Assembly: GCA_030747595.1 (NCBI GenBank)
Contig: JASLKK010000008.1
Location: 62,001-126,000, forward strand
DNA: 64,000 nt
From: Acidimicrobiales bacterium
GTDB lineage: Bacteria > Actinomycetota > Acidimicrobiia > Acidimicrobiales > MedAcidi-G1
Direction of reading: 5' to 3'
Of this stretch, positions 1 to 64,000 are shown one piece after another. The stretch's first letter is position 1. Each line of letters starts with the position of its first letter. The notes under the pieces are model-generated. The model had not been told where the DNA came from and made no database searches. It worked only from the letters and a program-made list of their open reading frames with translations. The translations under genes and the position numbers were made by a program.

Positions 1-147
1 ACGCCACGCTGCCGATCGCCACCCCACCCATGGGGACAAGCATGCACGCGATGCCCTGTGGGGAACCAGAAGGAAAAGCACCGAACTTCTCCCCATCGCG
101 CCGTAACTCACCGGGGAAAACCCGGGCCTTTCTGTGGACGACCGTCT

Positions 148-178
148 GGCCGGTCCGAGCCTTCTCCCCGGACCGGCC
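148..178 (-). terminator. Hairpin downstream of rplI
   Basis: Two perfect 10-base arms (148-157 and 169-178, GGCCGGTCCG and its complement) separated by 11 bases lie just past the rplI stop. The position fits the end of the ribosomal operon. There is no clear U-tract, so it may be a weak or factor-dependent terminator. The rest of 1-200 shows no convincing gene. Confidence 0.5.
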
Positions 179-200
179 GACGTTCGTCATAACCGGGGGA

Positions 201-647
201 TCAGACCTCGGCCTGCACCTCGACGGTGACCGGAACGGCCACGTCGCTATAGAGGGCAACGGTGAACTCATACGAGCCCACCTCCTTGATTACCTCACCG
301 GCGAGCTGCCGCCGATCGACTTCGAGCCCGACCTGCGCGGTCAGAGCCTCAGCCACCTCGACAGTGCCAACCGAACCGAACAAACGGCCCTCATCAGAGG
401 CCTTGGCGGTCACCTGAACCACCACGCCGGCGATCCGAGCGGCAGTTGCCTCAGCCTCGGCCCGGTCTGACGCTGCCTTGAGCGCACGCTTGCGCCGCAT
501 GGACTCGGCCTGCGCGGTCACACCGGCCACGGCCTCAATGGCCAGGCCCTTGGGCACCAGGTAGTTGCGTGCATAGCCGCGAGCCACGTCGACAATGTCG
601 CCGGTCCGGCCCAGACCATCCACGTCGGAACGCAGGAGAACCTTCAC
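201..647 (-). CDS. rplI: 50S ribosomal protein L9
   Basis: L9 binds domain V of 23S rRNA beside the L1 stalk and helps keep the reading frame. The 148 residues are normal for the family: an N-terminal globular domain ([21 protein letters not shown], with the usual [12 protein letters not shown] stretch near residues 25-36), a long connecting helix rich in Arg and Ala, and a C-terminal RNA-binding domain. It is the last gene of rpsF-ssb-rpsR-rplI, and its ATG overlaps the rpsR stop by 4 bases, which indicates translational coupling. Identification is by direct family resemblance and synteny. Confidence 0.97.
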
Positions 648-1111
648 GACTGGGTCTCCTCGTCTACCGCCGACGCGGCCTCGACCGCATCGTCGAGCGT
701 CTCGACGGCAACCACCTCGTCAATCGCCTCAACGGTCTCGTCGGTACCGGCCTCGTCATCCGAGCCGGGCGGCGGACCTGACGGACGCGGCGGCGGACCA
801 TCGGCCCGGGCACCCCGGTCGTCATTACGACGCTCACGACGCTGGGTCGTGACGCGGTTGGCATAGGGAATCAGTGCCATCTCACGGGCGTTCTTGACCG
901 CCCGGGCGACCTCACGCTGCTGCTGCTCGGTGTTGCCGGTGATCCGACGTGCCTTGAGCTTTGACCGCTCCGATACGAACTTCTTGAGAAGCTCGGTGTC
1001 TTTGTAATCGACGTACTCGATCTTGCCGATGACGAGTGCGCTGATCTTCTTCTTGCCCCGCCTGCCCGCATCGCGGGGCTTGGATCGGCGGGGAGGGGTA
1101 CGACGTGCCAT
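644..1111 (-). CDS. rpsR: 30S ribosomal protein S18 with a long acidic tail
   Basis: S18 pairs with S6 on the platform of the small subunit. The conserved core is clear at residues 23-90 ([17 protein letters not shown], then [10 protein letters not shown] and AREMALIPY). The protein is 155 residues, about twice the usual 75-90. The extra C-terminal half starts with an Arg-rich stretch, continues with a Pro/Gly segment and ends in an Asp/Glu-rich disordered tail. The start ATG overlaps the ssb stop by one base (TGATG), and the stop overlaps rplI. The role of the tail is unknown. No frameshift is evident and the tail keeps coding-type codon use. Confidence 0.95.
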
Positions 1112-1542
1112 CAGAAAGGCTCCTCATCGGTCGGATGGGTGGGAGCGGTCTGGCCACCACCACCGGTCGGGGCGCCGGATCCACCGTCGCCGCGGAACTC
1201 GGTTCTGGTCACCTCGGCAGTCGCCCACCGGAGGCTAGGGGCCACCTCATCGGCTACCAGTTCCACCTTCGAGCGACGCTCTCCCTCCTGGGATTCCCAG
1301 GAGCGCTGATCGAGTCGCCCGTAGATGACGACGCGCATGCCCTTGGTGATGGACTCGGCCACGTTCTCAGCCAGGTCACGCCAGCAGGCGACGTCGAAGA
1401 AGGAGACGCTGTCCTCCCCGGTCTTGGACTTCATATTCCAGGCCACGCCGAAGTTGCACACGGGGGCGCCGCTCGGAGTGAACCGGAGTTCGGGATCACG
1501 GGTCACATTGCCCACGATGGTCACAGTGTTGTCGAATGCCAT
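1111..1542 (-). CDS. ssb: Single-stranded DNA-binding protein
   Basis: SSB coats single-stranded DNA in replication, repair and recombination. The OB fold occupies roughly residues 1-110 ([21 protein letters not shown], later [15 protein letters not shown]). It is followed by a Gly-rich linker and an acidic tip ending DEEPF, matching the family D-D-x-P-F motif that recruits partner proteins. I chose the ATG at 1542, preceded by GGAGAG, because the longer open frame has no family resemblance upstream. At 143 residues it is slightly short because the linker is compact. It lies between rpsF and rpsR, as in most bacteria. Confidence 0.96.
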
Positions 1543-1558
1543 TTGTTCTCTCCGGTGC

Positions 1559-1915
1559 TCAACCGGCCTCAGCCGGCTCCGCCTCACCCAAGAGGCCGCG
1601 TCGTGCGACCTCCGCATCGGGCAGGCGAATGATCTTGTGACGGACCACTTCACTGCGGTCCGCGAGTCTGAGGATGCGATCCGTGGAGTCCAGGTTGCCC
1701 GCATCGGTCACCACGTCGAGGACGACGTAGACGCCCTCCCACTTGTGGTTGATCCGGTAGGCAAATCGCCGACGGCCCCAGGGTTCGGAATCCTTGAGGG
1801 ACGCGATGCGTCCACCCTCAGATTCGATGTTTGCGGTGACCTTCGAAAGGCTGGCCTCCAAGGCTTCAGCCTCGAGGTCTCCGTCGAAGATGATCATGAG
1901 TTCGTATACCCGCAT
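1559..1915 (-). CDS. rpsF: 30S ribosomal protein S6
   Basis: S6 is the partner of S18 on the 30S platform. The 118-residue protein has the expected pattern: MRVYELMIIFDGD at the start, WGRRRFAYRINHKWEGVYVV in the middle and RHKIIRL near residue 98, followed by a short variable tail. It is the first gene of rpsF-ssb-rpsR-rplI and is 16 bases from ssb. Its ribosome binding site (1925-1934, complement reading GAGGAGGTGA) is close to a perfect anti-Shine-Dalgarno match, so the start is certain and expression should be strong. Confidence 0.97.
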   Translation of the reverse strand: MRVYELMIIFDGDLEAEALEASLSKVTANIESEGGRIASLKDSEPWGRRRFAYRINHKWEGVYVVLDVVTDAGNLDSTDRILRLADRSEVVRHKIIRLPDAEVARRGLLGEAEPAEAG

Positions 1916-2194
1916 GGCGGGGACTCACCTCCTCTGGTCTCGGACATCGCCCACGGCGTGCCCGGGGCCCCACGGTGGGGCAGGGGTAACGGGTTGTCAG
2001 AGCCTCCGTGGACACCAGTTGACCGGCATCCACAAGGGCGAGAGCAGGTTACCGGCCTTCGGTTCGCATCCACGCAGACATCATGGCAGGGGCCTGTGAC
2101 AGGGCTTCTGGCGCGGGCTTCTAGACAGGGTCCGGCCGCGTCGTGGTGAGTGACGGGTTTCACGCAGCCGCTGCTGCCAGAAAACCGAGGGGGC
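1916..2194 (-). promoter_or_regulatory. rpsF operon leader and promoter region
   Basis: This 279-base gene-free stretch lies upstream of rpsF. It holds the very strong ribosome binding site at 1925-1934 and a small GC-rich hairpin at 1967-1981 (GCCCC, 5-base loop, GGGGC). Many bacteria autoregulate rpsF through an S6:S18-binding leader RNA. The hairpin position would allow one here, but I cannot see the diagnostic bulge with certainty. No open reading frame in the stretch looks real. Confidence 0.4.
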
Positions 2195-2608
2195 TCAGCC
2201 GCGGCCCAAGGAAGTGACCCGCACCAGATGATTCCACCCACAGGCCGCACAGACCTCGACCACGTACCCGGTGAGGTGGGCCTTCCGGGCATCCAACCGT
2301 TCCAACTCGCCCGGGGTGGAGATACACCGCCCGAAGGCCGGCAGCCGGGGCCCGAAAACGTAGGTCACGTGCGCCACCTCATAGTCCTCGCACACCGGAC
2401 AGATCTCCGAGGTGGGCGTGCCGCACTCCACGGCGTTGCGGCGGAGCATGGGCTGGGCATCACACAACACGTCTCGTCCCAACGAACCACGTCGCCAACC
2501 GTTCAAGGTCGTCTGGCGAGCCAGGCGGTAGTCGACGTCGGCTGGGCGTCGTCCGGGGAGCAGGCCCTCTCTGACCTGTCTCGCCTCGCCGGTTCGCCGA
2601 CCTGTCAC
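2195..2608 (-). CDS. DUF5318 zinc-ribbon-like protein
   Basis: This matches the actinobacterial DUF5318 family, whose function is not known. It contains the VDYRLARQTTL opening, a central CPVC pair, the VTYVFG block and the characteristic C-terminal VVEVCAACGWNHLVR with a second Cys pair, so a zinc-ribbon fold is likely (CxxC at about residues 70-73 and 119-122). The 137 residues include about 25 poorly conserved N-terminal residues, and the GTG start at 2608 is tentative. It lies between the CCA-adding enzyme and rpsF, a common actinobacterial neighbourhood. Confidence 0.85.
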   Translation of the reverse strand: MTGRRTGEARQVREGLLPGRRPADVDYRLARQTTLNGWRRGSLGRDVLCDAQPMLRRNAVECGTPTSEICPVCEDYEVAHVTYVFGPRLPAFGRCISTPGELERLDARKAHLTGYVVEVCAACGWNHLVRVTSLGRG

Positions 2609-2668
2609 ATCGTCACCCTAGGACACCCGTTCGACGGGCTTCCCTCGAAAGGCTGTCCAAACCAATGA

Positions 2669-3952
2669 TCAGTCACCGCCAGTCCCCCAGTGGGCAAGCA
2701 GACGGCGTCGGATCTCGGCGTCGTCGAGGCGTCCCTCGGTGAGCCTAAGTTCGCCCAGCCAGGCCATTACCTCGCCCACTCCGGGGCCTGCCTCCAGATT
2801 CAACAGCCTCATCACCGTGGCCCCGTCCATGCCTGGTCCGAGATCGTCGAGTTCACCCAAGCCCCGAAGCCGGGCCACCGCGCGGCCCAACGTCGGGCCA
2901 TCGGATCCCAACCCGACGAGAGCGGCGAAGGTCAGCACCTCGTCCAGCTGGTCTCCGACACGTGCTACCAATCGACGGATCTCTTCATCCGACGGTGACC
3001 CATCAGGTGGCGATTCGGCCAACATCTCGACACCATCCAGCAGGGTTCCGATACGGCCAGCCTCGCGCCCCGATAGTCGGAACGCCGCACTGCACCTCCT
3101 AAGGGACTCCCGCCCCTCAGCACCGTGGATGAGAAGGCCGAGGCGGAGCACCGCGTCCCCAGGATCCGCCGCAGCCACCCGACGCTCGAGCACTTCACGA
3201 ACTGACGGCGTCAGTGCCGCCAACTCCGGCAGCAGGACGGGCAGCAGGCCCATGTCGTCCAACAGGGCGAACCCGGCCGTCGGATCCTCGACCTGCAACA
3301 ACCGGAACAGTTCGTCGCGGATGCGCTCGCCCGCCACTATCTCCATTCGATCCACCAAGGCCCGAGCGGCGTCCACCAGACCATCGGCAGGCGTCAACCC
3401 ATACCGGGACAAGAACCTGGCAGCCCGCAACATTCGCAGCGGGTCATCGGAAAACGACTCCACCGGATCCAACGGAGTCCGTAGGGTCCGGGTCTCCAGG
3501 TCGGCGCGACCACCGAACGGATCGTGCAACATTCCGTCAGCTACGTCGACAGCCATTGCGTTGACCGTGAAATCCCGACGAGCCAGGTCCTCGAACAGCT
3601 CGCTGGAGAATCGCACCACCGGCTTACGGGAGTCGCTCAAGTAGGCCTCAGCTCGATGGGTGGTGATCTCCATGGTGACGTCGCCCACCCGCAGTCCGAC
3701 CGTGCCGAACCGCTCGCCCTGCAACCACACTGCATCAGCCACTTCGGCCACCAGTTCCCGGATCCGGTCAGGGGTGGCGTCAGTGGTCAGGTCGTGATCG
3801 GGCGTCCGGTCATCGCGCAGGAGCCGGTCACGGACCAGTCCGCCGACTAGATAGAGACCGTGCCCGGCCGCGTGGAATGGCCCGGCCACTGGCGCCACTG
3901 CAGCGCGGATGTCGTCAAACGTCCCATCAGGAATGGCGGAGAGCCCGTCCAC
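2669..3952 (-). CDS. pcnA: CCA tRNA nucleotidyltransferase without a recognisable HD domain
   Basis: The enzyme adds or repairs the 3' CCA end of tRNAs. The nucleotidyltransferase head shows GG(L)VRD near residues 37-42, a D-H-D metal pair about 12 residues later, and the family blocks RRDFTVNAMAVD and DPLRMLRAARFLSRYGL. Actinobacterial homologues usually continue into an HD phosphohydrolase domain (HDIGKP). Here the corresponding place reads LLIHGAEGRES, so the HD metal site seems lost, while the length (427) stays near normal. It is 3 bases downstream of the deacetylase-family gene, so the two are probably co-transcribed. Several tRNAs here encode CCA, but the Ile gene does not. Confidence 0.9.
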   Translation of the reverse strand: MDGLSAIPDGTFDDIRAAVAPVAGPFHAAGHGLYLVGGLVRDRLLRDDRTPDHDLTTDATPDRIRELVAEVADAVWLQGERFGTVGLRVGDVTMEITTHRAEAYLSDSRKPVVRFSSELFEDLARRDFTVNAMAVDVADGMLHDPFGGRADLETRTLRTPLDPVESFSDDPLRMLRAARFLSRYGLTPADGLVDAARALVDRMEIVAGERIRDELFRLLQVEDPTAGFALLDDMGLLPVLLPELAALTPSVREVLERRVAAADPGDAVLRLGLLIHGAEGRESLRRCSAAFRLSGREAGRIGTLLDGVEMLAESPPDGSPSDEEIRRLVARVGDQLDEVLTFAALVGLGSDGPTLGRAVARLRGLGELDDLGPGMDGATVMRLLNLEAGPGVGEVMAWLGELRLTEGRLDDAEIRRRLLAHWGTGGD

Positions 3953-3955
3953 CGT

Positions 3956-4981
3956 TCAATCCTCCAAGCCGTGGCGTCGAACCAGATCCACCACGAGGGA
4001 ATCGACCTCGCCCACTACACCGCCGCGCCCTCGACCTGTGGCCTGTTCGGGCCGATAATCCATGCCGACGACGGCCGCCACGGTGGCCCCGGCCGAATCG
4101 GCGAGTGCACCAAGGTCGTACCCGCCTTCCAGGAACAACACCACCCGGCCCGTCGGGACCAGCCCCACCAGTTCGACGACCAGGTCTGCGTAGTCGGCCG
4201 AGGTCAGACCCATGTCCGTCAGCGGATCGGCCCGGTGGGCGTCGAAGCCTGCAGAGACGAGCAGCCAATCAGGAGCAAAACGCTCAACGGCGGGAACCAC
4301 CACCGACCCCATGACGTGGCGGTAGTCATCGCCGGCCGCGCCAGGGGGAAGGGGAACGTTGATCGTGGTGCCGACTCCCGCACCTGTACCGACCTCGTCG
4401 GCCGCGCCGGTACCCGGATACAGCGGCCACTGGTGGCACGACACGAACAGCACCTGGTCATCACCGTAGAAGACGTCCTGGGTGCCGTTGCCGTGGTGGG
4501 CGTCCACGTCGACTATGGCCACCCGTTGACCGACTCCTACCAGAGCGGAGGCGGCCACCGCCACGTTGTTGAGAAGACAGAACCCCATGGACCGGTCGGG
4601 CGTGGCGTGATGCCCTGGAGGTCGTACCGCACAGAAGGCCAGGTCGGCGTGACCGGCACGAAGCCCATCAACCGCCACCAGGCCCGCGCCGGCCGCTAGT
4701 CGGGCTGCCATCCAGGAATTCGGGCCCATGACCGTGTCGGGATCGCACCGGCCACCACCCTCGGCATCGATCCCAGCCAGCTTCTCGAGGTACGCCGGCG
4801 GATGGACGCCCATCAGGTCCGCATCATCGGCCAGGCGCGGCGCACGACGGATGACCGCCTCATCAACGCCTGCGGCGTCCAGCCCCTCCCACACGGCCGT
4901 CAGGCGAGCAGGCTGCTCTGGGTGACGGGATCCCGCCCGGTGGTCCAGAAACCGCTCGTCGGTCACCAGGAGGAGCGACAT
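3956..4981 (-). CDS. Histone-deacetylase-family (AcuC/class II type) amide hydrolase
   Basis: This is a Zn-dependent deacetylase of the arginase/HDAC fold. The full catalytic set is visible: HPEQPARL near residue 20, RPPGHHA (paired His) around residue 120, the DVDAHHGNGTQDVFY metal ligands, the SAGFDAHRADPL Asp ligand, and the glycine loop EGGYDL near residue 300. The 341-residue length is normal. The bacterial substrate may be acetylated proteins (as for AcuC, which controls acetyl-CoA synthetase), acetylpolyamines or other amides, and sequence alone does not decide. The ATG at 4981 directly precedes the conserved core. A second, different member is at 57689. Confidence 0.92.
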   Translation of the reverse strand: MSLLLVTDERFLDHRAGSRHPEQPARLTAVWEGLDAAGVDEAVIRRAPRLADDADLMGVHPPAYLEKLAGIDAEGGGRCDPDTVMGPNSWMAARLAAGAGLVAVDGLRAGHADLAFCAVRPPGHHATPDRSMGFCLLNNVAVAASALVGVGQRVAIVDVDAHHGNGTQDVFYGDDQVLFVSCHQWPLYPGTGAADEVGTGAGVGTTINVPLPPGAAGDDYRHVMGSVVVPAVERFAPDWLLVSAGFDAHRADPLTDMGLTSADYADLVVELVGLVPTGRVVLFLEGGYDLGALADSAGATVAAVVGMDYRPEQATGRGRGGVVGEVDSLVVDLVRRHGLED

Positions 4982-5166
4982 CTAGCGAGCGTAACCTCCG
5001 TGCCCCCGGAGGTTCCGACCCCTCTGGCCAGTCGGGCAAGTCATACCCTGTCGGAATCGACGTCCGGACCGAACGAACCTCCGTCGACGAACCCTTCCCC
5101 TCGGGTCGCGTCGCCCAGCCGCCTGTCGGGCTGCCGGGTTCCGGTGTTCCCTGTATCGAACGGTTC

Positions 5167-5937
5167 ATGACCAGCGGCGGCACGGTCATCCGTCTGAGTC
5201 CATGGCGTGGCAACACCCGGACCACCCAGGTAGTGGCCGTGGACGGGCCACCACCACGTCCCGACGACGTGTCCGACCTCATCGAGTACCTCGGCTCCCG
5301 GGGCGTCCGGGAGATCATGACCACTGCGCTGGGACCGATCGACCAACAATCGTTCACAGCACGTGGGTTCGACCCTCAGGAACACCTCCTACTCATGGGT
5401 CGACCTGTCGACCCGACGAACCCATCCTCCCGCTGGACATCACGCTGGACTGGACGTACCCCCAGTCGTCCCCGTACCCGACCCGCCCGTCGACGGGACC
5501 AGGACGCCGTACTAGAACTGGATGACCGAGCATTCGCCCCGTTCTCGCCCTTCTGGCGATTCGACAGGGCCGCCCTCGACGAGGTGGGGCAGGCCACCGA
5601 ATCTCATCGTCGACGCGTGATCAGACAGCGGGCCAACCGACGGACGGGTTCCACGGTGATCGGTCACGCCATCACCGGACGAACGACCACCATCGGATTC
5701 CTCCAGCGTCTGGCCGTCGATCCGGCGGCCGAGGGCCGAGGCGTCGGCTCGGCCCTGGTCGTCGACGCACTTTGCTGGCTACGCCAGACGGGGGCCCATG
5801 AGGTCTGGGTGAACACCCAGCCCGACAACGACCGCGCCCGTGCCCTCTACCTCCGCCACGGATTCACCGAACGGGAGGGGGGCCTCGACGTCCTCCACAG
5901 GGTGATCGACGACCCGGCCGGAGATCTGGTCAGATGA
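5167..5937 (+). CDS. GNAT-family N-acetyltransferase, two-lobed
   Basis: The C-terminal half is a complete GNAT domain: an LQRLAVDP beta strand, the acetyl-CoA loop EGRGVGSALV (about residues 193-202), then WVNTQPDNDRARALYLRHGF. The N-terminal 110 residues resemble an eroded GNAT lobe ending in a Pro/Arg-rich linker. The substrate cannot be predicted. The stop overlaps the following DUF6049 gene by 4 bases (ATGA), so the two are translationally coupled. Start sites upstream of 5167 were not supported. Transcription diverges from the 4981 gene across a 185-base gap. Confidence 0.85.
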   Translation: MTSGGTVIRLSPWRGNTRTTQVVAVDGPPPRPDDVSDLIEYLGSRGVREIMTTALGPIDQQSFTARGFDPQEHLLLMGRPVDPTNPSSRWTSRWTGRTPSRPRTRPARRRDQDAVLELDDRAFAPFSPFWRFDRAALDEVGQATESHRRRVIRQRANRRTGSTVIGHAITGRTTTIGFLQRLAVDPAAEGRGVGSALVVDALCWLRQTGAHEVWVNTQPDNDRARALYLRHGFTEREGGLDVLHRVIDDPAGDLVR

Positions 5938-7997
5938 ACCGGCAACGAATAACCACGGCCGTCTCGGCCAACCCCACGAGGTGGTTCGGACAGCCCCTCC
6001 AGCCGACCAGTCGGCAGAAGGTCCTGATGCAGGTCCTTATGACCGTCCTGCTCGCAGCCCTGCTGGTATCTGCATCCGCGGGGGCGACGGCCGAACAGGC
6101 GCGAGCCGACGGTGACTCGGCCAGCCTCGGTCTCATTGCACAGTCGCCATGGATCGACGACGATGGCGATCTGGCCCTCCAGTTGAGGATCACCGGAGAT
6201 GCCACCGGCTCCCACCTCCGCCTTGGACTCCACCACCCAGTGGATCGTCGTGGTCTCCTGGCCCTCCGGGACGACCCGGTGCTCGGAGTCCCGGAGTCCA
6301 CCCTCACCATCGACGTCTCCGACGTCATCAACTCGGCCGGCGTGGCCTCACTCACCCTGCCAGTCGGTCCTGACGGGATCCTTCGCTCGCGACCCGGCGA
6401 AGTCTCCCCATTAACCGTCGAGCTGGTGGCCGCCAACGGCCACCTATTGGACCGACTGGTTACCCCGGTGGTCCATCTCCCGATCGTGCCCGCTGGCGAA
6501 GCGGCCGCCCAACGACCACTCCTTGTCGGGATCTCGCTGGACATCGACGGACCGCCACCGCTTCGCCCCGACGGGCGGGTCGAACTGGACGAGGCAACGG
6601 TGCGATACCTCGGCGCGGTGGCCAACGCCGTTCTCGACCATCCCGGCGCACCGGTGGACGTGCGTCTGCCGCCAGCCACCATGGCCGGTCTGGCCCACTC
6701 TGATGACCTGGCCCACGCCCGCCTCTTGGCCCAACTAGCGGCAGCCGTGCAGTCTGGTGGCCTCCACCTCCGGTCATCGCCGTTCGTGACCGCCGATCCA
6801 GAAGCATGGCGACAAGCTGGACGCTCCGACGTCCACCGGGATCTGCTCGACCACGGCGACCAGGTCCTGACCGAACACCTCGGCGCCGCCCCCGACCGAT
6901 CAGTCGCCGTACTCGAACCCACCGCGGTTCCCTCCACCCTCGATCTTTTGAACCGACTGGGAACCGTCCACCACGTCGTCTCCGCTGATCACCTTGACCC
7001 CCGTCCGATCACCGCGTCACACGGCTCCACCCATCCCGCCCGACTCCTTGATGCGGCCGGGGTCGCCCACCCGGCGCTGGTATCTGATCCCGATCTGGCC
7101 CGACACCTGGTCGACCCCCGGGGATCGGTATCCGCTGCCCAGCAACTGGTGGCCGACCTAGCTCTGCTGGCCTGGTCGGACCCCACGGTGACCCGAACGG
7201 CCATCATTACCGTGCCCGACGGCCTGACCATCGACGCCCTAACTCTGGGTCTGGTCCTCGGAGTTCTGAGGGATGCGCCCTTCCTCCATCTGCAGTCGCT
7301 CCCAGACTTGTTCGAGGCGTCGTTGACCGCCGATGCAGCGGCCGCCATCAATTACGAGCTCTGGCCGGACCCCGTCATATCGGTCTCCCGGCGGGCCACC
7401 GACCGGAGTCTCGCCGAGACCACGGTGGCGGCCTACACCGCCATGTTGGGTGGCCCCCACCCCGACGCCGCGGCTCTCAATGACCTTCTAGAGGTCACCG
7501 CGGCTGCCGAACTCGACGGAGATGCGATGGGCGCATACCTGTCGGCCGTGTACGCCACGGTGTCCGGTGTCCTCGACGCGTTCACCACCCCATCGGACCA
7601 GAGCGTCCGACTCACGGCACGCCGAGCCGACCTGCCGTTCACCATTCACAACGGCCTGAACACCGACGCACGGGTGGTGCTTGTCCTCCAGAGCGACGGT
7701 CGTATCGACTTCCCCGACGGTGACGTCATCGAGGCCGTGCTGGTCCCCGGTCGTAACCGGATCGCCGTGCCCGTCCGGGCCAGGACGTCAGGTGACGCCC
7801 GACTCCAGGTCACCGTCCGATCCCCCGACGATGCCCGACTCCTCCAGCTCCGGTCGACACAACTCATGGTGCGTACCACCAGCCTCCCGGGCGTCGGTGT
7901 GGCGTTGTTCGTTGGTGCACTCGCCGTCCTGGCCATCTGGTGGGTTCGCTCAGCCCGACTACGCTCGACGCGCACCAGACTTGGAGAGAGCCCATGA
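5934..7997 (+). CDS. DUF6049-family membrane-anchored surface protein
   Basis: A 687-residue protein with an N-terminal membrane/secretion segment (VLMQVLMTVLLAALLVSASAGA, about residues 31-50) followed by acidic, secreted-type sequence. It ends in one transmembrane helix (VALFVGALAVLAIWW, about 657-672) and a short basic cytoplasmic tail. This is the architecture and location of the DUF6049 family (Rv3909 type), which in other actinobacteria sits between the CCA/Nudix genes and murJ. The biochemical role is unknown. It overlaps both neighbours by 4 bases (GNAT before, DegV after). No murJ follows here. Confidence 0.8.
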   Translation: MNRQRITTAVSANPTRWFGQPLQPTSRQKVLMQVLMTVLLAALLVSASAGATAEQARADGDSASLGLIAQSPWIDDDGDLALQLRITGDATGSHLRLGLHHPVDRRGLLALRDDPVLGVPESTLTIDVSDVINSAGVASLTLPVGPDGILRSRPGEVSPLTVELVAANGHLLDRLVTPVVHLPIVPAGEAAAQRPLLVGISLDIDGPPPLRPDGRVELDEATVRYLGAVANAVLDHPGAPVDVRLPPATMAGLAHSDDLAHARLLAQLAAAVQSGGLHLRSSPFVTADPEAWRQAGRSDVHRDLLDHGDQVLTEHLGAAPDRSVAVLEPTAVPSTLDLLNRLGTVHHVVSADHLDPRPITASHGSTHPARLLDAAGVAHPALVSDPDLARHLVDPRGSVSAAQQLVADLALLAWSDPTVTRTAIITVPDGLTIDALTLGLVLGVLRDAPFLHLQSLPDLFEASLTADAAAAINYELWPDPVISVSRRATDRSLAETTVAAYTAMLGGPHPDAAALNDLLEVTAAAELDGDAMGAYLSAVYATVSGVLDAFTTPSDQSVRLTARRADLPFTIHNGLNTDARVVLVLQSDGRIDFPDGDVIEAVLVPGRNRIAVPVRARTSGDARLQVTVRSPDDARLLQLRSTQLMVRTTSLPGVGVALFVGALAVLAIWWVRSARLRSTRTRLGESP

Positions 7998-8830
7998 CCG
8001 TCCGCATCGTCACCGACAGCGCCTGCGACCTCACCGAGGCCGAGATCGAAGCCCACGGCATCGACCTGGTCCCGCTGAGCATCCGATTCGGCGAAGACGT
8101 CCAACTGGACCGCGAAGAGTTGTCCGTCGACGACTTCTACCGCCGCATGGCGTCGTCCGATGAGCTTCCCCAGACCGCTGCACCGTCCCCCGGGGCATTC
8201 GCCGCAGTATTCCAACGTCGCCTCGACGAGGGTGCCGACGCCATCGTGTGCATCAACCTCTCCAGTGGGATGTCGGCCACCATGGAGTCCTCGGAACTAG
8301 GCGCCCGCGAGGTAGACGGCGACGTTCGCATCGTGGACAGCCGATCGGTCACCGCCGGACAGGGCGTCATGGTCCTCGCGGCCGCCATCGCAGCTGCCAG
8401 TGGCGCGTCAGCAGACGAGATAGTGGCCCTCGCGGAAGACATCCGGGACCGCACACGGGTGTTCGCCGCTATCGACACCTTGGAAAATCTCAAGAAGGGT
8501 GGTCGAATCGGCAACGCTCAGGCCCTGCTGGGGAGCATGCTCTCCATCAAGCCCCTCATCGACGTGAGTTCCGGCATCGTCGAGGAGGCCGGCCGCCAAC
8601 GCACCCGGAAGAAGTCCTTGGCGTGGTTGCGGGACCGGGTAGCCGACCATGTCGACGAGATCGAGACCCTGTCCGTCATGCATGCCCAGGCTGACGACGT
8701 GGACGATCTAGTGACCATGCTGTCCGACCTGGTGGATCCCTCGATCATCCGGGTGGGAGTGATCGGACCGGTGGTGGCCAGTCACGGAGGCCCCGGCGTG
8801 GTCGGTCTCTGCTTCACACTCCGTCCCTGA
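7994..8830 (+). CDS. DegV-family fatty-acid-binding protein
   Basis: DegV (FakB-type) proteins bind fatty acids, and in Firmicutes they present them to the FakA kinase. Family marks are VRIVTDSACDLT at the N-terminus, VVPLSIRFG-type strand (here LVPLSIRFGEDV), SSGMSATMESS near residue 90, DSRSVTAGQGV, and the C-terminal HGGPGVVG. The start is the ATG at 7994, preceded by GGAGAG and overlapping the previous stop (ATGA). A longer frame from 7940 lies inside the previous gene. No FakA kinase gene is nearby, so its use in fatty-acid activation here is inferred only. Confidence 0.92.
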   Translation: MTVRIVTDSACDLTEAEIEAHGIDLVPLSIRFGEDVQLDREELSVDDFYRRMASSDELPQTAAPSPGAFAAVFQRRLDEGADAIVCINLSSGMSATMESSELGAREVDGDVRIVDSRSVTAGQGVMVLAAAIAAASGASADEIVALAEDIRDRTRVFAAIDTLENLKKGGRIGNAQALLGSMLSIKPLIDVSSGIVEEAGRQRTRKKSLAWLRDRVADHVDEIETLSVMHAQADDVDDLVTMLSDLVDPSIIRVGVIGPVVASHGGPGVVGLCFTLRP

Positions 8831-8923
8831 TCGACCTGTTCCCGCCCCATTCCCCTGTTCCGGACTGGTCATCTGCAGTCAGCTCCGGCGGCGGCCCAGA
8901 AGGTGATCGGTAGGCTCGACGCC

Positions 8924-9256
8924 ATGATGACGCCGGTTGACCCCCACCCCACGGAGGACCCCACCCCTGGGACCCCCGTTCGGGGCGATTGGGCCTCGTC
9001 GCTCGTCGACCGGTTCGTCGAGGTGGTCGACCAGGTTCGAAACGTCACCACACGGCCGATCATCACCCTCGCTCGTGCCCTGGTGTTTGGACTCGTCATG
9101 GTGTGTTGTGCCGTCGCTGCAACCGTCCTAGCCGGCATCGGCCTGTTCCGCCTCCTTGACGTCGTCCTTCCCGGTGAAAGCTGGTCAGCCCATCTCGTCC
9201 TAGGTGCCACCTGCTGCGCACTCGGCGGACTCCTTTGGTCCCGCCGAAGTCCCTGA
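8924..9256 (+). CDS. Small two-helix membrane protein
   Basis: About 110 residues: an acidic/Pro-rich N-terminus, an amphipathic stretch (SLVDRFVEVVDQVRNVTTRPII), then two hydrophobic helices (ALVFGLVMVCCAVAATVLAGI and LVLGATCCALGGLLW) ending in Arg-rich sequence. I cannot assign a family; small proteins of this shape occur in many actinobacteria. I prefer the ATG pair at 8924/8927 over a GTG at 8903. It lies 30 bases before trxB and may share its transcript. Confidence 0.65.
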   Translation: MMTPVDPHPTEDPTPGTPVRGDWASSLVDRFVEVVDQVRNVTTRPIITLARALVFGLVMVCCAVAATVLAGIGLFRLLDVVLPGESWSAHLVLGATCCALGGLLWSRRSP

Positions 9257-9286
9257 TCCCAAATCTCTCTCCCTTCTGGAGTACCC

Positions 9287-10285
9287 GTGTCTGAACCCGT
9301 ATCTGGACCCATATCTGGACAGGTCCCATCCCACCGCGAGGTCGTGATCATCGGATCCGGGCCCGCTGGCCTGACCGCGGCCATTTACGCAGCCAGAGCC
9401 GACCTTGCTCCCCTGGTCATCGAAGGCGAACCTTCGTCGAACAGCGACCAACCCGGTGGTCAGTTGATGCTCACTACCGAGGTCGAGAACTTTCCCGGCT
9501 TCCCAGAAGGGGTGATGGGCCCCCAACTCATGGGCGACATGCGGGCCCAAGCCGCCCGGTTCGGTGCCGAGATCGTGACGGCCAAGGTTTCCCGGGTCGA
9601 CTTTGCCGAACGGCCGTTCCGAATCTGGATCGGTGATCCCGACGCTGATGAACCCACTCACACCGCCGATGCCGTCATCGTCTCGACCGGAGCCCGGTCG
9701 GTCATGCTGGGGCTGGAGGCCGAGCAGCGGCTGATCGGACATGGGCTCTCCACGTGTGCCACCTGTGACGGCTTCTTCTTCCGTGATCAGGAAATCGCCG
9801 TTGTCGGTGGCGGGGACTCCGCGCTGGAAGAAGCCGGATTCCTCACCAAGTTCGCCTCCAAGGTGACGCTGGTCCATCGTCGCGACGAACTACGGGCGTC
9901 AAAGATCATGCAGCAGCGAGCCCTAGACAATCCCAAAATCGAGTTTTCCTGGAACTCCACGGTCGACGACGTCCTTGGAGAGTCCAAGGTCGAGGGCCTG
10001 GCCCTACGGGACACGGTGACCGACGAGAAGCGCGTGCTACCGGTGACCGGTGTGTTCATTGCCATTGGCCACCGCCCCAATACCGACCTGTTCAACGGGA
10101 TTCTGGATATGGACGAGGCGGGCTACCTGGTGACCGGGGCGGACCGTTCGACCACCAACGTGGATGGCGTGTTCGCCTGTGGTGACGTCCAGGACCACAC
10201 CTACCGGCAGGCCATCACCGCTGCAGCCTCGGGATGCATGGCCGCCATCGATGCCGAGCGTTGGCTGGAGAGCCGAACCGACTGA
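9287..10285 (+). CDS. trxB: Thioredoxin reductase
   Basis: An FAD/NADPH enzyme that reduces thioredoxin. Visible are the FAD-binding GSGPAGLTAAIYAAR motif (residues 23-37), the redox-active CATC pair (Cys157/Cys160) in STCATCDGF, the NADPH motif VVGGGDSALEEA, and the C-terminal FAD contact GVFACGDVQD. The 332-residue length is normal with a short extra N-terminal tail. The GTG at 9287 is the supported start. It is followed by trxA after 117 bases, the classic actinobacterial trxB-trxA pair next to cwlM and parB. Confidence 0.96.
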   Translation: MSEPVSGPISGQVPSHREVVIIGSGPAGLTAAIYAARADLAPLVIEGEPSSNSDQPGGQLMLTTEVENFPGFPEGVMGPQLMGDMRAQAARFGAEIVTAKVSRVDFAERPFRIWIGDPDADEPTHTADAVIVSTGARSVMLGLEAEQRLIGHGLSTCATCDGFFFRDQEIAVVGGGDSALEEAGFLTKFASKVTLVHRRDELRASKIMQQRALDNPKIEFSWNSTVDDVLGESKVEGLALRDTVTDEKRVLPVTGVFIAIGHRPNTDLFNGILDMDEAGYLVTGADRSTTNVDGVFACGDVQDHTYRQAITAAASGCMAAIDAERWLESRTD

Positions 10286-10402
10286 TCACCCCTCGACGGC
10301 CTACGCTCCTCGAGAAACCTCTCCTTGACCGTCATCGATCGACGACCTATGGCAGAGGCAACGACCAACTTGTCCTCCGGGACCCGAGGGAAGCGAGACC
10401 CC

Positions 10403-10729
10403 ATGGCCGGCGCCATCACCAACCTGTCAGAAACCACGTTCGACGAGGCGATTGGCTCCGCCACCGAACCGGTGCTGGTCGACTTCTGGGCTGAGTGGTG
10501 CGGCCCATGCAAGACGATCGCCCCCATCCTGGAGGAGATCGCCACCGAACAGAGCAACTCGATCCGGATCGCCAAGGTAAACGTCGACGAAGCACCGGAT
10601 CTGGCTCGACGCTTCGAGGTGATGAGTATCCCGACGCTGATCCTGTTCGCTGATGGTCAGCCGACCACTCGGATCGTGGGAGCCAAGGGCAAGCCACAAC
10701 TGCTCGAGGAACTGGCCCCCCACCTCTAG
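10403..10729 (+). CDS. trxA: Thioredoxin
   Basis: A small cytoplasmic dithiol carrier. The active site WCGPC is at residues 32-36, the fold motif VDFWAEWCGPCK is intact, and the cis-Pro loop reads MSIPTLILF. I start it at the ATG 10403 (MAGAITNLSE), giving 108 residues, the usual length. The frame is open upstream to 10325, but those 26 residues are not family-like. It is reduced by the product of the preceding trxB. Confidence 0.95.
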   Translation: MAGAITNLSETTFDEAIGSATEPVLVDFWAEWCGPCKTIAPILEEIATEQSNSIRIAKVNVDEAPDLARRFEVMSIPTLILFADGQPTTRIVGAKGKPQLLEELAPHL

Positions 10730-10787
10730 GTCTCGACTCGGCGCACAGACCACCGGCTGCAACCGACCACGGAGACCGGTCCCGACC

Positions 10788-11789
10788 GTGACCGGATCAG
10801 ACGATCCGACGATCCACGACCTTCACCGCCGTCTAGCCGACGTCGGTCATCCCGTCGATCACCACGAGGTGGTCGACGGCTCATTCGGACCCGACACCAC
10901 TAGGGCACTGCTGGCCTTCCAGGCCGAGCGGGGCCTCGACGAACACGGAACGGTCGACGACGCTACGCATGCCGCCCTCGTCGAGGCCGGCCACCGCCTC
11001 GGTGACCGCCACCTCTACCTCCACACTCCAATGTTCCGAGGCGATGACGTCGCTGACCTGCAATTACGCCTCGGAAGCCTAGGTTTCGACGCTGGCCGGA
11101 TCGACGGCATTCTCGGACCGGACACCACGTCAGCAGTGTCTGATTTCCAACGGAACATCGGCCTCGCCGCGGACGGAATCGCCGGGCCGCTTACCGTGGA
11201 CGGACTCCGACGCCTTCTAGGACGGACCGCAGGGCGACAACCAGTGGCCCAGGTGCGGGAGCTGGACCGTCTCCGTCGAAGTCGACCCGATCTTGTCGAC
11301 CAACGAATCGCCATTGGTGAATTTGGTGGAACCGCCGCTCTGGCCGGGGCACTGACCCGCATCCTTCGGGCCCGTGGCGCCCATGTTCTGGAGTTGGATC
11401 AGCCCGACGCGGCCCTACAAGCGGAAACTGCCAACGAATTTGACGCCGGAACCTACATTGGCCTCCGCCTTGAGAATCATTCCCAATGCAGAACAGACTA
11501 CTTTTCCACAGCCGGATTCCATTCCGAGGGGGGCCTCCGCCTGGCGCATCGTTGTGCCGATGCACTGGACCGGGCGCTACGGATCCATCTAGAGGCAGCT
11601 ACCGATGAGATCGTGAGCACCACCTGTACGGGTCGACGACTACCAATCCTCCGTCAGACGCGGATGCCAGCCGTACTCTGCACCCTCGCACCCGCGTCCA
11701 CCATCGTCCTCGCCACCGCGGAGATCGCCGACTGTCTGGCTTCAGCCGTTACCGACTGGCTGGCTGATCCAACCGCGGGTCCTGTCTAA
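10788..11789 (+). CDS. cwlM: CwlM-like peptidoglycan-binding pseudo-amidase
   Basis: The position between trxA and parB is that of mycobacterial cwlM, an amidase-fold protein that stimulates MurA rather than cutting cell wall. Two peptidoglycan-binding repeats are visible (about residues 4-70 and 77-145, each with FGPDT or LGPDT and LLAFQAERGL / VSDFQRNIGL). An amidase_3-like domain follows from about residue 165. Zn-binding positions look lost: the strand that normally reads DPGHGG is IAIGEFGG, and the SLHAN-type motif is GLRLENH. There is no signal peptide. The GTG at 10788 is chosen because longer frames run into trxA. Confidence 0.8.
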   Translation: MTGSDDPTIHDLHRRLADVGHPVDHHEVVDGSFGPDTTRALLAFQAERGLDEHGTVDDATHAALVEAGHRLGDRHLYLHTPMFRGDDVADLQLRLGSLGFDAGRIDGILGPDTTSAVSDFQRNIGLAADGIAGPLTVDGLRRLLGRTAGRQPVAQVRELDRLRRSRPDLVDQRIAIGEFGGTAALAGALTRILRARGAHVLELDQPDAALQAETANEFDAGTYIGLRLENHSQCRTDYFSTAGFHSEGGLRLAHRCADALDRALRIHLEAATDEIVSTTCTGRRLPILRQTRMPAVLCTLAPASTIVLATAEIADCLASAVTDWLADPTAGPV

Positions 11790-11822
11790 TCCCATCCACC
11801 GGCTGCTAGATGTCAGTGCAGG

Positions 11823-12803
11823 TCAGCCACCCAAAAGCTCGAACAAGCGCTGTAAGTCATCCCGATCGGCATACTCGACAACTATCCGGCCCTTGCGACC
11901 CCGCGTAACCACCCGAACCTTGGTATCGAACCGGTCTCCGAGGATCCGTTCGACCTCCAGGAGTGCCGCATCAGGCGTAGGTACTGGATACGCGGTCGAA
12001 TCCACAACCGGCTCTTCGACCTTGTCGAGGGCCCGAACCAGATCCTCAACCTGACGAACCGAGAGACCGTCGTCGACCACTCGAGAGGCCAGACGCTCCA
12101 AGAGGTGATGGTCAACCAGCCCAGCCAGGGTTCGAGCGTGCCCAGCAGTGAGGAGACCCTCCATGATCATCTGCTGGACGGTGTCGGGCAGATGGAGCAA
12201 CCGAAGCGCATTGGCCACCGCAGGTCGGCTACGACCCACCCGAACCGCCACCTGGTGCTGTGTAAGCCCGAATTCGTCCATCAAACGATGGAAGGCCGAG
12301 GCCTCCTCCAGTGGATTGAGGTCATCTCGGTGGACGTTCTCGACAATGGCCTGCTCAAGGCTGTCCCGGTCACCAACATCCCGGACCAGCGCGGGTATGG
12401 CCGACAACCCGGCCCGCCGAGCCGCTCGCCAGCGACGCTCCCCAGCCACCAGTTCAAGGCCGTCCTCGGTCCGACGCACGAGAATCGGCTGGAGAACACC
12501 GATCTCCTGGATGGATAGCGTCAGTTCGGCCATCTTTTCGTCATCGAAGACGCGCCGAGGCTGGTAGCGATTTGGCTCGATGGCTGACACGGCCACCATT
12601 TCGAGATGCAGGTCATCGGCAACGCCACTTGCCTCTACGGGGACCGACGGTGCTGCGGTGGCCTCACCGGGAGCAGAAGGGGTCGCCCCCCGGGGCACCC
12701 CTTCAATCGGCGGGTCGGCCTGAGTCCCAACGGATCGGAGGCTCGTGGCCCCTCCTTCCGGAATCAGTGCGGAAAGGCCTCTTCCCAATCCACCCTTCTT
12801 CAT
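11823..12803 (-). CDS. parB: Chromosome partitioning protein ParB
   Basis: A CTP-dependent DNA clamp that loads at parS and spreads. Seen: the N-terminal ParA-stimulating peptide MKKGGLGRGLSALIP, the nuclease-like CTP-binding domain with LVAGERRWRAARRAG (about residues 115-129), ENVHRDDLNPLEEA, and the helix-turn-helix GLTQHQVAVRVGRSRPAVANALRLL (about 177-201). The C-terminal dimerisation domain follows. The length of 326 is typical. The start overlaps the parA stop by 4 bases. Its target sites lie 0.95-1.0 kb upstream at 13749 and 13820. Confidence 0.97.
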   Translation of the reverse strand: MKKGGLGRGLSALIPEGGATSLRSVGTQADPPIEGVPRGATPSAPGEATAAPSVPVEASGVADDLHLEMVAVSAIEPNRYQPRRVFDDEKMAELTLSIQEIGVLQPILVRRTEDGLELVAGERRWRAARRAGLSAIPALVRDVGDRDSLEQAIVENVHRDDLNPLEEASAFHRLMDEFGLTQHQVAVRVGRSRPAVANALRLLHLPDTVQQMIMEGLLTAGHARTLAGLVDHHLLERLASRVVDDGLSVRQVEDLVRALDKVEEPVVDSTAYPVPTPDAALLEVERILGDRFDTKVRVVTRGRKGRIVVEYADRDDLQRLFELLGG

Positions 12804-13657
12804 GCCTGGACCTCCTCTGAGCCGGCCTCCGACTCACCATTCTCATCGTTATCAATAATTTGGCCAGAAGTTGGCTTCACCGGCCCGCTGAGGACCTCAC
12901 GCGCCAATTCCCGATACGCCACGGCGCCACGACTGGTCGGGTCATACACGTTGATGGGCTGGCCAAAAGACGGCGCCTCGGACAACCGGACCGATCGGGG
13001 AATTATCTGCCGACATACCTTGGTGCCGAAGAAGGTTCGAACTTCGTCCGCCACCTGTTCGGAGAGTTTGGTCCGTGCGTCGTACATCACCAGCGCAATG
13101 GTCGACACCTCAAGATCAGGATTGAGGTTCGCCTTGACCAGGTCCACGTTGCCGATGAGCTGTCCTAAACCCTCGAGGGCATAGTACTCACACTGAATTG
13201 GTACCAGAACTTCACGAGCGGCTACTAGGGCGTTGATCGTCAAGAGACCTAGCGCCGGTGGACAGTCGATCAAGACGATGTCGTAGTCGTCGACGATCTC
13301 CGCAAGCGCCCGTTCCAGCCGGTACTCCCGACTGAATGCCGCCACCAGCTCGATTTCCGCCCCAGCGAGGGCCAGGCTGGAGGGGAGTAGGTCGAGGTTG
13401 GGGGTATCAGTCGAACAACGCAAGTCAGCCGCCGACGCTTGTTGCAAGAGCACGTCATAGATCGACTGCTCGAGATCCCGAGAAGGCACGCCGACACCTG
13501 TGGTGGCGTTCGCCTGAGGATCCAGGTCGACTATCAGTACCTTTCTGCCCTCCTCAGCCATTGACGCACCGAGGTTGATGGTCGTCGTGGTCTTTCCGAC
13601 CCCACCCTTCTGGTTTGCGACGGCGATGATGCGTGGGCGATGGGTTTCTTGAGACAT
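12800..13657 (-). CDS. parA: Chromosome partitioning ATPase ParA
   Basis: A Walker-type ATPase that moves ParB-parS complexes over the nucleoid. The deviant Walker A (QKGGVGKTT) is at residues 15-23, Walker A' reads VLIVDLDPQANATTGVG, and Walker B reads DIVLIDCPPALGLLT. I choose the ATG at 13657 (MSQETHRPRIIAVANQ), with an ATG at 13666 as alternative. The open frame continues upstream through a parS site, but that part (starting FHVKH) is a by-product of the palindrome. The length of 285 is normal. Confidence 0.95.
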   Translation of the reverse strand: MSQETHRPRIIAVANQKGGVGKTTTTINLGASMAEEGRKVLIVDLDPQANATTGVGVPSRDLEQSIYDVLLQQASAADLRCSTDTPNLDLLPSSLALAGAEIELVAAFSREYRLERALAEIVDDYDIVLIDCPPALGLLTINALVAAREVLVPIQCEYYALEGLGQLIGNVDLVKANLNPDLEVSTIALVMYDARTKLSEQVADEVRTFFGTKVCRQIIPRSVRLSEAPSFGQPINVYDPTSRGAVAYRELAREVLSGPVKPTSGQIIDNDENGESEAGSEEVQA

Positions 13658-13748
13658 CCCGGGCATCATGGCCAGAACGGTGGGAAAAGACAAGGACCTT
13701 GTGGAAAGCCCCGTTCTAGAACGAGTTTTCGTGCCGCAACCGTCCGAA

Positions 13749-13764
13749 TGTTTCACGTGAAACA
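13749..13764. promoter_or_regulatory. parS: parS site 1
   Basis: A perfect 16-base palindrome TGTTTCACGTGAAACA, the universal parS consensus bound by ParB. It is between parA and rsmG. Confidence 0.97.
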
Positions 13765-13819
13765 ACTGTTCCCCGGTGGGCTGGGGAATGTCGACCCAAG
13801 CAACCTGCTTACTCCGAAA

Positions 13820-13835
13820 TGTTTCACGTGAAACA
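13820..13835. promoter_or_regulatory. parS: parS site 2
   Basis: A second perfect TGTTTCACGTGAAACA, 71 bases from the first, which favours cooperative ParB loading near the origin. It sits 20 bases beyond the rsmG stop. Confidence 0.97.
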
Positions 13836-13854
13836 TCCCTCGTCTAGGTGGCTC

Positions 13855-14511
13855 TCAGAACAGGGGATCCGCCATCTGCCGGGCGAAGCGCCGAGGAAAA
13901 CGATCTGGACAAGCCCCGATTCGGACCATGGCCCGGTAACCCGCTGGTCCAGCCGCCTGATCGCTGATCCAGCCTCCGAGATCCTCCAATCCGAGCTTGG
14001 ACAACCCCTCAGCCGGCCATCGACGTGCCTCAGCGCTCCCGCCAGTGATCCCTGGAGGCTCACTGACCACCAATACTCCCTGTTCAGCCAGGAGAGGGGC
14101 CGCACATTCCGCTGTGGACCCGGGAGGAGCAAACCCTCGGGCAGTCACCAGGGACACCGCACCTCGAAGCTCGCCACTGGCGATATCAACGGCATCGGCC
14201 AACAGCACGTCCACTCGATCCTCCAGTCCAAGCTGGCGAACCGCCCATCGGAGAAAGGTTGCACGACGATCTCCCCGGTCAACCAGAATCCACCGCCAGG
14301 GCGTAAGCGTGGCCAGAACCAGCCCGGGCACGCCACCCCCTGTTCCGAGGTCCACAGCGAGCTCGCTGTCTCCCATTTCTGGAATCGAAAGGCCGTCACC
14401 TTCCCGGACCACTAGACCACCATCCAGAAAACCCAAGAAGCCCGCGCTGTGCGCGGGCCCCTCGGACGCCGCCGATGAAGTGAGATACCCCTCGGCGACT
14501 GCCTCGTCCAA
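13855..14511 (-). CDS. rsmG: 16S rRNA (guanine-527-N7) methyltransferase RsmG
   Basis: An S-adenosylmethionine enzyme that modifies G527 of 16S rRNA; loss of RsmG gives low-level streptomycin resistance in other bacteria. The SAM motif VDLGTGGGVPGLVLA is at about residues 53-67, followed by the WILVDRGDRRATFLRWA strand-helix and SLVTARGFAPP. The 218-residue length is normal. Translation appears to start at TTG 14511, since no ATG or GTG lies between the khpB stop and this codon; the start is tentative. It lies between khpB and parA as in most actinobacteria. Confidence 0.92.
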   Translation of the reverse strand: MDEAVAEGYLTSSAASEGPAHSAGFLGFLDGGLVVREGDGLSIPEMGDSELAVDLGTGGGVPGLVLATLTPWRWILVDRGDRRATFLRWAVRQLGLEDRVDVLLADAVDIASGELRGAVSLVTARGFAPPGSTAECAAPLLAEQGVLVVSEPPGITGGSAEARRWPAEGLSKLGLEDLGGWISDQAAGPAGYRAMVRIGACPDRFPRRFARQMADPLF

Positions 14512-14540
14512 GACCTGGTCGAGGCTTTTCTCGACGATGG

Positions 14541-15626
14541 TTAGCCGTCGATCAGCGAGATCACCACTCGCCGATCAGCGTCACTGCCCTCAGAGAAGGT
14601 GGCGAGGCCATCGATCTCTCCCACGGTGTCATGCACGACCTTGCGATCCGCTGCTCCCATGGGCTCCAGCGCCCGGGGACGACCGTCATCAAGCACAGCC
14701 TCGCCCTGGTTCCGAGCGAAGTCCGCCAGGAAGGTCCGACGACGCTCGCGGTACCCGCCGATGTCGACAGTCAGAGACCCATCCGCCTGACCATCGGAAC
14801 TCCTCTGTACGAGGGTCCGTGACAGTTCGGTGATGGCACGTACCGTTTCGCCTCGCTGGCCAATGGCCAGACCAAGGTTCAGGCCCTGAGCCTCGACGGT
14901 GAGGCGATCCTCTTCGATTCGGCTGGCCACCCGAGCCTCGAGGCCCATCCGGTCCAGGAGTCCCTGGACGAACTCTTCAGTGATTCGTGCCTGCGTCTGC
15001 AGATCCATGGACTCCACGTCAGTCCTCTCCCGGTCGCTTCCACGACCGTTTCCATCGGTCGACGACTTCGCCGACTCTCCATTCCGACCTCGACGATCGG
15101 CATTCCTCTCACTACCCCGGTCCCGTCCACGTCCAGAATCGCCCACAGGCTCCCGTGACGCACGCTTTTCCGAAGTTACTGACTCCTGCTGCGAGTGGCC
15201 TTGCCCATCGCCACGACCCTCGCCCCCCCTGCGGCGACGATTGCCGCCACGAGAACCCTCGCCCTGACGCTCGTCATCACGATCCTGCCGACGATCACCA
15301 CCCTGGGTGGTACTCCGGATCCGATCCTGATCCCCGCCCTTGGACTGGCCATTCTGTCGCCCGCTGCCCTTGCCAGAACCGCCACGACCCCGACCGCCGC
15401 TGCGGTCATTTCGCCGATTCCGATCACGTCGCTCCACCTTGGGACGGGGGCTGGTCGGCCGAACACGAGCCCGGAGACGGGCCTCGGTCTTCTTCAAACC
15501 AAACATCGACCGAGAGGCCTCGACCAGCACCTCCACCTCGAGTTCATCTTCAGCTACACCGAGCCGATCCAAGGCTCGTTCCTTTGCTTCATCTAGTGAG
15601 ATACCGGTGGTTTCAATCCACTCCAT
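14541..15626 (-). CDS. khpB: KhpB/Jag RNA-binding protein with a long RG/D-rich linker
   Basis: KhpB (Jag) binds RNA and is linked to envelope growth. Three parts are clear: a Jag-N domain (MEWIETTGISLDEAKERAL to about residue 57), a KH domain containing LAIGQRGETVRAI near residue 250, and a C-terminal R3H domain (RRRTFLADFARNQGEAVL, ALEPMGAADRKVVHD). Between Jag-N and KH lie about 140 residues dominated by Arg, Gly, Asp and Ser. This is far longer than in many homologues and likely disordered and RNA-binding. It lies 3 bases after yidC in the yidD-yidC-khpB-rsmG order. Confidence 0.92.
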   Translation of the reverse strand: MEWIETTGISLDEAKERALDRLGVAEDELEVEVLVEASRSMFGLKKTEARLRARVRPTSPRPKVERRDRNRRNDRSGGRGRGGSGKGSGRQNGQSKGGDQDRIRSTTQGGDRRQDRDDERQGEGSRGGNRRRRGGEGRGDGQGHSQQESVTSEKRASREPVGDSGRGRDRGSERNADRRGRNGESAKSSTDGNGRGSDRERTDVESMDLQTQARITEEFVQGLLDRMGLEARVASRIEEDRLTVEAQGLNLGLAIGQRGETVRAITELSRTLVQRSSDGQADGSLTVDIGGYRERRRTFLADFARNQGEAVLDDGRPRALEPMGAADRKVVHDTVGEIDGLATFSEGSDADRRVVISLIDG

Positions 15627-15629
15627 GGC

Positions 15630-16886
15630 TCACTTCCTCCTTTTCTTGTTCTTGGCACTGCGCGCACGGGCTGTTCCGGGAGGAGTCGTCCGACCCCCAC
15701 CAGACCGCCCGGCCGGCGGCCTCTTGTCGGTTGTTTTGATGTCATCAGACGCATCGCTGCGTCCGCGACGACTCGCCTTCTTCTTCGCCGGGGAAGTCGA
15801 GGACCTGGATTTCCGAGCACGCTTCTTGCTTGAACGGGAATCATCCTCAGAGGACACTCCATCGTCGATCTTTTGAGAACTATTCTCAACCTTGCCGGCT
15901 GTCGTTCGTCCTGATCGAACAGAACCGCTGGTCGAGGGCCTATCTTCAGGCTTTCCACCTGTACTTTTCCCGGGCTTGCCGCCGGTCTTGGCACCAGATT
16001 TGGCACTGCCGGACTTACCGCCACCGGACTTCTTGGTCGATTCAGTACTGGTCGGAACCACAACCTCTGGATGATCCCGCCCAGGTCCGTACAACGTCTG
16101 GGTGATGTAGGCCTGCTGGGCGATCCGGTACAGGTTGGAGACCACAAAGTACATGACCAACGCAGCATCCAAGTTGAACGAGATCACCGGCAGGAAGAAC
16201 GGCATGACCTTCATCAGCATCTGCTGCTGAGGATTCACCGTGGCATCGGGGTTCCGACCCCTGATCTGTCGCTGCTGGATCCATGAGCTGGCGAACACGA
16301 TCAGGATCAGGATCAGATAGGGGAGGGACGACGTCAAGCTCTGTGACAACGCCGTTCCCGCTGATCGGGAGAGATCGAAGCCCAGGAAGAGCATTTCGGT
16401 CTCACTAGACAGGTCGATAAAGAGATCTGAACTCGGGTCGACGTAGGCCGGATAGAAGGCCTGAGGATCGTTGGACGCCCCGGTCAATGCCGCATTTGAC
16501 CCGTTGGCCAACCGTCCGGCCACCCATCCCGCGCTGTCCCCGATGTCGGACAACCGCCTGGTCATGCCCCGCAGCACGTTGTACAGGACCATGAACACTG
16601 GCGCCTGGATCAACATGGGCAGGCAGCCACCCATCGGGTTGATGTTGTTGGCCTGGTAGAAGGCCATCATCTCCCGGTTCATGACCTCCCGGTCGCCCTT
16701 ATACCGAGTCTGGATCTTCTTCATCTCGGGCTGGAGGTGCTGCATCTTGATCATCGACCGCGTGCCCTTAAGGGTCAGAGGGGTCACGATCAGCATGACC
16801 ACGAGGGTCAGCAGGACAATGGCCAGGCCGTAGCTGGGTACGAGCCCGTAGAACCAGGACAGAACGGCGGCGATCAGGTCGAACAT
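15630..16886 (-). CDS. yidC: Membrane protein insertase YidC
   Basis: An Oxa1-family insertase of the inner membrane. Residues 1-270 carry the core: [20 protein letters not shown], the cytoplasmic coiled hairpin ([20 protein letters not shown]), [20 protein letters not shown], and later helices ending [17 protein letters not shown]. The conserved Arg of the hydrophilic groove is in [11 protein letters not shown]. The final 140 or so residues form a Lys/Ser/Gly-rich basic tail, consistent with ribosome binding. The gene overlaps the end of yidD by 13 bases. Confidence 0.96.
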
Positions 16887-17164
16887 GTGGATCCTCGGGA
16901 ACCATGAAACGGATGGGGACGGTCAGATGGCCCGGGCACGGGATCCAAGCCCGTACCACCCCACGGATGGCACCGGCAGAGGCGCCCGACGGTCAACACG
17001 GAACCACGAATCGCCCCATGGCTCTCGAGGGCGTCCAAGGCGTAGTTCGAACAGGTCGGGACAAATCGACAGGGAGTGGGACGACCATCCACGACGCGCT
17101 GGTAGCCACGTACCGCAGATCGCAAAATTCGGGTAAGAACACCGAAGTCAGAGGATGTTTTCAT
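16874..17164 (-). CDS. yidD: Membrane protein insertion efficiency factor YidD
   Basis: A small protein that aids YidC-dependent insertion. The family signature is complete: [26 protein letters not shown] split around the [18 protein letters not shown] block, then [17 protein letters not shown]. The 96 residues match the usual size. The end overlaps the yidC start by 13 bases, so the pair is translationally coupled. It follows rnpA after 35 bases. Confidence 0.95.
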
Positions 17165-17199
17165 AGATAGGTTCCGTCAAGTACGTACACGTCGGAGCG

Positions 17200-17544
17200 T
17201 TAGCCTTCGGTTAGTGCGTCGATCGCACCCGTCAGATATCGCTGGAGCTCGTCGTAGGACGAGTCCGCAGCACCAGGTGACACCCGAACCAGGTAGTCGC
17301 CGACCGGTACACCCTGTGGGCGCCGGTCGAGGTCCACCACTATCGCCCTGAGGCGACGGCGGATCCGGTTCCGGACGACCGCCGGCCCGACGGTCCGAGG
17401 AATGGCGTAGGCCACCCTCGGTCCCGGGCCGTCCATCTGGTCTCCGCTGGCTCGAAAGCCGATTCGCAATGGTCCACGGCGAACCGTGCGACCATTGCGA
17501 CGGAGTAGACGAAAGTCGTCCCGTCGACGCAGCCGGCCGATCAA
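17200..17544 (-). CDS. rnpA: RNase P protein component
   Basis: The protein subunit of RNase P, which matures tRNA 5' ends. Motifs: [16 protein letters not shown] at the N-terminus, [25 protein letters not shown] (the RNR signature) in the middle, and [10 protein letters not shown] near the end. I start it at TTG 17544, whose last three bases overlap the rpmH stop (TTGA), giving 114 residues, the normal size. The same frame is open further upstream across the whole of rpmH to an ATG at 17772, so an N-terminally extended form cannot be excluded. Confidence 0.9.
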
Positions 17545-17675
17545 GCCGACAATCGGGCGCGGCCCTTCTGGCGGCGGGCCGAAATGATGGCCCTTCCTGC
17601 GCGGGTTTGCATCCGCTTCCGGAAGCCGTGCTTCCTGGCTCGACGCCTGGTGTTGGGCTGGAACGTACGCTTCAT
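17541..17675 (-). CDS. rpmH: 50S ribosomal protein L34
   Basis: A 44-residue basic protein starting [18 protein letters not shown] and ending RARLSA, a near-perfect L34. A clear AGGAG lies 10 bases before the ATG at 17675. It is the first gene of the rpmH-rnpA-yidD-yidC-khpB-rsmG-parA-parB set, which runs away from the origin. Its stop overlaps the start of rnpA. Confidence 0.97.
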
Positions 17676-17999
17676 AAATGGTCTCCTGCTGGCATCGAAA
17701 GGGCGTCGTCAGGAAGGGGAGCGCCCAGATGCCGTCGATTACTGGAATACGGTCGGACCCCTCATCGGACAAAGACGCCAGACGAAGAACGACCGTCCAC
17801 CGTCGGTGACGGCGGGATCGGCTCGGCTGCCGATCGGACTGGACCGATGGGTCGGGACGAATCCCGCACCGATCACGTGTCTGCCCGACAGGCTACGGGC
17901 CGATTGACGGACGCGCCAACCGTGAACACCGCATCTGACGAGATCCCTGTCCCCCGTTTGAGGACCTCTAACCCCAGCACCAACAACCCCCAGCGAGAG

Positions 18000-18008
18000 T
18001 TATCCACA
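18000..18008 (+). promoter_or_regulatory. DnaA box TTATCCACA
   Basis: Exact match to the canonical high-affinity DnaA box TTATCCACA, on the plus strand, 275 bases before dnaA. Confidence 0.85.
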
Positions 18009-18256
18009 GATCCCATCAAGCCCCGACTGCCTAATTGGTCCCTGAAACCCGGAGCGGTGTCCCCATCGCGAAATCATCCAATTCCGGGCCCTGTCGCGCG
18101 AAATAGGAACTGAACAGGCGCGACGCGTGATGGGTTCTGGCCTTGCGCGAGGTCATCCACAGGCTGCTACCTTGCCTCGCCCACAGCGAGGGCGGAGTGG
18201 GCCAACGGTGGCTGTTTTCCGTTCTCTAACGACCTTTCCACAACAAATTTAACATC

Positions 18257-18265
18257 TGTGGACAA
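18257..18265 (-). promoter_or_regulatory. DnaA box TTGTCCACA
   Basis: TGTGGACAA on the plus strand is the complement of TTGTCCACA, the box favoured in high-GC actinobacteria. It is 17 bases before the dnaA start, so DnaA may regulate its own expression here. Confidence 0.8.
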
Positions 18266-18282
18266 CTTGATCGGAGAATGCA

Positions 18283-19758
18283 ATGGCAGATGCAACGGTG
18301 CTTTGGGAGGCCTGTGCGGCAGCCATTCAGTCGAAGGTGTCAGACGTCGTCTGGCAGATGACGTTCAGCGCGGCCCAGCCGGTGACTGCAGACGACCAAA
18401 CCCTCACCGTCTCAGTACCGAGCATCGTGACCCTGGATCGGATCGAAGGTCGGTACCACGACCTGGTCCATGACACGGTCTCCGAGGTGAGCGACGACCA
18501 ACTCACGCTCAACATCGTCATCCGAAAGGACGACGTTGAAAACCATGATGAGTTGATCTTCGACCTCCCACCGCTGACTCATCCAGCAGCCAGTACCACA
18601 GCGCCAAATTCCCTCCATCGAGCCAACCTCGATGAGCGCACCAACCCCATCCAACCAGCAGCATCCAGCCTGACCCCCACAACCGTCACCTCCGTCGGCG
18701 CCGCTGCCACTACCGGTACGGGAGATTCTTCGTTCGCCGGACGCCTCACCTTCCAAGACTTCGTCATCGGCTCGTCAAACCGGTTCGCCCACGCTGCAGC
18801 CCAGGCCGTAGCCGAAACCCCTGGTCGCTCGTACAACCCCCTCTTCATCTACGCCGAAGCCGGACTAGGAAAGACCCATCTCCTCCAGGCCGTCGGCAAC
18901 TACGTCCTGGCCCACTATCCGACCAAACAGGTCCGGTACGTATCCAGTGAGACGTTCATGAACCGGTTCGTAGAAGCCATCCGCAACAAGCAACTCCCAG
19001 AGTTCAAGGACCTCCATCGTCGCAACGACGTACTCCTCGTCGATGACATCCAGTTCATGGAAGGAAAGGAGGGCCTCCAAGAGGAGTTCTTCCACACCTT
19101 CAACGCTATCCAGGAGGGTGGCGGCCAGATCGTGCTCACCAGCGATCGACCCCCGGACGACATCTCCACCCTGGAGGATCGACTTCGAAGCAGATTCAAG
19201 ATGGGTCTGGTCACCCATATCCAGCCCCCCGACGTTGAGACCCGTCTAGCCATCCTCCGCAAGAAGTCTGAACAAGGAAGAAGCAGCATCGAGATCCCTG
19301 ACGATGTCCTGTTCTTCATCGCCGAGAACATCACCGAGAACATTCGTGAACTCGAGGGTGCCCTGACCCGGATCACCGCCTACTGCAGTCTCAACCAAGA
19401 GGTTTGCACCATCGACCTGGCCACCACCGTTCTCGGAGATTTGATTACCAGCAACGCACCGCTGATCATCACCCCGGACCTGATCCTCAACCAAACCTCG
19501 GAGATCTACGGCTTCAGCCGCGAAGATCTCGTTGGTGCCAGCAGGCGCCGGCCCCTCGTAACTGCACGCCAAGTTTCGATGTACGTCTTTCGTGAGCTCA
19601 CCGACCTGAGTTACCCGGCCATCGGTCGAGAGTTCGGTGATCGTGACCACACCACGGTGATCCACGCCGTCGAGAAGATCACCCGTCTCATGGCCGAACG
19701 CCGCGAAATCTACGATCAGGTCTCGACCCTCACCTCTAACGTTCGTTCCGGTAAATGA
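18283..19758 (+). CDS. dnaA: Chromosomal replication initiator DnaA
   Basis: An AAA+ initiator that melts the origin. Domain I spans residues 1-90, domain II is a Ser/Thr/Pro-rich linker to about 150, and domain III starts at LTFQDFVIGSSNRFAHAAAQAVAE with Walker A GLGKT (194-198) and Walker B LLVDDIQFM (251-259). Domain IV ends with the box-recognition signature DHTTVIHAVEKI. The 491-residue length is typical for actinobacteria. The ATG at 18283 is preceded by CGGAG. Transcription runs with the right-hand replication fork. Confidence 0.98.
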   Translation: MADATVLWEACAAAIQSKVSDVVWQMTFSAAQPVTADDQTLTVSVPSIVTLDRIEGRYHDLVHDTVSEVSDDQLTLNIVIRKDDVENHDELIFDLPPLTHPAASTTAPNSLHRANLDERTNPIQPAASSLTPTTVTSVGAAATTGTGDSSFAGRLTFQDFVIGSSNRFAHAAAQAVAETPGRSYNPLFIYAEAGLGKTHLLQAVGNYVLAHYPTKQVRYVSSETFMNRFVEAIRNKQLPEFKDLHRRNDVLLVDDIQFMEGKEGLQEEFFHTFNAIQEGGGQIVLTSDRPPDDISTLEDRLRSRFKMGLVTHIQPPDVETRLAILRKKSEQGRSSIEIPDDVLFFIAENITENIRELEGALTRITAYCSLNQEVCTIDLATTVLGDLITSNAPLIITPDLILNQTSEIYGFSREDLVGASRRRPLVTARQVSMYVFRELTDLSYPAIGREFGDRDHTTVIHAVEKITRLMAERREIYDQVSTLTSNVRSGK

Positions 19759-20046
19759 GGGGCTCCCAGTTAGTTTGATTAAGGACCAGCTGATTCTCCC
19801 GTTAGCCAAATCCTGTGGATCATCCCGTGTACGACCAGTGGAAGGCGATGTGGACGCTCGGTGGATCATGACTAGACCATCCACAGCCATTGTCTCCATT
19901 CATCGTCACGCTGGGGATACCGGTGGATGACCGACACGACACCATCACCCTCCTGACCTGCGATGATGGGAGATACTCCACAATCCACAGCACTTATTAC
20001 TGCTACGACCTGATTAGAAAAGCCACATGGAGAAAGTGACCACCTT
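19759..20046. other. oriC: dnaA-dnaN intergenic region, candidate oriC core
   Basis: This 288-base gene-free gap is where mycobacteria have oriC. It contains a one-mismatch DnaA box on the minus strand (19814-19822, TGATCCACA), two-mismatch CCATCCACA (19878-19886) and CAATCCACA (19981-19989), and an AT-rich stretch (about 19989-20020) just before dnaN that could be the unwinding element. I cannot choose between this gap and the dnaA upstream region from sequence alone; both may take part. Confidence 0.65.
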
Positions 20047-21141
20047 GTGAAGTTCCGATGCGAACGAGATGTCCTAGATAGGGCCTTCTCCATCACCCGA
20101 CGCGCTGTTGCCGGTCGTGGAGGAACACTTCAAGTCTTGTCAGGCCTCCACCTGGAGCTCAAGGGAAACACCTTGACCGTGGTCGGTAGTGACCTTGACC
20201 TGGTGGTACGTGTCACTGTCGAGGTTGGTGGTGAACAAGATGGTTCAGTGGTCCTGTCTGCTCAACTAGGGGCTGAGATTGTCCGATCTTTGGATAGTGG
20301 ACAGGTGGAGTTCACCGTCGATGACGACGGGGCCAGCGTGGTGTCAGGACGATCAGACTTTCGTCTTCGGGTCATGTCGGCCGAGGAATACCCCCGCTTT
20401 GATGAACCCGGTGGAGAATCAGTAACCCTGGATGCCGGCGCAGTTGCTGATGCCCTTGACCAGGTCATTAAAGCGGCAAGCATCGATGACGCACGCCAGA
20501 TTTTGACCGGCGTTCTCATGGCTGCCGAGGCAGACGGACTTAGATTCGTAGCAACGGATTCCTACCGTCTTGCGGTTAGAGATCTCCCTGGGACCGCAGT
20601 GCTGGGTCGGGACCAAACGGTGCTCGTTCCGTCACGAGCTCTAGACATGGTGGGAAAGATCTTGGGCGATGCCGAGGAGCTGACTATCAGACTGGGTGAA
20701 CGGGATGCCACGTTCGAGGTAGATGATGTCCAGGTGGTGACCCGCCTCATCGAAGGTGAATTCCCGAACTACCGGGGCCTGATACCAGACGACCATCCGA
20801 ATGTTCTGGTGGTGGACCGTATAGCCCTGCAGGAAGCAGTTCGCCGGGTCCGAATTCTGGCCCAGGAATCCACGCCGGTGAGGTTGTCGATGTCTACCGA
20901 AGGGCTTGAGTTGGTGGCCATCACCCAAGACGTTGGGCAAGCTCACGAATCTGTGGATGCCACATACGAGGGTGCCGATCTAACGGTGGCGTTTAATCCA
21001 CAGTTCCTACTCGATGGTCTTGAAGTGAGTCCCGGTGAAGAGGTCCGGCTGGAGACCAGCGAGGCAAGCAAGCCTGCGGTACTCCGGTCGATTGGTGATG
21101 AGCAATTCCTGTATCTGCTCATGCCCGTACGGGTGTCCTGA
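20047..21141 (+). CDS. dnaN: DNA polymerase III sliding clamp
   Basis: The beta clamp that tethers the polymerase to DNA. The 364-residue protein shows the repeated three-domain pattern and family blocks KFRCERDVLDRAFSITRRAV at the start, RFVATDSYRLAVRD near residue 170, and the C-terminal FLYLLMPVR. The start is GTG 20047. It lies between dnaA and recF in the standard order. Confidence 0.97.
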   Translation: MKFRCERDVLDRAFSITRRAVAGRGGTLQVLSGLHLELKGNTLTVVGSDLDLVVRVTVEVGGEQDGSVVLSAQLGAEIVRSLDSGQVEFTVDDDGASVVSGRSDFRLRVMSAEEYPRFDEPGGESVTLDAGAVADALDQVIKAASIDDARQILTGVLMAAEADGLRFVATDSYRLAVRDLPGTAVLGRDQTVLVPSRALDMVGKILGDAEELTIRLGERDATFEVDDVQVVTRLIEGEFPNYRGLIPDDHPNVLVVDRIALQEAVRRVRILAQESTPVRLSMSTEGLELVAITQDVGQAHESVDATYEGADLTVAFNPQFLLDGLEVSPGEEVRLETSEASKPAVLRSIGDEQFLYLLMPVRVS

Positions 21142-21202
21142 CCCTTCGAACGGTTCGGGCCGGTAATCCTGTGGTGGGCCGGCTCTCGGCGACTTCGCTG
21201 CC

Positions 21203-22291
21203 ATGACCGTTGAACGCCTCTGGCTGACTGATTTTCGCAATCATCCGGAGGTTGATCTGGTTCTAGATCCCGGGGTCACCCTGGTGGTCGGTTCCAATGG
21301 CCAAGGGAAGACGAACCTTATTGAGGCGTTGGCCTGGTTGGCTCGAGGGTCGTCCTTCCGCGGTGCACCCACCGAGGCAATGGTGAGATTTGGTGCAGAC
21401 CGGGCGGTAGTTCGAGCGGAGATCGATACGGCCGGGCGAAGCGTCCTACTCGAAGCTGAACTGGTGGCCTCGGGACGAAACCGAATTCAGGTCAACAAGC
21501 AGCGGATCACCCGACTGCGAGATCTTCTTGGTCATTTTAGGACCACGGTGTTCGGCCCTGATGACCTTCACCTGGTCAAGGGCAGCCCGGGAGAACGGCG
21601 GGGCTGGATCGACGACCTGCTGGTCGATCTACACCCACGTAATCATGCGCTTAGGAGTGACCTGGATCGGATCCTCCGACAGCGAAACACGTTGCTCAAA
21701 CAGGCCAAGGGTCACTTGTCGACTGAGGTGGAGACCACGTTGGACGTCTGGGACGCCCAACTGGGAGACTTGGGAGAACGCTTGGCGACCGCTCGACGGG
21801 AAACCCTCGTGGCTCTCGGGCCGAGGGTTGATGAACTTTTCGACGCACTCACCGATGGGAGAAGTCGTCTCACGATGAAAGTGGTGGATCAGTGGTCCTC
21901 AGAGGGACTGGAGAAGGCATTGAACCGGGCACGGTCCAATGACGTCCGACGCGGTGTGACCACGGTCGGTCCTCATCGAGATGATGTGCTCCTGACTTTG
22001 GACGATATGCCGTCGAGAACCCATGCTTCCCAGGGGGAGCAGCGCTCGATAGCCCTCGCCCTCCGTCTTGCCGGTCATCGTCTGGTGGCTGAACAGACGG
22101 GTGCAGAACCGATTGTTCTGCTCGATGATGTGTTCTCAGAACTTGATCCTCGACGGTGTGTTGTCCTAGTCGGGTTGCTGCCATCGACCCAGGCAGTGAT
22201 TACCTCGGCTGGAGCGGTTCCTGAAGGAGTAGAAGCTGGTGTCGTCCTTCATCTAGACGACGGCGAGTTCGTTTCCCAAATAGGACCATGA
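21203..22291 (+). CDS. recF: DNA repair and gap-filling ATPase RecF
   Basis: An SMC-like ATPase that helps load RecA at gaps. Walker A GSNGQGKTNL is at about residues 30-39, the signature SQGEQRSIALALRLAGH near 275, and Walker B IVLLDDVFSELD near 308. The opening VERLWLTDFRNH is typical. The 362-residue length is normal. Its stop overlaps the DUF721 start (ATGA). Confidence 0.97.
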   Translation: MTVERLWLTDFRNHPEVDLVLDPGVTLVVGSNGQGKTNLIEALAWLARGSSFRGAPTEAMVRFGADRAVVRAEIDTAGRSVLLEAELVASGRNRIQVNKQRITRLRDLLGHFRTTVFGPDDLHLVKGSPGERRGWIDDLLVDLHPRNHALRSDLDRILRQRNTLLKQAKGHLSTEVETTLDVWDAQLGDLGERLATARRETLVALGPRVDELFDALTDGRSRLTMKVVDQWSSEGLEKALNRARSNDVRRGVTTVGPHRDDVLLTLDDMPSRTHASQGEQRSIALALRLAGHRLVAEQTGAEPIVLLDDVFSELDPRRCVVLVGLLPSTQAVITSAGAVPEGVEAGVVLHLDDGEFVSQIGP

Positions 22292-22602
22292 AGCCTGATC
22301 GCGGGCCGGTGGCCCTTCGATGGAGTTTGGAACGGCTGTTGGCTGGCATGGGAGCACCGCAGATCGATGACACCATGATGATCATCGATCAGTGGCCGGA
22401 GATCGTGGGAGCACGGTTGGCCGAGCGGATCGAAGCTGTCGCGGTGAGTGGATCAGAGCTCCTGGTCGCCGTTCACGACCCGGCCTGGGCTAGCCAGGTT
22501 GCGTGGCTGGAGGCCCAGTTGTTGGAGCGGGTTGAGGCCCTGGTTGGACCAGGGAAGATCACCTCGGTTCGGGCTCGAGTCCAGCCTCGTGAGGGACCCT
22601 GA
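22288..22602 (+). CDS. DUF721 (DciA-like) protein
   Basis: A 104-residue DUF721 protein. In other bacteria the DciA branch is the ancestral loader of the DnaB helicase. Family features: a helical N-terminus (LERLLAGMG), IDQWPEIVGARLAERIEAVAV and the C-terminal LLVAVHDPAWASQVAWLEAQLLERV. It overlaps recF by 4 bases, in the conserved recF-DUF721-gyrB order. A helicase-loading role is inferred from the family, not shown here. Confidence 0.9.
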   Translation: MKPDRGPVALRWSLERLLAGMGAPQIDDTMMIIDQWPEIVGARLAERIEAVAVSGSELLVAVHDPAWASQVAWLEAQLLERVEALVGPGKITSVRARVQPREGP

Positions 22603-22696
22603 GGGAGCATATTTTGCACCTGATCGACACCGCTTGGATCCGTGGTCGGGAGGCCATTGGCTGGTAGTCTGGTCAAACCGTGAAGATGCGCTCTGA

Positions 22697-24702
<2,006 letters not shown>

Positions 24703-24703
<1 letters not shown>

Positions 24704-27237
24704 TGGCTGACGAGACGGACGTCCCGACGACAGACGTGGCTGCTCCGGGTGACGAGGCACCGACGCTGGGATTCATCCAGCCCATCGAGATCCAGGAGGA
24801 GATGGAGCAGTCTTTCTTGGACTACGCCATGTCGGTCATCGTGTCGCGGGCTCTTCCCGACGCACGGGACGGTCTCAAGCCGGTGCACCGACGAATCCTC
24901 TGGGGCATGTACGACCTTGGAGCCCGGCCGGATCGGCCGACCATGAAGTGCGCCCGCGTCACCGGCGAAGTCATGGGTAAGTACCACCCCCATGGGGATC
25001 TAGCCATCTACGACGCCCTGGTTCGCATGGGACAGAACTTCAGCCTGCGTCACCCGGTCGTGCACCCGAAGGGAAACTTCGGCTATTCGCCGGACGACGC
25101 GGCCGCCGCGGCCCGTTACACCGAATGTCGCCTCGATCCGATCGCCCTGGACCTCCTGGCCGGGATCGACGAGGACACCGTTGATTTCACGGAGAACTAC
25201 TCGGGTGAATTCACCGAGCCGGTGGTCCTTCCGGCCCGCTTTCCGAACCTTCTGGTAAACGGCAGCCAGGGCATTGCGGTAGGCATGGCGACCAACATTC
25301 CGACCCACAATCTGGGTGAGGTGATCGATGCCACGATCCACCTCATCGACCATCCGGACGCCACGCCGGATGACCTGATGGAACACTTGCCTGCACCGGA
25401 CTTCCCAACCGGGGCCCTGATCCTGGGGCGGTCCGGTATCCGCGAGGCCTACCGGACCGGCCGCGGACAGGTACGGATGCGGGCCCGCACCGACATCGAA
25501 GAGGGCCAGCGGTCGAGCCGGATCGTGGTCTCCGAGTTGCCGTACCAGTCCAGCCCCAACCTGATCATGTCCAAGATCCGTGACTTGGTGGATGCTCGAG
25601 AGATTGAGGGCATTGCCGACATCAACGACGAGTCGGCGCAGGGAAGAACCCGAATCGTGATCACGCTCAAGCGGGACGCCCCGGCGCTGGTCATCCTTAA
25701 CAACTTGTTCAAGCGGACGCCGCTGCAGACCACGTTTTCGGTCAACACGGTGGCCCTTGTCGACGAGGTGCCCCGCACTCTGAACCTGCGTGAACTGCTG
25801 GTGGCCTACGTCGACCACCAGGTCGAAGTGGTACGTCGCCGCAGCGAGTTTCGGTTGGCCAAGGCACGCGATGAGGCCCACATAACCGAAGGCCTCCTGA
25901 AGGCACTCGACCTGATCGATGACATCATCGCCCTGATCCGGGGGTCGGCGGATCGGGCTACGGCGCGTGAAGGTCTGATGGGTGATGACTTCGAGTTCAG
26001 CGAGGTCCAGGCAAACCACATCTTGGACATGCAGCTGGCCCGCCTGACCCGTCTTGGACGGACCAACCTCGAGGAGAGGATGGTCGAGCTCCAGGCGACG
26101 ATCGCTGAGTTGGAGGCCATCCTCGGAGACGAAGAACGCCTTCGCAGCGTTATCAAGGACGAGTTGGGCGAGGTGCGGGCCAGACATGCCACCCCGCGGC
26201 GCAGCGAGATGGTCCACGATCCAGGCGAACTCGACATCGAGGACCTGATCGACGACGAGGAGATGGTGTTCGCCATGAGCACCTCGGGTTACGTCAAGAC
26301 GATGTCAATCGGTGAGTTTCGGACCCAGGGGCGCGGAGGCAAGGGCGTCACAGGAGCAAAGCTCAAGGACGAGGATGCGGTGGCTCACCTCATCCACACC
26401 ACCGCTCATGCCTACCTGTTGTTCTTCTCCACCAGGGGCCGGGTATACCGGCTCAAAGCTCACGAGATTCCGTCGGCTGGTCGTACAGCCCGCGGGACAT
26501 CGATCGTGAACCTGCTCCCGTTGCAGCCCGACGAGCGGATCCAGGCCGTCATCGACACCCGGGACTACGAGTCGAACCGCTTCCTGTTCTTCGCCATGCG
26601 GAGCGGACGGGTGAAGAAGACCCTGTTCACGGCCTACGATTCGTCGTTGAAGGCCGGTCTGATCGCCGTGCGCCTCAACGACGGCGACGAGCTGGTGGCC
26701 GTGGTGCCCACCAACGGGGACGACGACCTGTTCCTTGTCTCGAGCTCTGGCCAGACCCTGCGGATCTCCGAGGACGACGTGCGGCCCATGGGGCGGAGCG
26801 TGGCCGGGGTGAGGGGCATGAAATTCCGGGACGAGGACGTTCTGGTGTCGTGTTGCGTGGCCCGTGCCGACGCCACGATCCTCCATCTGACCACCGAGGG
26901 CTATGGCAAGCGGACCGAGTTGGACGAGTTCACGGTCAAGGGCCGTGCTGGTCTTGGTGTACGGGGTATCCGGACGACCGATGATCGGGGACGAGTGGCT
27001 GGTGCGCTGGTGCTGACCGAGGACGAGGACCTGTTCGCCATCACGACGGCTGGAATGATCATCCGCATGCCCGCGACCGACATTTCGGTCCAGGGTCGGG
27101 ATGCAACCGGGGTTCGGGTCATGTCCCCCGGCGATGGCCAGGAAGTCGCTGCGGTGTCGCCCGTACCGGCCGGCGAACCCGACGAGGAGTTCACCGAAGA
27201 GTTGGCTGACGGGCTGCCAGAGGTGCCCGTCGAATAG
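24703..27237 (+). CDS. gyrA: DNA gyrase subunit A
   Basis: The breakage-reunion subunit. The catalytic Tyr is in AARYTECRLDPI (about residue 139), the quinolone region is YHPHGDLAIYDALVRM (95-110), and the C-terminal beta-pinwheel carries the GyrA box QGRGGKGV (about 544). The 844 residues are complete. Residue 100, equivalent to E. coli Ser83, is Leu, a substitution known to weaken fluoroquinolone binding. The start GTG overlaps the gyrB stop, so the two subunits are coupled. The Asp equivalent to E. coli 87 is kept. Confidence 0.97.
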
Positions 27238-27327
27238 AACTGACCCCCGGGTGGTTCGTGCCTGGGCAACGGCCCAGTCGCCGGCCCGTCCGGCTGGACC
27301 GGGATCGGACCCGTAGACTTCCGGCCC

Positions 27328-28152
27328 GTGGCCCCCGACGACATCGATGATTCCAGTGAGCCGCGCCCAGCCGCGCGCTCTGGGGAACTCTTCGCGGATC
27401 TTGGGGAGGAGTCGACTGATGATCTCGTCGTGGACCTGCCTGAGGAGCTGGGCGATTTGGTCGATCCTGAAGGCGACATTGAAGCTGACGCAAGAACCGA
27501 GAACGACGTCGCATTGACGGCGCAGCAGTCGTCAGGCGACCTGTTGGCGAAGATGTCTGGTGGGGACCTCGATGACGACGACCTCGACGTGTCACCAGTC
27601 TTTCGACGGGAACGTCCACGTGTCCTGAAGGGCTGGTTCGGTCGGGCACGGGCAGAGGCCCTCCCGGTCGTCGAACGGGCTTCAGGTGCTCCGACCGGTG
27701 GGTATCGGGTGCGACGGGTTCGCCGTTTGGTCCGTCACATCGAGCCGTGGTCGGTTCTGAAGGTCTGTCTGGTGTTCTACCTGTGCGTCTGGGGTCTTCT
27801 GGTCATCGCTACCCGCATGCTGTGGAGCGCGGCTGACGAGGCGGGAACCATCGGCAAGGTCGAATCGTTCATCGAGGAACTATTCGCCCTCGAATCCTTC
27901 ACCTTCGACTCGGCACAGATCTTCCGGATCTTCGTGCTGGGTGGCCTGGTCCTCGTGGTCGGCGGTATCGGTGTCACCGTGGTCCTTGTGGTGCTCTTCA
28001 ACCTCATCAGCGATCTGACCGGGGGAATCCGCTTCACCATGGTGGAAGAGGAAACCGCGGTTCGACAGAGGAAGTTGCGGCGTGGTGATGTCGTCGTCGA
28101 GACCCCCGTGACCGGCACTGGTTGGCAAACCGAGGGCGGTCCGGGAGAGTAG
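27328..28152 (+). CDS. DUF3566 membrane protein
   Basis: The actinobacterial gene that follows gyrA (Rv0007 type). The N-terminal 130 residues are acidic and probably disordered. From YRVRRVRRLVRHIEPWSVLKVCLVFYLC the conserved DUF3566 region begins, with two transmembrane helices (about residues 151-170 and 205-235, GLVLVVGGIGVTVVLVVLFNLISDLTGG). The function is not known; in mycobacteria it interacts with cell-division and envelope proteins. The start is GTG 27328. tRNA-Ile follows, the conserved arrangement. Confidence 0.88.
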   Translation: MAPDDIDDSSEPRPAARSGELFADLGEESTDDLVVDLPEELGDLVDPEGDIEADARTENDVALTAQQSSGDLLAKMSGGDLDDDDLDVSPVFRRERPRVLKGWFGRARAEALPVVERASGAPTGGYRVRRVRRLVRHIEPWSVLKVCLVFYLCVWGLLVIATRMLWSAADEAGTIGKVESFIEELFALESFTFDSAQIFRIFVLGGLVLVVGGIGVTVVLVVLFNLISDLTGGIRFTMVEEETAVRQRKLRRGDVVVETPVTGTGWQTEGGPGE

Positions 28153-28191
28153 TGACGCCTTCGTCGGCGCCGATACCGTTCCGGGGTCTGC

Positions 28192-28265
<74 letters not shown>

Positions 28266-28270
28266 CGTTC

Positions 28271-28408
28271 ATGCAGTTCATCCGACGAGCCCTCGCCGCG
28301 GTGAGCGTCGCCGCCGCGGTGGCCGCCGCCCTCCGCATTAACGGAGCTGACGGGATCGCGCGCCGCTCCGGCGGATGGCGACCCCTGGCTGGGCCACACC
28401 TCCGGTGA
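28271..28408 (+). CDS. Possible 45-residue membrane peptide (DLW-39 position)
   Basis: A short frame MQFIRRALAAVSVAAAVAAALRI... with one hydrophobic helix and a GGWRPLAG tail. Many actinobacteria have a DLW-39 small membrane protein exactly here, after tRNA-Ile, but the DLW motif is absent and no clear ribosome binding site is seen. It is listed because location, helix and codon use fit; it may be non-coding. Confidence 0.3.
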   Translation: MQFIRRALAAVSVAAAVAAALRINGADGIARRSGGWRPLAGPHLR

Positions 28409-28432
28409 ACCACCTCCCATGAGACGCTTTTC

Positions 28433-29449
28433 ATGAACCGGGTAGCGGTCCTCGGGGCCGGAGCGGTCGGCGCCCGGGTGGCCCGTCAACTCCTGTCCTC
28501 CGATGCGGTCGAGCAGGTCTTGCTGCGAGACATCTCGGCTGAACGCCTGGCTCGAGCCTCACGATCCCTCGGTGACCGGTGTCGGGTCGAACACCATCCG
28601 TTCTCCGACTCGCTGGAGGCCGATGTGGTCGTGGTGGCAACGCCAAGGGGGACCCATCTCGAGGCGGTGATCGAGACCATTGCGGCCCGTCGGCCAGCGG
28701 TACTGGTTGGTGACGGCCTAGCCGAGACGATCGCGGTGCTTCGGCGGTCGGGCGACGCAGCCCGTGCCGGCGTGCCGATCGCGGTGGGCAGCGGCTTCGG
28801 ACCAGGTATGTCCTGTGTCCTGGCGGCCCATGGCGCCTCGTGGTTCGACGAAGTCGACGAGGTACACGTGGCGAAGGTTGGCACGGGCGGACCTGCGTGT
28901 GCGTTGGTCCACCATCGGGCACTCAGTCGACGTTCCTACGACTGGCGGGTGGACGATGGTTCCGGCGCGGGCGACTGGACCCGCCGGACGGGTGGCTCGG
29001 GCCGTGAACTGGCGTGGTTTCCCGATCCGGTGGGACCGAGGGACTGCTATCGGGCGGCTCTTCCTGATCCGGTGTTGTTGCACCACGCACTGCCCACGGT
29101 GGGTCGGATCACCGCCCGGGTGGCGGCTACCCGCCGGGATCGCCTGACGGCGCCATTACCCATGCTGTCTCCGCCGCACGTGGAGGGCGGGATGGGTGCT
29201 GTACGGGTCGAGGTCCGGGGTCGGCGAGATGACGCAAGCGACGTGGTCGTGCTCGGAGCCACCGAGCGACCAGCAGTGGCTGCCGCCGCAGTGGCTGCCA
29301 CGACGGTGGAGTGGTTGCTGGCGGGTCGCCACCGCGTGGCCGGAATGGCCGGTCTGGCCGAGATGGTCGAACCGGTGGCATTCCTGTCGGACCTGGTGGA
29401 GCGGGATCTTAAGGCTTCGATCTTCGAGGGGGAGCGGGCCCTTTCCTGA
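28433..29449 (+). CDS. Saccharopine-dehydrogenase-like NAD(P)-binding protein
   Basis: A 338-residue protein that opens with a Rossmann nucleotide-binding motif VAVLGAGAVGARVARQLL (residues 4-21) and the second strand ending VLLRD. VVVVATPRGTHLEAV follows, as in saccharopine dehydrogenase-type and GFO-type reductases, and then GSGFGPGMSCVLAAH near residue 120. The C-terminal half matches no enzyme I can name; it includes EGGMGAVRVEVRGRR and an Ala-rich helix. Substrate and pathway are unknown. It stands alone, 25 bases after the possible small peptide gene and convergent with the HisN-like gene. Confidence 0.65.
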   Translation: MNRVAVLGAGAVGARVARQLLSSDAVEQVLLRDISAERLARASRSLGDRCRVEHHPFSDSLEADVVVVATPRGTHLEAVIETIAARRPAVLVGDGLAETIAVLRRSGDAARAGVPIAVGSGFGPGMSCVLAAHGASWFDEVDEVHVAKVGTGGPACALVHHRALSRRSYDWRVDDGSGAGDWTRRTGGSGRELAWFPDPVGPRDCYRAALPDPVLLHHALPTVGRITARVAATRRDRLTAPLPMLSPPHVEGGMGAVRVEVRGRRDDASDVVVLGATERPAVAAAAVAATTVEWLLAGRHRVAGMAGLAEMVEPVAFLSDLVERDLKASIFEGERALS

Positions 29450-29499
29450 GCATCGGTTCTGGTTGCCTGTTCTGAGTGCCCCACTCTGGGTACTGGTCT

Positions 29500-30282
29500 T
29501 CAGCGGCCGACCAGTTCGAGGATCTGGGGGGCGAGCGCCAGGTTGGTGGCCAGGGCGTCCCCACCTTCGGCAGTCACGGCACCCGACAGATCGGTGAACA
29601 CGCCACCGGCCTCCGGGAGGATGGTCAGCATGGGGGCGACGTCCCACCGGCTCACGATCGGATCGACCATGGCGTGCGCTCGACCGGTGGCCACCAGCAC
29701 GTAGCCGTAGGCATCACCCCAGGTCCGGATCACCGCGTTGCGCCCGACGAACTCGTCGAGTGCGGCGGCTGACGGCCAATAGTCGACGCCACTGGTAACG
29801 ATGCAGGAGCCATGGAGGTCCTCGCGGTCCGACACGCTGGTCGGTTCGCCGTTCACGAAGCAACCGAGTCCCCGGCCAGCCCAGACGCATTCGTCGAGTG
29901 CGGGGATGTTGATCACCCCCACGACTGGGCCGTGCTCGTCCTCAAGGGCCACGAGGTTGGCGTAGAGGGGCACACCGTGGATGAACGACTGGGTGCCGTC
30001 GATGGGGTCGAGTACCCAGGTGCGTCCCGAGGTGCCGTCGGTGTCGGATTCCTCTTCACCGACCACGGCGTCGTCGGGGTACGTGGCGCCTATCCGTTCC
30101 CTGAGAAGACGTTCGGCTCCGCGGTCGGCTGCGGTGACCGGGGTGCCGTCTTCCTTGCCTTCCACCGCGACGTCGGGGCGACGGAAGAGTTCCAGGGTCA
30201 GAGCCCCTGCCGCACGTGCGATGGCTATGGCGAAGTCAAGGTCGGACTGTTGTGCGGCGGGAGCAGCGGGGGTTGGCGACAT
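29500..30282 (-). CDS. hisN: Histidinol-phosphatase / inositol monophosphatase family
   Basis: A Mg-dependent phosphatase of the FIG superfamily. Metal motifs are complete: GEEESDTDG for the first Glu, WVLDPIDGTQSFIHG (about residues 85-99) and the C-terminal WDVAPMLTILPEAGG. The family branch most common in actinobacteria hydrolyses histidinol phosphate (HisN), but inositol phosphate or other sugar phosphates are possible. I choose ATG 30282 (MSPTPAAP), as the further upstream residues are not family-like. No his genes are nearby. Confidence 0.8.
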   Translation of the reverse strand: MSPTPAAPAAQQSDLDFAIAIARAAGALTLELFRRPDVAVEGKEDGTPVTAADRGAERLLRERIGATYPDDAVVGEEESDTDGTSGRTWVLDPIDGTQSFIHGVPLYANLVALEDEHGPVVGVINIPALDECVWAGRGLGCFVNGEPTSVSDREDLHGSCIVTSGVDYWPSAAALDEFVGRNAVIRTWGDAYGYVLVATGRAHAMVDPIVSRWDVAPMLTILPEAGGVFTDLSGAVTAEGGDALATNLALAPQILELVGR

Positions 30283-30412
30283 GGTCGGGAGCCTAGGGTC
30301 GGCACCTTCGGGGACGAGCGGACGGGAGGCCCGGTGTGACGACGGTTTCGTTTTCACGCTGCCGGACTGGTACTGGCTGCTGGCCTACGGACCGGGTGTC
30401 GGCCGACATCGG

Positions 30413-31552
30413 TTACCTGCCGGCACTGCGGTAGGCATCGAGTAGCAGGCCGTGGAAGTGGTGGACGCCGTGTTCGGATTTCCCCGAGCCCGCCGGGTCG
30501 TGCACGATGCGACCCTGGGTAAAAGCTGGGGTGGTCATGCCCCGCTGCACGCTCTCCACCAGCGCTATGTCCTCGGCTTGGAGGACGTCGTCGATGTACC
30601 TGATGGCCTCCAGCTCGGCCTCGGTCGCCTCGGCGGTCTCGAAGAAGAAGTCGTAGGTCTCGCGGGTGCGACCTGGGCCGTCGGGTACGACGTTCATGAC
30701 GATGAAGTTGCCCCGTCCCGGGTAACGCATGAGACACGTGGTGGGCCACAGCCACCAGACGGCGTGGTCGGTAACCGTGGCATCGTCGACCGGGTAGGCG
30801 GTGTTGTCGGATCGCCCAGCCTCAGCCATGTGGCTGGACCAGATCCCGTGGGTGGACACCTCGTAGGTATCCATATTGACCAGCGTGCAGAAGTCCCGGT
30901 GGGCGACCGGACAGTGATAGCACTCGAGGAAGTTGTCGATGACGTTCTTCCAGTCCGACGCAATCTCGTAGGTCAGGCGATGAGCGTGGGTGAGATCGGC
31001 CACGTCGGGTGCCCAGTGGGCAATCTCGGCAGCCAGATCACCGGCCTGCTCGGCCAGGGCCCGGGCCTCCGAGTCGAGGTTCACGTAGACGAAGCCGCCA
31101 AACTCCTCCACGGCTAGGGCATCGAGGCAGATGGAGTCCGGGTCGAAGTCGACTAGGTGGTCGGTGTGGGGGGCGGTGAGGAGGCCGCCGTCTAGGCCGT
31201 AGGACCAGGCGTGATACGGGCAGGTGATCCGCTTTACGGTGCCGTCGCCGGTCAGGAGTTCGTGGGCCCGGTGCATGCAGACGTTGGAAAACGCCCTAAG
31301 GGTGTGATCGACGTCGCGGGCCACGACGACCGACCGATCGGCGATCGTTGTGGTCGTGTACGTGCCGGGGTCACGGACCTTTTCGACATGACACACCCAC
31401 TGCCAGGTCCTGGAGAAGACGGTCTCGACCTCTACATCGAACCAACGTGGATCGGTGTAGGCATCTGTCGAGAGTGACATCGAGCGGGCGGGGTTGGGAT
31501 CCCAGCCGGTGGCCAGAGCCTCTCGTTCAGCGGCGGTGGGCCCCATTGTCAC
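30413..31552 (-). CDS. Rieske non-haem iron oxygenase, alpha subunit (choline/carnitine-type)
   Basis: The Rieske centre motif is complete (CMHRAH and CPYHAWSYG, about residues 92-117). The catalytic domain has the DNFLECYHCPVAH block with the His-His facial-triad residues. ECYHC is typical of the branch that contains choline monooxygenase, glycine-betaine demethylase (GbcA) and carnitine oxygenase, so a quaternary-amine substrate is a reasonable inference. No reductase partner gene is adjacent. The start is GTG 31552 or ATG 31546; no strong ribosome binding site separates them. The 379-residue length is normal. Confidence 0.85.
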   Translation of the reverse strand: MTMGPTAAEREALATGWDPNPARSMSLSTDAYTDPRWFDVEVETVFSRTWQWVCHVEKVRDPGTYTTTTIADRSVVVARDVDHTLRAFSNVCMHRAHELLTGDGTVKRITCPYHAWSYGLDGGLLTAPHTDHLVDFDPDSICLDALAVEEFGGFVYVNLDSEARALAEQAGDLAAEIAHWAPDVADLTHAHRLTYEIASDWKNVIDNFLECYHCPVAHRDFCTLVNMDTYEVSTHGIWSSHMAEAGRSDNTAYPVDDATVTDHAVWWLWPTTCLMRYPGRGNFIVMNVVPDGPGRTRETYDFFFETAEATEAELEAIRYIDDVLQAEDIALVESVQRGMTTPAFTQGRIVHDPAGSGKSEHGVHHFHGLLLDAYRSAGR

Positions 31553-31573
31553 AGCCAGACACTAGAAGCAGAG

Positions 31574-31604
31574 GGTCCGCGCGCGCGATGGTCCGCGCGC
31601 GCGA
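31574..31604. repeat. Tandem CG-alternating 15-bp repeat
   Basis: Two copies of GGTCCGCGCGCGCGA (31574-31588 and 31590-31604) one base apart lie in the 87-base gap between divergent genes. Alternating CG favours Z-DNA or a paired regulator site. Confidence 0.8.
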
Positions 31605-31639
31605 ACCTCGAGGACCCACCCAGACAGCAGAGGAACCCC

Positions 31640-32182
31640 ATGTCCCAGATCCCCAGTTCACCCGAGATGAAGTCGGACCAGACCCAGGAGGAACAGGTGG
31701 TGGCACGCGCCCGGGACTACGACGAGGCCCGTCAGCGGGCCGCCGATCTCCACCGGGACCGCATCGTGGCCGGTGAGGAAGAGCGTCTGGCGGACAGCGA
31801 CTTCCACGCCGCATCAAACGACCGGTTCGCCGCAAACTTGACGGCGGATGACCGGACGATGGGGTTCACTGGAACGACCGAAGCTCCTTCATCTGATGGC
31901 GAACCGGTCGACCAGAAAACCGGATGGGCGAACCATCGATACCAGGTGCTGTTGGAGGCCCGAAAGAGGTTGGACGTTCTCTGTGATCGGGCTGACCGTG
32001 AGCTCGACGAGACTCTCGGGGCGCTTCTGTCAGCCACCGACGGCCTCAGGCAGGTGGCCGGCGAAGACGAGGAGAGCGATGATGCCGAGGCCTTCGATCT
32101 GGTGGTCGGTGGCAGGGTCGACGCGGCGGTCAAGGAGTCCGACGAAGCCGTTGATCTCACCGGTGCAACGTCGGCGGCCTGA
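31640..32182 (+). CDS. Hypothetical acidic helical protein
   Basis: A 180-residue, strongly charged protein without Cys-pair motifs, signal peptide or membrane segment. The N-terminal half is rich in Arg/Glu/Asp (VARARDYDEARQRAADLHRDRI), and a helical hairpin-like stretch at about residues 95-135 (HRYQVLLEARKRLDVLCDRADRELDETLGALL) resembles a coiled coil. I do not recognise a family. The ATG is preceded by AGAGGAAC. Codon use is like its neighbours. It diverges from the upstream oxygenase gene. Confidence 0.6.
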   Translation: MSQIPSSPEMKSDQTQEEQVVARARDYDEARQRAADLHRDRIVAGEEERLADSDFHAASNDRFAANLTADDRTMGFTGTTEAPSSDGEPVDQKTGWANHRYQVLLEARKRLDVLCDRADRELDETLGALLSATDGLRQVAGEDEESDDAEAFDLVVGGRVDAAVKESDEAVDLTGATSAA

Positions 32183-32218
32183 ACGGTCTTAGCGCTACTA
32201 GTCGGTGCAGCCGAACAT

Positions 32219-32260
32219 GATCTTCCTACCTGTCGACGGTGATCTTGTCGAGGAGTGGTA
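32219..32260. repeat. Direct repeat L, remnant of an oxygenase gene 3' end
   Basis: 42 bases matching 37545-37586 at 39 positions. On the minus strand it reads PLLDKITVDR and a stop, a diverged copy of the last codons of the Rieske oxygenase at 37552. It bounds the copper-oxidase/two-component block on the left. Confidence 0.85.
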
Positions 32261-32277
32261 TCCGTTGGGAGGTTCGG

Positions 32278-33684
32278 TCAGGCAGCTTCAACGATGACCG
32301 CGGTGACCATGCCAAACATCCCGTCATCGCGTTCCACGTGGTTGAGGATGTGACAGTGCCACACCCAGGCGCCGGGTTCGTCGGGACGGACTAGTACCGA
32401 GTAGCGCTCGCCAGGCGCCACATTGATGGTGTCGGCAAAGTATGGGTGATCGAGGGGGAATCCGTCCTTGGCGAATACCAACTGGGGGAACTGGTGCATG
32501 TGCATCGGATGGATCTGCAACCCCTCGTTGTAGTAGTCGACGACAATCCAGTCTCCTGCGGTGACGACGTAGGGCTGAGTCGCCGGGAAGGACTTGCCGT
32601 TTAGTGAGTAGCCGATGACCCCAGCGTCGTTAAGAACCATCGGGATGATCCTCGAGATCTCGAGGTCGGCTGGAATGGATACCCCCCCGATCGTCTTCCC
32701 GCGGGGAACTGGCGGTTCGCCAATGGTGAAAACACCGAACAACCCGTTGGGAATCGCCATGTGGCCCATGTGGTGGGCGTGGTACATGCCGGTTCGGGGT
32801 TCCTCGGCAGTGAACTCATATGTAAATGAGGTACCCGGCTGGATCAGGTCTTGGGTCAGGGGAGCCACGCCGTCCATGTCGTTGGGTGTGGAGATCCCGT
32901 GCCAGTGGACGTCAGTTCCCAATGGAAGCTGGTTGTCGATCACCACCCGAACTCGGTCGCCGACGTCGACCCGGATGACCGGGCCGGGGACTTGGCCGTT
33001 GTAGGTCCAGGCATCGACGATCTTCCCGGGCTCGACTTCCCACGGTGTGATGGCAGAAGTCAGATGGAATTCCTTGGTTCCGTCGGCGGTGGTGACTGCC
33101 TCCAAGATCTGGTTGCCGATGCCGGTGGTCTCGGCCGGGAAGTTTCGGATCGACTCCAACATGATTCGGTCCATCTCGGCCCAGTCGACGTCTCCTCCGT
33201 GGGCACCATTTCCATGGGAGGAGGCCGCCGTGGTCAGCTCCGGGTCATCGGCGTCAAGCACGGTCAGGGTGGCAGTCATTCCGGCCTCCGTGTGTCCGGA
33301 GATCTCGCACGTCATGGGATACGTACCTGGACGTAGCGTCCCCAAGTCCAAAACAGCTGAACGGTTGGTGCCCAATATGGGGGTAACTGGCCCGTTGTCG
33401 AATTGGAGGTTGTGTTCGGCTGAACCGAAGTTGGTCACGGATAGGACGACCGGACCCGCCGGCACGGTCAGGGTGCCGGTAATGGCAAACTCGGTTAGAG
33501 AAATCTCAGCTACAAAGACCCCGTCGCTGGCCACCGGGGTGGGGTGGAGTTCTCCGGAGACGGCTGCCGAGGTCGAAGAAGCCGGAGAGTCGTCGTCGGT
33601 AGCGCAACTGGCCACCAAGAGGGCAAAGGCCAGAGATGCGATGAGGATTCGTGTCATGAGGTGGCGGGTGTTTGATGTCGGCAC
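32278..33684 (-). CDS. Multicopper oxidase lipoprotein with an extra N-terminal cupredoxin domain
   Basis: An exported laccase-type oxidase. The N-terminus has a lipobox (LLVASC, Cys27). Residues 50-145 form a plastocyanin-like domain with a full type 1 copper set (SAEHN, then TCEISGHTEAGM). The oxidase part carries all four copper motifs: DVHWHG, YHAHHMGH, HPMHMHQF and WHCHILNH...GM. Electrons could thus pass from the extra domain to the trinuclear centre. The substrate is unknown (metals, phenols or nitrogen oxides are possible, but the HCH set argues against NirK). GTG 33684 is preferred because GGAGG lies 6 bases before it; ATG 33657 is the alternative. Confidence 0.88.
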   Translation of the reverse strand: MPTSNTRHLMTRILIASLAFALLVASCATDDDSPASSTSAAVSGELHPTPVASDGVFVAEISLTEFAITGTLTVPAGPVVLSVTNFGSAEHNLQFDNGPVTPILGTNRSAVLDLGTLRPGTYPMTCEISGHTEAGMTATLTVLDADDPELTTAASSHGNGAHGGDVDWAEMDRIMLESIRNFPAETTGIGNQILEAVTTADGTKEFHLTSAITPWEVEPGKIVDAWTYNGQVPGPVIRVDVGDRVRVVIDNQLPLGTDVHWHGISTPNDMDGVAPLTQDLIQPGTSFTYEFTAEEPRTGMYHAHHMGHMAIPNGLFGVFTIGEPPVPRGKTIGGVSIPADLEISRIIPMVLNDAGVIGYSLNGKSFPATQPYVVTAGDWIVVDYYNEGLQIHPMHMHQFPQLVFAKDGFPLDHPYFADTINVAPGERYSVLVRPDEPGAWVWHCHILNHVERDDGMFGMVTAVIVEAA

Positions 33685-33753
33685 CGAAGGTCCTCCATTG
33701 GTTGGTCCGCCGTGTTGACGGACGATGGGTCTGATGAATCAAGTGTCAGAGCG

Positions 33754-34260
33754 CTAGGGCCCGGTGGTCGTGGAGGAACGTCTTGAGTCAACGGTCCGTA
33801 GTGGAGACACCCAGGCTTTCCGCACTGCATGAGTGATGCTTCGTCGGGTTATTGGTGAATAGACGACGTGGGTACCGGCTAGAAGTTCGCTGTGGACCGC
33901 GACCTGCGGTTTGGGGACCTCGACGACTATCGGCGTGTTCGAATGTCGACACTTGAGCAGCCGGAGGATCTCCCGGTTGGTCGGGTTGGATAGAGGGAAC
34001 GAGAAGAAGATCACGTCGGCTTCGGCGGCTGCCGGACAACTAGCCGGTTTCATCAACGGGCATCGTGATCCCGCATTGTCGTCCGGGCCTCCACATCCGA
34101 CTACTTGAAAGCCTTCCCTTTCGAGCAGTCGGACAATGGATGACCGCACTGCTCCGTCGGACTCTTCGACGAGGACCCGGGGGTCAGTTGGCCACGGACT
34201 GAACCGCGGGGTACGGAATGATTTCCCGCGGCCATGTCGACGATGCTTCTGCTTGGCCAT
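33754..34260 (-). CDS. Degenerate receiver-domain protein A
   Basis: A basic 25-residue tail precedes a receiver-like fold: PRVLVEESDGAVRSSIVRLLEREGFQVVGC, ADVIFFSFPL, TPIVVEVPKP, GTHVVYSPITRRSITHAVRKAW. The phospho-acceptor Asp position is Ser87 and the conserved Lys position is Ser135, so canonical phosphorylation is not expected. It has no output domain. It is a paralogue of the protein at 37076 (same FSF, NPxVVxE and SPxSR-type blocks). ATG 34260 is chosen although the ribosome binding site is weak. An 11-base motif (34266-34276) lies directly upstream. Confidence 0.7.
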   Translation of the reverse strand: MAKQKHRRHGRGKSFRTPRFSPWPTDPRVLVEESDGAVRSSIVRLLEREGFQVVGCGGPDDNAGSRCPLMKPASCPAAAEADVIFFSFPLSNPTNREILRLLKCRHSNTPIVVEVPKPQVAVHSELLAGTHVVYSPITRRSITHAVRKAWVSPLRTVDSRRSSTTTGP

Positions 34261-34265
34261 GCTTT

Positions 34266-34276
34266 GACGGTACGGA
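34266..34276 (-). promoter_or_regulatory. Paired operator-like motif, copy 1
   Basis: On the minus strand this reads TCCGTACCGTC, 5 bases before the start of the pseudo-receiver A gene. A perfect second copy, oriented the same way relative to its own gene, is at 34379-34389. Confidence 0.5.
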
Positions 34277-34345
34277 TAGCCCAAGAAGCTTTTCAGGGCC
34301 AGAGGTCCCGATTCATGGGGCTTCTTCGAGTGGTTTCCGCACAAC

Positions 34346-34359
34346 AGGACCTTTGACCC
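34346..34359 (+). promoter_or_regulatory. Weak DosR-box-like site
   Basis: AGGACCTTTGACCC matches the 14-base core of the DosR consensus (GGGACTWWAGTCCC) at 10 positions and lies 62-76 bases before the Rieske protein start. Listed only because the local regulator is DevR-like. Confidence 0.25.
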
Positions 34360-34378
34360 TGAGCGCCTTCCACGATCG

Positions 34379-34389
34379 TCCGTACCGTC
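34379..34389 (+). promoter_or_regulatory. Paired operator-like motif, copy 2
   Basis: TCCGTACCGTC on the plus strand, 32 bases before the GTG of the Rieske protein gene; partner of 34266-34276. Confidence 0.5.
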
Positions 34390-34421
34390 TGATTTACCAC
34401 CCGTGCGCCGATTGGAAGACC

Positions 34422-34973
34422 GTGCCGCTCACCAGGAGAGATTTCGTGATTGCTGGAGGCGCCATTGGTGCCACCCTTGGAGGTGGTGTCGTCGCCCCGG
34501 TAGCCCTCACCTGGGAACGGGATCGGTTCGGCAACTTCACCGCTGTGACCGCCCGGTTCGCCGAAGTGGTCGTAGCAGACCTTTCTCAACTGGTTGTTGG
34601 AGAGCCAGTTACCTTCGAATATCCGGCGGAGGGGCAGCGCAACGTACTGGTGCGAATCGGTCGGCCGGTCGAACACGGAGTCGGCCCTGACCTCGACCTC
34701 GTTGGCTTCTCCTCGATCTGTCCTCACACTGGCTGCCCATTTGACGAGTACCGGGTTGACATGGCCACCCTGGACTTCTGCCCATGCCAGTTCATTACCT
34801 TCGATGTCGCAGCTGATGGGATTCCGTCGTTCAACCAAGCCACCCAGCACCTATCGCGTATCCTCCTGCGGCTCGAGGGCGACGATGTTGTGGCATACGG
34901 GGTACGACGACCCATCTATGGAGACACCGACCCACTGCACGGCGTCGGTATGAAGGTCCTGGAGTCGACATGA
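34422..34973 (+). CDS. Tat-exported Rieske-type protein with a His-to-Gln ligand change
   Basis: A 183-residue protein with a twin-arginine signal (LTRRDFVIAGGAIGA, residues 3-17). The Rieske fold shows the first ligand loop CPHTGCPF (Cys100, His102) and the second loop CPCQFITFD (Cys120, Cys122, Gln123), where Gln replaces the expected His ligand. It resembles small subunits of arsenite-oxidase-type and cytochrome-bc-type complexes, but no large subunit is nearby. GTG 34422 is preceded by TTGGAAGA and places the twin Arg correctly. It overlaps the next gene by 4 bases. Confidence 0.8.
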   Translation: MPLTRRDFVIAGGAIGATLGGGVVAPVALTWERDRFGNFTAVTARFAEVVVADLSQLVVGEPVTFEYPAEGQRNVLVRIGRPVEHGVGPDLDLVGFSSICPHTGCPFDEYRVDMATLDFCPCQFITFDVAADGIPSFNQATQHLSRILLRLEGDDVVAYGVRRPIYGDTDPLHGVGMKVLEST

Positions 34974-35266
34974 ACACCGCACACCACCTCCTGTCGGGCC
35001 ACCGAACCGAAACACGTCTCGTCGATGCTGACGGTGAACGGCTCCTCCGGACCGTCGTGGTTGCCACCCTCGGCTCCGCCGTCTTCATCACCGGGTTCTT
35101 TGCTTTGGTGACCTGGCTCGTTGCCCCCGAAGCTGGGGTGGTGAGCGCCTTGGCTCTTGGTGGCCTTTCAGGTATCTGGGTCTCGGTCCTTGCTGGCGGG
35201 GTAATTGGTAACGGGATCCACGAAGCCCGACATGAACGGGCCGAACGTGATAAGTCGAAAGCGTGA
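34970..35266 (+). CDS. Small membrane protein with two helices
   Basis: 98 residues: a soluble N-terminus, two hydrophobic helices (VVVATLGSAVFITGFFALVTWLV and VVSALALGGLSGIWVSVLAGGVI) and a charged His/Arg/Lys tail. I recognise no family. It overlaps the Rieske gene before it (ATGA) and the response regulator gene after it by 4 bases each, so the three form one operon. A membrane anchor or redox partner for the exported Rieske protein is a plausible inference. Confidence 0.75.
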   Translation: MNTAHHLLSGHRTETRLVDADGERLLRTVVVATLGSAVFITGFFALVTWLVAPEAGVVSALALGGLSGIWVSVLAGGVIGNGIHEARHERAERDKSKA

Positions 35267-35907
35267 GCCTCCGCATCTTCCTCGTTGACGACCACGACGT
35301 CGTCCGCCGGGGCCTGACTGCGTTGATCGACGCCGAGGATGACCTCGAGGTGGTCGGTACGTCCAGTTCGGCCGCCGGCACGCTCGACGCCATCGCTGCG
35401 ACGAGACCGGACGTATCCGTTCTCGACGTACGCCTTGGAGACGGCAACGGCGTCGAGGTATGCCGCGACATCCGCTCCGCACACCCCAAGGTTGCCTGCC
35501 TGATCCTCACGTCGTTTGAGGACGACCAAGCCCTCGTCGAGGCCAGCCTTGCCGGAGCTGCCGGTTACGTCCTCAAACGAGTCCAGGGAGATGAGCTTCT
35601 CACCGCGATCCGACTGGTCGGAAAGGGAAGGCGTCTTCTTGCCCCCGGCACCACCCGACTGGCCTTGCGGCGGCTCCGCGAGAGCGGCGAGGCAGCCGTC
35701 GAGGAACTCTCACCGCAAGAACGGCGCATCTTCGACTTGATTGGCGACGGACTATCCAACCGCGAGATCGCGGATCGCATGTACCTCGCAGAAAAGACAG
35801 TCAAGAACTACGTCACCAACTTGCTACGGAAGTTGGGGATGTCGCGCCGGACCGAAGCCGCGGCATTCGCTGCCCGGTTGGACGAGCGCCGACGGTCAAC
35901 AAGTTGA
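35263..35907 (+). CDS. NarL/DevR-family response regulator
   Basis: An intact receiver (Asp9, Asp10, phospho-acceptor Asp55, Thr83, Lys105) followed by a LuxR-type helix-turn-helix (LSPQERRIFDLIGDGLSNREIADRMYLAEKTVKNYVTNLLRKLGMSRR, split over residues 149-195). The sequence closely resembles DevR/DosR of mycobacteria. The GTG start overlaps the upstream membrane gene. Its likely partner is the convergent kinase 24 bases away. A DosR-box-like palindrome at 36996 is a candidate target. Confidence 0.92.
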   Translation: MSLRIFLVDDHDVVRRGLTALIDAEDDLEVVGTSSSAAGTLDAIAATRPDVSVLDVRLGDGNGVEVCRDIRSAHPKVACLILTSFEDDQALVEASLAGAAGYVLKRVQGDELLTAIRLVGKGRRLLAPGTTRLALRRLRESGEAAVEELSPQERRIFDLIGDGLSNREIADRMYLAEKTVKNYVTNLLRKLGMSRRTEAAAFAARLDERRRSTS

Positions 35908-35931
35908 CCGGCGGCACCAATAAAGAGCGGA

Positions 35932-36951
35932 TCAAGATCCGTCGGACCGCATTGGCACCGACCACTCGATAGTTGTTCCCCCAATCGGGTTCCGGCAGGC
36001 GCTAAAGGTCCCCGCGTGGCGAGACGCTCGATCCTCAAGGTTCGCGAGGCCACTGCGTCGGGGTGGCTCGTCGGCGATCCCCGTCCCATCGTCAACCACT
36101 TCGATGGTGAGCCGGTCGGAGACATCGATTCGCAGTTCGACCGTTGTCGCCTCGGCATGACGGGCCACGTTGGTCAAGCTCTCCCGCACCACGGCCAAGG
36201 CCTCTTCGACCAGTTCGTCAGGGACCCCGGTGTCGAGCGGTCCGCGAAAGTGGCACCGTGGCTCGATTCCCAGGGTGCGCACTACATCGGCGACTAGGGC
36301 CTCAACTTGTGAGCGAAGACCTGATCTTGCATGGACCGGCGACGACAGGTCGAAGATGACCGTTCGGATAGTGCGGATCGTCCCGTCAAGGGCAGCCACC
36401 ACCTCGGCGAGCCGCTCGGGCTGCGAGTAGGTGGCTTGCAAAGCCTGGAGCCCGATTCCGGCAGCAAAGAGCTCTTGGATGACCGTGTCATGGAGCTCGC
36501 GGGCGATGCGTTCGTGGTCCTCGGCCAAATCACGGGACCGTTCGGCGTGCTGGAGACGCTCCTCAGCCTCCACCCAAGCCGACATATCCCGCACGGCGGC
36601 CAACGTGCGCTCACCACCATCCAATGGCGCCAGACTCACGTGTATTGGAAAGGCTGTGTCGTCGGCCCGTCGGCCTTGAAGGCGGAGGCCGGTGCCCATC
36701 GGGCGAGCTAGTGGATCATTCTCGAACGAGGTTCGGTGGTGGGCGTGAACCTTACGGAGGTCCTCGGGGATTAGGTCCTCGACCGAGCGCCCGACAAGGG
36801 TCTTGGCGGGGTGCCCAAACAACAGATAGGCCGCCTGGTTGGCGGCCAGGATCCGTCCACCGCGTTCGACGACGACGAGAGCGTCCGGAGAGGAGTCCCA
36901 GACTTCCTCGACCGAGACTCCAAATGTCGGGTCCCACGTCCTTCGCTCCAT
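35932..36951 (-). CDS. PAS-containing HisKA_3 sensor kinase (DevS-like)
   Basis: 339 residues, no membrane segment. An N-terminal PAS domain (about residues 14-125, LAANQAAYLLFGHPAKTLVGR) leads into a HisKA_3 dimerisation helix with the phospho-acceptor His154 in RIARELHDTVIQELFAAGIGLQ. The C-terminal HATPase domain has NVARHAEA, VVDDGTGIAD and GLANLEDRA. The HisKA_3 part is like mycobacterial DevS, but the GAF haem domains are missing, so the signal is unknown. ATG 36951 is chosen. It faces the response regulator tail to tail. Confidence 0.9.
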   Translation of the reverse strand: MERRTWDPTFGVSVEEVWDSSPDALVVVERGGRILAANQAAYLLFGHPAKTLVGRSVEDLIPEDLRKVHAHHRTSFENDPLARPMGTGLRLQGRRADDTAFPIHVSLAPLDGGERTLAAVRDMSAWVEAEERLQHAERSRDLAEDHERIARELHDTVIQELFAAGIGLQALQATYSQPERLAEVVAALDGTIRTIRTVIFDLSSPVHARSGLRSQVEALVADVVRTLGIEPRCHFRGPLDTGVPDELVEEALAVVRESLTNVARHAEATTVELRIDVSDRLTIEVVDDGTGIADEPPRRSGLANLEDRASRHAGTFSACRNPIGGTTIEWSVPMRSDGS

Positions 36952-36995
36952 GGCTCGAGCGTAGGACGGGTAGATCGCATTCGCCCCGACGCTGG

Positions 36996-37015
36996 ACCGG
37001 GACCAAGGTCCCGAA
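36996..37015. promoter_or_regulatory. DosR-box-like palindrome
   Basis: ACCGGGACCAAGGTCCCGAA matches the mycobacterial DosR consensus TTSGGGACTWWAGTCCCSAA at 16 of 20 positions and is centred on the perfect dyad GGGACC-AA-GGTCCC. It lies between the divergent kinase and pseudo-receiver B genes. Confidence 0.6.
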
Positions 37016-37075
37016 TCTCGAGGAGGTGACAATGGTCCCTGTTGGCGGTGACTGTCTCGGTCCGAGGATTACCCC

Positions 37076-37537
37076 ATGGACCCCACCACCGATATCCCTA
37101 TTGAGGATTGCGGCGATGGCAACTCGTTTGCCAAGGTTGCCGACAAACCCCGTGCCGTCGTTATTGGAGTTGATGATGCCCTACGGGACACCCTCATGGA
37201 CCATTTGGCTGCGTCGGGCTTTGAGGTTGTGGATTATGAGTGCCAGGACGATGACGTCTTGGCTGACGGCGATGAGCGGATTCGGCCTAGCGACGTCCTG
37301 GTTTTTTCATTTCGCGAGGTCACAGAAGCTCGACGAAACGCCTGTCGTTCAGTCCGCCGTTCCCACCCGAAGAACCCGGTCGTGATCGAACTCATGAATC
37401 CGAAGACGTTCCGTTACGCCGACTTGCTCCTTGGAGCACGAGTAGTCAGCGCTCCGGTATCGCGTGAATCGCTTCAAAAGGCGGCTCTAGATGCCTGGTC
37501 GACACCCAATCCCATATACGAGATGCTCCGGAGGTGA
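37076..37537 (+). CDS. Degenerate receiver-domain protein B
   Basis: 153 residues: a short acidic N-terminus, then a receiver-like fold (RAVVIGVDDALRDTLMDHLAASGFEVVDY, SDVLVFSFRE, NPVVIELMNP, GARVVSAPVSRESLQKAALDAW). An acidic residue pair remains at 33-34, but the phospho-acceptor position is Ser78 and the Lys position is Ala126. It is paralogous to protein A at 33754. It has no output domain and may bind a partner such as the kinase or regulator next door. The DosR-like palindrome is 60 bases upstream. Confidence 0.72.
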   Translation: MDPTTDIPIEDCGDGNSFAKVADKPRAVVIGVDDALRDTLMDHLAASGFEVVDYECQDDDVLADGDERIRPSDVLVFSFREVTEARRNACRSVRRSHPKNPVVIELMNPKTFRYADLLLGARVVSAPVSRESLQKAALDAWSTPNPIYEMLRR

Positions 37538-37544
37538 CGCTCAG

Positions 37545-37586
37545 GATCTTCTTACCCGTCGTCGGTGATCTTGTCGAGGAGTGGTA
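37545..37586. repeat. Direct repeat R, 3' end of the oxygenase gene
   Basis: Partner of 32219-32260 (39 of 42 identical, same orientation). It covers the last codons and stop of the Rieske oxygenase at 37552 and bounds the copper-oxidase/two-component block on the right. Confidence 0.85.
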
Positions 37587-38763
37587 GAAGCTCCTGGCCC
37601 AGCATGCTGCGATAGGTGTTGTGGTAGTGGTGCAGGGCAGGCTCGTTTCGTCCGAACACGATCTGGTCGAGTGCACCGGTGTCAGCTGACCTCTGTTGGC
37701 TGGCGCTCATGGCGTAGTCCTCGTCGCGGATGATCTCGCCGAAAGAGCGAGCAATTTGGGTCGCAAAGGCTTCGAAGTCAGGTACCTCGATGCCGAGGAC
37801 GTTCGACTCGACGGCTTCCGGGCGGATGTAAAAGTCGACCTTGCTGACATGGTGGCCCGGGTCACCCGGCGTCGGAATGGCACGGACGAGGAATACACCG
37901 ACTTCGAAGGGCATGAGGATGATGTTTGGGAATAGCCAGTAGACGGGGAGGCCGGCGACGGTGACGTCCCACTCCTCCTCTGGAAGCTGTCGTACTTGAT
38001 CGATGGCTCGCTTGCATAGGACCATTCGGTGGAGGTGCCCGTCCTCGTCGTAGGTCTGGACGTTGCCGTGGAAGTTGAGTGCAAGGGTGTTCGAGTGGAG
38101 TGCGTTGAAGTGATACGTCTCGCCGAAGGTGTCCATTGCGAGCTTCCAGTTGCACTTGATGTCGTACTCGTCAGAGGTGAGGAGTTTGAGTTCGTCGAAT
38201 CTCCAGGTCGGGAACTCGTCGTTGAACCACTCGCCGAGTAGCCAGTCGAGGTCGACTTCACCGTCGGGTTGGGGATGCACAAAGAGCAACCCGTGTCGCT
38301 CCTCGGCCGGGAGTTCGCGCAATCCGAGGCATTCCATTTCGACTTGGCCGAAGTGGGCGGCCTTAGGCATCCCTACGAGGGTCCCGGCGGTGTCGTAACT
38401 CCAGGCATGGAACGGGCAGGTGAAGCGACGTTTAGTGCCGTGGCTATCGGTTTCGAGGATGGTGCCCCGGTGTCGGCACGAGTTTACGAAGGCCCTGAAC
38501 CCACCATCCTCGCCCCGGGTGGCGAGGATGGGTGTCCCGTAGTCGTTGTTGGTGAGGAACGACCCTGCCTCGGGAAGGTCACCGGACAGGCCGATGAGTT
38601 GCGGCATCCCTCGGAACCACTCGTTCCACTCACGGTTGGCCTGGGTGGGGTCGGTGTAGGTGATGGTCGGGTTTTGACGCAGGCCGCCCGCATCGACGTT
38701 GGTGTCGCCGTCGAGATGGGCGCACATTTCCTTGATTATCCGGACCTGCTCGTCGTGTCGCAT
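37552..38763 (-). CDS. Rieske non-haem iron ring-hydroxylating oxygenase, alpha subunit
   Basis: 403 residues. The Rieske motif is complete (CRHRG and CPFHAWSYD, about residues 95-120). The catalytic domain contains the iron-ligand block ETYHFNALH and a conserved Asn/Asp helix before it. The family includes aromatic ring dioxygenases and tertiary-amine demethylases; the substrate is unknown. ATG 38763 (MRHDEQVRIIKEM) is the first family-like start; the open frame further upstream crosses a tRNA-like sequence and is not coding. It is unlike the first oxygenase (30413) outside the motifs. Confidence 0.87.
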   Translation of the reverse strand: MRHDEQVRIIKEMCAHLDGDTNVDAGGLRQNPTITYTDPTQANREWNEWFRGMPQLIGLSGDLPEAGSFLTNNDYGTPILATRGEDGGFRAFVNSCRHRGTILETDSHGTKRRFTCPFHAWSYDTAGTLVGMPKAAHFGQVEMECLGLRELPAEERHGLLFVHPQPDGEVDLDWLLGEWFNDEFPTWRFDELKLLTSDEYDIKCNWKLAMDTFGETYHFNALHSNTLALNFHGNVQTYDEDGHLHRMVLCKRAIDQVRQLPEEEWDVTVAGLPVYWLFPNIILMPFEVGVFLVRAIPTPGDPGHHVSKVDFYIRPEAVESNVLGIEVPDFEAFATQIARSFGEIIRDEDYAMSASQQRSADTGALDQIVFGRNEPALHHYHNTYRSMLGQELLPLLDKITDDG

Positions 38764-38834
38764 GACGTGACCTGACCAGAAACTTAGAGGGTTAGCCAAA
38801 TCCACTGGATGTGCTGGCTTGTGAAGGCGTGGGC

Positions 38835-38886
38835 GTGCCCGGAGGGACTCGAACCCTCCCCACCGCGGAGAGCATGATCCGGGCAC
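38835..38886 (-). pseudogene. tRNA-like acceptor/T-arm minihelix (tRNA remnant)
   Basis: On the minus strand GTGCCCG (38886-38880) pairs fully with CGGGCAC (38841-38835), directly stacked on a T-arm GAGGG-TTCGAGT-CCCTC. Only 21 bases replace the D and anticodon arms, so it cannot be a normal tRNA. It may be a decayed tRNA or an old integration scar. Confidence 0.6.
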
Positions 38887-38898
38887 CAGAGCGCTTCT

Positions 38899-38931
38899 CT
38901 GCAAGTCTGTTGGGTCGGGGCAAACTTGCAG
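38899..38931. repeat. 8-bp inverted repeat before the lipoprotein gene
   Basis: CTGCAAGT (38899-38906) and ACTTGCAG (38924-38931), 17 bases apart, in the 234-base gap between divergent genes. It could be a regulator site. Confidence 0.35.
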
Positions 38932-38997
38932 TTCAGAGCTGATTTTTTGGGCCGTCACCGCTCAATCCGCCGACGGACCTCGTGCTAAACAGAACCC

Positions 38998-40428
38998 GTG
39001 GATTCCCTACGACTCGTCTGGCTGCTAACGGTGGCCCTCCTCGCCGGATGCGCCTCCAACGGCGAGGTGGCTGCACCCACCACCGCGACGACCGCGACCG
39101 CCACGTCCACCGCGACCGCCACGTCCACCGCGACCGCCACGTCCACCGTGACGACCGCGGCGCCGGTCACGTCCACTGCGGAGATCACCGTGACCACTGC
39201 GGAGACCACCGTGACCACCGCGGAGACCACCGTGACCACCGCAGCGCCCACCACCATCGACATCAGCGCCGTCCAGACTGCCGAGCAGCTTCAGGCGTAT
39301 GTGGCCGAGGCAGCCGGGTTCTCGCAGGTCGAAGCCGCCTGGCTCCTGCCAGACGACCTGGACCCCCAGGCGGGCGGCGCCCCTGGTTACACCCGCTATG
39401 TCTTTCGTGAGACTTCTGCCGGCGTGGTGCCCACGCTGGTGGAGGGGCCGGTCGGCGACCAGGTCCGCTGCCAGGATCCTGACCTGCCCTGTTCGTACCT
39501 TGAACTCAAGGAGTTACACGAGAGCGGTGGGAGTATTCCCGAGGAACTGGAGCTGCACCCCGACGAACTGGGCGCGTTGGTCGCCGAGTTGGACGAACTG
39601 AATGCCTTCATGGAGAAGCACAGGGACGTCGACGACGCCTGCCGCGCCGGCCATGTTTCCGACCGGATCCAGACCCCGAACATGGGATCGCACTTCTACA
39701 ACCTCTCCAGCATGCGACGGGGCTTCGACCCGGGCAGCCCACAGATCCTGCTCTACACGCTGGCTGACGACTCCCTGCCGAATGGGGCGCTGGGCCAGTG
39801 CTCGGAGGGCAGATGGATAGGCGAGCCCATGCAACTGGTGGGCACGGCGTTCGTCATTTCGCCAGAGATCATCGGCTTCGACCACCCCGAAGGCTTTACC
39901 GGCGGATTAGACAACTGGCACTCGCACTTCAATCTCTGCCGCGGCAACCGTAAGGGCGTTGACCAGTTCGTGAGCCGGGAGGAGTGTGCTGGCCTGGGTG
40001 GGCAGTTCCACGACGCCATCGGCTGGATGCTCCATGCGTGGGTGGATCCCGCCCACGACAACCAGTTGGGTGTCTTCTCGATGTGGAACTCCTCGATCAC
40101 CCCGTTCCTGGGAGACGCCGACATTCGCTCGGCTTCGATGGTGCGCGGTAGCGACTTCCCAGAGGACGCCCGCCAGTCGCTCATTACCAACTTCGCCTTC
40201 GAGTCCGCTATCAAGGTGACCGCCGGCGAGGCCGTCTACTTCAACAACAGCGACTCGGTGCCCCACACGGTCAGTGCCGGCACCCCTGACGACCCCGTCC
40301 TCGACTCCTTCGACTCGGGCCTTCTGGACCCCGGCGACAACTGGCAGTTGAACACTTCGACGCCGGGCACCTATAGCTACTTCTGCGCCCTACACCCCGA
40401 CATGACTGCCACCATCATCGTCAACTGA
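38998..40428 (+). CDS. Cupredoxin-domain lipoprotein with a Thr/Ala repeat stalk
   Basis: 476 residues. A lipobox (LLAGC, Cys18) is followed by a low-complexity Thr/Ala/Val stalk (about residues 25-85) encoded by 18- and 21-base tandem repeats, suited to span the cell wall. A central domain of about 250 residues, with WHSHFNLCRG and HDAIGWMLHAWVDP, is not one I recognise. The C-terminal 75 residues are plastocyanin-like with type 1 copper ligands (VPHTV, then YFCALHPDM). The start is GTG 38998. It is probably a surface copper/electron-transfer protein, possibly a partner of the multicopper oxidase. Confidence 0.75.
   Translation: MDSLRLVWLLTVALLAGCASNGEVAAPTTATTATATSTATATSTATATSTVTTAAPVTSTAEITVTTAETTVTTAETTVTTAAPTTIDISAVQTAEQLQAYVAEAAGFSQVEAAWLLPDDLDPQAGGAPGYTRYVFRETSAGVVPTLVEGPVGDQVRCQDPDLPCSYLELKELHESGGSIPEELELHPDELGALVAELDELNAFMEKHRDVDDACRAGHVSDRIQTPNMGSHFYNLSSMRRGFDPGSPQILLYTLADDSLPNGALGQCSEGRWIGEPMQLVGTAFVISPEIIGFDHPEGFTGGLDNWHSHFNLCRGNRKGVDQFVSREECAGLGGQFHDAIGWMLHAWVDPAHDNQLGVFSMWNSSITPFLGDADIRSASMVRGSDFPEDARQSLITNFAFESAIKVTAGEAVYFNNSDSVPHTVSAGTPDDPVLDSFDSGLLDPGDNWQLNTSTPGTYSYFCALHPDMTATIIVN
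39090..39245 (+). repeat. Coding tandem repeats in the lipoprotein stalk
   Basis: About three 18-base units (GCGACCGCCACGTCCACC) are followed by about three 21-base units built on GAGACCACCGTGACCACC. Both keep the frame, so unit number can change stalk length without breaking the gene. Confidence 0.85.
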
Positions 40429-40472
40429 GGTTGGCCAGGTTTTCTTCACGGGTGAAGCCGTGATCCCCGGTG

Positions 40473-41357
40473 TTAGGTCGGGCGGTGTCGAAGAGCGGGC
40501 ATCCAGCGTTCACCAGCGGTGGCGTTGATCCGAGCAACGAACGCTTCGTGATGGGGCTCGACAGCCTGACAAAACGCTTGCGTGGCGGCCTCGCCTACCT
40601 CTCGCCACGCTGGTTCAGTCAACCTGTTGGTGCGGTCTTCTAGCTCGAGGCGAAACTGACGGGCTGTCTGGTTCAGGGCTCCATCAGTTGCTAAGCCTTT
40701 CGCTTCCAGACGGCGCCACCCGCGTGCCACGGCCTCATCGTCAGCACCTCGACTTCGGGCGATCCATTCTTCGCCGCCGTACTCGTTGGTGTCGACCATG
40801 GCCGAATGGAGAAGTCCGACTTCGACGTCATCGAGTTCTTCAGACGCGCACAGGGCCCAGTGGTTATCGCCGCGGAGCTCGCGAAGGCAGTTAGCCGCCA
40901 ACCAGGCTGACAGTGCGGGTTGAGTGTTATCAGGTCGTGGCTGGTCTCGACAGGCCGCGAAAAGGGGACGGGCTCCGTGGTGCACGGCGTCGGCACCGCG
41001 CCAAAGGTCTTTGGCCAGTGGGGCGAGGGCATCACTCAACCCCGGAGCGATGGATTCCAGGCCGGGTTCGACGGCGGCATCGCGCACTGCACAGATGGCC
41101 TCAGCGTCAGTGACGCTGCGCCAGAGGCCGAGGATGGTTTCCACGATCCGTGGATTGATCGAGTATGTGGCCGCCGCAACGGCGGCCGAAGGAATGTCCC
41201 CTAGGGGTGCGAGTCGCCATGCCTGGATCCAGCCATTGCCGTTCGGGACGCCCAGGGCCTCGTAGGCGCTAATCGCAACCGGATCCCACATGAGCCAGCC
41301 GACGAGGTCGTGACCTGCGCGGCCGGTCCTCGCTGTCAATCCGGTCCAGTCTGTCAT
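40473..41357 (-). CDS. SCO6745-family protein
   Basis: 294 residues resembling the actinobacterial SCO6745 family: an N-terminal ARTGRAGHDLVGWLMWD region, AAVAAATYSINPRIVETILGLW, LREHRGD-type helix (here LRELRGDNHWALC, about residues 160-172), and a C-terminal winged-helix-like part (RLEAKGLATDGALNQTARQFRLELEDRTNRL). The biochemical role is unknown; the C-terminus looks like a MarR-type fold. It is convergent with the lipoprotein gene across 44 bases that hold a small hairpin (40444-40457). Confidence 0.75.
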   Translation of the reverse strand: MTDWTGLTARTGRAGHDLVGWLMWDPVAISAYEALGVPNGNGWIQAWRLAPLGDIPSAAVAAATYSINPRIVETILGLWRSVTDAEAICAVRDAAVEPGLESIAPGLSDALAPLAKDLWRGADAVHHGARPLFAACRDQPRPDNTQPALSAWLAANCLRELRGDNHWALCASEELDDVEVGLLHSAMVDTNEYGGEEWIARSRGADDEAVARGWRRLEAKGLATDGALNQTARQFRLELEDRTNRLTEPAWREVGEAATQAFCQAVEPHHEAFVARINATAGERWMPALRHRPT

Positions 41358-41407
41358 CGGCTTTGCTCCGTCTGCCTGCTACTCGGTGATGCCGAGCAGA
41401 GGGATTC

Positions 41408-41471
41408 CCGACGAGGCCTATGTGGGTGGCGCGCTCGGAGGGACTCGAACCCCCAACCTTCTGATCCGTAG
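41408..41471 (-). pseudogene. tRNA-Arg(ACG) 3'-half duplicate (attachment-site scar)
   Basis: 41423-41471 is identical over 49 bases to the anticodon-to-3'-end part of the intact tRNA-Arg at 44758, and a further 12-base flank matches beyond a short mismatch. The copy stops in the anticodon loop, so it cannot be functional. This is the usual trace left by tRNA-targeted integration. Confidence 0.9.
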
Positions 41472-41581
41472 GTAGGGCCACGGGGATCTCCAGTCGGGTG
41501 AGTTGTGCTCTGAACAGCCCATTCTACGACGGCCCTGCGTCTGGCTGTCTCCCCGTATGCCACCCCAGCCGGATGGCGTCC

Positions 41582-42706
41582 TTATCGGAACCGTCGCTGG
41601 GTGGCCGACCGTCGGTTGGTGAGTTGTTCGATCCGATGTTGGGGATCCCCGTTGACGCGAATTTCGGCGAATTGAACGACCTCCGCCACCGGTGTCGGTT
41701 TCGTTTCCGCCCAGACGTACCGATAGGCCACGGAACCACGCTGGAGCCCGGTGGTGTCGAGCCAGTTCGGCCAGCCTGGATCCTGGTGGGCGACGACGAT
41801 CCGGCACATGCCGTCGGACGTTTCGACTTGCTCCTTGTTGAGGCTTGTCTGGCGCTGGCCGAACATTGGTGACTCGTACCAAAGGAGGTCGTACAGGGCG
41901 AACGACCAGTATTTCGCGTCAGGTGTTTCGAGGTCGATAACGAGTGCCTCGTCGGGGCCAAGTTCGAACTGGATGCCGCCGTAAGCAATATTGTCGGCAC
42001 TTCCGGGTACGGAGTGTGGAGCGGTCGCCTCGTTAAGCGGAGAACCGAGACGGAGGCTTTGGATCCAGTCCGGCCAGAACGTGAATGCTTTCTCCGTCCA
42101 GGTGATGGCCCGGTCGAGTTGGCTGAAAAATGCTGCCGGGGTTGGTGGCGTTGGAAATGTGTCGATCCGGTCGAGTCGTTCGATCACAAACCAGCCGGGC
42201 TCCACGTTCCAGTCAAGGAAGTACTCCCGTATGGAAACGTGGTCTGCCTCGCCGTCGATCCGTAGCCAGTCCCCGTCATGGGGCTCGGCGCTGATGATCA
42301 GTTCAAAAGAGCCGTCGGCCGCGATTGAGAGTTCCTCCGAGGTGATCTCTCCATGCGATCCATACTGTCCGAGGTGCATTTCTCCCTCGGGGAGCTGGAC
42401 CAGAAACGGGCGCCCACTAGGAACCTTCCCATCAAGCCGGTAGGTGCCCGATGGTTCAATCTTTGCCCGCCAGTACGTGTTGTCGGGACTCGGAGCCCCC
42501 CACTGGCCGGTGTCCGAGTTGTGACGATAGATCGATGGCACTTCCCGGTCGGAGAACTCGATTGATTCCTGCAGTGCACCCGCCAAGAGCCCAAGCAGGT
42601 GCCGCTGGCCGTTGACGACATCCTGCTCGGTATCCACGCCCGGCATGTCGACAATGCCGTCGCCTAGGTCGCGAAGACGATCACAAAACCCATGCCAGTC
42701 GGTCAT
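41582..42706 (-). CDS. DUF1214-domain protein
   Basis: 374 residues without signal peptide. The C-terminal DUF1214 domain is recognisable: AKYWSFALYDLLWYESPMF, TSLNKEQVE, CRIVVAHQDPGWPNWLDT, then AYRYVWAE. The N-terminal part holds YWRAKIEPSGTYRLDG and FELIISAEPHDGDWL. Proteins of this family lie beside CoA-ester and steroid-type catabolic genes in actinobacteria, but the reaction is unknown. ATG 42706 follows a G-run. It diverges from the crotonase gene by 152 bases, inside the tRNA-Arg-bounded island. Confidence 0.78.
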   Translation of the reverse strand: MTDWHGFCDRLRDLGDGIVDMPGVDTEQDVVNGQRHLLGLLAGALQESIEFSDREVPSIYRHNSDTGQWGAPSPDNTYWRAKIEPSGTYRLDGKVPSGRPFLVQLPEGEMHLGQYGSHGEITSEELSIAADGSFELIISAEPHDGDWLRIDGEADHVSIREYFLDWNVEPGWFVIERLDRIDTFPTPPTPAAFFSQLDRAITWTEKAFTFWPDWIQSLRLGSPLNEATAPHSVPGSADNIAYGGIQFELGPDEALVIDLETPDAKYWSFALYDLLWYESPMFGQRQTSLNKEQVETSDGMCRIVVAHQDPGWPNWLDTTGLQRGSVAYRYVWAETKPTPVAEVVQFAEIRVNGDPQHRIEQLTNRRSATQRRFR

Positions 42707-42858
42707 CTCTAACCCCCCAGGTTCAACCTTCGGAGTAAGAGGGTAGGTGGGTGGGACGATGCCTCGCCGATGAGGCCTCCGGGAGTCGGGTCTAGGGTCA
42801 TCGGAACTATTGAGAGTGCCGACGGAGACGGCCCAGAGTGACAACGGGAGGCGAGTTC

Positions 42859-43638
42859 GTGACTGACCGGGTTCAGCTAGAGATCGATGGATCGATCGCC
42901 ACGATCACGAACAACAACGTCCACAAGCACAACGCCTTCGACGACGAGATGGACGCTCGGCTGTTCGAGATCCTCGGCGAACTCGCGGGCCGTCCTGAGG
43001 TACGGGCCGTCATCTGGCGGGGCGAGGGCCGGTCGTGGTCTTCAGGCCGGGATGTTTCGGCCATAGGAACGAACCGGACCGAACTCGCCCACCACGAGTT
43101 GATGGTGCGAGGACATCGGGGTATCCAGCAACTGTGGGACATCGACGCTCCGGTCATCGTCGCCATCCAGGGGTGGGCGATCGGGGGGATGTTCCAACGG
43201 GCCCTGCTATGTGACATTCGGATCGCCGCCGCCGACGCCCGTTTCATGCTTCCGGAGTTGGGCCACGGCGTGATCCCCGACACCGGAGGCATGGGAGTCC
43301 TATATGAGATGTGCGGCCATGGCCTGGTCAGCGACATGGTCCTAACTGGCCGACAGCTCTCAGCCGAGGAGGCACTCCACCACGGGATTGTGTCCCGGGT
43401 CGTGTCACCGGAAACCCTGGAGGCCACGGCACGGGAGATGGCCGAGCAGATAGTCGCCGCGCCGGCTGTTGGCGTGAAACTCGCCCGACGGGTCATAGCC
43501 CACCTAGCAAGACCCCAGCAACGAACCTCCATGGACGACGAGTTGATCTACCAGACGTTCCTTAACCGCAGCGACGATTTCGCGGAGTTCCGTGCGGCCC
43601 GCGACGAGAACCGGGAACCCCGGTACCGGGGGTGCTGA
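42859..43638 (+). CDS. Enoyl-CoA hydratase/isomerase family protein
   Basis: A crotonase-fold enzyme of 259 residues. The oxyanion-hole loops are visible (SSGRDVSAIG and IGGMFQRALLCDIRIAA), as is the acidic active-site stretch ARFMLPELGHGVIPDTGG. Specificity (hydratase, isomerase or other) cannot be fixed. The start GTG 42859 has GGGAGG 7 bases upstream. It overlaps the SDR gene by 7 bases, so the two are likely one CoA-ester pathway. Confidence 0.88.
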   Translation: MTDRVQLEIDGSIATITNNNVHKHNAFDDEMDARLFEILGELAGRPEVRAVIWRGEGRSWSSGRDVSAIGTNRTELAHHELMVRGHRGIQQLWDIDAPVIVAIQGWAIGGMFQRALLCDIRIAAADARFMLPELGHGVIPDTGGMGVLYEMCGHGLVSDMVLTGRQLSAEEALHHGIVSRVVSPETLEATAREMAEQIVAAPAVGVKLARRVIAHLARPQQRTSMDDELIYQTFLNRSDDFAEFRAARDENREPRYRGC

Positions 43639-44543
43639 TTGTGACGGACCTCTCCGACCCAGGGTTGCCGGCGCCCCCACCATTGGGCGCCAGCGCCCTG
43701 CCCGCTGGGACCTTCGACGGCGAGGCGGTGTTCATCACCGGGGCTGGTACAGGCCTCGGCAAAGCAATCGCCGTTGAGTTCGCTCGGCTGGGCGCCTCGA
43801 TCGTGGTCGCTAGCCGGAAGCTCGAACACCTTGATGCAGGTGCGGCGGCCATCCAGGAGGTCGGTGCTGACGTGATCACCGCCCAGTGCGACATCCGTGA
43901 CGCCGAGGAGGTCGCCGCGGCGTTCGATACCGCCACCGATGCCTTCGGGCTACCCGGCGTCCTCGTCAACAACGCGGCGGCTAACTTCCCGTCGCCCGCC
44001 GAGGAGTTGTCGCCCAATGCTTGGCGCACCGTGGTCGACATCACCCTCAACGGAACATTCCTGTGCGCCCGAGAGTTCGCCCGGCGACACCTCGCGGCCG
44101 GCAGCCCGGCATCGATCATCAACGTGGGCGCCTCGTACGCCTGGACCGGCGGTCCGGGCTTCGCTCACTCGGCAGCCGCCAAGGCGGGCGTCAAGAATCT
44201 CGTCGAGACCCTTGCTGTGGAGTGGGGGCCGGCCGGCATCCGGGTCAACGGTCTCGTACCCGGCCTGTTCCCCCATGAGGACATGACCAACGACATCCGG
44301 GGCAACCTTGACCGGACGCACGACAAGGATCACTGTCAGCCCGCCCTCCGGGTGGGGGAGCGTCAGGAACTGGGCTGGGCGGCCACTTTCCTGGCCTCGC
44401 CGTACGCCCGGTTCATCTCTGGACACACTCTGGTCGTCGACGGTGCGAACTGGCAGCGGCGTACTCTGACTAACCCTCCGGTCGTACCGATCCGTGACCA
44501 GTTGGGGCTCGGGCCTTTCGAGAACACCGACCAGGTCGGTTAG
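43632..44543 (+). CDS. SDR oxidoreductase, 2,4-dienoyl-CoA-reductase-like
   Basis: A short-chain dehydrogenase with the cofactor motif ITGAGTGLGKAIA (about residues 33-45) and NNAAANF. In place of YxxxK it has HSAAAKAGVKNLVETLAVEWG, the pattern of peroxisomal/mitochondrial-type 2,4-dienoyl-CoA reductases, followed by IRVNGLVPG. This suggests reduction of unsaturated CoA esters, matching the crotonase beside it. Starts at GTG 43632 or 43641. The 303-residue length includes a variable N-terminal 28 residues. Confidence 0.85.
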   Translation: MLIVTDLSDPGLPAPPPLGASALPAGTFDGEAVFITGAGTGLGKAIAVEFARLGASIVVASRKLEHLDAGAAAIQEVGADVITAQCDIRDAEEVAAAFDTATDAFGLPGVLVNNAAANFPSPAEELSPNAWRTVVDITLNGTFLCAREFARRHLAAGSPASIINVGASYAWTGGPGFAHSAAAKAGVKNLVETLAVEWGPAGIRVNGLVPGLFPHEDMTNDIRGNLDRTHDKDHCQPALRVGERQELGWAATFLASPYARFISGHTLVVDGANWQRRTLTNPPVVPIRDQLGLGPFENTDQVG

Positions 44544-44677
44544 AACGGCAGGCCAGACTTGACGCCGCCCAGGTCTTTCAGGGCATGTTTCCGATCATCG
44601 ATGCTGGCACGGCGCAGGTCCGACCGGTCGGCGACTTCGCGGCCATGCTCAAGGTCCGGGCTGAGGCGAACGCCTAA
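44540..44677 (+). pseudogene. C-terminal fragment of an unidentified protein
   Basis: The frame LERQARLDAAQVFQGMFPII... to KVRAEANA and a stop has strong coding character (G or C in most third positions) but no start and no upstream body. It begins at the end of the SDR gene in another frame. It looks like the tail of a gene deleted at the island edge. I cannot name the parent protein. Confidence 0.5.
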
Positions 44678-44757
44678 GGAAACCTCCTCCGACGAGTTCC
44701 CCCGCCCCCTACGACAACAGACCTCGCCGGGATTACCGACGAGGCCTGTCTGGGTGG

Positions 44758-44831
44758 CGCGCTCGGAGGGACTCGAACCCCCAACCTTCTGATCCGTAGT
44801 CAGATGCTCTATCCAATTGAGCTACGAGCGC
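44758..44831 (-). tRNA. argV: tRNA-Arg(ACG)
   Basis: A complete cloverleaf on the minus strand: acceptor GCGCTCG/CGAGCGC, D-arm AGCTCAATTGGATAGAGC, anticodon loop CTACGGA (ACG, complement of 44795-44797), T-arm GGTTCGAGTCC. CCA is encoded (44757-44755). Its 3' half is duplicated at 41423. Confidence 0.97.
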
Positions 44832-44924
44832 AGCGGCCCGAGTGTACGAGCCACCCGGAACCCGCCCCACCGCTGGTGACCAGAGCCACCAGGAGGTGGT
44901 GACGGCCAATCGGTGGGCGGCTGG

Positions 44925-45015
44925 CGGAGAGGGTGGGATTCGAACCCACGATGAGCTTTTAGGCCCATACTCCCTTAGCAGGGGAGCGCCTTCGACCTGA
45001 CTCGGCCACCTCTCC
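44925..45015 (-). tRNA. serV: tRNA-Ser(GCT)
   Basis: A long-variable-arm tRNA on the minus strand: acceptor GGAGAGG/CCTCTCC, anticodon loop CTGCTAA (GCT), T-arm GGTTCGAATCC, encoded CCA at 44924-44922. Confidence 0.97.
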
Positions 45016-45076
45016 TCGGGGCCGGATGCTACCGGCGGCCCGGATGCCGCGGACCCCCGCCGATACGCTGCGCAAC

Positions 45077-45161
45077 GGAGGGATGGCAGAGCGGACGATT
45101 GCGACGGTCTTGAAAACCGTTGAGCCTCACGGCTCCGGGGGTTCGAATCCCCCTCCCTCCG
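45077..45161 (+). tRNA. serT: tRNA-Ser(TGA)
   Basis: Acceptor GGAGGGA/TCCCTCC, anticodon loop CTTGAAA (TGA), long variable arm, T-arm GGTTCGAATCC, encoded CCA at 45162-45164. It diverges from tRNA-Ser(GCT). Confidence 0.97.
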
Positions 45162-45187
45162 CCACTCGCCGGGACTGATCAGTCCCC

Positions 45188-46135
45188 TCAGGAGCGGATG
45201 CGACCCCGTAGGTCGGTCAACCAGTCGTCAGCCGAGCGGGAGGCCACGGTGGCCTCGGCCCGGACCTGCGCTCCATTGGTGCCCGCCGCCGGGTACGACC
45301 CGAGGAACTTGACCTCTCCGTGCTTCATCTGCAGATTTCGGAGGCAGTCGGCCACCAACTCGTCTGCCACATGACCTTCAAGGTCCATCAAAAAGCAGTA
45401 GTCACCGAGCCCTCGCTTGGTGGGGCGCGACTCCAGGCGAGTCAGGTTGATCGAACGGGCGGCGAACTCCTGAAGAATCCCCAGCAGCGATCCCGGTCGG
45501 TCGGCCCGCTGGAAGACGACCAACGAGGTCTTGTCATGACCGGTAGAAGCCGGGATGCCGTCGGGGGCTACCAGTACGAACCGTGTCTGGTTCTCCGGAT
45601 GGTCCTCGATGTCGGCGGCCAGCACCTCAAGCCCGTAGGCCTCGGCGGCCCGACCTGGGGCAATGGCCGCGGTGTGGCCGTCGGGTGTGGCGGCCAGCAG
45701 GCGCGCCGCATCGGCCGTGGAGTTGGAGGCCTGGACTTCAGCGTTCGGGAGGTGTTCGGACAGCCATCCACGGCACTGGGCAATGGCATGCGGGTACGAA
45801 CACACCCGGTCGACATCGGCCAAGGTGGTGCCGGGAGCCACCATCAGGTTCAACTGGATGGAGATCACAACCTCACGTTGGATCAGCAGGTCGACGTCGA
45901 AGGCCAGAGTGTCCTGGGTGACGTTGACACTGCCCTCGATGGAGTTCTCGATCGCCGCGAAACCGAGGTCCGCCTCGCCGGCCACCACCTGGCGGAACAC
46001 GTCAGGAATCGACGGTGCAGGACGCAGGTCAAGGCCCGTCAGGTCGCCCTGAGTGAACAGAGCTTGCTCGGTGAAGGTGCCGGCGGGGCCAAGATAGGCA
46101 AGCCTCGAAAGGTCCGGGGGTGCGAGATCGTCCAC
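45188..46135 (-). CDS. pheA: Prephenate dehydratase
   Basis: Converts prephenate to phenylpyruvate for phenylalanine. The catalytic domain shows YLGPAGTFTEQAL, FAAIENSIEGSVNVTQDTL (with the active Thr region) and the TRF motif NQTRFVLVA. The C-terminal ACT regulatory domain follows (DRPGSLLGILQEFAARSINLTRLESRP). Start GTG 46135 gives 315 residues; the longer open frame upstream lies inside larB and is spurious. The divergent larB start is only 19 bases away. No chorismate mutase domain is fused. Confidence 0.93.
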   Translation of the reverse strand: MDDLAPPDLSRLAYLGPAGTFTEQALFTQGDLTGLDLRPAPSIPDVFRQVVAGEADLGFAAIENSIEGSVNVTQDTLAFDVDLLIQREVVISIQLNLMVAPGTTLADVDRVCSYPHAIAQCRGWLSEHLPNAEVQASNSTADAARLLAATPDGHTAAIAPGRAAEAYGLEVLAADIEDHPENQTRFVLVAPDGIPASTGHDKTSLVVFQRADRPGSLLGILQEFAARSINLTRLESRPTKRGLGDYCFLMDLEGHVADELVADCLRNLQMKHGEVKFLGSYPAAGTNGAQVRAEATVASRSADDWLTDLRGRIRS

Positions 46136-46154
46136 GGGAGGGGAGGATAGTGAC

Positions 46155-46970
46155 GTGGATCCCGACGCCCGGCACCAATTGCCTCTGTACGACTTGCCCT
46201 TGTCCGAATTGATGGCCGGCGTGGCGGAGGGGACGATCTCGCCAGATGACGCTGTAAGACGCCTGAGTCGACTGCCCTTTGTCGATGTAGGCGTAGCCCG
46301 GATCGACCACCACCGTGCTCTCCGGCAGGGACTCCCCGAGGCGGTGTACGCCCCCGGCAAGTCCGCCGAGGACGTGGCCATCGTGGTCAGCGAACTGCTG
46401 GACCACGGGACCGGCCCGGTGGTGCTCTCACGGGCCGACAAGGTGCAGACCGCCGCCGCGCTAGGCGTCGACGCGTCGGGAACCGTGTTGGGCCACACCG
46501 TGGTATGGCGACGGGCCGTCGATCGTGGGGACCGGGTGCTGGTGGTCACGGCCGGCACGGCCGATGCGCCGGTAGCCGACGAGTGCGCGGCGGTCCTGTG
46601 GGCCCACGGAATCGATGCCGACCGGTTATCCGACGTCGGTGTTTCGGGCATCCATCGTCTGCTGGCCGACATTGACCGCATTCACAAGGCCGACGCCGTA
46701 GTCGTGGTGGCCGGCATGGAGGGGGCGTTGGCCAGCGTGGTTGGTGGCCTCACCGATGGCCCGGTGGTCGCCGTACCGACCAGCGTGGGGTACGGCTCGT
46801 CACTGGAGGGGGTCACGGCGCTTCTGGGAATGCTGGCCTCGTGCGCCTCTGGGCTGACCGTGGTGGGCATCGACAACGGATTCGGCGCAGCGTGTGCCCT
46901 GCTACGCGCATTAGGACCGGTTCCCGGATGGCCGGCGGGCGACATCCCTGCGACGGAAGACCTCGAATGA
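46155..46970 (+). CDS. larB: Nickel-pincer cofactor carboxylase LarB
   Basis: LarB carboxylates nicotinic acid adenine dinucleotide in synthesis of the nickel-pincer cofactor of lactate racemase. The PurE-like half is clear: VVTAGTADAPVADECA, DVGVSGIHRLL, VVVAGMEGALASVVGGL and VAVPTSVGYGSS...GVTALLGMLASCASGLTVVGIDNGFGAA. The start is GTG 46155 with GGAGG upstream. It overlaps larC by 4 bases. The 271 residues match the family. Confidence 0.92.
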   Translation: MDPDARHQLPLYDLPLSELMAGVAEGTISPDDAVRRLSRLPFVDVGVARIDHHRALRQGLPEAVYAPGKSAEDVAIVVSELLDHGTGPVVLSRADKVQTAAALGVDASGTVLGHTVVWRRAVDRGDRVLVVTAGTADAPVADECAAVLWAHGIDADRLSDVGVSGIHRLLADIDRIHKADAVVVVAGMEGALASVVGGLTDGPVVAVPTSVGYGSSLEGVTALLGMLASCASGLTVVGIDNGFGAACALLRALGPVPGWPAGDIPATEDLE

Positions 46971-48178
46971 CCCGGGTGGCGTGGTTCCAGCCGTTTGCCG
47001 GTATCGCGGGGGATATGGCCCTCGGCGCCCTGATCGATGCGGGCGCCGACGTCGACGAGGTCCGGGCGTTAGTGAGACAGCTTCCGATTGAAGGTTGGGC
47101 GCTGACCGCCGAGCCGACCCTGCGTGGTGGGATCGCGGCGATCGACGTACGGGTAGAGGCCGACGATGACGCCACCCACCGACACGCGTCCTCGATTTTG
47201 GCCATGGTTGACGCTGCCGACTTCCCGGATCGCATGGCCCGACGGGTGCGCGACACCTTCGAGGCGCTGGCCGCCGTCGAGGGTCGCCTTCATGGGATTC
47301 CGCCGGCCGACGTGCACTTTCACGAGGTGGGTGCCATCGACAGCATCGTGGACGTGGTCGGCACGTGTGCCGCCCTCGAGGTGCTCGACGTCGACGAGGT
47401 CCAGTCGGGCAGTGTGGCCACGGGAACGGGAACGGTCGAATCGGCCCACGGCACGATCCCTATTCCCGCACCGGCCACCATCGCCCTGTTGGCTGGAGCC
47501 CCCACCCACGGCACCGACCTGGCCGCCGAGTTGACCACCCCGACAGGCGCCGCCCTATTGGCCGCCATGGTCACCACCTGGGGTCCGATGCCGGCACTGG
47601 TCGTCGAGGCCACCGGTTACGGGGCGGGCGACCGGGACCTTGACGGACGACCCAACGTCACTCAGGTTGTGGTGGGCACCCTCGATCGGACGGGGGAAGC
47701 TACCGGCGGGGGTCCCGGCCGGGCCTCGGGTCAGCCGATGGTCACCCTCGAGGTGAACGTGGACGATGCCACAGGCGAAACCCTCGCCCATGCCCTGGCC
47801 CGGTGCCTAGAGGCGGGAGCCCGTGATGCCTGGGTCACGCCCATCGTGATGAAGAAGGGCCGCCCGGCCCACGTGGTGAGCGCCTTGTGTGATCCGTCCG
47901 CAGTAGCCGTGGTCGCCGAGGTGTTGACGTCTGAGACGGGATCGCTCGGCGTACGGGCCCACACCGTCCAACGGTGGTCGGCAGCTCGGACCATGGACGA
48001 AGTAGTGGTCGACGGACATCCGATCGAGGTCAAGGTCACCGCCGGTCGGGCCAAGGCCGAACACGATGATGCAGCCCGCGTGGCCGCGGTAACCGGTCGT
48101 CCGCTCCGTGAAGTTCTGGCTCTAGCCGAGGCTGCCTGGCGGGCCGCCGACTCAGACCCGTCCGAACCGGCCTCCTAG
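46967..48178 (+). CDS. larC: Nickel insertion protein LarC
   Basis: LarC is a CTP-dependent cyclometallase that puts nickel into the pincer cofactor. Family marks: WFQPFAGIAGDMALGALIDAG at the N-terminus, DVHFHEVGAIDSIVDVVG, and the C-terminal domain LEVNVDDATGETLAHAL, MKKGRPAHVVSALCDP. ATG 46967 overlaps the larB stop (ATGA). Unlike the lactobacillus gene, which needs a frameshift between larC1 and larC2, this is one continuous 403-residue frame. LarE and any LarA enzyme are not in the window. Confidence 0.92.
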   Translation: MTRVAWFQPFAGIAGDMALGALIDAGADVDEVRALVRQLPIEGWALTAEPTLRGGIAAIDVRVEADDDATHRHASSILAMVDAADFPDRMARRVRDTFEALAAVEGRLHGIPPADVHFHEVGAIDSIVDVVGTCAALEVLDVDEVQSGSVATGTGTVESAHGTIPIPAPATIALLAGAPTHGTDLAAELTTPTGAALLAAMVTTWGPMPALVVEATGYGAGDRDLDGRPNVTQVVVGTLDRTGEATGGGPGRASGQPMVTLEVNVDDATGETLAHALARCLEAGARDAWVTPIVMKKGRPAHVVSALCDPSAVAVVAEVLTSETGSLGVRAHTVQRWSAARTMDEVVVDGHPIEVKVTAGRAKAEHDDAARVAAVTGRPLREVLALAEAAWRAADSDPSEPAS

Positions 48179-48190
48179 TCTGGCTCGACG

Positions 48191-48928
48191 ATGACCGACA
48201 CCACCCACCGCGACACTCCCGACCGCCTCTACTTCCGCCAACTCCTGTCCGGCCGGGACTTCGCCACCGAGGATCCGATGGCCCGCCAGATGGTCAACTT
48301 CGTCTACCTCATCGGTGATCTGGAGACCGGCGAGGCCGTGGTGGTCGACCCGGCGTACGACGTCGACGGCATTCTTGATGTCCTTGCGGCCGATGACATG
48401 CGTTGCACCGGTGCGCTAGCCACCCACTACCACCCGGACCACGTGGGTGGTTCCATGATGGGCTTAGACATCATCGGGGCCGCCGAACTACTGGAACGAA
48501 CCTCGGTTCCAATTCACGCCCAGCGTGACGAGGCTGGATTCATCGCCGAGGTGACCGGTCTGGGCGACGGTGAGATCGTCGGACACGACAGTGGTGACGT
48601 GGTCACCGTGGGAGCCATCGACATCGAGCTGATCCACACGCCGGGCCACACGCCGGGCAGCCAGTGCTTCTTGGTTGACGGCCGACTGGTGGCCGGCGAC
48701 ACCCTGTTCCTCGAGGGCTGCGGGCGGACCGACCTCCCCGGCGGCGACCCCGCGGCGCTGTACCACAGCCTCCATCACCGTCTAGCCAAGGTGCCCGACG
48801 ACGCCGTGCTCTACCCCGGTCACCTCTACTCGCCGCAACCATCGGCCCCTATGGGCGACACCCGGCGAGACAACTTCGTATTCATGCCCCGTTCCGAGGA
48901 GCAGTGGCTGGCCATGTTCGGCCGCTGA
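48191..48928 (+). CDS. MBL-fold hydrolase (glyoxalase II / persulfide-dioxygenase-like)
   Basis: 245 residues. Metal ligands of the metallo-beta-lactamase fold are complete: THYHPDHVGG (HxHxDH), HTPGHTPGSQCF, GDTLFLEGCGRTDLPGGDP and YPGH. The GCGRTD stretch is typical of the glyoxalase II/ETHE1-like group, so a thioester or persulfide substrate is likely, but not certain. It is 12 bases from larC and 62 bases before the MDR gene, all in one direction. Confidence 0.87.
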   Translation: MTDTTHRDTPDRLYFRQLLSGRDFATEDPMARQMVNFVYLIGDLETGEAVVVDPAYDVDGILDVLAADDMRCTGALATHYHPDHVGGSMMGLDIIGAAELLERTSVPIHAQRDEAGFIAEVTGLGDGEIVGHDSGDVVTVGAIDIELIHTPGHTPGSQCFLVDGRLVAGDTLFLEGCGRTDLPGGDPAALYHSLHHRLAKVPDDAVLYPGHLYSPQPSAPMGDTRRDNFVFMPRSEEQWLAMFGR

Positions 48929-48990
48929 ACTGGCCCGCCCTGCCGCCGAGAACCCGGCCCCCGAACTCCCAGCCCCCAAGAAGAGAAGAG

Positions 48991-50001
48991 ATGACCGTGT
49001 TTCGTGCCCTGCGACTCGACAAGTCCGATGGTGAGTTCCGACGGGAGTATGTAGAACTTGACGACGGGGATCTTCCGTCAGTAGGTGACGCCGACCAGCC
49101 CGAGGTGATCGTCGACGTCGAGTACTCGACGGTGAACTTCAAGGACGCACTGGCCATCGCCGACCAGTCGCCCATCGTGCGTTCGTGGCCCATGGTGCCC
49201 GGCATCGACCTGGCCGGCACGGTGGCCTCTTCGGACGACCCCGAGGTTCCGGTAGGCCAGCGGGTGGTTGTGAACGGTTGGGGGATAGGCGAGGAGTCCT
49301 GGGGTGGGTTGGCTCAGCGGGCCCGGATCCGCGGGTCGTGGACCGTGCCCCTACCCGAAGGTGTATCCACCGCCCAGGCCATGGCCATCGGCACCGCTGG
49401 CTACACGTCGATCCTCTGCGTGCTGGCCCTCGAGGACCACCACGTGACACCCGATCGTGGTCCGGTACTGGTCACCGGTGCGGCGGGTGGCGTGGGGAGC
49501 GTGGCCACTGCCCTGTTGGCTGCTCAGGGCTACGAGGTGCACGCCTCCACCGGCCGCCCGGAGGAGGCGGACTACCTGACGGCTTTGGGCGCCTCCACCA
49601 TCGTGGAGCGGTCTGAACTGTCCGAACCGGGGGGTCGGCCACTGGCCCGAGCCCGGTGGGCCGGGGCGGTGGACGCGGTGGGTAGCCACACGCTGGCCAA
49701 CGTGCTGGCCCAGGTGCAGCCTGAGGGCTGTGTGGCGGCCTGCGGCCTTGCCCAGGGTATGGACCTCACGACCAGCGTGGCACCGTTCATCCTGCGGGGG
49801 GTGACCCTGCGTGGCGTGCACTCGGTCCACGTGCCCCGTGCTCGACGCATTGAAGCCTGGAGACGTCTTGACGAGGATCTCGATCGGGATCTGCTGGCCT
49901 CGATGACCAAACTGGTGGGTCTCGACGATGTGTCGGCCGTTGCCGACGACGTGTTGGCCGGACGGATCCGGGGCCGGGTTGTCGTCGACGTCCACGCCTG
50001 A
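48991..50001 (+). CDS. acuI: MDR oxidoreductase, AcuI/YhdH-type (acrylyl-CoA reductase family)
   Basis: A zinc-free medium-chain reductase. Markers are the YSTVNFKDALAI region, VPGIDLAGTV, GIGEESWGGLAQRARI, the NADPH motif VTGAAGGVGSVATALLA (about residues 155-171) and the C-terminal RGVTLRGVHSV. This branch includes AcuI, which reduces toxic acrylyl-CoA during DMSP or 3-hydroxypropionate breakdown. Function is inferred from family. ATG 48991 follows AGAAGAGAAGAG; the open frame from 48904 overlaps the previous gene and is not used. Confidence 0.85.
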   Translation: MTVFRALRLDKSDGEFRREYVELDDGDLPSVGDADQPEVIVDVEYSTVNFKDALAIADQSPIVRSWPMVPGIDLAGTVASSDDPEVPVGQRVVVNGWGIGEESWGGLAQRARIRGSWTVPLPEGVSTAQAMAIGTAGYTSILCVLALEDHHVTPDRGPVLVTGAAGGVGSVATALLAAQGYEVHASTGRPEEADYLTALGASTIVERSELSEPGGRPLARARWAGAVDAVGSHTLANVLAQVQPEGCVAACGLAQGMDLTTSVAPFILRGVTLRGVHSVHVPRARRIEAWRRLDEDLDRDLLASMTKLVGLDDVSAVADDVLAGRIRGRVVVDVHA

Positions 50002-50033
50002 GTCGCTGACCGGGAATCGGAGAACGGGGCATC

Positions 50034-51089
50034 ATGCGACTGGGTTTGGGGGTCGACGTCTGGGCCGCGCCGCGTGTCGACCTGCCGCTACGTCGGATCC
50101 TGTTGGCTGAGAAACTCGGCTTCGACTCGGTGTGGACCGCCGAGATCTACGGCGCCGATGCGGTCACCCCGCTGGCCTTCCTGGCCGCCCATACCCGGTA
50201 CCTCCGCCTCGGCTCAGCGGTCGCTCAGATTCCGGCGAGGCCACCCACCACTGCGGCTATGCAGTTCGCCACCCTCGAGGCACTGGCCCCCGGACGTGTG
50301 GTGTGTGGACTGGGACTGTCGGGCCCGCAGGTCGCTGAGGGCTGGTACGGCCAGCCGTGGGGTCAGCCGTCAGCACGGTTGCGGGACTACGTAGCCATCG
50401 TTCGACAGGTATTTCGCCGCGAGGGGCCGGTGGTCCACGACGGCACGGAAATCCGTCTGCCCTACGACGGCCCGGGCTCGACCGGGTCGGGCCGACCCTT
50501 GAAACCGATCCTCCATCCGAACCCCGATCTGCCGATCTTCCTGGCAACCGGTGGGCCGGCCAACGTGCGCCTCACCGCTGAGGTGGCCGACGGTTGGTTG
50601 CCGCTGGGCTACACCCCGGGGAGCGCCCACCTCTACGCCGAGGACCTGGCTGTCGGCCTGGCTCGAAGCGGCCGGACCATGGCCGACCTCGAGGTCCAGA
50701 CAGGGGCCACGGTGTGCCTGACCAATGACGTGCGGTCCGTTCTGGACGCCGCCAAGCCAGGAGTGGCCATGCGGGTCGGTGGTTACGGGACCGCTGAACA
50801 CAACTTCCATCGCGATGCCATGGTCCGACGGGGATTCGGCGAGGCGGCCGAGCGGATTACCGAGCTGTTCGTGGCCGGTCGGCGGGACGAAGCCGCGGCG
50901 GCCGTGCCCGACGACTACGTGGATGACGGGGCCTTGGTCGGATCCGAAGCCCGGATTGCCGAACGCTTCGAACAGTGGCGGTCGACCGATGCCACTGGTC
51001 TCACCGTGCGACCCGGTACCGATGAGGAGATGGTCCTGCTGTCTCGACTGGCTGGCTGCGAACCACGGCCCGACGTCGACGTTCCCTGA
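50034..51089 (+). CDS. LLM-class flavin (probably F420) oxidoreductase
   Basis: A luciferase-like TIM-barrel enzyme of 351 residues: GLGVDVWAAP, LAEKLGFDSVWTAEIYGADAVTPLAFLAAHT, LRLGSAVAQIPARPPTTAAMQFATLEALAPGRVVCGLGLSGPQV, and PIFLATGGPANVRLTAEVADGWLP. This arrangement is typical of F420-dependent actinobacterial members. The substrate is unknown. ATG 50034 is preceded by GGAGAACGG. It ends 37 bases before tRNA-Leu. Confidence 0.87.
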   Translation: MRLGLGVDVWAAPRVDLPLRRILLAEKLGFDSVWTAEIYGADAVTPLAFLAAHTRYLRLGSAVAQIPARPPTTAAMQFATLEALAPGRVVCGLGLSGPQVAEGWYGQPWGQPSARLRDYVAIVRQVFRREGPVVHDGTEIRLPYDGPGSTGSGRPLKPILHPNPDLPIFLATGGPANVRLTAEVADGWLPLGYTPGSAHLYAEDLAVGLARSGRTMADLEVQTGATVCLTNDVRSVLDAAKPGVAMRVGGYGTAEHNFHRDAMVRRGFGEAAERITELFVAGRRDEAAAAVPDDYVDDGALVGSEARIAERFEQWRSTDATGLTVRPGTDEEMVLLSRLAGCEPRPDVDVP

Positions 51090-51125
51090 CTACCGGCGCT
51101 ACCGGATTTGGGGTCGATCAGGTGG

Positions 51126-51209
<84 letters not shown>

Positions 51210-51328
51210 GAGTCGCGGAGGAAAGGCTAACGGGGTCGATGATGTTCCCGCCGCGCTGAAATGGCCCGCCAGCCACCGGTACCATCGTGCGACGGTGCAG
51301 CCGACCGACGGGTGGTGAGGGACAGGTG

Positions 51329-52483
51329 ATGGTGGCCCGCCGACCTCGAAGACGGTCGATCCGATTGGTGATCGGTTCGGCCACCCATGTCGGTCGAATC
51401 CGTGACGTGAACCAGGACGACGTCGCTTCGGGCGACGACGTGTACGTGGTGGCCGACGGAATGGGTGGTCATCGAGGAGGCGAAGTGGCATCAACGGTGG
51501 CCACCTCAGCCGTGGTGGAGGGGTTCACAGGCCCCGACCGGGCCTCGCTGGTCCGTGCGGTGCGTCTGGCCAATCGAGCGGTCCTCGAGCGGGCCGCTGC
51601 CGATCCCGAACTGTCGGGTATGGGAACCACCCTGTGTGCGCTGGCCGTGGTTGACGGTCCAGGAGGACAGGGAGGGCCCGATGCACTGGCTGTGGTCAAC
51701 ATTGGTGACAGCCGCGTGTACCGCCTTGATGCCGGTGGGCTAGTACGGGTCAGCGACGACCACAGCCTGGTGGCTGACTTGGTGCGGGCCGGTGAGCTGA
51801 CACCGGACGAGGCGGCCGTCCACCCACAACGCAACATTCTCACCAGGGCTCTGGGGATCGAAGCCGATCCCACCATCGACAGTTGGGAACTCCCGCCGGC
51901 CCTGGGAGACCGCTTCCTGTTGTGCAGTGACGGGTTGTTCAACGAGTTGGATGATGCCCGGATCAGCGAACTTCTGGGCGACGGCCCGGCCCACGAGGTA
52001 GCCGGTCGACTGGTGGCCGAAGCGGTCGTCGAGGGCGGGCACGACAACGTCACTGCGCTGGTCGTAGAGGTGGTCGACGGCCCGGAGGTCCCGCCCAGCG
52101 GGCGTCCGCCGATCCCTGCCGCCCGGCCCGAGCGGATCACCGGTCCTGTCCGATCCCGCCCGAAAGGCGATGACCCGCGGGCCACCCTGCGAGCCGCTAT
52201 CGGCTCGGTGGTTGCCGTGGTGATCGCAACGATCCTGGTCCTGTCGTTGTTTGCTGGCCAGGGGTGGTTCATTGGGAACGACGATGGGGACGTGGCGGTG
52301 TTCCGGGGGCGTCCATCTGGGATCCTGTGGTTTGATCCAACCTTCGTGGAGGGCGGAGATCTACGGATATCTCGCCTCGATGACTCGACCCGGGCGGCCG
52401 TGCTGGAGACGATCCCGGTCGGAACTCTGGAGGAGGCCAGGCGTCTCATCGAGGGCTTCCGATCCCATCTGAGCGACCAATGA
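51329..52483 (+). CDS. pstP: PP2C Ser/Thr phosphatase, PstP-like
   Basis: Residues 12-250 form a PP2C domain with the metal Asp residues in RDVNQDD, VADGMGGHRGGEVAS, NIGDSRVYRL, LCSDGLFNEL and GGHDNVTALV. A Pro/Arg-rich linker, one transmembrane helix (289-309) and an external tail of about 75 residues follow, the PstP layout. It should dephosphorylate targets of the kinase encoded 73 bases downstream. In most actinobacteria rodA and pbpA lie between these two genes; here they are absent. ATG 51329 is chosen over a GTG at 51287. Confidence 0.92.
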   Translation: MVARRPRRRSIRLVIGSATHVGRIRDVNQDDVASGDDVYVVADGMGGHRGGEVASTVATSAVVEGFTGPDRASLVRAVRLANRAVLERAAADPELSGMGTTLCALAVVDGPGGQGGPDALAVVNIGDSRVYRLDAGGLVRVSDDHSLVADLVRAGELTPDEAAVHPQRNILTRALGIEADPTIDSWELPPALGDRFLLCSDGLFNELDDARISELLGDGPAHEVAGRLVAEAVVEGGHDNVTALVVEVVDGPEVPPSGRPPIPAARPERITGPVRSRPKGDDPRATLRAAIGSVVAVVIATILVLSLFAGQGWFIGNDDGDVAVFRGRPSGILWFDPTFVEGGDLRISRLDDSTRAAVLETIPVGTLEEARRLIEGFRSHLSDQ

Positions 52484-52516
52484 CCAATTACAAGCGACTA
52501 ATGACCAATCACGGGC
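52473..52516. repeat. 21-bp imperfect tandem repeat
   Basis: GCGACCAATGACCAATTACAA and GCGACTAATGACCAATCACGG lie head to tail across the pstP stop, followed by a third GCGAC. It is in the short gap before pknB and could be a regulator-binding array. Confidence 0.6.
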
Positions 52517-52556
52517 GACGGTCGGCCCAAACCGGCCCCCGGTAGAATCCTCCGCC

Positions 52557-54458
52557 GTGTCAGCACAGGGCCCCACCGTCTTCAATGGGCGGTACGAACT
52601 CCACCGGCAGATCGCCCGGGGAGGCATGGCCGACGTCTACCTCGCGCGCGATCTCCTCTTGGATCGACCAGTGGCGGTCAAGGTCCTGTTTGACGAATTT
52701 TCCCGAGATCCCGACTTCGTGGAGCGGTTTCGTCGGGAGGCTCAGGCCGCAGCCAATCTGAACCATCCCAACGTGGTGAGCGTCTTCGACTGGGGCGAAG
52801 AGCAGGGCACCTACTTCATCGTCATGGAGTACGTGGACGGCCGGAGTCTGGCGGAGATCCTCCGCTCCGACGGGCCCCTGCCTGCCGATCGGGCCGCCGA
52901 GGTTGCCGCCGACATTGCTGCCGCGCTGGCCTTTGCGCACCGCAACGGTCTGGTCCACCGGGACGTGAAGCCCGGAAACGTATTGGTCACCCCCAACGGC
53001 CACGTGAAGGTGGCCGACTTCGGAATAGCGACGGCGTTGGTAGGGGCCCGCAACGACCTCACCCAGTCGGGATCGGTCATGGGAACGGCCACCTACTTCT
53101 CGCCCGAGCAGGCGCAGGGACGACCAGTCGACCCGCGTAGCGACCTGTACTCCCTCGGCGTCGTGCTCTACGAGATGATTCTTGGGCGACCGCCGTTCAC
53201 CGGCGAGACCCCGGTGGCCATTGCCTACCGGCATGTCCAGGACAGCCCGTTGTCGATGCGAGCCGCTGGTGCCGCCGTGGCCGAATCGTTGGAGGCCATC
53301 ACCCTCAAGCTGCTGGCCAAGAACCCGGTCAACCGCTATCCCACTGCCGAGGACCTTCGGAGTGACCTCAAGCGTTACCGGGACGGCGCACACGACCTGC
53401 GAGCCATCTCGCAGGTCGCCATGGTGTCACCGGTTAGTCCAATCGCCCCGATCCCAGCGCCGTCCGGGGACTTTGGGGCGGCCACCGGCCACCGTCGCGA
53501 TGATGGGCTGCGCCGTACGGCCATGTTCACCGTGGTGTTGGTTGGCCTGCTGGTGGCCTTCGGCTACTTGGTGTTGGAGTTCGTCGACACGCTCGGGGTG
53601 GGTGGCGACAATGAGCCGGCCCAGGTGGGGATCGAACTGGTCGAAGTACCCACGTTGATCGGTCAGCCGTTGGATGAGGCCCGGACCAGTCTGCGCGATG
53701 CTCGCCTCAGCGTTCAGATGGATTACGAGACCAACTCCGACTTTCCTGAAAACACCGTCTTTGCCCAGGATCCGTCGGGCGGCACCAAGGTCGAGCCCGC
53801 CGACACGGTCCGCCTGTGGATCAGTCGGGGGACCGGACCGATGATGCTGCTGGACGTCCGGGGCGATCAGGCTGTGGATGCCGAACGCGACCTGGAGGCT
53901 ATGGGTCTCAAGGTTCAGACGGTGGGCCAGGAACATCCGGTGGTTCCAGCCGGCGAGGTGATCGACCAGTCACCTGATCCGGACGTAGAGATCATTCCGG
54001 GCGCGCGGGTCATTCTGTTCGTGTCGACTGGGCCGGCCGTCGAGGAGGTGCCCGACCTTTCGAACCGGCCTGTGCTCGATGCGATGAACATCGTGTCGCG
54101 TCTTGGTTGGCGGGCCAGCACGGCTGAGGAGAAGAGTCGCACGGTGCCCGAGGGCCAGGTGGTCCGCACCGAGCCACCGGCCCGAAGTGAGTTGGCGCCC
54201 GGTGGCACCGTGGTCATCGTCGTGTCTTCGGGTCTGCCTTTGGTGCCCGTCCCGGCGGTCGAAGGCATGCGGGAGGCCGACGCGGTCGCTGCGTTGACCG
54301 ATGTTGATTTGGTGGCCAACGTCCGCAGCGAGGTTCTGCCGGCCTACAGCCCCAACGATGGGCGGGTCATCAGCCAGAGCCCGGTGCCGGATGGAGAGGT
54401 CGACCTGGGGACCCGAGTGACCATCGTGATCGGACGGGCCGAGGATCCGACCAGCTAG
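52557..54458 (+). CDS. pknB: PASTA Ser/Thr kinase, PknB-like
   Basis: 633 residues. The kinase domain (12-275) has the ATP Lys42, catalytic HRDVKPGN (Asp136), DFG (154-156) and an SPEQA P+1 loop. A membrane helix lies at 323-343. Four extracellular PASTA domains follow (about 360-425, 428-492, 495-562, 565-630), which in homologues bind muropeptides or lipid II and tune cell-wall synthesis and division. The start is GTG 52557. It is convergent with trpG, the conserved actinobacterial setting together with crgA. Confidence 0.95.
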   Translation: MSAQGPTVFNGRYELHRQIARGGMADVYLARDLLLDRPVAVKVLFDEFSRDPDFVERFRREAQAAANLNHPNVVSVFDWGEEQGTYFIVMEYVDGRSLAEILRSDGPLPADRAAEVAADIAAALAFAHRNGLVHRDVKPGNVLVTPNGHVKVADFGIATALVGARNDLTQSGSVMGTATYFSPEQAQGRPVDPRSDLYSLGVVLYEMILGRPPFTGETPVAIAYRHVQDSPLSMRAAGAAVAESLEAITLKLLAKNPVNRYPTAEDLRSDLKRYRDGAHDLRAISQVAMVSPVSPIAPIPAPSGDFGAATGHRRDDGLRRTAMFTVVLVGLLVAFGYLVLEFVDTLGVGGDNEPAQVGIELVEVPTLIGQPLDEARTSLRDARLSVQMDYETNSDFPENTVFAQDPSGGTKVEPADTVRLWISRGTGPMMLLDVRGDQAVDAERDLEAMGLKVQTVGQEHPVVPAGEVIDQSPDPDVEIIPGARVILFVSTGPAVEEVPDLSNRPVLDAMNIVSRLGWRASTAEEKSRTVPEGQVVRTEPPARSELAPGGTVVIVVSSGLPLVPVPAVEGMREADAVAALTDVDLVANVRSEVLPAYSPNDGRVISQSPVPDGEVDLGTRVTIVIGRAEDPTS

Positions 54459-54478
54459 CAGCGGGCCCGATCTCCGGG

Positions 54479-55057
54479 TCAGGCGACCCGGGCCAGGAAG
54501 TTAGTTAGCAGATCGTGTCCGTTGGCCGTCAGGACCGACTCGGGATGGAACTGCACGCCCTCCACGTCGAACTCGCGGTGTCGTAGCCCCATGACGAGTC
54601 CGTCTTCACTGGTCGCCGTGATTTCCAACTCGTCGGGGATCGAGTCCCGGTCGACGATGAGCGAGTGGTAGCGGGTGGCTTCCAACGGAGCGGGTAGGCC
54701 GGCGAAGATTCCGGCGCCCTCGTGTTGGATCATCGACGTCTTGCCGTGCATGACTTTCGGCGCCCGCACCACCGAGCCACCCCATGCGGCACCGATGGCC
54801 TGATGGCCGAGGCACACCCCTAGCAGGGGTACTCGTCCGGCCGCCCAGTGGATTACCGCTGTGGAGACGCCGGCGTCCTCCGGTCGTCCCGGCCCGGGGC
54901 TGATCAGCACAGCATCGGGAGCTAGGGCTTCCACGTCGGCCAGCGTTATCGCGTCGTGGCGGTAAACGAGCGGATCGGCACCGAGCTCGCCCAGGTATTG
55001 GACGAGGTTGTAGACGAATGAGTCGTAGTTGTCGATGACCAGGACGCGTGGGCTCAC
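54479..55057 (-). CDS. trpG: Anthranilate/aminodeoxychorismate synthase glutamine amidotransferase
   Basis: A class I glutaminase of 192 residues. The catalytic triad is visible: [12 protein letters not shown] (Cys nucleophile near residue 80), and [11 protein letters not shown] (His and Glu). The N-terminal [21 protein letters not shown] and SPGPGRP are typical. It supplies ammonia for anthranilate (tryptophan) or for p-aminobenzoate (folate); many actinobacteria use one copy for both. The start is GTG 55057. No trpE/pabB partner is adjacent, as in the pknB-trpG-crgA arrangement of mycobacteria. Confidence 0.94.
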
Positions 55058-55140
55058 TCTTGAGACGCTAACCGAACCGATTCGAGGCCCCAGCAGGTTC
55101 GGACCTCGGGATGGTGGCTGGGGGCCGTATCCTCGTGGAC

Positions 55141-55491
55141 ATGTCGAGTAGCGAGAACGTCAACCCCACGTCGGACCCGTCCCCTGAAGATTCTGTCGAG
55201 GGTGGTGCCACACCGCCGCGCCCCCGGCCCGCCAAGAAGCGGGTCCAGGGAGGTCGGGTCACCCCGAAGGGCACCCGTACTGGTGCCCCGGTGGACCACT
55301 CGATGTCAGCGGGTCATGCATCGTCGCCCACCTGGATGACGGTGCTGCTTTTCGGCCTGTTGGGACTGGGAATTTTGATCATCTTCTTCAACTATGTCGG
55401 TTGGATGCCCGGTGGAACCAGCAACGGTTTCCTGATGCTGGGCCTCGGTTCGATCCTCGGCGGGATCATCACCGCCACCCAGTACCACTGA
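55141..55491 (+). CDS. crgA: Cell division protein CrgA
   Basis: A small septal-site membrane protein that links FtsZ and peptidoglycan synthases in actinobacteria. The N-terminal half is a charged, Pro/Lys-rich cytoplasmic tail; then [25 protein letters not shown] and [20 protein letters not shown] form two transmembrane helices, the CrgA pattern. ATG 55141 (MSSSENVNP) gives 116 residues, slightly longer than the common 80-95 because of the tail. It diverges from trpG as in Mycobacterium. Confidence 0.88.
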
Positions 55492-55536
55492 CCAAGTTCG
55501 TGCTGGGGTCCGGCGGTCGAACCGGATCGCATCTTG

Positions 55537-55556
55537 GAATCACATCCCTGTGATTC
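55537..55556. terminator. Hairpin between convergent genes
   Basis: GAATCACA (55537-55544), four-base loop, TGTGATTC (55549-55556): a perfect 8-bp stem just past crgA and before the convergent small zinc-ribbon gene. It may be a bidirectional terminator or a dyad binding site. Confidence 0.5.
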
Positions 55557-55558
55557 AC

Positions 55559-55624
55559 CCACAGGCGTGTCCACACCCTGTGGAAAACCATCGCTTTAAA
55601 GAGCTTTGAACAGGCGCGACGCGT
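55559..55624. promoter_or_regulatory. Second DnaA-box-like cluster with an origin-shared 18-mer
   Basis: GTGTCCACA (55567-55575) and the complement of TTTTCCACA (55579-55587) sit close together, followed by TGAACAGGCGCGACGCGT (55607-55624), identical to 18111-18128 near oriC. It may titrate DnaA or mark an origin-linked element. Confidence 0.4.
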
Positions 55625-55638
55625 CCATTGAAGGAGGG

Positions 55639-55890
55639 TCACTCTTCGGTGGCTTGAAGCTCCATGTCGTCCATGCAGTGACGCGGTGGGTCGGGAATCT
55701 CGTCAGGGGCCACCGTCATTCGGACTTCGGTCCCGCAGAGGCTGCAGCGGTACTGGAGCTTCACCTTCCGGAGTTCGCCGACCGGCGGAGGTTCGGGAAT
55801 TGGAGTGGCTAGGGCCCGCAGCACAGTGATGCCCATGCGCAGCATCATCACGGCCACCGCGATAGCAATGATGATCTTCAACGTCAGCAT
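55639..55890 (-). CDS. Small membrane-anchored zinc-ribbon-like protein
   Basis: 83 residues: an N-terminal transmembrane helix (MLTLKIIIAIAVAVMMLRMGI) and a soluble part with YRCSLCGTEVRMTVAPDEIPDPPRHCMDDMEL, a C-x2-C plus a distant Cys that may bind zinc. It resembles short conserved actinobacterial hypothetical proteins; no function is known. It is divergent from doxX by 140 bases. Confidence 0.75.
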   Translation of the reverse strand: MLTLKIIIAIAVAVMMLRMGITVLRALATPIPEPPPVGELRKVKLQYRCSLCGTEVRMTVAPDEIPDPPRHCMDDMELQATEE

Positions 55891-56030
55891 CTGGCCAGCC
55901 TAGGACCGGCTAGGGAACGGACCCGGAGGTCGAGTGGCCCTAGTTCACGGATCTCCTCGTCCAGCGGGGTCCGGTCCCCCGGTAGTGTCCGCGTCGGTCG
56001 AGTCCTGCCCACCTGACCGGAGGTATTTCC

Positions 56031-56552
56031 ATGGAACTGACCACTGACGCCAACCTGGCTCTGCTGATCCTTCGGGTGGTGGTGGGTCTGACGTTGGCCG
56101 CCCATGGCTGGAACAAGTTCACTGGCGGGGGGAAGATCCCGGGCACCGGACGGTGGTTCGACAGCATCGGGATGCGCCCCGGGAGGCTGAATGCCTATCT
56201 TGCGGCGTCGACAGAGCTGGGAGCCGGCGTGCTGATGGCCGTGGGCCTCCTCCATTCGTTGGCTGCCGCGGGCGTCATCGGCGTGATGACTGTCGCCGGT
56301 TGGACGTCGCATCGCAGCAACGGGTTCTTCATCATCAAGGAGGGCTGGGAGTACGTTTTCGTGCTCTCGGTGGCCGCTCTCGTGTCAGCTACCACTGGCC
56401 CCGGCTCCTGGTCGGTGGATGACGTCCTGGGCATCGCCGACGACCTCGACGGCATGACCGGGCTGTGGATTGCGCTGCTGCTCGGCGTGGGCGGTGGTGT
56501 CGTCCAGATGCTCACCTTCTACCGGCCATCCAGCGTGGCGCGGGGCGACTGA
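56031..56552 (+). CDS. DoxX-family membrane protein
   Basis: 173 residues with four hydrophobic helices. The family opening LALLILRVVVGLTLAAHGWNKF is followed by a GRWFDSIGM loop and GAGVLMAVGLL. DoxX proteins act as quinol oxidase subunits in archaea and in redox-stress membrane complexes in mycobacteria; the role here is open. The start ATG is preceded by GGAGG. It precedes the phosphotransferase-family gene by 15 bases. Confidence 0.88.
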   Translation: MELTTDANLALLILRVVVGLTLAAHGWNKFTGGGKIPGTGRWFDSIGMRPGRLNAYLAASTELGAGVLMAVGLLHSLAAAGVIGVMTVAGWTSHRSNGFFIIKEGWEYVFVLSVAALVSATTGPGSWSVDDVLGIADDLDGMTGLWIALLLGVGGGVVQMLTFYRPSSVARGD

Positions 56553-56567
56553 CCGGACCGGCGGATA

Positions 56568-57662
56568 GTGCCAGACCACCTCAGGGGCCCGCTGGACGAA
56601 GACCTGGACCTCCGGGCATTGGAGGAATGGCTGGTCGACCGCCTCTCTGACGACGGGGTCGGGGCCGTGCGATTGGCGGCACCGGTCCGACCCGAGGGCG
56701 GCTACTCGGGAGAGACGCTGATCCTGCCTGCCGTCGTCGAGAAGGATGGCCGGGAGGTTGAGGAGCGCTTCGTCGTGAGACGGGAGCCTCCGGAAGCGGC
56801 CATCTACCCGGCGCAGTCGCCGACCACCACCGTCGAGGTGGAGCTGCAGTGGCGGGTGCTGCGGGGACTGGAGGACCACTCCGAGGTGCCCGTGGCCCCG
56901 TCAATCGGCTTCGAGCCGGACGGGAAGATCCTGGGTGGACCGTTCTTCGTGTCCGGCTTCGTAGCCGGCGACATACCGCGGGAGGATCCGGCCTACGTGG
57001 CCGAGGGCTTCTATGCGGAGGCCACGCCTGAGCGCAGGCGGGCCATGAACGAGGCGGCGGCGCAAACCATCGCCACGGTGAACCGGGTGGACTGGATGAC
57101 CGCCGGCCTCGGTCACCTGGTCCCGGAGGGGTGTGAGCCCACGAACCTTCGCCAACTGGACCTGTGGGAGGAGTTCGCCACGGGCGAGTTGCGAGGGCGC
57201 CTGCATCCGACCCTGGCCGAAGGTTGGCGGAGGCTCAGGGCCGAGGTTCCACCCGATGCTCCACCGGCTCTCTGCTGGGGTGACTGCAGGCTGGGGAACA
57301 TCTTCTGGGATGGAGCCAGGCCGGCCTGCACGACCGACTTCGAGGGGGCGACCATCGCCCCGGCGGAGTTCGACCTGGGATGGTTCTTGAGCTTCGACCG
57401 GTGGATCCACGAGGCCTGCGGGAATCCCCGCCTGGACGGCGAGCCCTCCCGGGAGGAGCTGGTCGGGGTGTACGAGCGGGCGTTGGGACGCCGGGCTGTG
57501 GGTGTGCGCTGGCACGAGGTCTTCGGCGCGGCCCGCTACTGCGCCGTCGTCCTGCGGGTCATGAACCGCCTGGAGGAACGCGGCCTCCTGCCACCCGGGA
57601 GCGACCTCTACCTGGGCGGCGGGGTTACTGATGCCCTGCGGATGCAGTTGGAGGAACGCTGA
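56568..57662 (+). CDS. Phosphotransferase-family (APH/ACAD10-like) kinase
   Basis: A 364-residue protein-kinase-like fold. The N-lobe has PEGGYSGETLIL and the Lys-like strand RFVVRREPP; the catalytic loop is LCWGDCRLGNIFWDG, where Trp replaces the usual His of HGD, a pattern common in the acyl-CoA-associated subgroup; the metal motif is TTDFEGA. The substrate is probably a hydroxyacyl or sugar compound, not necessarily an antibiotic. Start GTG 56568 is tentative. It is 26 bases before the deacetylase-like gene. Confidence 0.83.
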   Translation: MPDHLRGPLDEDLDLRALEEWLVDRLSDDGVGAVRLAAPVRPEGGYSGETLILPAVVEKDGREVEERFVVRREPPEAAIYPAQSPTTTVEVELQWRVLRGLEDHSEVPVAPSIGFEPDGKILGGPFFVSGFVAGDIPREDPAYVAEGFYAEATPERRRAMNEAAAQTIATVNRVDWMTAGLGHLVPEGCEPTNLRQLDLWEEFATGELRGRLHPTLAEGWRRLRAEVPPDAPPALCWGDCRLGNIFWDGARPACTTDFEGATIAPAEFDLGWFLSFDRWIHEACGNPRLDGEPSREELVGVYERALGRRAVGVRWHEVFGAARYCAVVLRVMNRLEERGLLPPGSDLYLGGGVTDALRMQLEER

Positions 57663-57688
57663 ACCGGCGGCCCACCTACGGTGACGGC

Positions 57689-58717
57689 ATGCAGGTCATC
57701 CTGAGCGACGATCACCGTGCCCATTTCCCGTCCGCGGAACTTTTCGAGGGTGGCCTGGTTCGGCCATTCGAGTGTCCGGAACGATGGGACCACGTGGTGG
57801 CCGCCCTGGATGCGGCCGGGTTCGAGGACCGTCATGATCCTGAGCCGGTCGACCTGGATGGGGTCGTTCGGGTCCACGATCCTGCCTACGTTGACTTCCT
57901 GCGGACGTTCTGGGAGGACTGGACGGCATCCGGGCATACGGGCGACGCCATCCCCACGATGTTTCCGGTGCGGGGACTCCGCCACGATCGGGTGCCCCTG
58001 GAGCCCGATGGTCGGCTGGGGTACTTCGCCTTCGCCGCTGAGACGGCGATCACCGCCGGGACGTGGAGGGCCGCATCGGCTGCTGCGGCAATTGCCCAGA
58101 CCGGGCAGCGCCTTGTCGCCGCCGGGTCGCCGGCGGCCTTCGGACTGTGCAGGCCGCCGGGCCACCATGCGTCGTCCGACCAGTTCGGCGGCTACTGCTT
58201 CCTGAACAACGCGGCCATCGCCGCAGAGGGGTTCCTCGTCGACGGAGCCGATCGGGTGGCGGTACTGGACATCGACTTCCACCACGGCAACGGCACCCAG
58301 GGCATCTTCTGGGAGCGGGCCGACGTGCTTTTCACGTCGCTCCACGGGCACCCGGCCGACGCTTTCCCGTACTTCCTCGGTTATGAGGACGAGACGGGGG
58401 CCGGTCTCGGAGAGGGCTGCACCGCCAACTATCCGATGCGCCCCGGCACGGGCTTCGCCGAATGGTCGACGGCCCTAGACGATGCCTGCCGGCGGATCCT
58501 CGCCCACCGACCAGATGCCCTGGTGGTGTCGCTGGGCGTGGACACCTTCGAGGGCGATCCGATCAGCTTCTTCCGCCTAGCCACCGCTGACTACCTGGAG
58601 GTGGGCCACCGTATTCGCGCCCTGGGCCTGCCCACCCTGTATGTGATGGAAGGTGGCTACGCGGTGGCGGAGATCGGCGCCAACACCGTCAACGTCCTGA
58701 CCGGACACATCGGCTGA
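57689..58717 (+). CDS. Histone-deacetylase-family hydrolase, acetylpolyamine-amidohydrolase-like
   Basis: 342 residues with a complete HDAC-fold site: RPPGHHASSDQFGGYCFLNNAAIAA (split around residues 151-174), VLDIDFHHGNGTQGIF, SLGVDTFEGDPIS and EGGYAV. The FGGYCFLNN and DIDFHHGNG blocks resemble acetylpolyamine amidohydrolases, so polyamine deacetylation is the favoured guess. It is distinct from the AcuC-like gene at 3956. It lies downstream of the phosphotransferase gene in the same direction. Confidence 0.88.
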   Translation: MQVILSDDHRAHFPSAELFEGGLVRPFECPERWDHVVAALDAAGFEDRHDPEPVDLDGVVRVHDPAYVDFLRTFWEDWTASGHTGDAIPTMFPVRGLRHDRVPLEPDGRLGYFAFAAETAITAGTWRAASAAAAIAQTGQRLVAAGSPAAFGLCRPPGHHASSDQFGGYCFLNNAAIAAEGFLVDGADRVAVLDIDFHHGNGTQGIFWERADVLFTSLHGHPADAFPYFLGYEDETGAGLGEGCTANYPMRPGTGFAEWSTALDDACRRILAHRPDALVVSLGVDTFEGDPISFFRLATADYLEVGHRIRALGLPTLYVMEGGYAVAEIGANTVNVLTGHIG

Positions 58718-58748
58718 CCAGCAGGCTCCCTGACGCCTGATCCGGTGA

Positions 58749-59132
58749 TCAGACGTTGTCCCGTTCGGCCAGCTGGCGCTTGGTGGCGACGAGGCGCCAG
58801 GCATCCTCGACCACGGCGGCCACCTCGTCCCAGTCGAGGTCCACGTCGAGCCGCAGGCCGACCCATCCCCGGGGGCCCACGTAGGGGGGGACGAAGAACC
58901 GGTCCGGTTCCTGGTCGACCAGCTCGGCCTGTACCCCGGCTGCCGCCTTGAACCACAGGGTGGGACGGTCGTCCTCCTGATGGTGGTGCAGGTTGCAGAA
59001 GGCCGTACGCCTGACCACGGCGAAGGTAGGCATGCCGTGGTTTATCCGCTCCTCGACACCGGGCAGTGGGAGGCAGGCAGTCCGTAGCCCGGTCAACAAC
59101 GCCTGATCCTGAGCGTCACGATCCGTGGTCAT
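58749..59132 (-). CDS. MmcQ/YjbR-family protein
   Basis: A 127-residue protein of the MmcQ/YjbR fold (a CyaY-like, double-wing domain once described as DNA-binding). Family features: CLPLPGVEERINHGMPTF, DRPTLWFKA, DRFFVPPYVGPRGWVGLRLD and the C-terminal AWRLVATKRQL. ATG 59132 is used; the longer frame runs through the tRNA-Ala gene. The function of the family is poorly known. Confidence 0.83.
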   Translation of the reverse strand: MTTDRDAQDQALLTGLRTACLPLPGVEERINHGMPTFAVVRRTAFCNLHHHQEDDRPTLWFKAAAGVQAELVDQEPDRFFVPPYVGPRGWVGLRLDVDLDWDEVAAVVEDAWRLVATKRQLAERDNV

Positions 59133-59160
59133 CCGGTTATCGACAGACGACGATTCATGG

Positions 59161-59234
59161 TGGAGCTGATGGGAATCGAACCCACGACCCCCTGCTTGCA
59201 AAGCAGGTGCTCTAGCCAACTGAGCTACAGCCCC
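59161..59234 (-). tRNA. alaT: tRNA-Ala(TGC)
   Basis: On the minus strand: acceptor GGGGCTG/CAGCTCC, D-arm AGCTCAGTTGGCTAGAGC, anticodon loop TTTGCAA (TGC), T-arm GGTTCGATTCC, encoded CCA at 59160-59158. Confidence 0.97.
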
Positions 59235-59331
59235 GTGTGGTCCCGTCGGGACGCGGCCCAGCGTACGAGGAGGGTGACCGTGGTCGTTGGCCATTCGGGT
59301 CATGCCGGCGGATGCATTCTTCCGCCAGCGG

Positions 59332-59463
59332 TCAGGGAATGACGAGCTGGAGCGGGGTGTGACGGGCGAGGACGTCGAGGTCGATGTCGGCGTGCAGGAT
59401 GGGGATACGGGCCTCGATGGCGGCGGCGATGAGGCAGTCGATGAGTCGGCGTACGGTTTCCCC
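59332..59463 (-). pseudogene. Truncated VapC-type PIN-domain toxin
   Basis: About 43 residues match only the C-terminal third of VapC PIN nucleases: VRRLIDCLIAAAIEARIPILHADIDLDVLARHT, with the third and fourth acidic residues. The upstream frame to 59601 is not PIN-like and runs into the oppositely oriented restriction gene. No vapB antitoxin is seen. The gene was probably cut when the restriction-modification locus arrived. Confidence 0.8.
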
Positions 59464-59558
59464 CTGCCCAGAGGTTGTAGCGAAATTGTCGGGGCTTTTG
59501 CGGGCCGGCTCCTTCGTGGAGACTGTGGGTCTTCTAGTCCGGCTATTGGGGGTGACGA

Positions 59559-60080
59559 ATGGTTCCAGGTATGGATAGTGAGAAGTTGTCAAGGCGGACA
59601 AAGCAGCCAGGGCACGATCAGACGTTCCGTGCTTCTGAGGCGAACTTCATGGAGGTAGCCAGAAGGTGCCTTGACCCGTCCAGGTACCGAGTTGAAGAAC
59701 AACCACGAGAACTGGCTCACATCTTCGATGACCAGAGCGGAGAGTCGGTGCTCGGTGTTCAACCTGAGGCGGTTGTTGAGTCCCTAACGACAAAGCGCCG
59801 CTTTTTCGTTGAGGTAAAGAAACAAGGGCCACGCGGCAATGCCGAAGAGCGGGCTTGCAAGCACCACACAGTCCGATTCGTTCAACACCTACACGACCTA
59901 TATGAATACGACTATCACCCATACGTAACCGTGTTCTGCGAGAACCTTGCGACCGACAGGAGATACACCCTCAAGTTCCAATACTTGTTTGAACCTGACA
60001 ACTACTTCCTCTGGGTCGGCTACGACCTAGACAACTTGAAGAACTACCTAGAAGGTCGCTGCCAGGCGTGGCTTGACTGA
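59559..60080 (+). CDS. Type II restriction endonuclease, EcoRI/MunI-like
   Basis: 173 residues. A PD-(D/E)xK-type core is seen at PEAVVES (Glu70) and FVEVKKQG (Glu85, Lys87), followed by GNAEERACKHHT (93-104), closely like the GNA-ER-KH motif after the catalytic Lys in EcoRI-like enzymes. The next gene is an adenine methyltransferase, so this is the nuclease of a restriction-modification pair. The cut site is unknown (EcoRI and MunI cut GAATTC and CAATTG). Starts at ATG 59559 or 59571. The gene has visibly lower GC than its neighbours, which suggests transfer. Confidence 0.78.
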   Translation: MVPGMDSEKLSRRTKQPGHDQTFRASEANFMEVARRCLDPSRYRVEEQPRELAHIFDDQSGESVLGVQPEAVVESLTTKRRFFVEVKKQGPRGNAEERACKHHTVRFVQHLHDLYEYDYHPYVTVFCENLATDRRYTLKFQYLFEPDNYFLWVGYDLDNLKNYLEGRCQAWLD

Positions 60081-60118
60081 GTAGGTGGGTCCGATGGTTA
60101 CCAGAAGTGAGGGATACA

Positions 60119-60184
60119 GACGGGGAGTCCCCAAGGAGGAGGAGGCCCTTCAGGTTGTCGAATCCTTCTTGGGGACTCGCCGTC
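60119..60184 (+). terminator. Long hairpin terminator between endonuclease and methyltransferase genes
   Basis: Arms 60119-60135 and 60168-60184 are complementary at 16 of 17 positions (core GGAGTCCCCAAG) and are followed by TTTGTT. It separates the convergent restriction and methylation genes. Confidence 0.75.
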
Positions 60185-60291
60185 TTTGTTCCACTTCCCA
60201 GGCTCAGGTGGCAGCGGCACGACGGTAACTGGGAGTTCCGGGGTGATAGCCAGGCCGAGTCAGTCGAGGCAGTTCGCACCCTGCTCGGTCT

Positions 60292-61389
60292 CTAGCCGTT
60301 GAACAGAGAACCCTGGCCAGATGGAGATTGGACGTTGTCGGGTTCTTTGGAGAACCCCTCGGTCATCCGTCGCACGGTCGCTGGCTCACCCGCAATGACC
60401 ACGTACTCGAGATTGCGGAGGTGTGAGACCTTGCCGACTTTGTCACCGTCCGGGTTGAAGATCCCGATCTGGGCGCCGACGTACCGTTTGGAATCAAAGG
60501 CCAGAGCAACCACCTCACCGTGAACGCTGCAGAGGTCGATCAGGTCCTCTTTCTCGATCCAGGATTCGTCGTTGTAAGACAGGATGACCACTTCAGCCTT
60601 GACTGACGTAATGGCATCGGCCAGCACAGCGGGCATCTCGCGCTTGCGGTTGTAGGCACTCTTCGTTTCTGGGTCACGCGAATCGATCCGTTTACACGCG
60701 ACGCCGTAGTGCTCTGGGTTGTCCCAGGCCACGAGGGTCTCCCAGATGTGGTAGTTGGTGAAATAGCGGTGCTGGTTGTATGGCGGGTCCAGATAAGCGA
60801 GATCGAATGGACCGATCTGTTTAGCTAGTTCGTTCGCGTCACCTCGGAGCACTTCTCCGCCTCCCGGCAGGAGTTCCGGTACCCGGAGTTCAAGATCATT
60901 GAAGGAACGTCGTGCCCATTTCTTCACGTAAGCCATCTGCACGCCGGTCGTTGAGTCAACGCGATCGGCGGCTTCGATGAGGCTCGTCAAGAGAATCGGA
61001 AACAATGGCGACCCTCGGAACTCCGCTTCGAGAACGTCACGGATCGCATCCACGCGCTCACCGTTGAATGGCTGAAAGAAACGTGACTGCACACAGAACG
61101 TGTCAGTGAAGTAGCCGGGGGAACCAGGCACATGGGATAGATAATCCAACGCCTCTGTGAGTTCCTTGTTGGAAACCGAACGACTATCAGCGGCGATGTA
61201 GCACTGCGCGAAAACCTCCGAGTACCGAGCAATGTCGACAGCGGTGACATACCCGCCCAGCCGCTTGAACTCTTGGGCAACCCTTGTCGTGCCGGTGAAC
61301 AGGTCCAGCGCCGTGGTGGCCCCCGATGCTTCGAAGAGTTCGCCCAAGACAGGAACAAGGCGCCGCTTCGACCCGATGTATTTGATCAT
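60292..61389 (-). CDS. DNA adenine methyltransferase (D12/alpha-class)
   Basis: 365 residues. Motif X comes first (KYIGSKRRLV, 3-12), then SAM motif I (LDLFTGTTRVAQEF, 28-41) and catalytic motif IV DPPY (201-204) followed by NQHRYFTNYHIWETL. That order is the alpha class, which makes N6-methyladenine. It should protect host DNA from the convergent endonuclease. No controller protein gene is visible. GC is lower than in flanking housekeeping genes. Confidence 0.9.
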   Translation of the reverse strand: MIKYIGSKRRLVPVLGELFEASGATTALDLFTGTTRVAQEFKRLGGYVTAVDIARYSEVFAQCYIAADSRSVSNKELTEALDYLSHVPGSPGYFTDTFCVQSRFFQPFNGERVDAIRDVLEAEFRGSPLFPILLTSLIEAADRVDSTTGVQMAYVKKWARRSFNDLELRVPELLPGGGEVLRGDANELAKQIGPFDLAYLDPPYNQHRYFTNYHIWETLVAWDNPEHYGVACKRIDSRDPETKSAYNRKREMPAVLADAITSVKAEVVILSYNDESWIEKEDLIDLCSVHGEVVALAFDSKRYVGAQIGIFNPDGDKVGKVSHLRNLEYVVIAGEPATVRRMTEGFSKEPDNVQSPSGQGSLFNG

Positions 61390-61555
61390 TCGCTCAACCT
61401 GCCTGACACGACTGGCCCATTCACCCGTCTACCGGCATTATGCCGACCGCCGGTGACAGTAAGGGTGCTTGGCCTCGAACCGGGGACAGTCACGGCGCTA
61501 GCCCGGGTCCGGCGCATGGTGGAACCGTTCGCCGGGAGCCCAGGGCTTAACGAGA

Positions 61556-61590
61556 CCTGATCCGGCCGGGGATCTCGTACCCGGATCAGG
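61556..61590 (-). terminator. Hairpin terminator downstream of the xse-linked operon
   Basis: CCTGATCCGG (61556-61565) and CCGGATCAGG (61581-61590), a perfect 10-bp stem with a 15-base loop, lies 32 bases past the end of the minus-strand gene at 61622. The rest of 61390-61621 has no gene I can support. Confidence 0.7.
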
Positions 61591-61621
61591 AGGCGGGTCG
61601 CCGCCTGTGGATCCCGTCGGG

Positions 61622-62443
61622 TCAGGCCGCGATGGGTCGCCCGAACGGCAGGTCGGTGAGCCAGCCGGCCATGAAGGCCTCGGCCCGTTCGCAGGCACCC
61701 AGGATCGGACCGTCCCCGTGGCCGAGAACGTCACCGATGATGGTCGACACCGTGTCACGAACCGCGTCCACCTCGCCGACGAGGGGGCCGGCGGTGGTCA
61801 CGAAGTCCGGGAGGGCCAGCACGCCGTTTCGCCGGCAGTGGGCTACCGCCCTGGTGGTCAGCGGGAGCGGACCGGTGGGCACGACGGCCCGGACCCGGAG
61901 TTGATCTGCAACTCCGTGGTCGATGGCGCCGACCTTGGACCCCACGAACAACAGGTCTGCTGTCGCCGTGAGTGGGTCCGGGGCTTCGACGAGCGACAGG
62001 CCACGCCCGGCCAACTCGTCGAGCAGGGCCGGTCCGGCCGATCCATCAATCACGGCGGTGCTTGCGTCTGGGCAGGCGGCGAGTCCGGCGGCCACCGCCC
62101 CGGCTGTAAGCAGGACGGCGTTGGACGGGGTCTCGACGTCGCCCAGCTCGCCCGCGGCAACGCCCTTACCGGCGGTGAGCCGGTAGTCGACGTCCCACCC
62201 GGCCACCTCGGCGACGAACGCGGCCACAGCGGTGTCACGGCCATCGGGAGCGGCGTTGATGCCGGCCGAGATCCCGGTTTCCCGGCGCTCGAGGACGGCC
62301 AGGGCGTAGGTGGTCGACCGAGCCAGGTCCCTTGCTCCCCCCTGGAGGATCTTGGGTGCACATCGCACGCCGCCGGTCCCGGCCACATCGGTGAGGTCGA
62401 TGGCCACGAAGGCGTCGGTAGAGGTGAGCTTGCGGATGAACAC
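61622..62443 (-). CDS. Diverged Glu/Leu/Phe/Val-dehydrogenase-like protein
   Basis: 273 residues that follow the amino-acid dehydrogenase layout at reduced size: GTGGVRCAPKI...DLARSTTYALAVL, then GINAAPDGRDT, a Rossmann-like middle, and DLLFVGSKVGAIDHGVADQL...VVPTGPLPLTTRAVAHCRRNGVLALPDFVTTAGPLVG, matching the dehydrogenase C-terminus. The Lys-rich catalytic GGGKG segment of true dehydrogenases is not seen, so enzymatic activity is doubtful. It is 3 bases from xseB, so probably in the xseA-xseB operon. Confidence 0.6.
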   Translation of the reverse strand: MFIRKLTSTDAFVAIDLTDVAGTGGVRCAPKILQGGARDLARSTTYALAVLERRETGISAGINAAPDGRDTAVAAFVAEVAGWDVDYRLTAGKGVAAGELGDVETPSNAVLLTAGAVAAGLAACPDASTAVIDGSAGPALLDELAGRGLSLVEAPDPLTATADLLFVGSKVGAIDHGVADQLRVRAVVPTGPLPLTTRAVAHCRRNGVLALPDFVTTAGPLVGEVDAVRDTVSTIIGDVLGHGDGPILGACERAEAFMAGWLTDLPFGRPIAA

Positions 62444-62446
62444 CGG

Positions 62447-62680
62447 TCAGCTGTCCGACTGCTGTTCAGCGGCTTCAGGGTCGAGAGCGGCGATTACCCG
62501 GGTGACGTGGAGACGGGCGTCATCGAGACGGGAACGGCAGTGGCGGATAAGTACGTCGGCCCGCTGCACCCGCTCGGCCAGCAGGTCCACGTCGGCGGTG
62601 TCGGACTCCAGGGTCCCGAGGATTTGCTGGAGTTCGTCGAGGGCTTCGGCGTAGCCGGGCAGGTCCCCATCGGTGGTCAC
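62447..62680 (-). CDS. xseB: Exodeoxyribonuclease VII small subunit
   Basis: 77 residues, a helical hairpin with the family pattern GYAEALDELQQILGTLESDTADVDLLAERVQRADVLIRHCRSRL. Several copies assemble with XseA to degrade single-stranded DNA. It follows xseA by 11 bases. The ATG start follows GGAGGGCGACC. Confidence 0.93.
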   Translation of the reverse strand: MTTDGDLPGYAEALDELQQILGTLESDTADVDLLAERVQRADVLIRHCRSRLDDARLHVTRVIAALDPEAAEQQSDS

Positions 62681-62691
62681 TGGTCGCCCTC

Positions 62692-63957
62692 CTAGCTGGC
62701 CGGGTTGTTGTCGTCGACGGTACTCGCCACCTGACCGCCGGCCAGCGTCGTGACCAGGGTGTCGCCGGTGCTCACGTCGTCGGCCGTGCGGACCAGCGAG
62801 CCGTCGGTCCGTCGGGTGATCGACCAGCCACGGGCAAGTATCCGGATGGGGTCCAGAGCGCGTACCCGGGCGGCCAGGCCGTCGAGTTGTCCGCCTTGTC
62901 GGTCCAGGAAGGTTCCTGGACTCCTGACGAAACGAGTGGTGGCCGTCTCGATCTGGTCGGCGTGGCGGGTCAGTCCGGCCGATGCCGACCGGTTGGTTCG
63001 GTGGGCTACCTCGTCGAGACGGTCACTGGCTCGGTCGACAGCAGCTCGGGCCCGGTCGGCAATGGTCATTCGCAGTCCGTTGACGGCATCGGAGAACGCC
63101 TGGACCTGTTCGACGAGGGCGGCCGCACATGCCGTGGGCGTTTTCAACGCCGTATGGGCCGCTTCGTCGGCCACCGAACGGTCGATCTCGTGTCCGATTC
63201 CGGTTACCACGGCTACGTCGAGCGCGGCAATGGTACGGGCCAATACCTCAGCGTCGAAGGCCGCCAGGTCAGTGGCTGAACCACCACCGCGGATCAGGGC
63301 GATCACGTCGGGCTGGTGGGTAGCAACCACAGACAGAGCTTCGGCGAGATCGACGGCCGAGCCGTGGCCCTGGACACGTGCGTCGTGTTCGAGCACTTCG
63401 AAGGGCAGTCCGCTGCGGACCAACTCGTCGGTGAAGTCGGCATGGGCTGCCGAACCCACGCTGGTCACCAGCCCAATTCGCAGGGGTGGCACCGGTATGA
63501 GGTTGGCCCGATTAGCCCGTAGCAGCCCCTCGTCGGCCAGAGCATGGAGCAGGCGGTCGCGTTCGGCGGCCAACAGTCCCAGAGTGAACGTGGGGTCGAC
63601 GCCGTGCATGATCAGTTGGAGGCGACCGCTGGGCGGGTAGAAGTCGAGCCGTGCCCGGATACGGAGTTGCAGGTCGTTGCCGAGGGCCAACCCGCCGGCC
63701 GAGGCCAGCGTCTGGTCTACGCCGGGGCGCGCTCCCTTGAAGAGGGCCACGCTGAGCTTGGCGGCTACCGCTCGTCCCGGTACGTCAGATGGCTCCACCA
63801 GGTCGAAGTAGGCGTGGCCACTCCGGGCATCGTGGAAGCCCGATATCTGGCCCTCGACCCACAGGTCTTCGGGGAACAGGGTGGTCAGTCCGTCCTTGAG
63901 TAGGTGGGAGAGGTCCTCGACGGACAACACGGGGAGCTCACCCGATGGTTCGACCAC
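62692..63957 (-). CDS. xseA: Exodeoxyribonuclease VII large subunit
   Basis: The catalytic subunit: an N-terminal OB fold (DLWVEGQISGFHDARSGHAYFDL), the nuclease core with RIGLVTSVGSAAHADF, VALIRGGGSATDLAAFDAEVLART and VVTGIGHEIDRSVADEAAHTALKTPTACAA, then a long helical segment. The 421 residues are normal. The start is GTG 63957. Only 43 bases remain upstream in the window. Confidence 0.95.
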   Translation of the reverse strand: MVEPSGELPVLSVEDLSHLLKDGLTTLFPEDLWVEGQISGFHDARSGHAYFDLVEPSDVPGRAVAAKLSVALFKGARPGVDQTLASAGGLALGNDLQLRIRARLDFYPPSGRLQLIMHGVDPTFTLGLLAAERDRLLHALADEGLLRANRANLIPVPPLRIGLVTSVGSAAHADFTDELVRSGLPFEVLEHDARVQGHGSAVDLAEALSVVATHQPDVIALIRGGGSATDLAAFDAEVLARTIAALDVAVVTGIGHEIDRSVADEAAHTALKTPTACAAALVEQVQAFSDAVNGLRMTIADRARAAVDRASDRLDEVAHRTNRSASAGLTRHADQIETATTRFVRSPGTFLDRQGGQLDGLAARVRALDPIRILARGWSITRRTDGSLVRTADDVSTGDTLVTTLAGGQVASTVDDNNPAS

Positions 63958-64000
63958 GAGTCGAACCTAGCCGTGGTGATTCCAGGCTGGGGTTCGTCAC

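Follow-up and report, generated by a model that had tools for sequence, protein, structure and literature searches.

A small integrase-less cassette beside tRNA-Arg in a marine Acidimicrobiia genome, and a family of tRNA-bounded elements that share its inner end

Gene content and repeats at the tRNA-Arg locus

In the window, by which we mean the whole stretch of 64,000 nucleotides that was analysed, an intact tRNA-Arg(ACG) gene is followed on its 3' side by 5.9 kb of additional DNA (38857-44754) organised as two tandem units (Table 1). The newer unit, a 3.3-kb island, holds an SDR, a crotonase and a DUF1214 gene, all three as listed in a preliminary description of this DNA, together with the stub of a DUF3303 gene at the edge nearest the tRNA; genes for recombination or transfer are lacking. 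The older unit comprises an HTH_67 gene of the SCO6745 family and a cupredoxin-domain gene, and ends in a third, degenerate tRNA-Arg remnant. Next to it lies a Rieske oxygenase ORF, whose true start is probably below 38832.

The two ends of the island are marked by the same sequence. Bases 41423-41471 are identical to 44751-44799, 49 bases as originally reported, and the similarity extends over a flank to a repeat of 71 bp at 96% identity (41401-41471 and 44729-44799). The orphan copy begins within the anticodon loop, at tRNA position 33, and duplicates the 3' half of tRNA-Arg(ACG); ARAGORN called no second tRNA-Arg within the window. In a scan over 18 kb the orphan half scored 45 out of 45, so far above the maximum for shuffled queries (at most 17) that chance can be discounted as its origin. 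A sensitive scan with shuffled controls gave the third remnant a score of 21.5 against a shuffled maximum of 17, and its presence at 38832-38864 points to two tandem insertions beside tRNA-Arg. An intact tRNA-Arg at one end and an orphan 3' half at the other, the geometry from which integration had originally been proposed, is therefore borne out by the ARAGORN call, the repeat comparison and the shuffled controls alike.

Table 1. Features of the tRNA-Arg locus, in window coordinates.
Feature	Position	Strand	Remarks
Intact tRNA-Arg(ACG), integration target	44755..44831	-	ARAGORN; 3' half duplicated
attL-like site: tRNA 3' half (44755-44799) and 26 bp of flank	44729..44799	-	71-bp repeat, 96%; flank common to G005 and G015
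DUF3303 C-terminal stub, cut by left cargo joint	44560..44677	+	Homologous DNA 44560-44686
Cargo block (SDR, crotonase, DUF1214), probably captured	41557..44557	.	95.4% over 3,001 bp to G007:C42
SDR gene, cargo	43632-44543	+
Crotonase gene, cargo	42838-43638	+
DUF1214 gene, cargo	41582-about 42706	-
9-bp microhomology GGGGTGGCA at cargo/ARM joint	41558..41566	-	In G007 chromosome and in ARM of relatives
Right ARM, conserved element end	41472..41568	-	ARM-specific bases 41472-41556; 80-91% identity to relatives; model R1
attR-like site: orphan tRNA-Arg 3' half (41427-41471) and flank	41401..41471	-
HTH_67 / SCO6745-family gene, cargo of older insertion	40473..41357	-	Missing from G002 empty site
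Cupredoxin-domain gene, cargo of older insertion	38998..40428	+	95% identical protein beside tRNA-Arg half in G005 and G010
Third, degenerate tRNA-Arg 3' remnant, original attB side	38832..38864	-	Score 21.5 vs 17; flank aligns with flank of intact tRNA-Arg in G002
Rieske oxygenase ORF	37552..38958	-	Directly after tRNA-Arg in G002

An empty site and a hotspot among relatives

All genomes compared, that of the window included, are draft metagenome-assembled genomes (MAGs). In most family members the locus has fixed neighbours: pheA and a pair of tRNA-Ser genes to one side, tRNA-Ile(GAT) to the other. In the sister genome G002, on a contiguous stretch of 134 kb, a Rieske gene 97% identical to that of the window comes straight after tRNA-Arg and the interval 38857-44754 is missing, while core DNA is 96.0% identical to the window over 8.26 kb and 95.3% identical on the pheA side. 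DNA flanking the intact tRNA gene of G002 can be aligned with that beside the window's degenerate remnant, which, with the empty site itself, identifies the interval as an addition made of two tandem units. The empty site that had been predicted, with tRNA-Arg leading straight into the SCO6745-family gene, was not found: that gene belongs to the older insertion, and the Rieske gene takes its place as neighbour. G002 is empty for the composite of two islands; a relative lacking just the 3.3-kb island was not found.

Copies of the tRNA-Arg 3' half lie downstream of the same tRNA gene in 11 of 40 relatives, most of them beginning at tRNA position 33-34. Across the genus, 0 to 3 such halves stand between tRNA-Arg and the next conserved genes, the maximum of three occurring in G005, and still other genes adjoin tRNA-Arg in G014 and G007, as is expected of a hotspot. 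Both in the window and in G005 the best-preserved half is the one nearest the tRNA gene, as is expected if the newest unit is tRNA-proximal. Contig ends or runs of N occur shortly after tRNA-Arg in several relatives, and a spacing of 283 bp between two tRNA pieces in G010 was rejected as an element size because the stretch is a run of N. Integration targeted to the tRNA gene is thus supported by the empty site, by half copies with a common start and by integrase genes found at the same tRNA in G050, G021 and G029, described below.

A conserved inner end joined to unrelated cargo

Just inside the orphan half lies a sequence of about 95 bp, here called ARM, that is kept between elements whose cargo is unrelated. 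Sequences 80-91% identical occupy the same place in G005 (in two units), G013, G023 and G016. The cargo is a hexapeptide transferase plus DUF3303 in G005; a zinc-ribbon protein together with a large one of secreted type in G013; TetR and a matrixin-like protein in G023; and a single membrane protein in G016. A profile (R1) made from six ARMs, with the tRNA sequence left out, was run on 48 family genomes and 397 order genomes, and recovered its training set along with seven further ARMs: in G062 (5e-26), G050 (3.5e-11 and 2.9e-10), G347 (1e-13 and 1.2e-7), G188 (1.8e-11) and on contig G023:C65 (1e-14). Five of the seven adjoin a tRNA-Arg 3' half, degenerate in one case; the remaining two lie, one of them, 62 bp after tRNA-Arg itself and, the other, against an assembly gap into which it runs. 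When 84,980 species genomes were searched for an exact pattern, seven stretches came up, all in Acidimicrobiia-type MAGs, and the ARM-core pattern had no match in viral_contigs. The possibility that phage genomes carry the ARM was discarded, since only the tRNA part matches there, as was an RNA gene, there being no Rfam match at E up to 1 and no supported fold. Nor was an attC-type fold recovered, the RNAalifold structure of the ARM being weak and unsupported, with a positive covariation term.

Integrases and arm repeats at the same tRNA gene

No Phage_integrase or Resolvase match falls inside the island, and every ARM element examined that is assembled in full lacks an integrase gene. The earlier statement that no integrase remains is accordingly correct for the island, but such absence is a trait of the whole ARM element family and not only of decay at this locus. 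The genome to which the window belongs (G000) has one Phage_integrase match, an Xer-like protein that is not beside a tRNA gene and scores far below the XerC/XerD equivalog cut-offs; no resolvase was found in it. A helper integrase in the same genome was rejected for this reason, its single Phage_integrase protein being XerC/D-like with no adjoining tRNA. No co-resident integrase element was found in G000, no integrase of the G050/G021 type was detected there or at the tRNA-Arg site in genus g1, and the whole-genome PF00589 matches of G000, G005, G013 and G016 all lie on other contigs.

The search for a matching integrase elsewhere, which the preliminary description had proposed, thus yielded only an Xer-like protein in the genome itself; among relatives, three carry an integrase gene at the same tRNA. 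In G050, tRNA-Arg is followed by a pair of CAGCCA hexamers, an excisionase gene (TIGR01764) and a tyrosine integrase gene; in G021 an integrase fragment 53% identical to that of G050 occupies the same place after tRNA-Arg; and in G029, one family level away, an integrase gene adjoins the same tRNA. The contigs of G050 and G021 end inside the integrase gene, so that an autonomous element complete at both ends was nowhere seen. At these tRNA-Arg integrase loci, truncated as they are by contig ends, no conjugation genes were seen. The right ARMs of G050 lie on a different contig from its integrase, in a rearranged context. The G050 integrase has one weak relative in viral_contigs. Among the family genomes, integrases at other loci adjoin other tRNA genes, namely tRNA-Pro, -Gly, -Val and -Asn.

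The CAGCCA hexamer recurs at fixed distances. It stands at +73 bp after the tRNA end in five genomes (G001, G013, G016, G021 and G050), three of which (G013, G021 and G050) have it again at +85; further pairs lie within right ARMs, namely those of G013, G023, G062 and G050. Pairs of this kind are otherwise scarce: eight in 666 kb of examined loci, element ends included, or 0.0024 per 200 bp. The identical register links integrase-less with integrase-bearing elements, and the repeats may, by analogy with known tyrosine integrases, be regarded as putative arm-binding sites of the integrase. G013 and G016 keep both arms and the tRNA half, yet have no integrase; G001, G016 and G347 have a left arm that passes into sequence of the right ARM.

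Probable source of the cargo and state of the window copy

A counterpart of the cargo block sits in G007 between KAS III and nitrilase genes, with neither ARM nor tRNA half (Table 1), in a genome whose core loci are only 73-80% identical to those of the window. The right joint falls within GGGGTGGCA, a sequence that the G007 chromosome has in common with the ARM of G001 and other relatives; at the left joint the DUF3303 gene is cut, and no homology is evident. The DUF3303 DNA at 44560-44686 is 94% identical to an intact copy elsewhere in the genome (G000:C9:824-1117) and 93% identical to the tRNA-Arg elements of G005 and G001, and an intact DUF3303 gene is also present in the tRNA-Arg array of G005. 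Strong SDR relatives occur in 111 of 397 order genomes, the window copy being the sole one in G000 at that threshold; the idea that the SDR-crotonase pair is foreign to the lineage was dropped on this ground, and the block looks chromosomal in origin. It more probably passed from the chromosome into the cassette than in the opposite direction. The same genes without the repeat in a relative had been named beforehand as evidence against integration, and G007 does literally carry them so, but at a different locus, where they look like the chromosomal source, and integration is therefore not refuted. A second case of capture is suggested by G013, one cargo gene of which matches a copy close to trpD on G015:C20 at 93.9% identity, again with neither ARM nor half, while core DNA of the two genomes is 73.7% identical.

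The left end of the window island carries no CAGCCA pair and has no left arm. Its flank (the 71-bp repeat and the first 51 bp after the tRNA) is of a different kind, common to G005 and G015, which makes the window element a mosaic. The simplest history would begin with a further, more recent insertion at the tRNA, or with recombination there, after which a deletion reached into DUF3303; the copy is therefore probably fixed and immobile.

How the cassette may have formed and moved

The island is probably best explained as an integrase-less, att-bounded cassette that was inserted by an integrase acting in trans, carries captured cargo and sits atop an older cassette. Such a cassette would have entered the 3' end of tRNA-Arg(ACG), on top of the older one, by site-specific recombination of the tyrosine-integrase type. 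It would belong to a family whose right end is the ARM of about 95 bp plus the tRNA half and whose left end, where kept, has CAGCCA copies 73 and 85 bp after the tRNA. The likeliest enzyme would be that of the autonomous elements at the same tRNA, supplied in trans, and the cargo would be an ordinary piece of chromosome joined to an ARM-bearing element by illegitimate recombination. The window copy would then have lost its left arm.

Plain decay would account for several of the same observations, autonomous integrative elements having lost their integrases to leave CIME-like remnants on which no helper now acts. The island does bear deletion scars (the DUF3303 stub, the missing left arm), the usual scenario has decayed elements accumulating at tRNA genes (PMC5704250), and the run-on of left arm into right ARM in G001, G016 and G347 fits deletion between arm repeats. 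We nevertheless judge it unlikely: G013 and G016 retain both ends and the half around unrelated cargo, so that repeated loss of the integrase alone is the less economical history, and a cargo identity of 94-95% across species whose cores are 73-80% identical argues for recent movement of DNA. That movement might instead be ascribed to homologous recombination after DNA uptake, with crossovers in tRNA, ARM or flank and a site-specific step only in the distant past. An ARM with its half offers about 140 bp of homology, the flank is common to G005 and G015, and recombination seems to have shaped the left end of the window island. Even so, a gain that is precise to one nucleotide, restores the tRNA and is seen in several genera bears the mark of att recombination, and the distance from CAGCCA to the core is kept with and without an integrase, for which homology alone has no need; this explanation strikes us as quite improbable. 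Hardly credible is an artefact of assembly or binning in which unrelated DNA was joined at the repeat. The genomes are all MAGs and several relatives break off or turn to N after the tRNA, but the contig is 130 kb long against a repeat of just 71 bp, and independent MAGs of several genera have the same arrangement with a conserved ARM.

Beyond insertion of an integrase-less cassette by an integrase in trans, it is possible, if doubtful, that tRNA-Arg(ACG) in these marine Acidimicrobiia serves as an integron-like platform. The tRNA gene would be the fixed site and the ARM with its half the portable site of each cassette; the phage-type tyrosine integrase of some cells would load and shuffle cassettes of 1-3 genes in trans, and new cassettes would arise by fusion of chromosome and ARM at microhomology.

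Comparison with known systems

Among the closest counterparts are additive flexible genomic islands, described in the available text on marine 'Ca. Actinomarinales' (PMC7771536) and on Methylophilaceae fGI-2 (PMC10872708) as cassettes ended by a tRNA direct repeat and transferred between genera. The former are likewise marine Actinobacteria, and the variable number of cassettes at one tRNA that marks such islands recurs here (0 to 3 halves), whereas the available text of these two reports describes no conserved inner end, integrase-bearing relatives or chromosomal source with resolved joints. CIMEs, such as the ICESt1-related islands, likewise keep attL and attR, have no integrase or transfer genes and accrete in tandem (PMC5704250), features matched here by the attL- and attR-like repeats, although the left arm is missing from the window copy. 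They are, however, defined as decayed ICEs or IMEs. No ICE relative was seen here, the elements differ wholly in their cargo, and a chromosomal origin is likely for at least one block. The ssrA islands of Dehalococcoides are tandem insertions at one RNA gene with a 3' repeat, a motif beside each repeat and an integration module that may be present or absent (PMC3146451), all of which recalls the present elements; they differ in having a serine recombinase, a tmRNA target and a size of about 12 kb with the module (vcr), as against a tyrosine integrase, tRNA-Arg and cassettes of 1.4-3.8 kb. Tycheposons and similar satellites are also tRNA-bounded, cargo-carrying, marine and suspected to depend on helpers, but in the available text they carry a tyrosine recombinase and span 4-200 kb (PMC10872708, PMC11389934), whereas the window and assembled ARM elements have no recombinase. 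With CALINs the elements share an array of cassettes, each with one recombination site, and probably the need for an integrase in trans (PMC11389934). They differ from CALINs and integrons in that no attC fold is found, the site consisting of a tRNA half with arm repeats and the related enzyme being a phage-type integrase.

A partial literature search found no description of an ARM that is conserved across integrase-less cassettes with unrelated cargo and whose register connects them with a family of integrases at this tRNA, nor of a cargo source with base-level joints. Small cassettes ended by a tRNA repeat have been reported from streamlined marine bacteria. Here the sequence of the element end is found together with an empty site, a candidate family of integrases whose arm repeats match, and a probable source of cargo with joints placed to the base, which makes it testable whether an integrase of the G050/G021 type excises ARM cassettes and whether ordinary chromosomal genes are made mobile by fusion to an ARM. 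The near-identical chromosomal copy in another species hints at how such packets get loaded and moved.

Left ends of the tRNA-Arg elements

At three loci from relatives of the window organism, the repeats of the left arm, on the tRNA side, continue into sequence of the right ARM, the conserved element end of ~95 bp just inside the orphan tRNA-Arg 3' half: the continuation is 33 bp long in L041, 57 bp in L045 and about 93 bp in L246. All three elements are integrase-less; the left ends of G021 and G050, relatives with a tyrosine integrase gene at the same tRNA-Arg, have no such continuation. On the sequences compared, this run-on may be the mark of deletions between arm repeats, a process comparable to the formation of solo LTRs.

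The left ARM in L246, which belongs to another family, approaches a nearly complete copy of the right ARM. It ends at the edge of the core, where CTTAC leads into TTAATAACC rather than GGATCAG, an arrangement resembling the outcome of recombination between the core and a site that is not a tRNA.

Pentapeptide-repeat proteins are recurrent cargo adjoining the ARM, in three genomes from two families. The ARM copies of G050 are located on a pheA-bearing contig, away from tRNA-Arg.

Coordinates of the features described
Locus	Position	Feature
L246 (G347:C77)	8559-8730	left ARM
L098 (G050:C8)	1-800	pentapeptide-repeat cargo beside ARM
L247 (G188)	500-2560	pentapeptide-repeat cargo beside ARM
L246 (G347)	8720-10313	pentapeptide-repeat cargo beside ARM
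G029:C32	62420-83197	tandem elements at tRNA-Arg
Window	32216-37586	second insertion with its repeats
Window	32261-37541	second insertion
Window	32216-32260 and 37542-37586	flanking direct repeats, 45 bp, 91% identical

Integrases at tRNA genes

Tandem autonomous elements occupy the same tRNA-Arg in G029, from another family of the order, with one integrase gene after the tRNA and another after a 3'-half copy (63117, 66900), and an additional tRNA-Arg half at 83154. In a human faecal phage record (MT836389.1), 463 bp separate a tRNA-Arg 3' half from a gene for an integrase about 30% identical to the G050 enzyme, of which it is a possible distant relative with the same target. Within family f1, to which relatives of the window organism belong, tyrosine integrases commonly adjoin tRNA-Pro, -Gly, -Val, -Asn, -Met and -Lys (L133-L186).

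A second insertion at the Rieske gene

Comparison with the sister genome G002 reveals a second insertion in the window, which lacks an integrase. The sequence repeated at its two ends, of which G002 possesses a single copy, is the Rieske gene's 3' end; the repeats enclose genes for a multicopper oxidase, a response regulator and a PAS histidine kinase.
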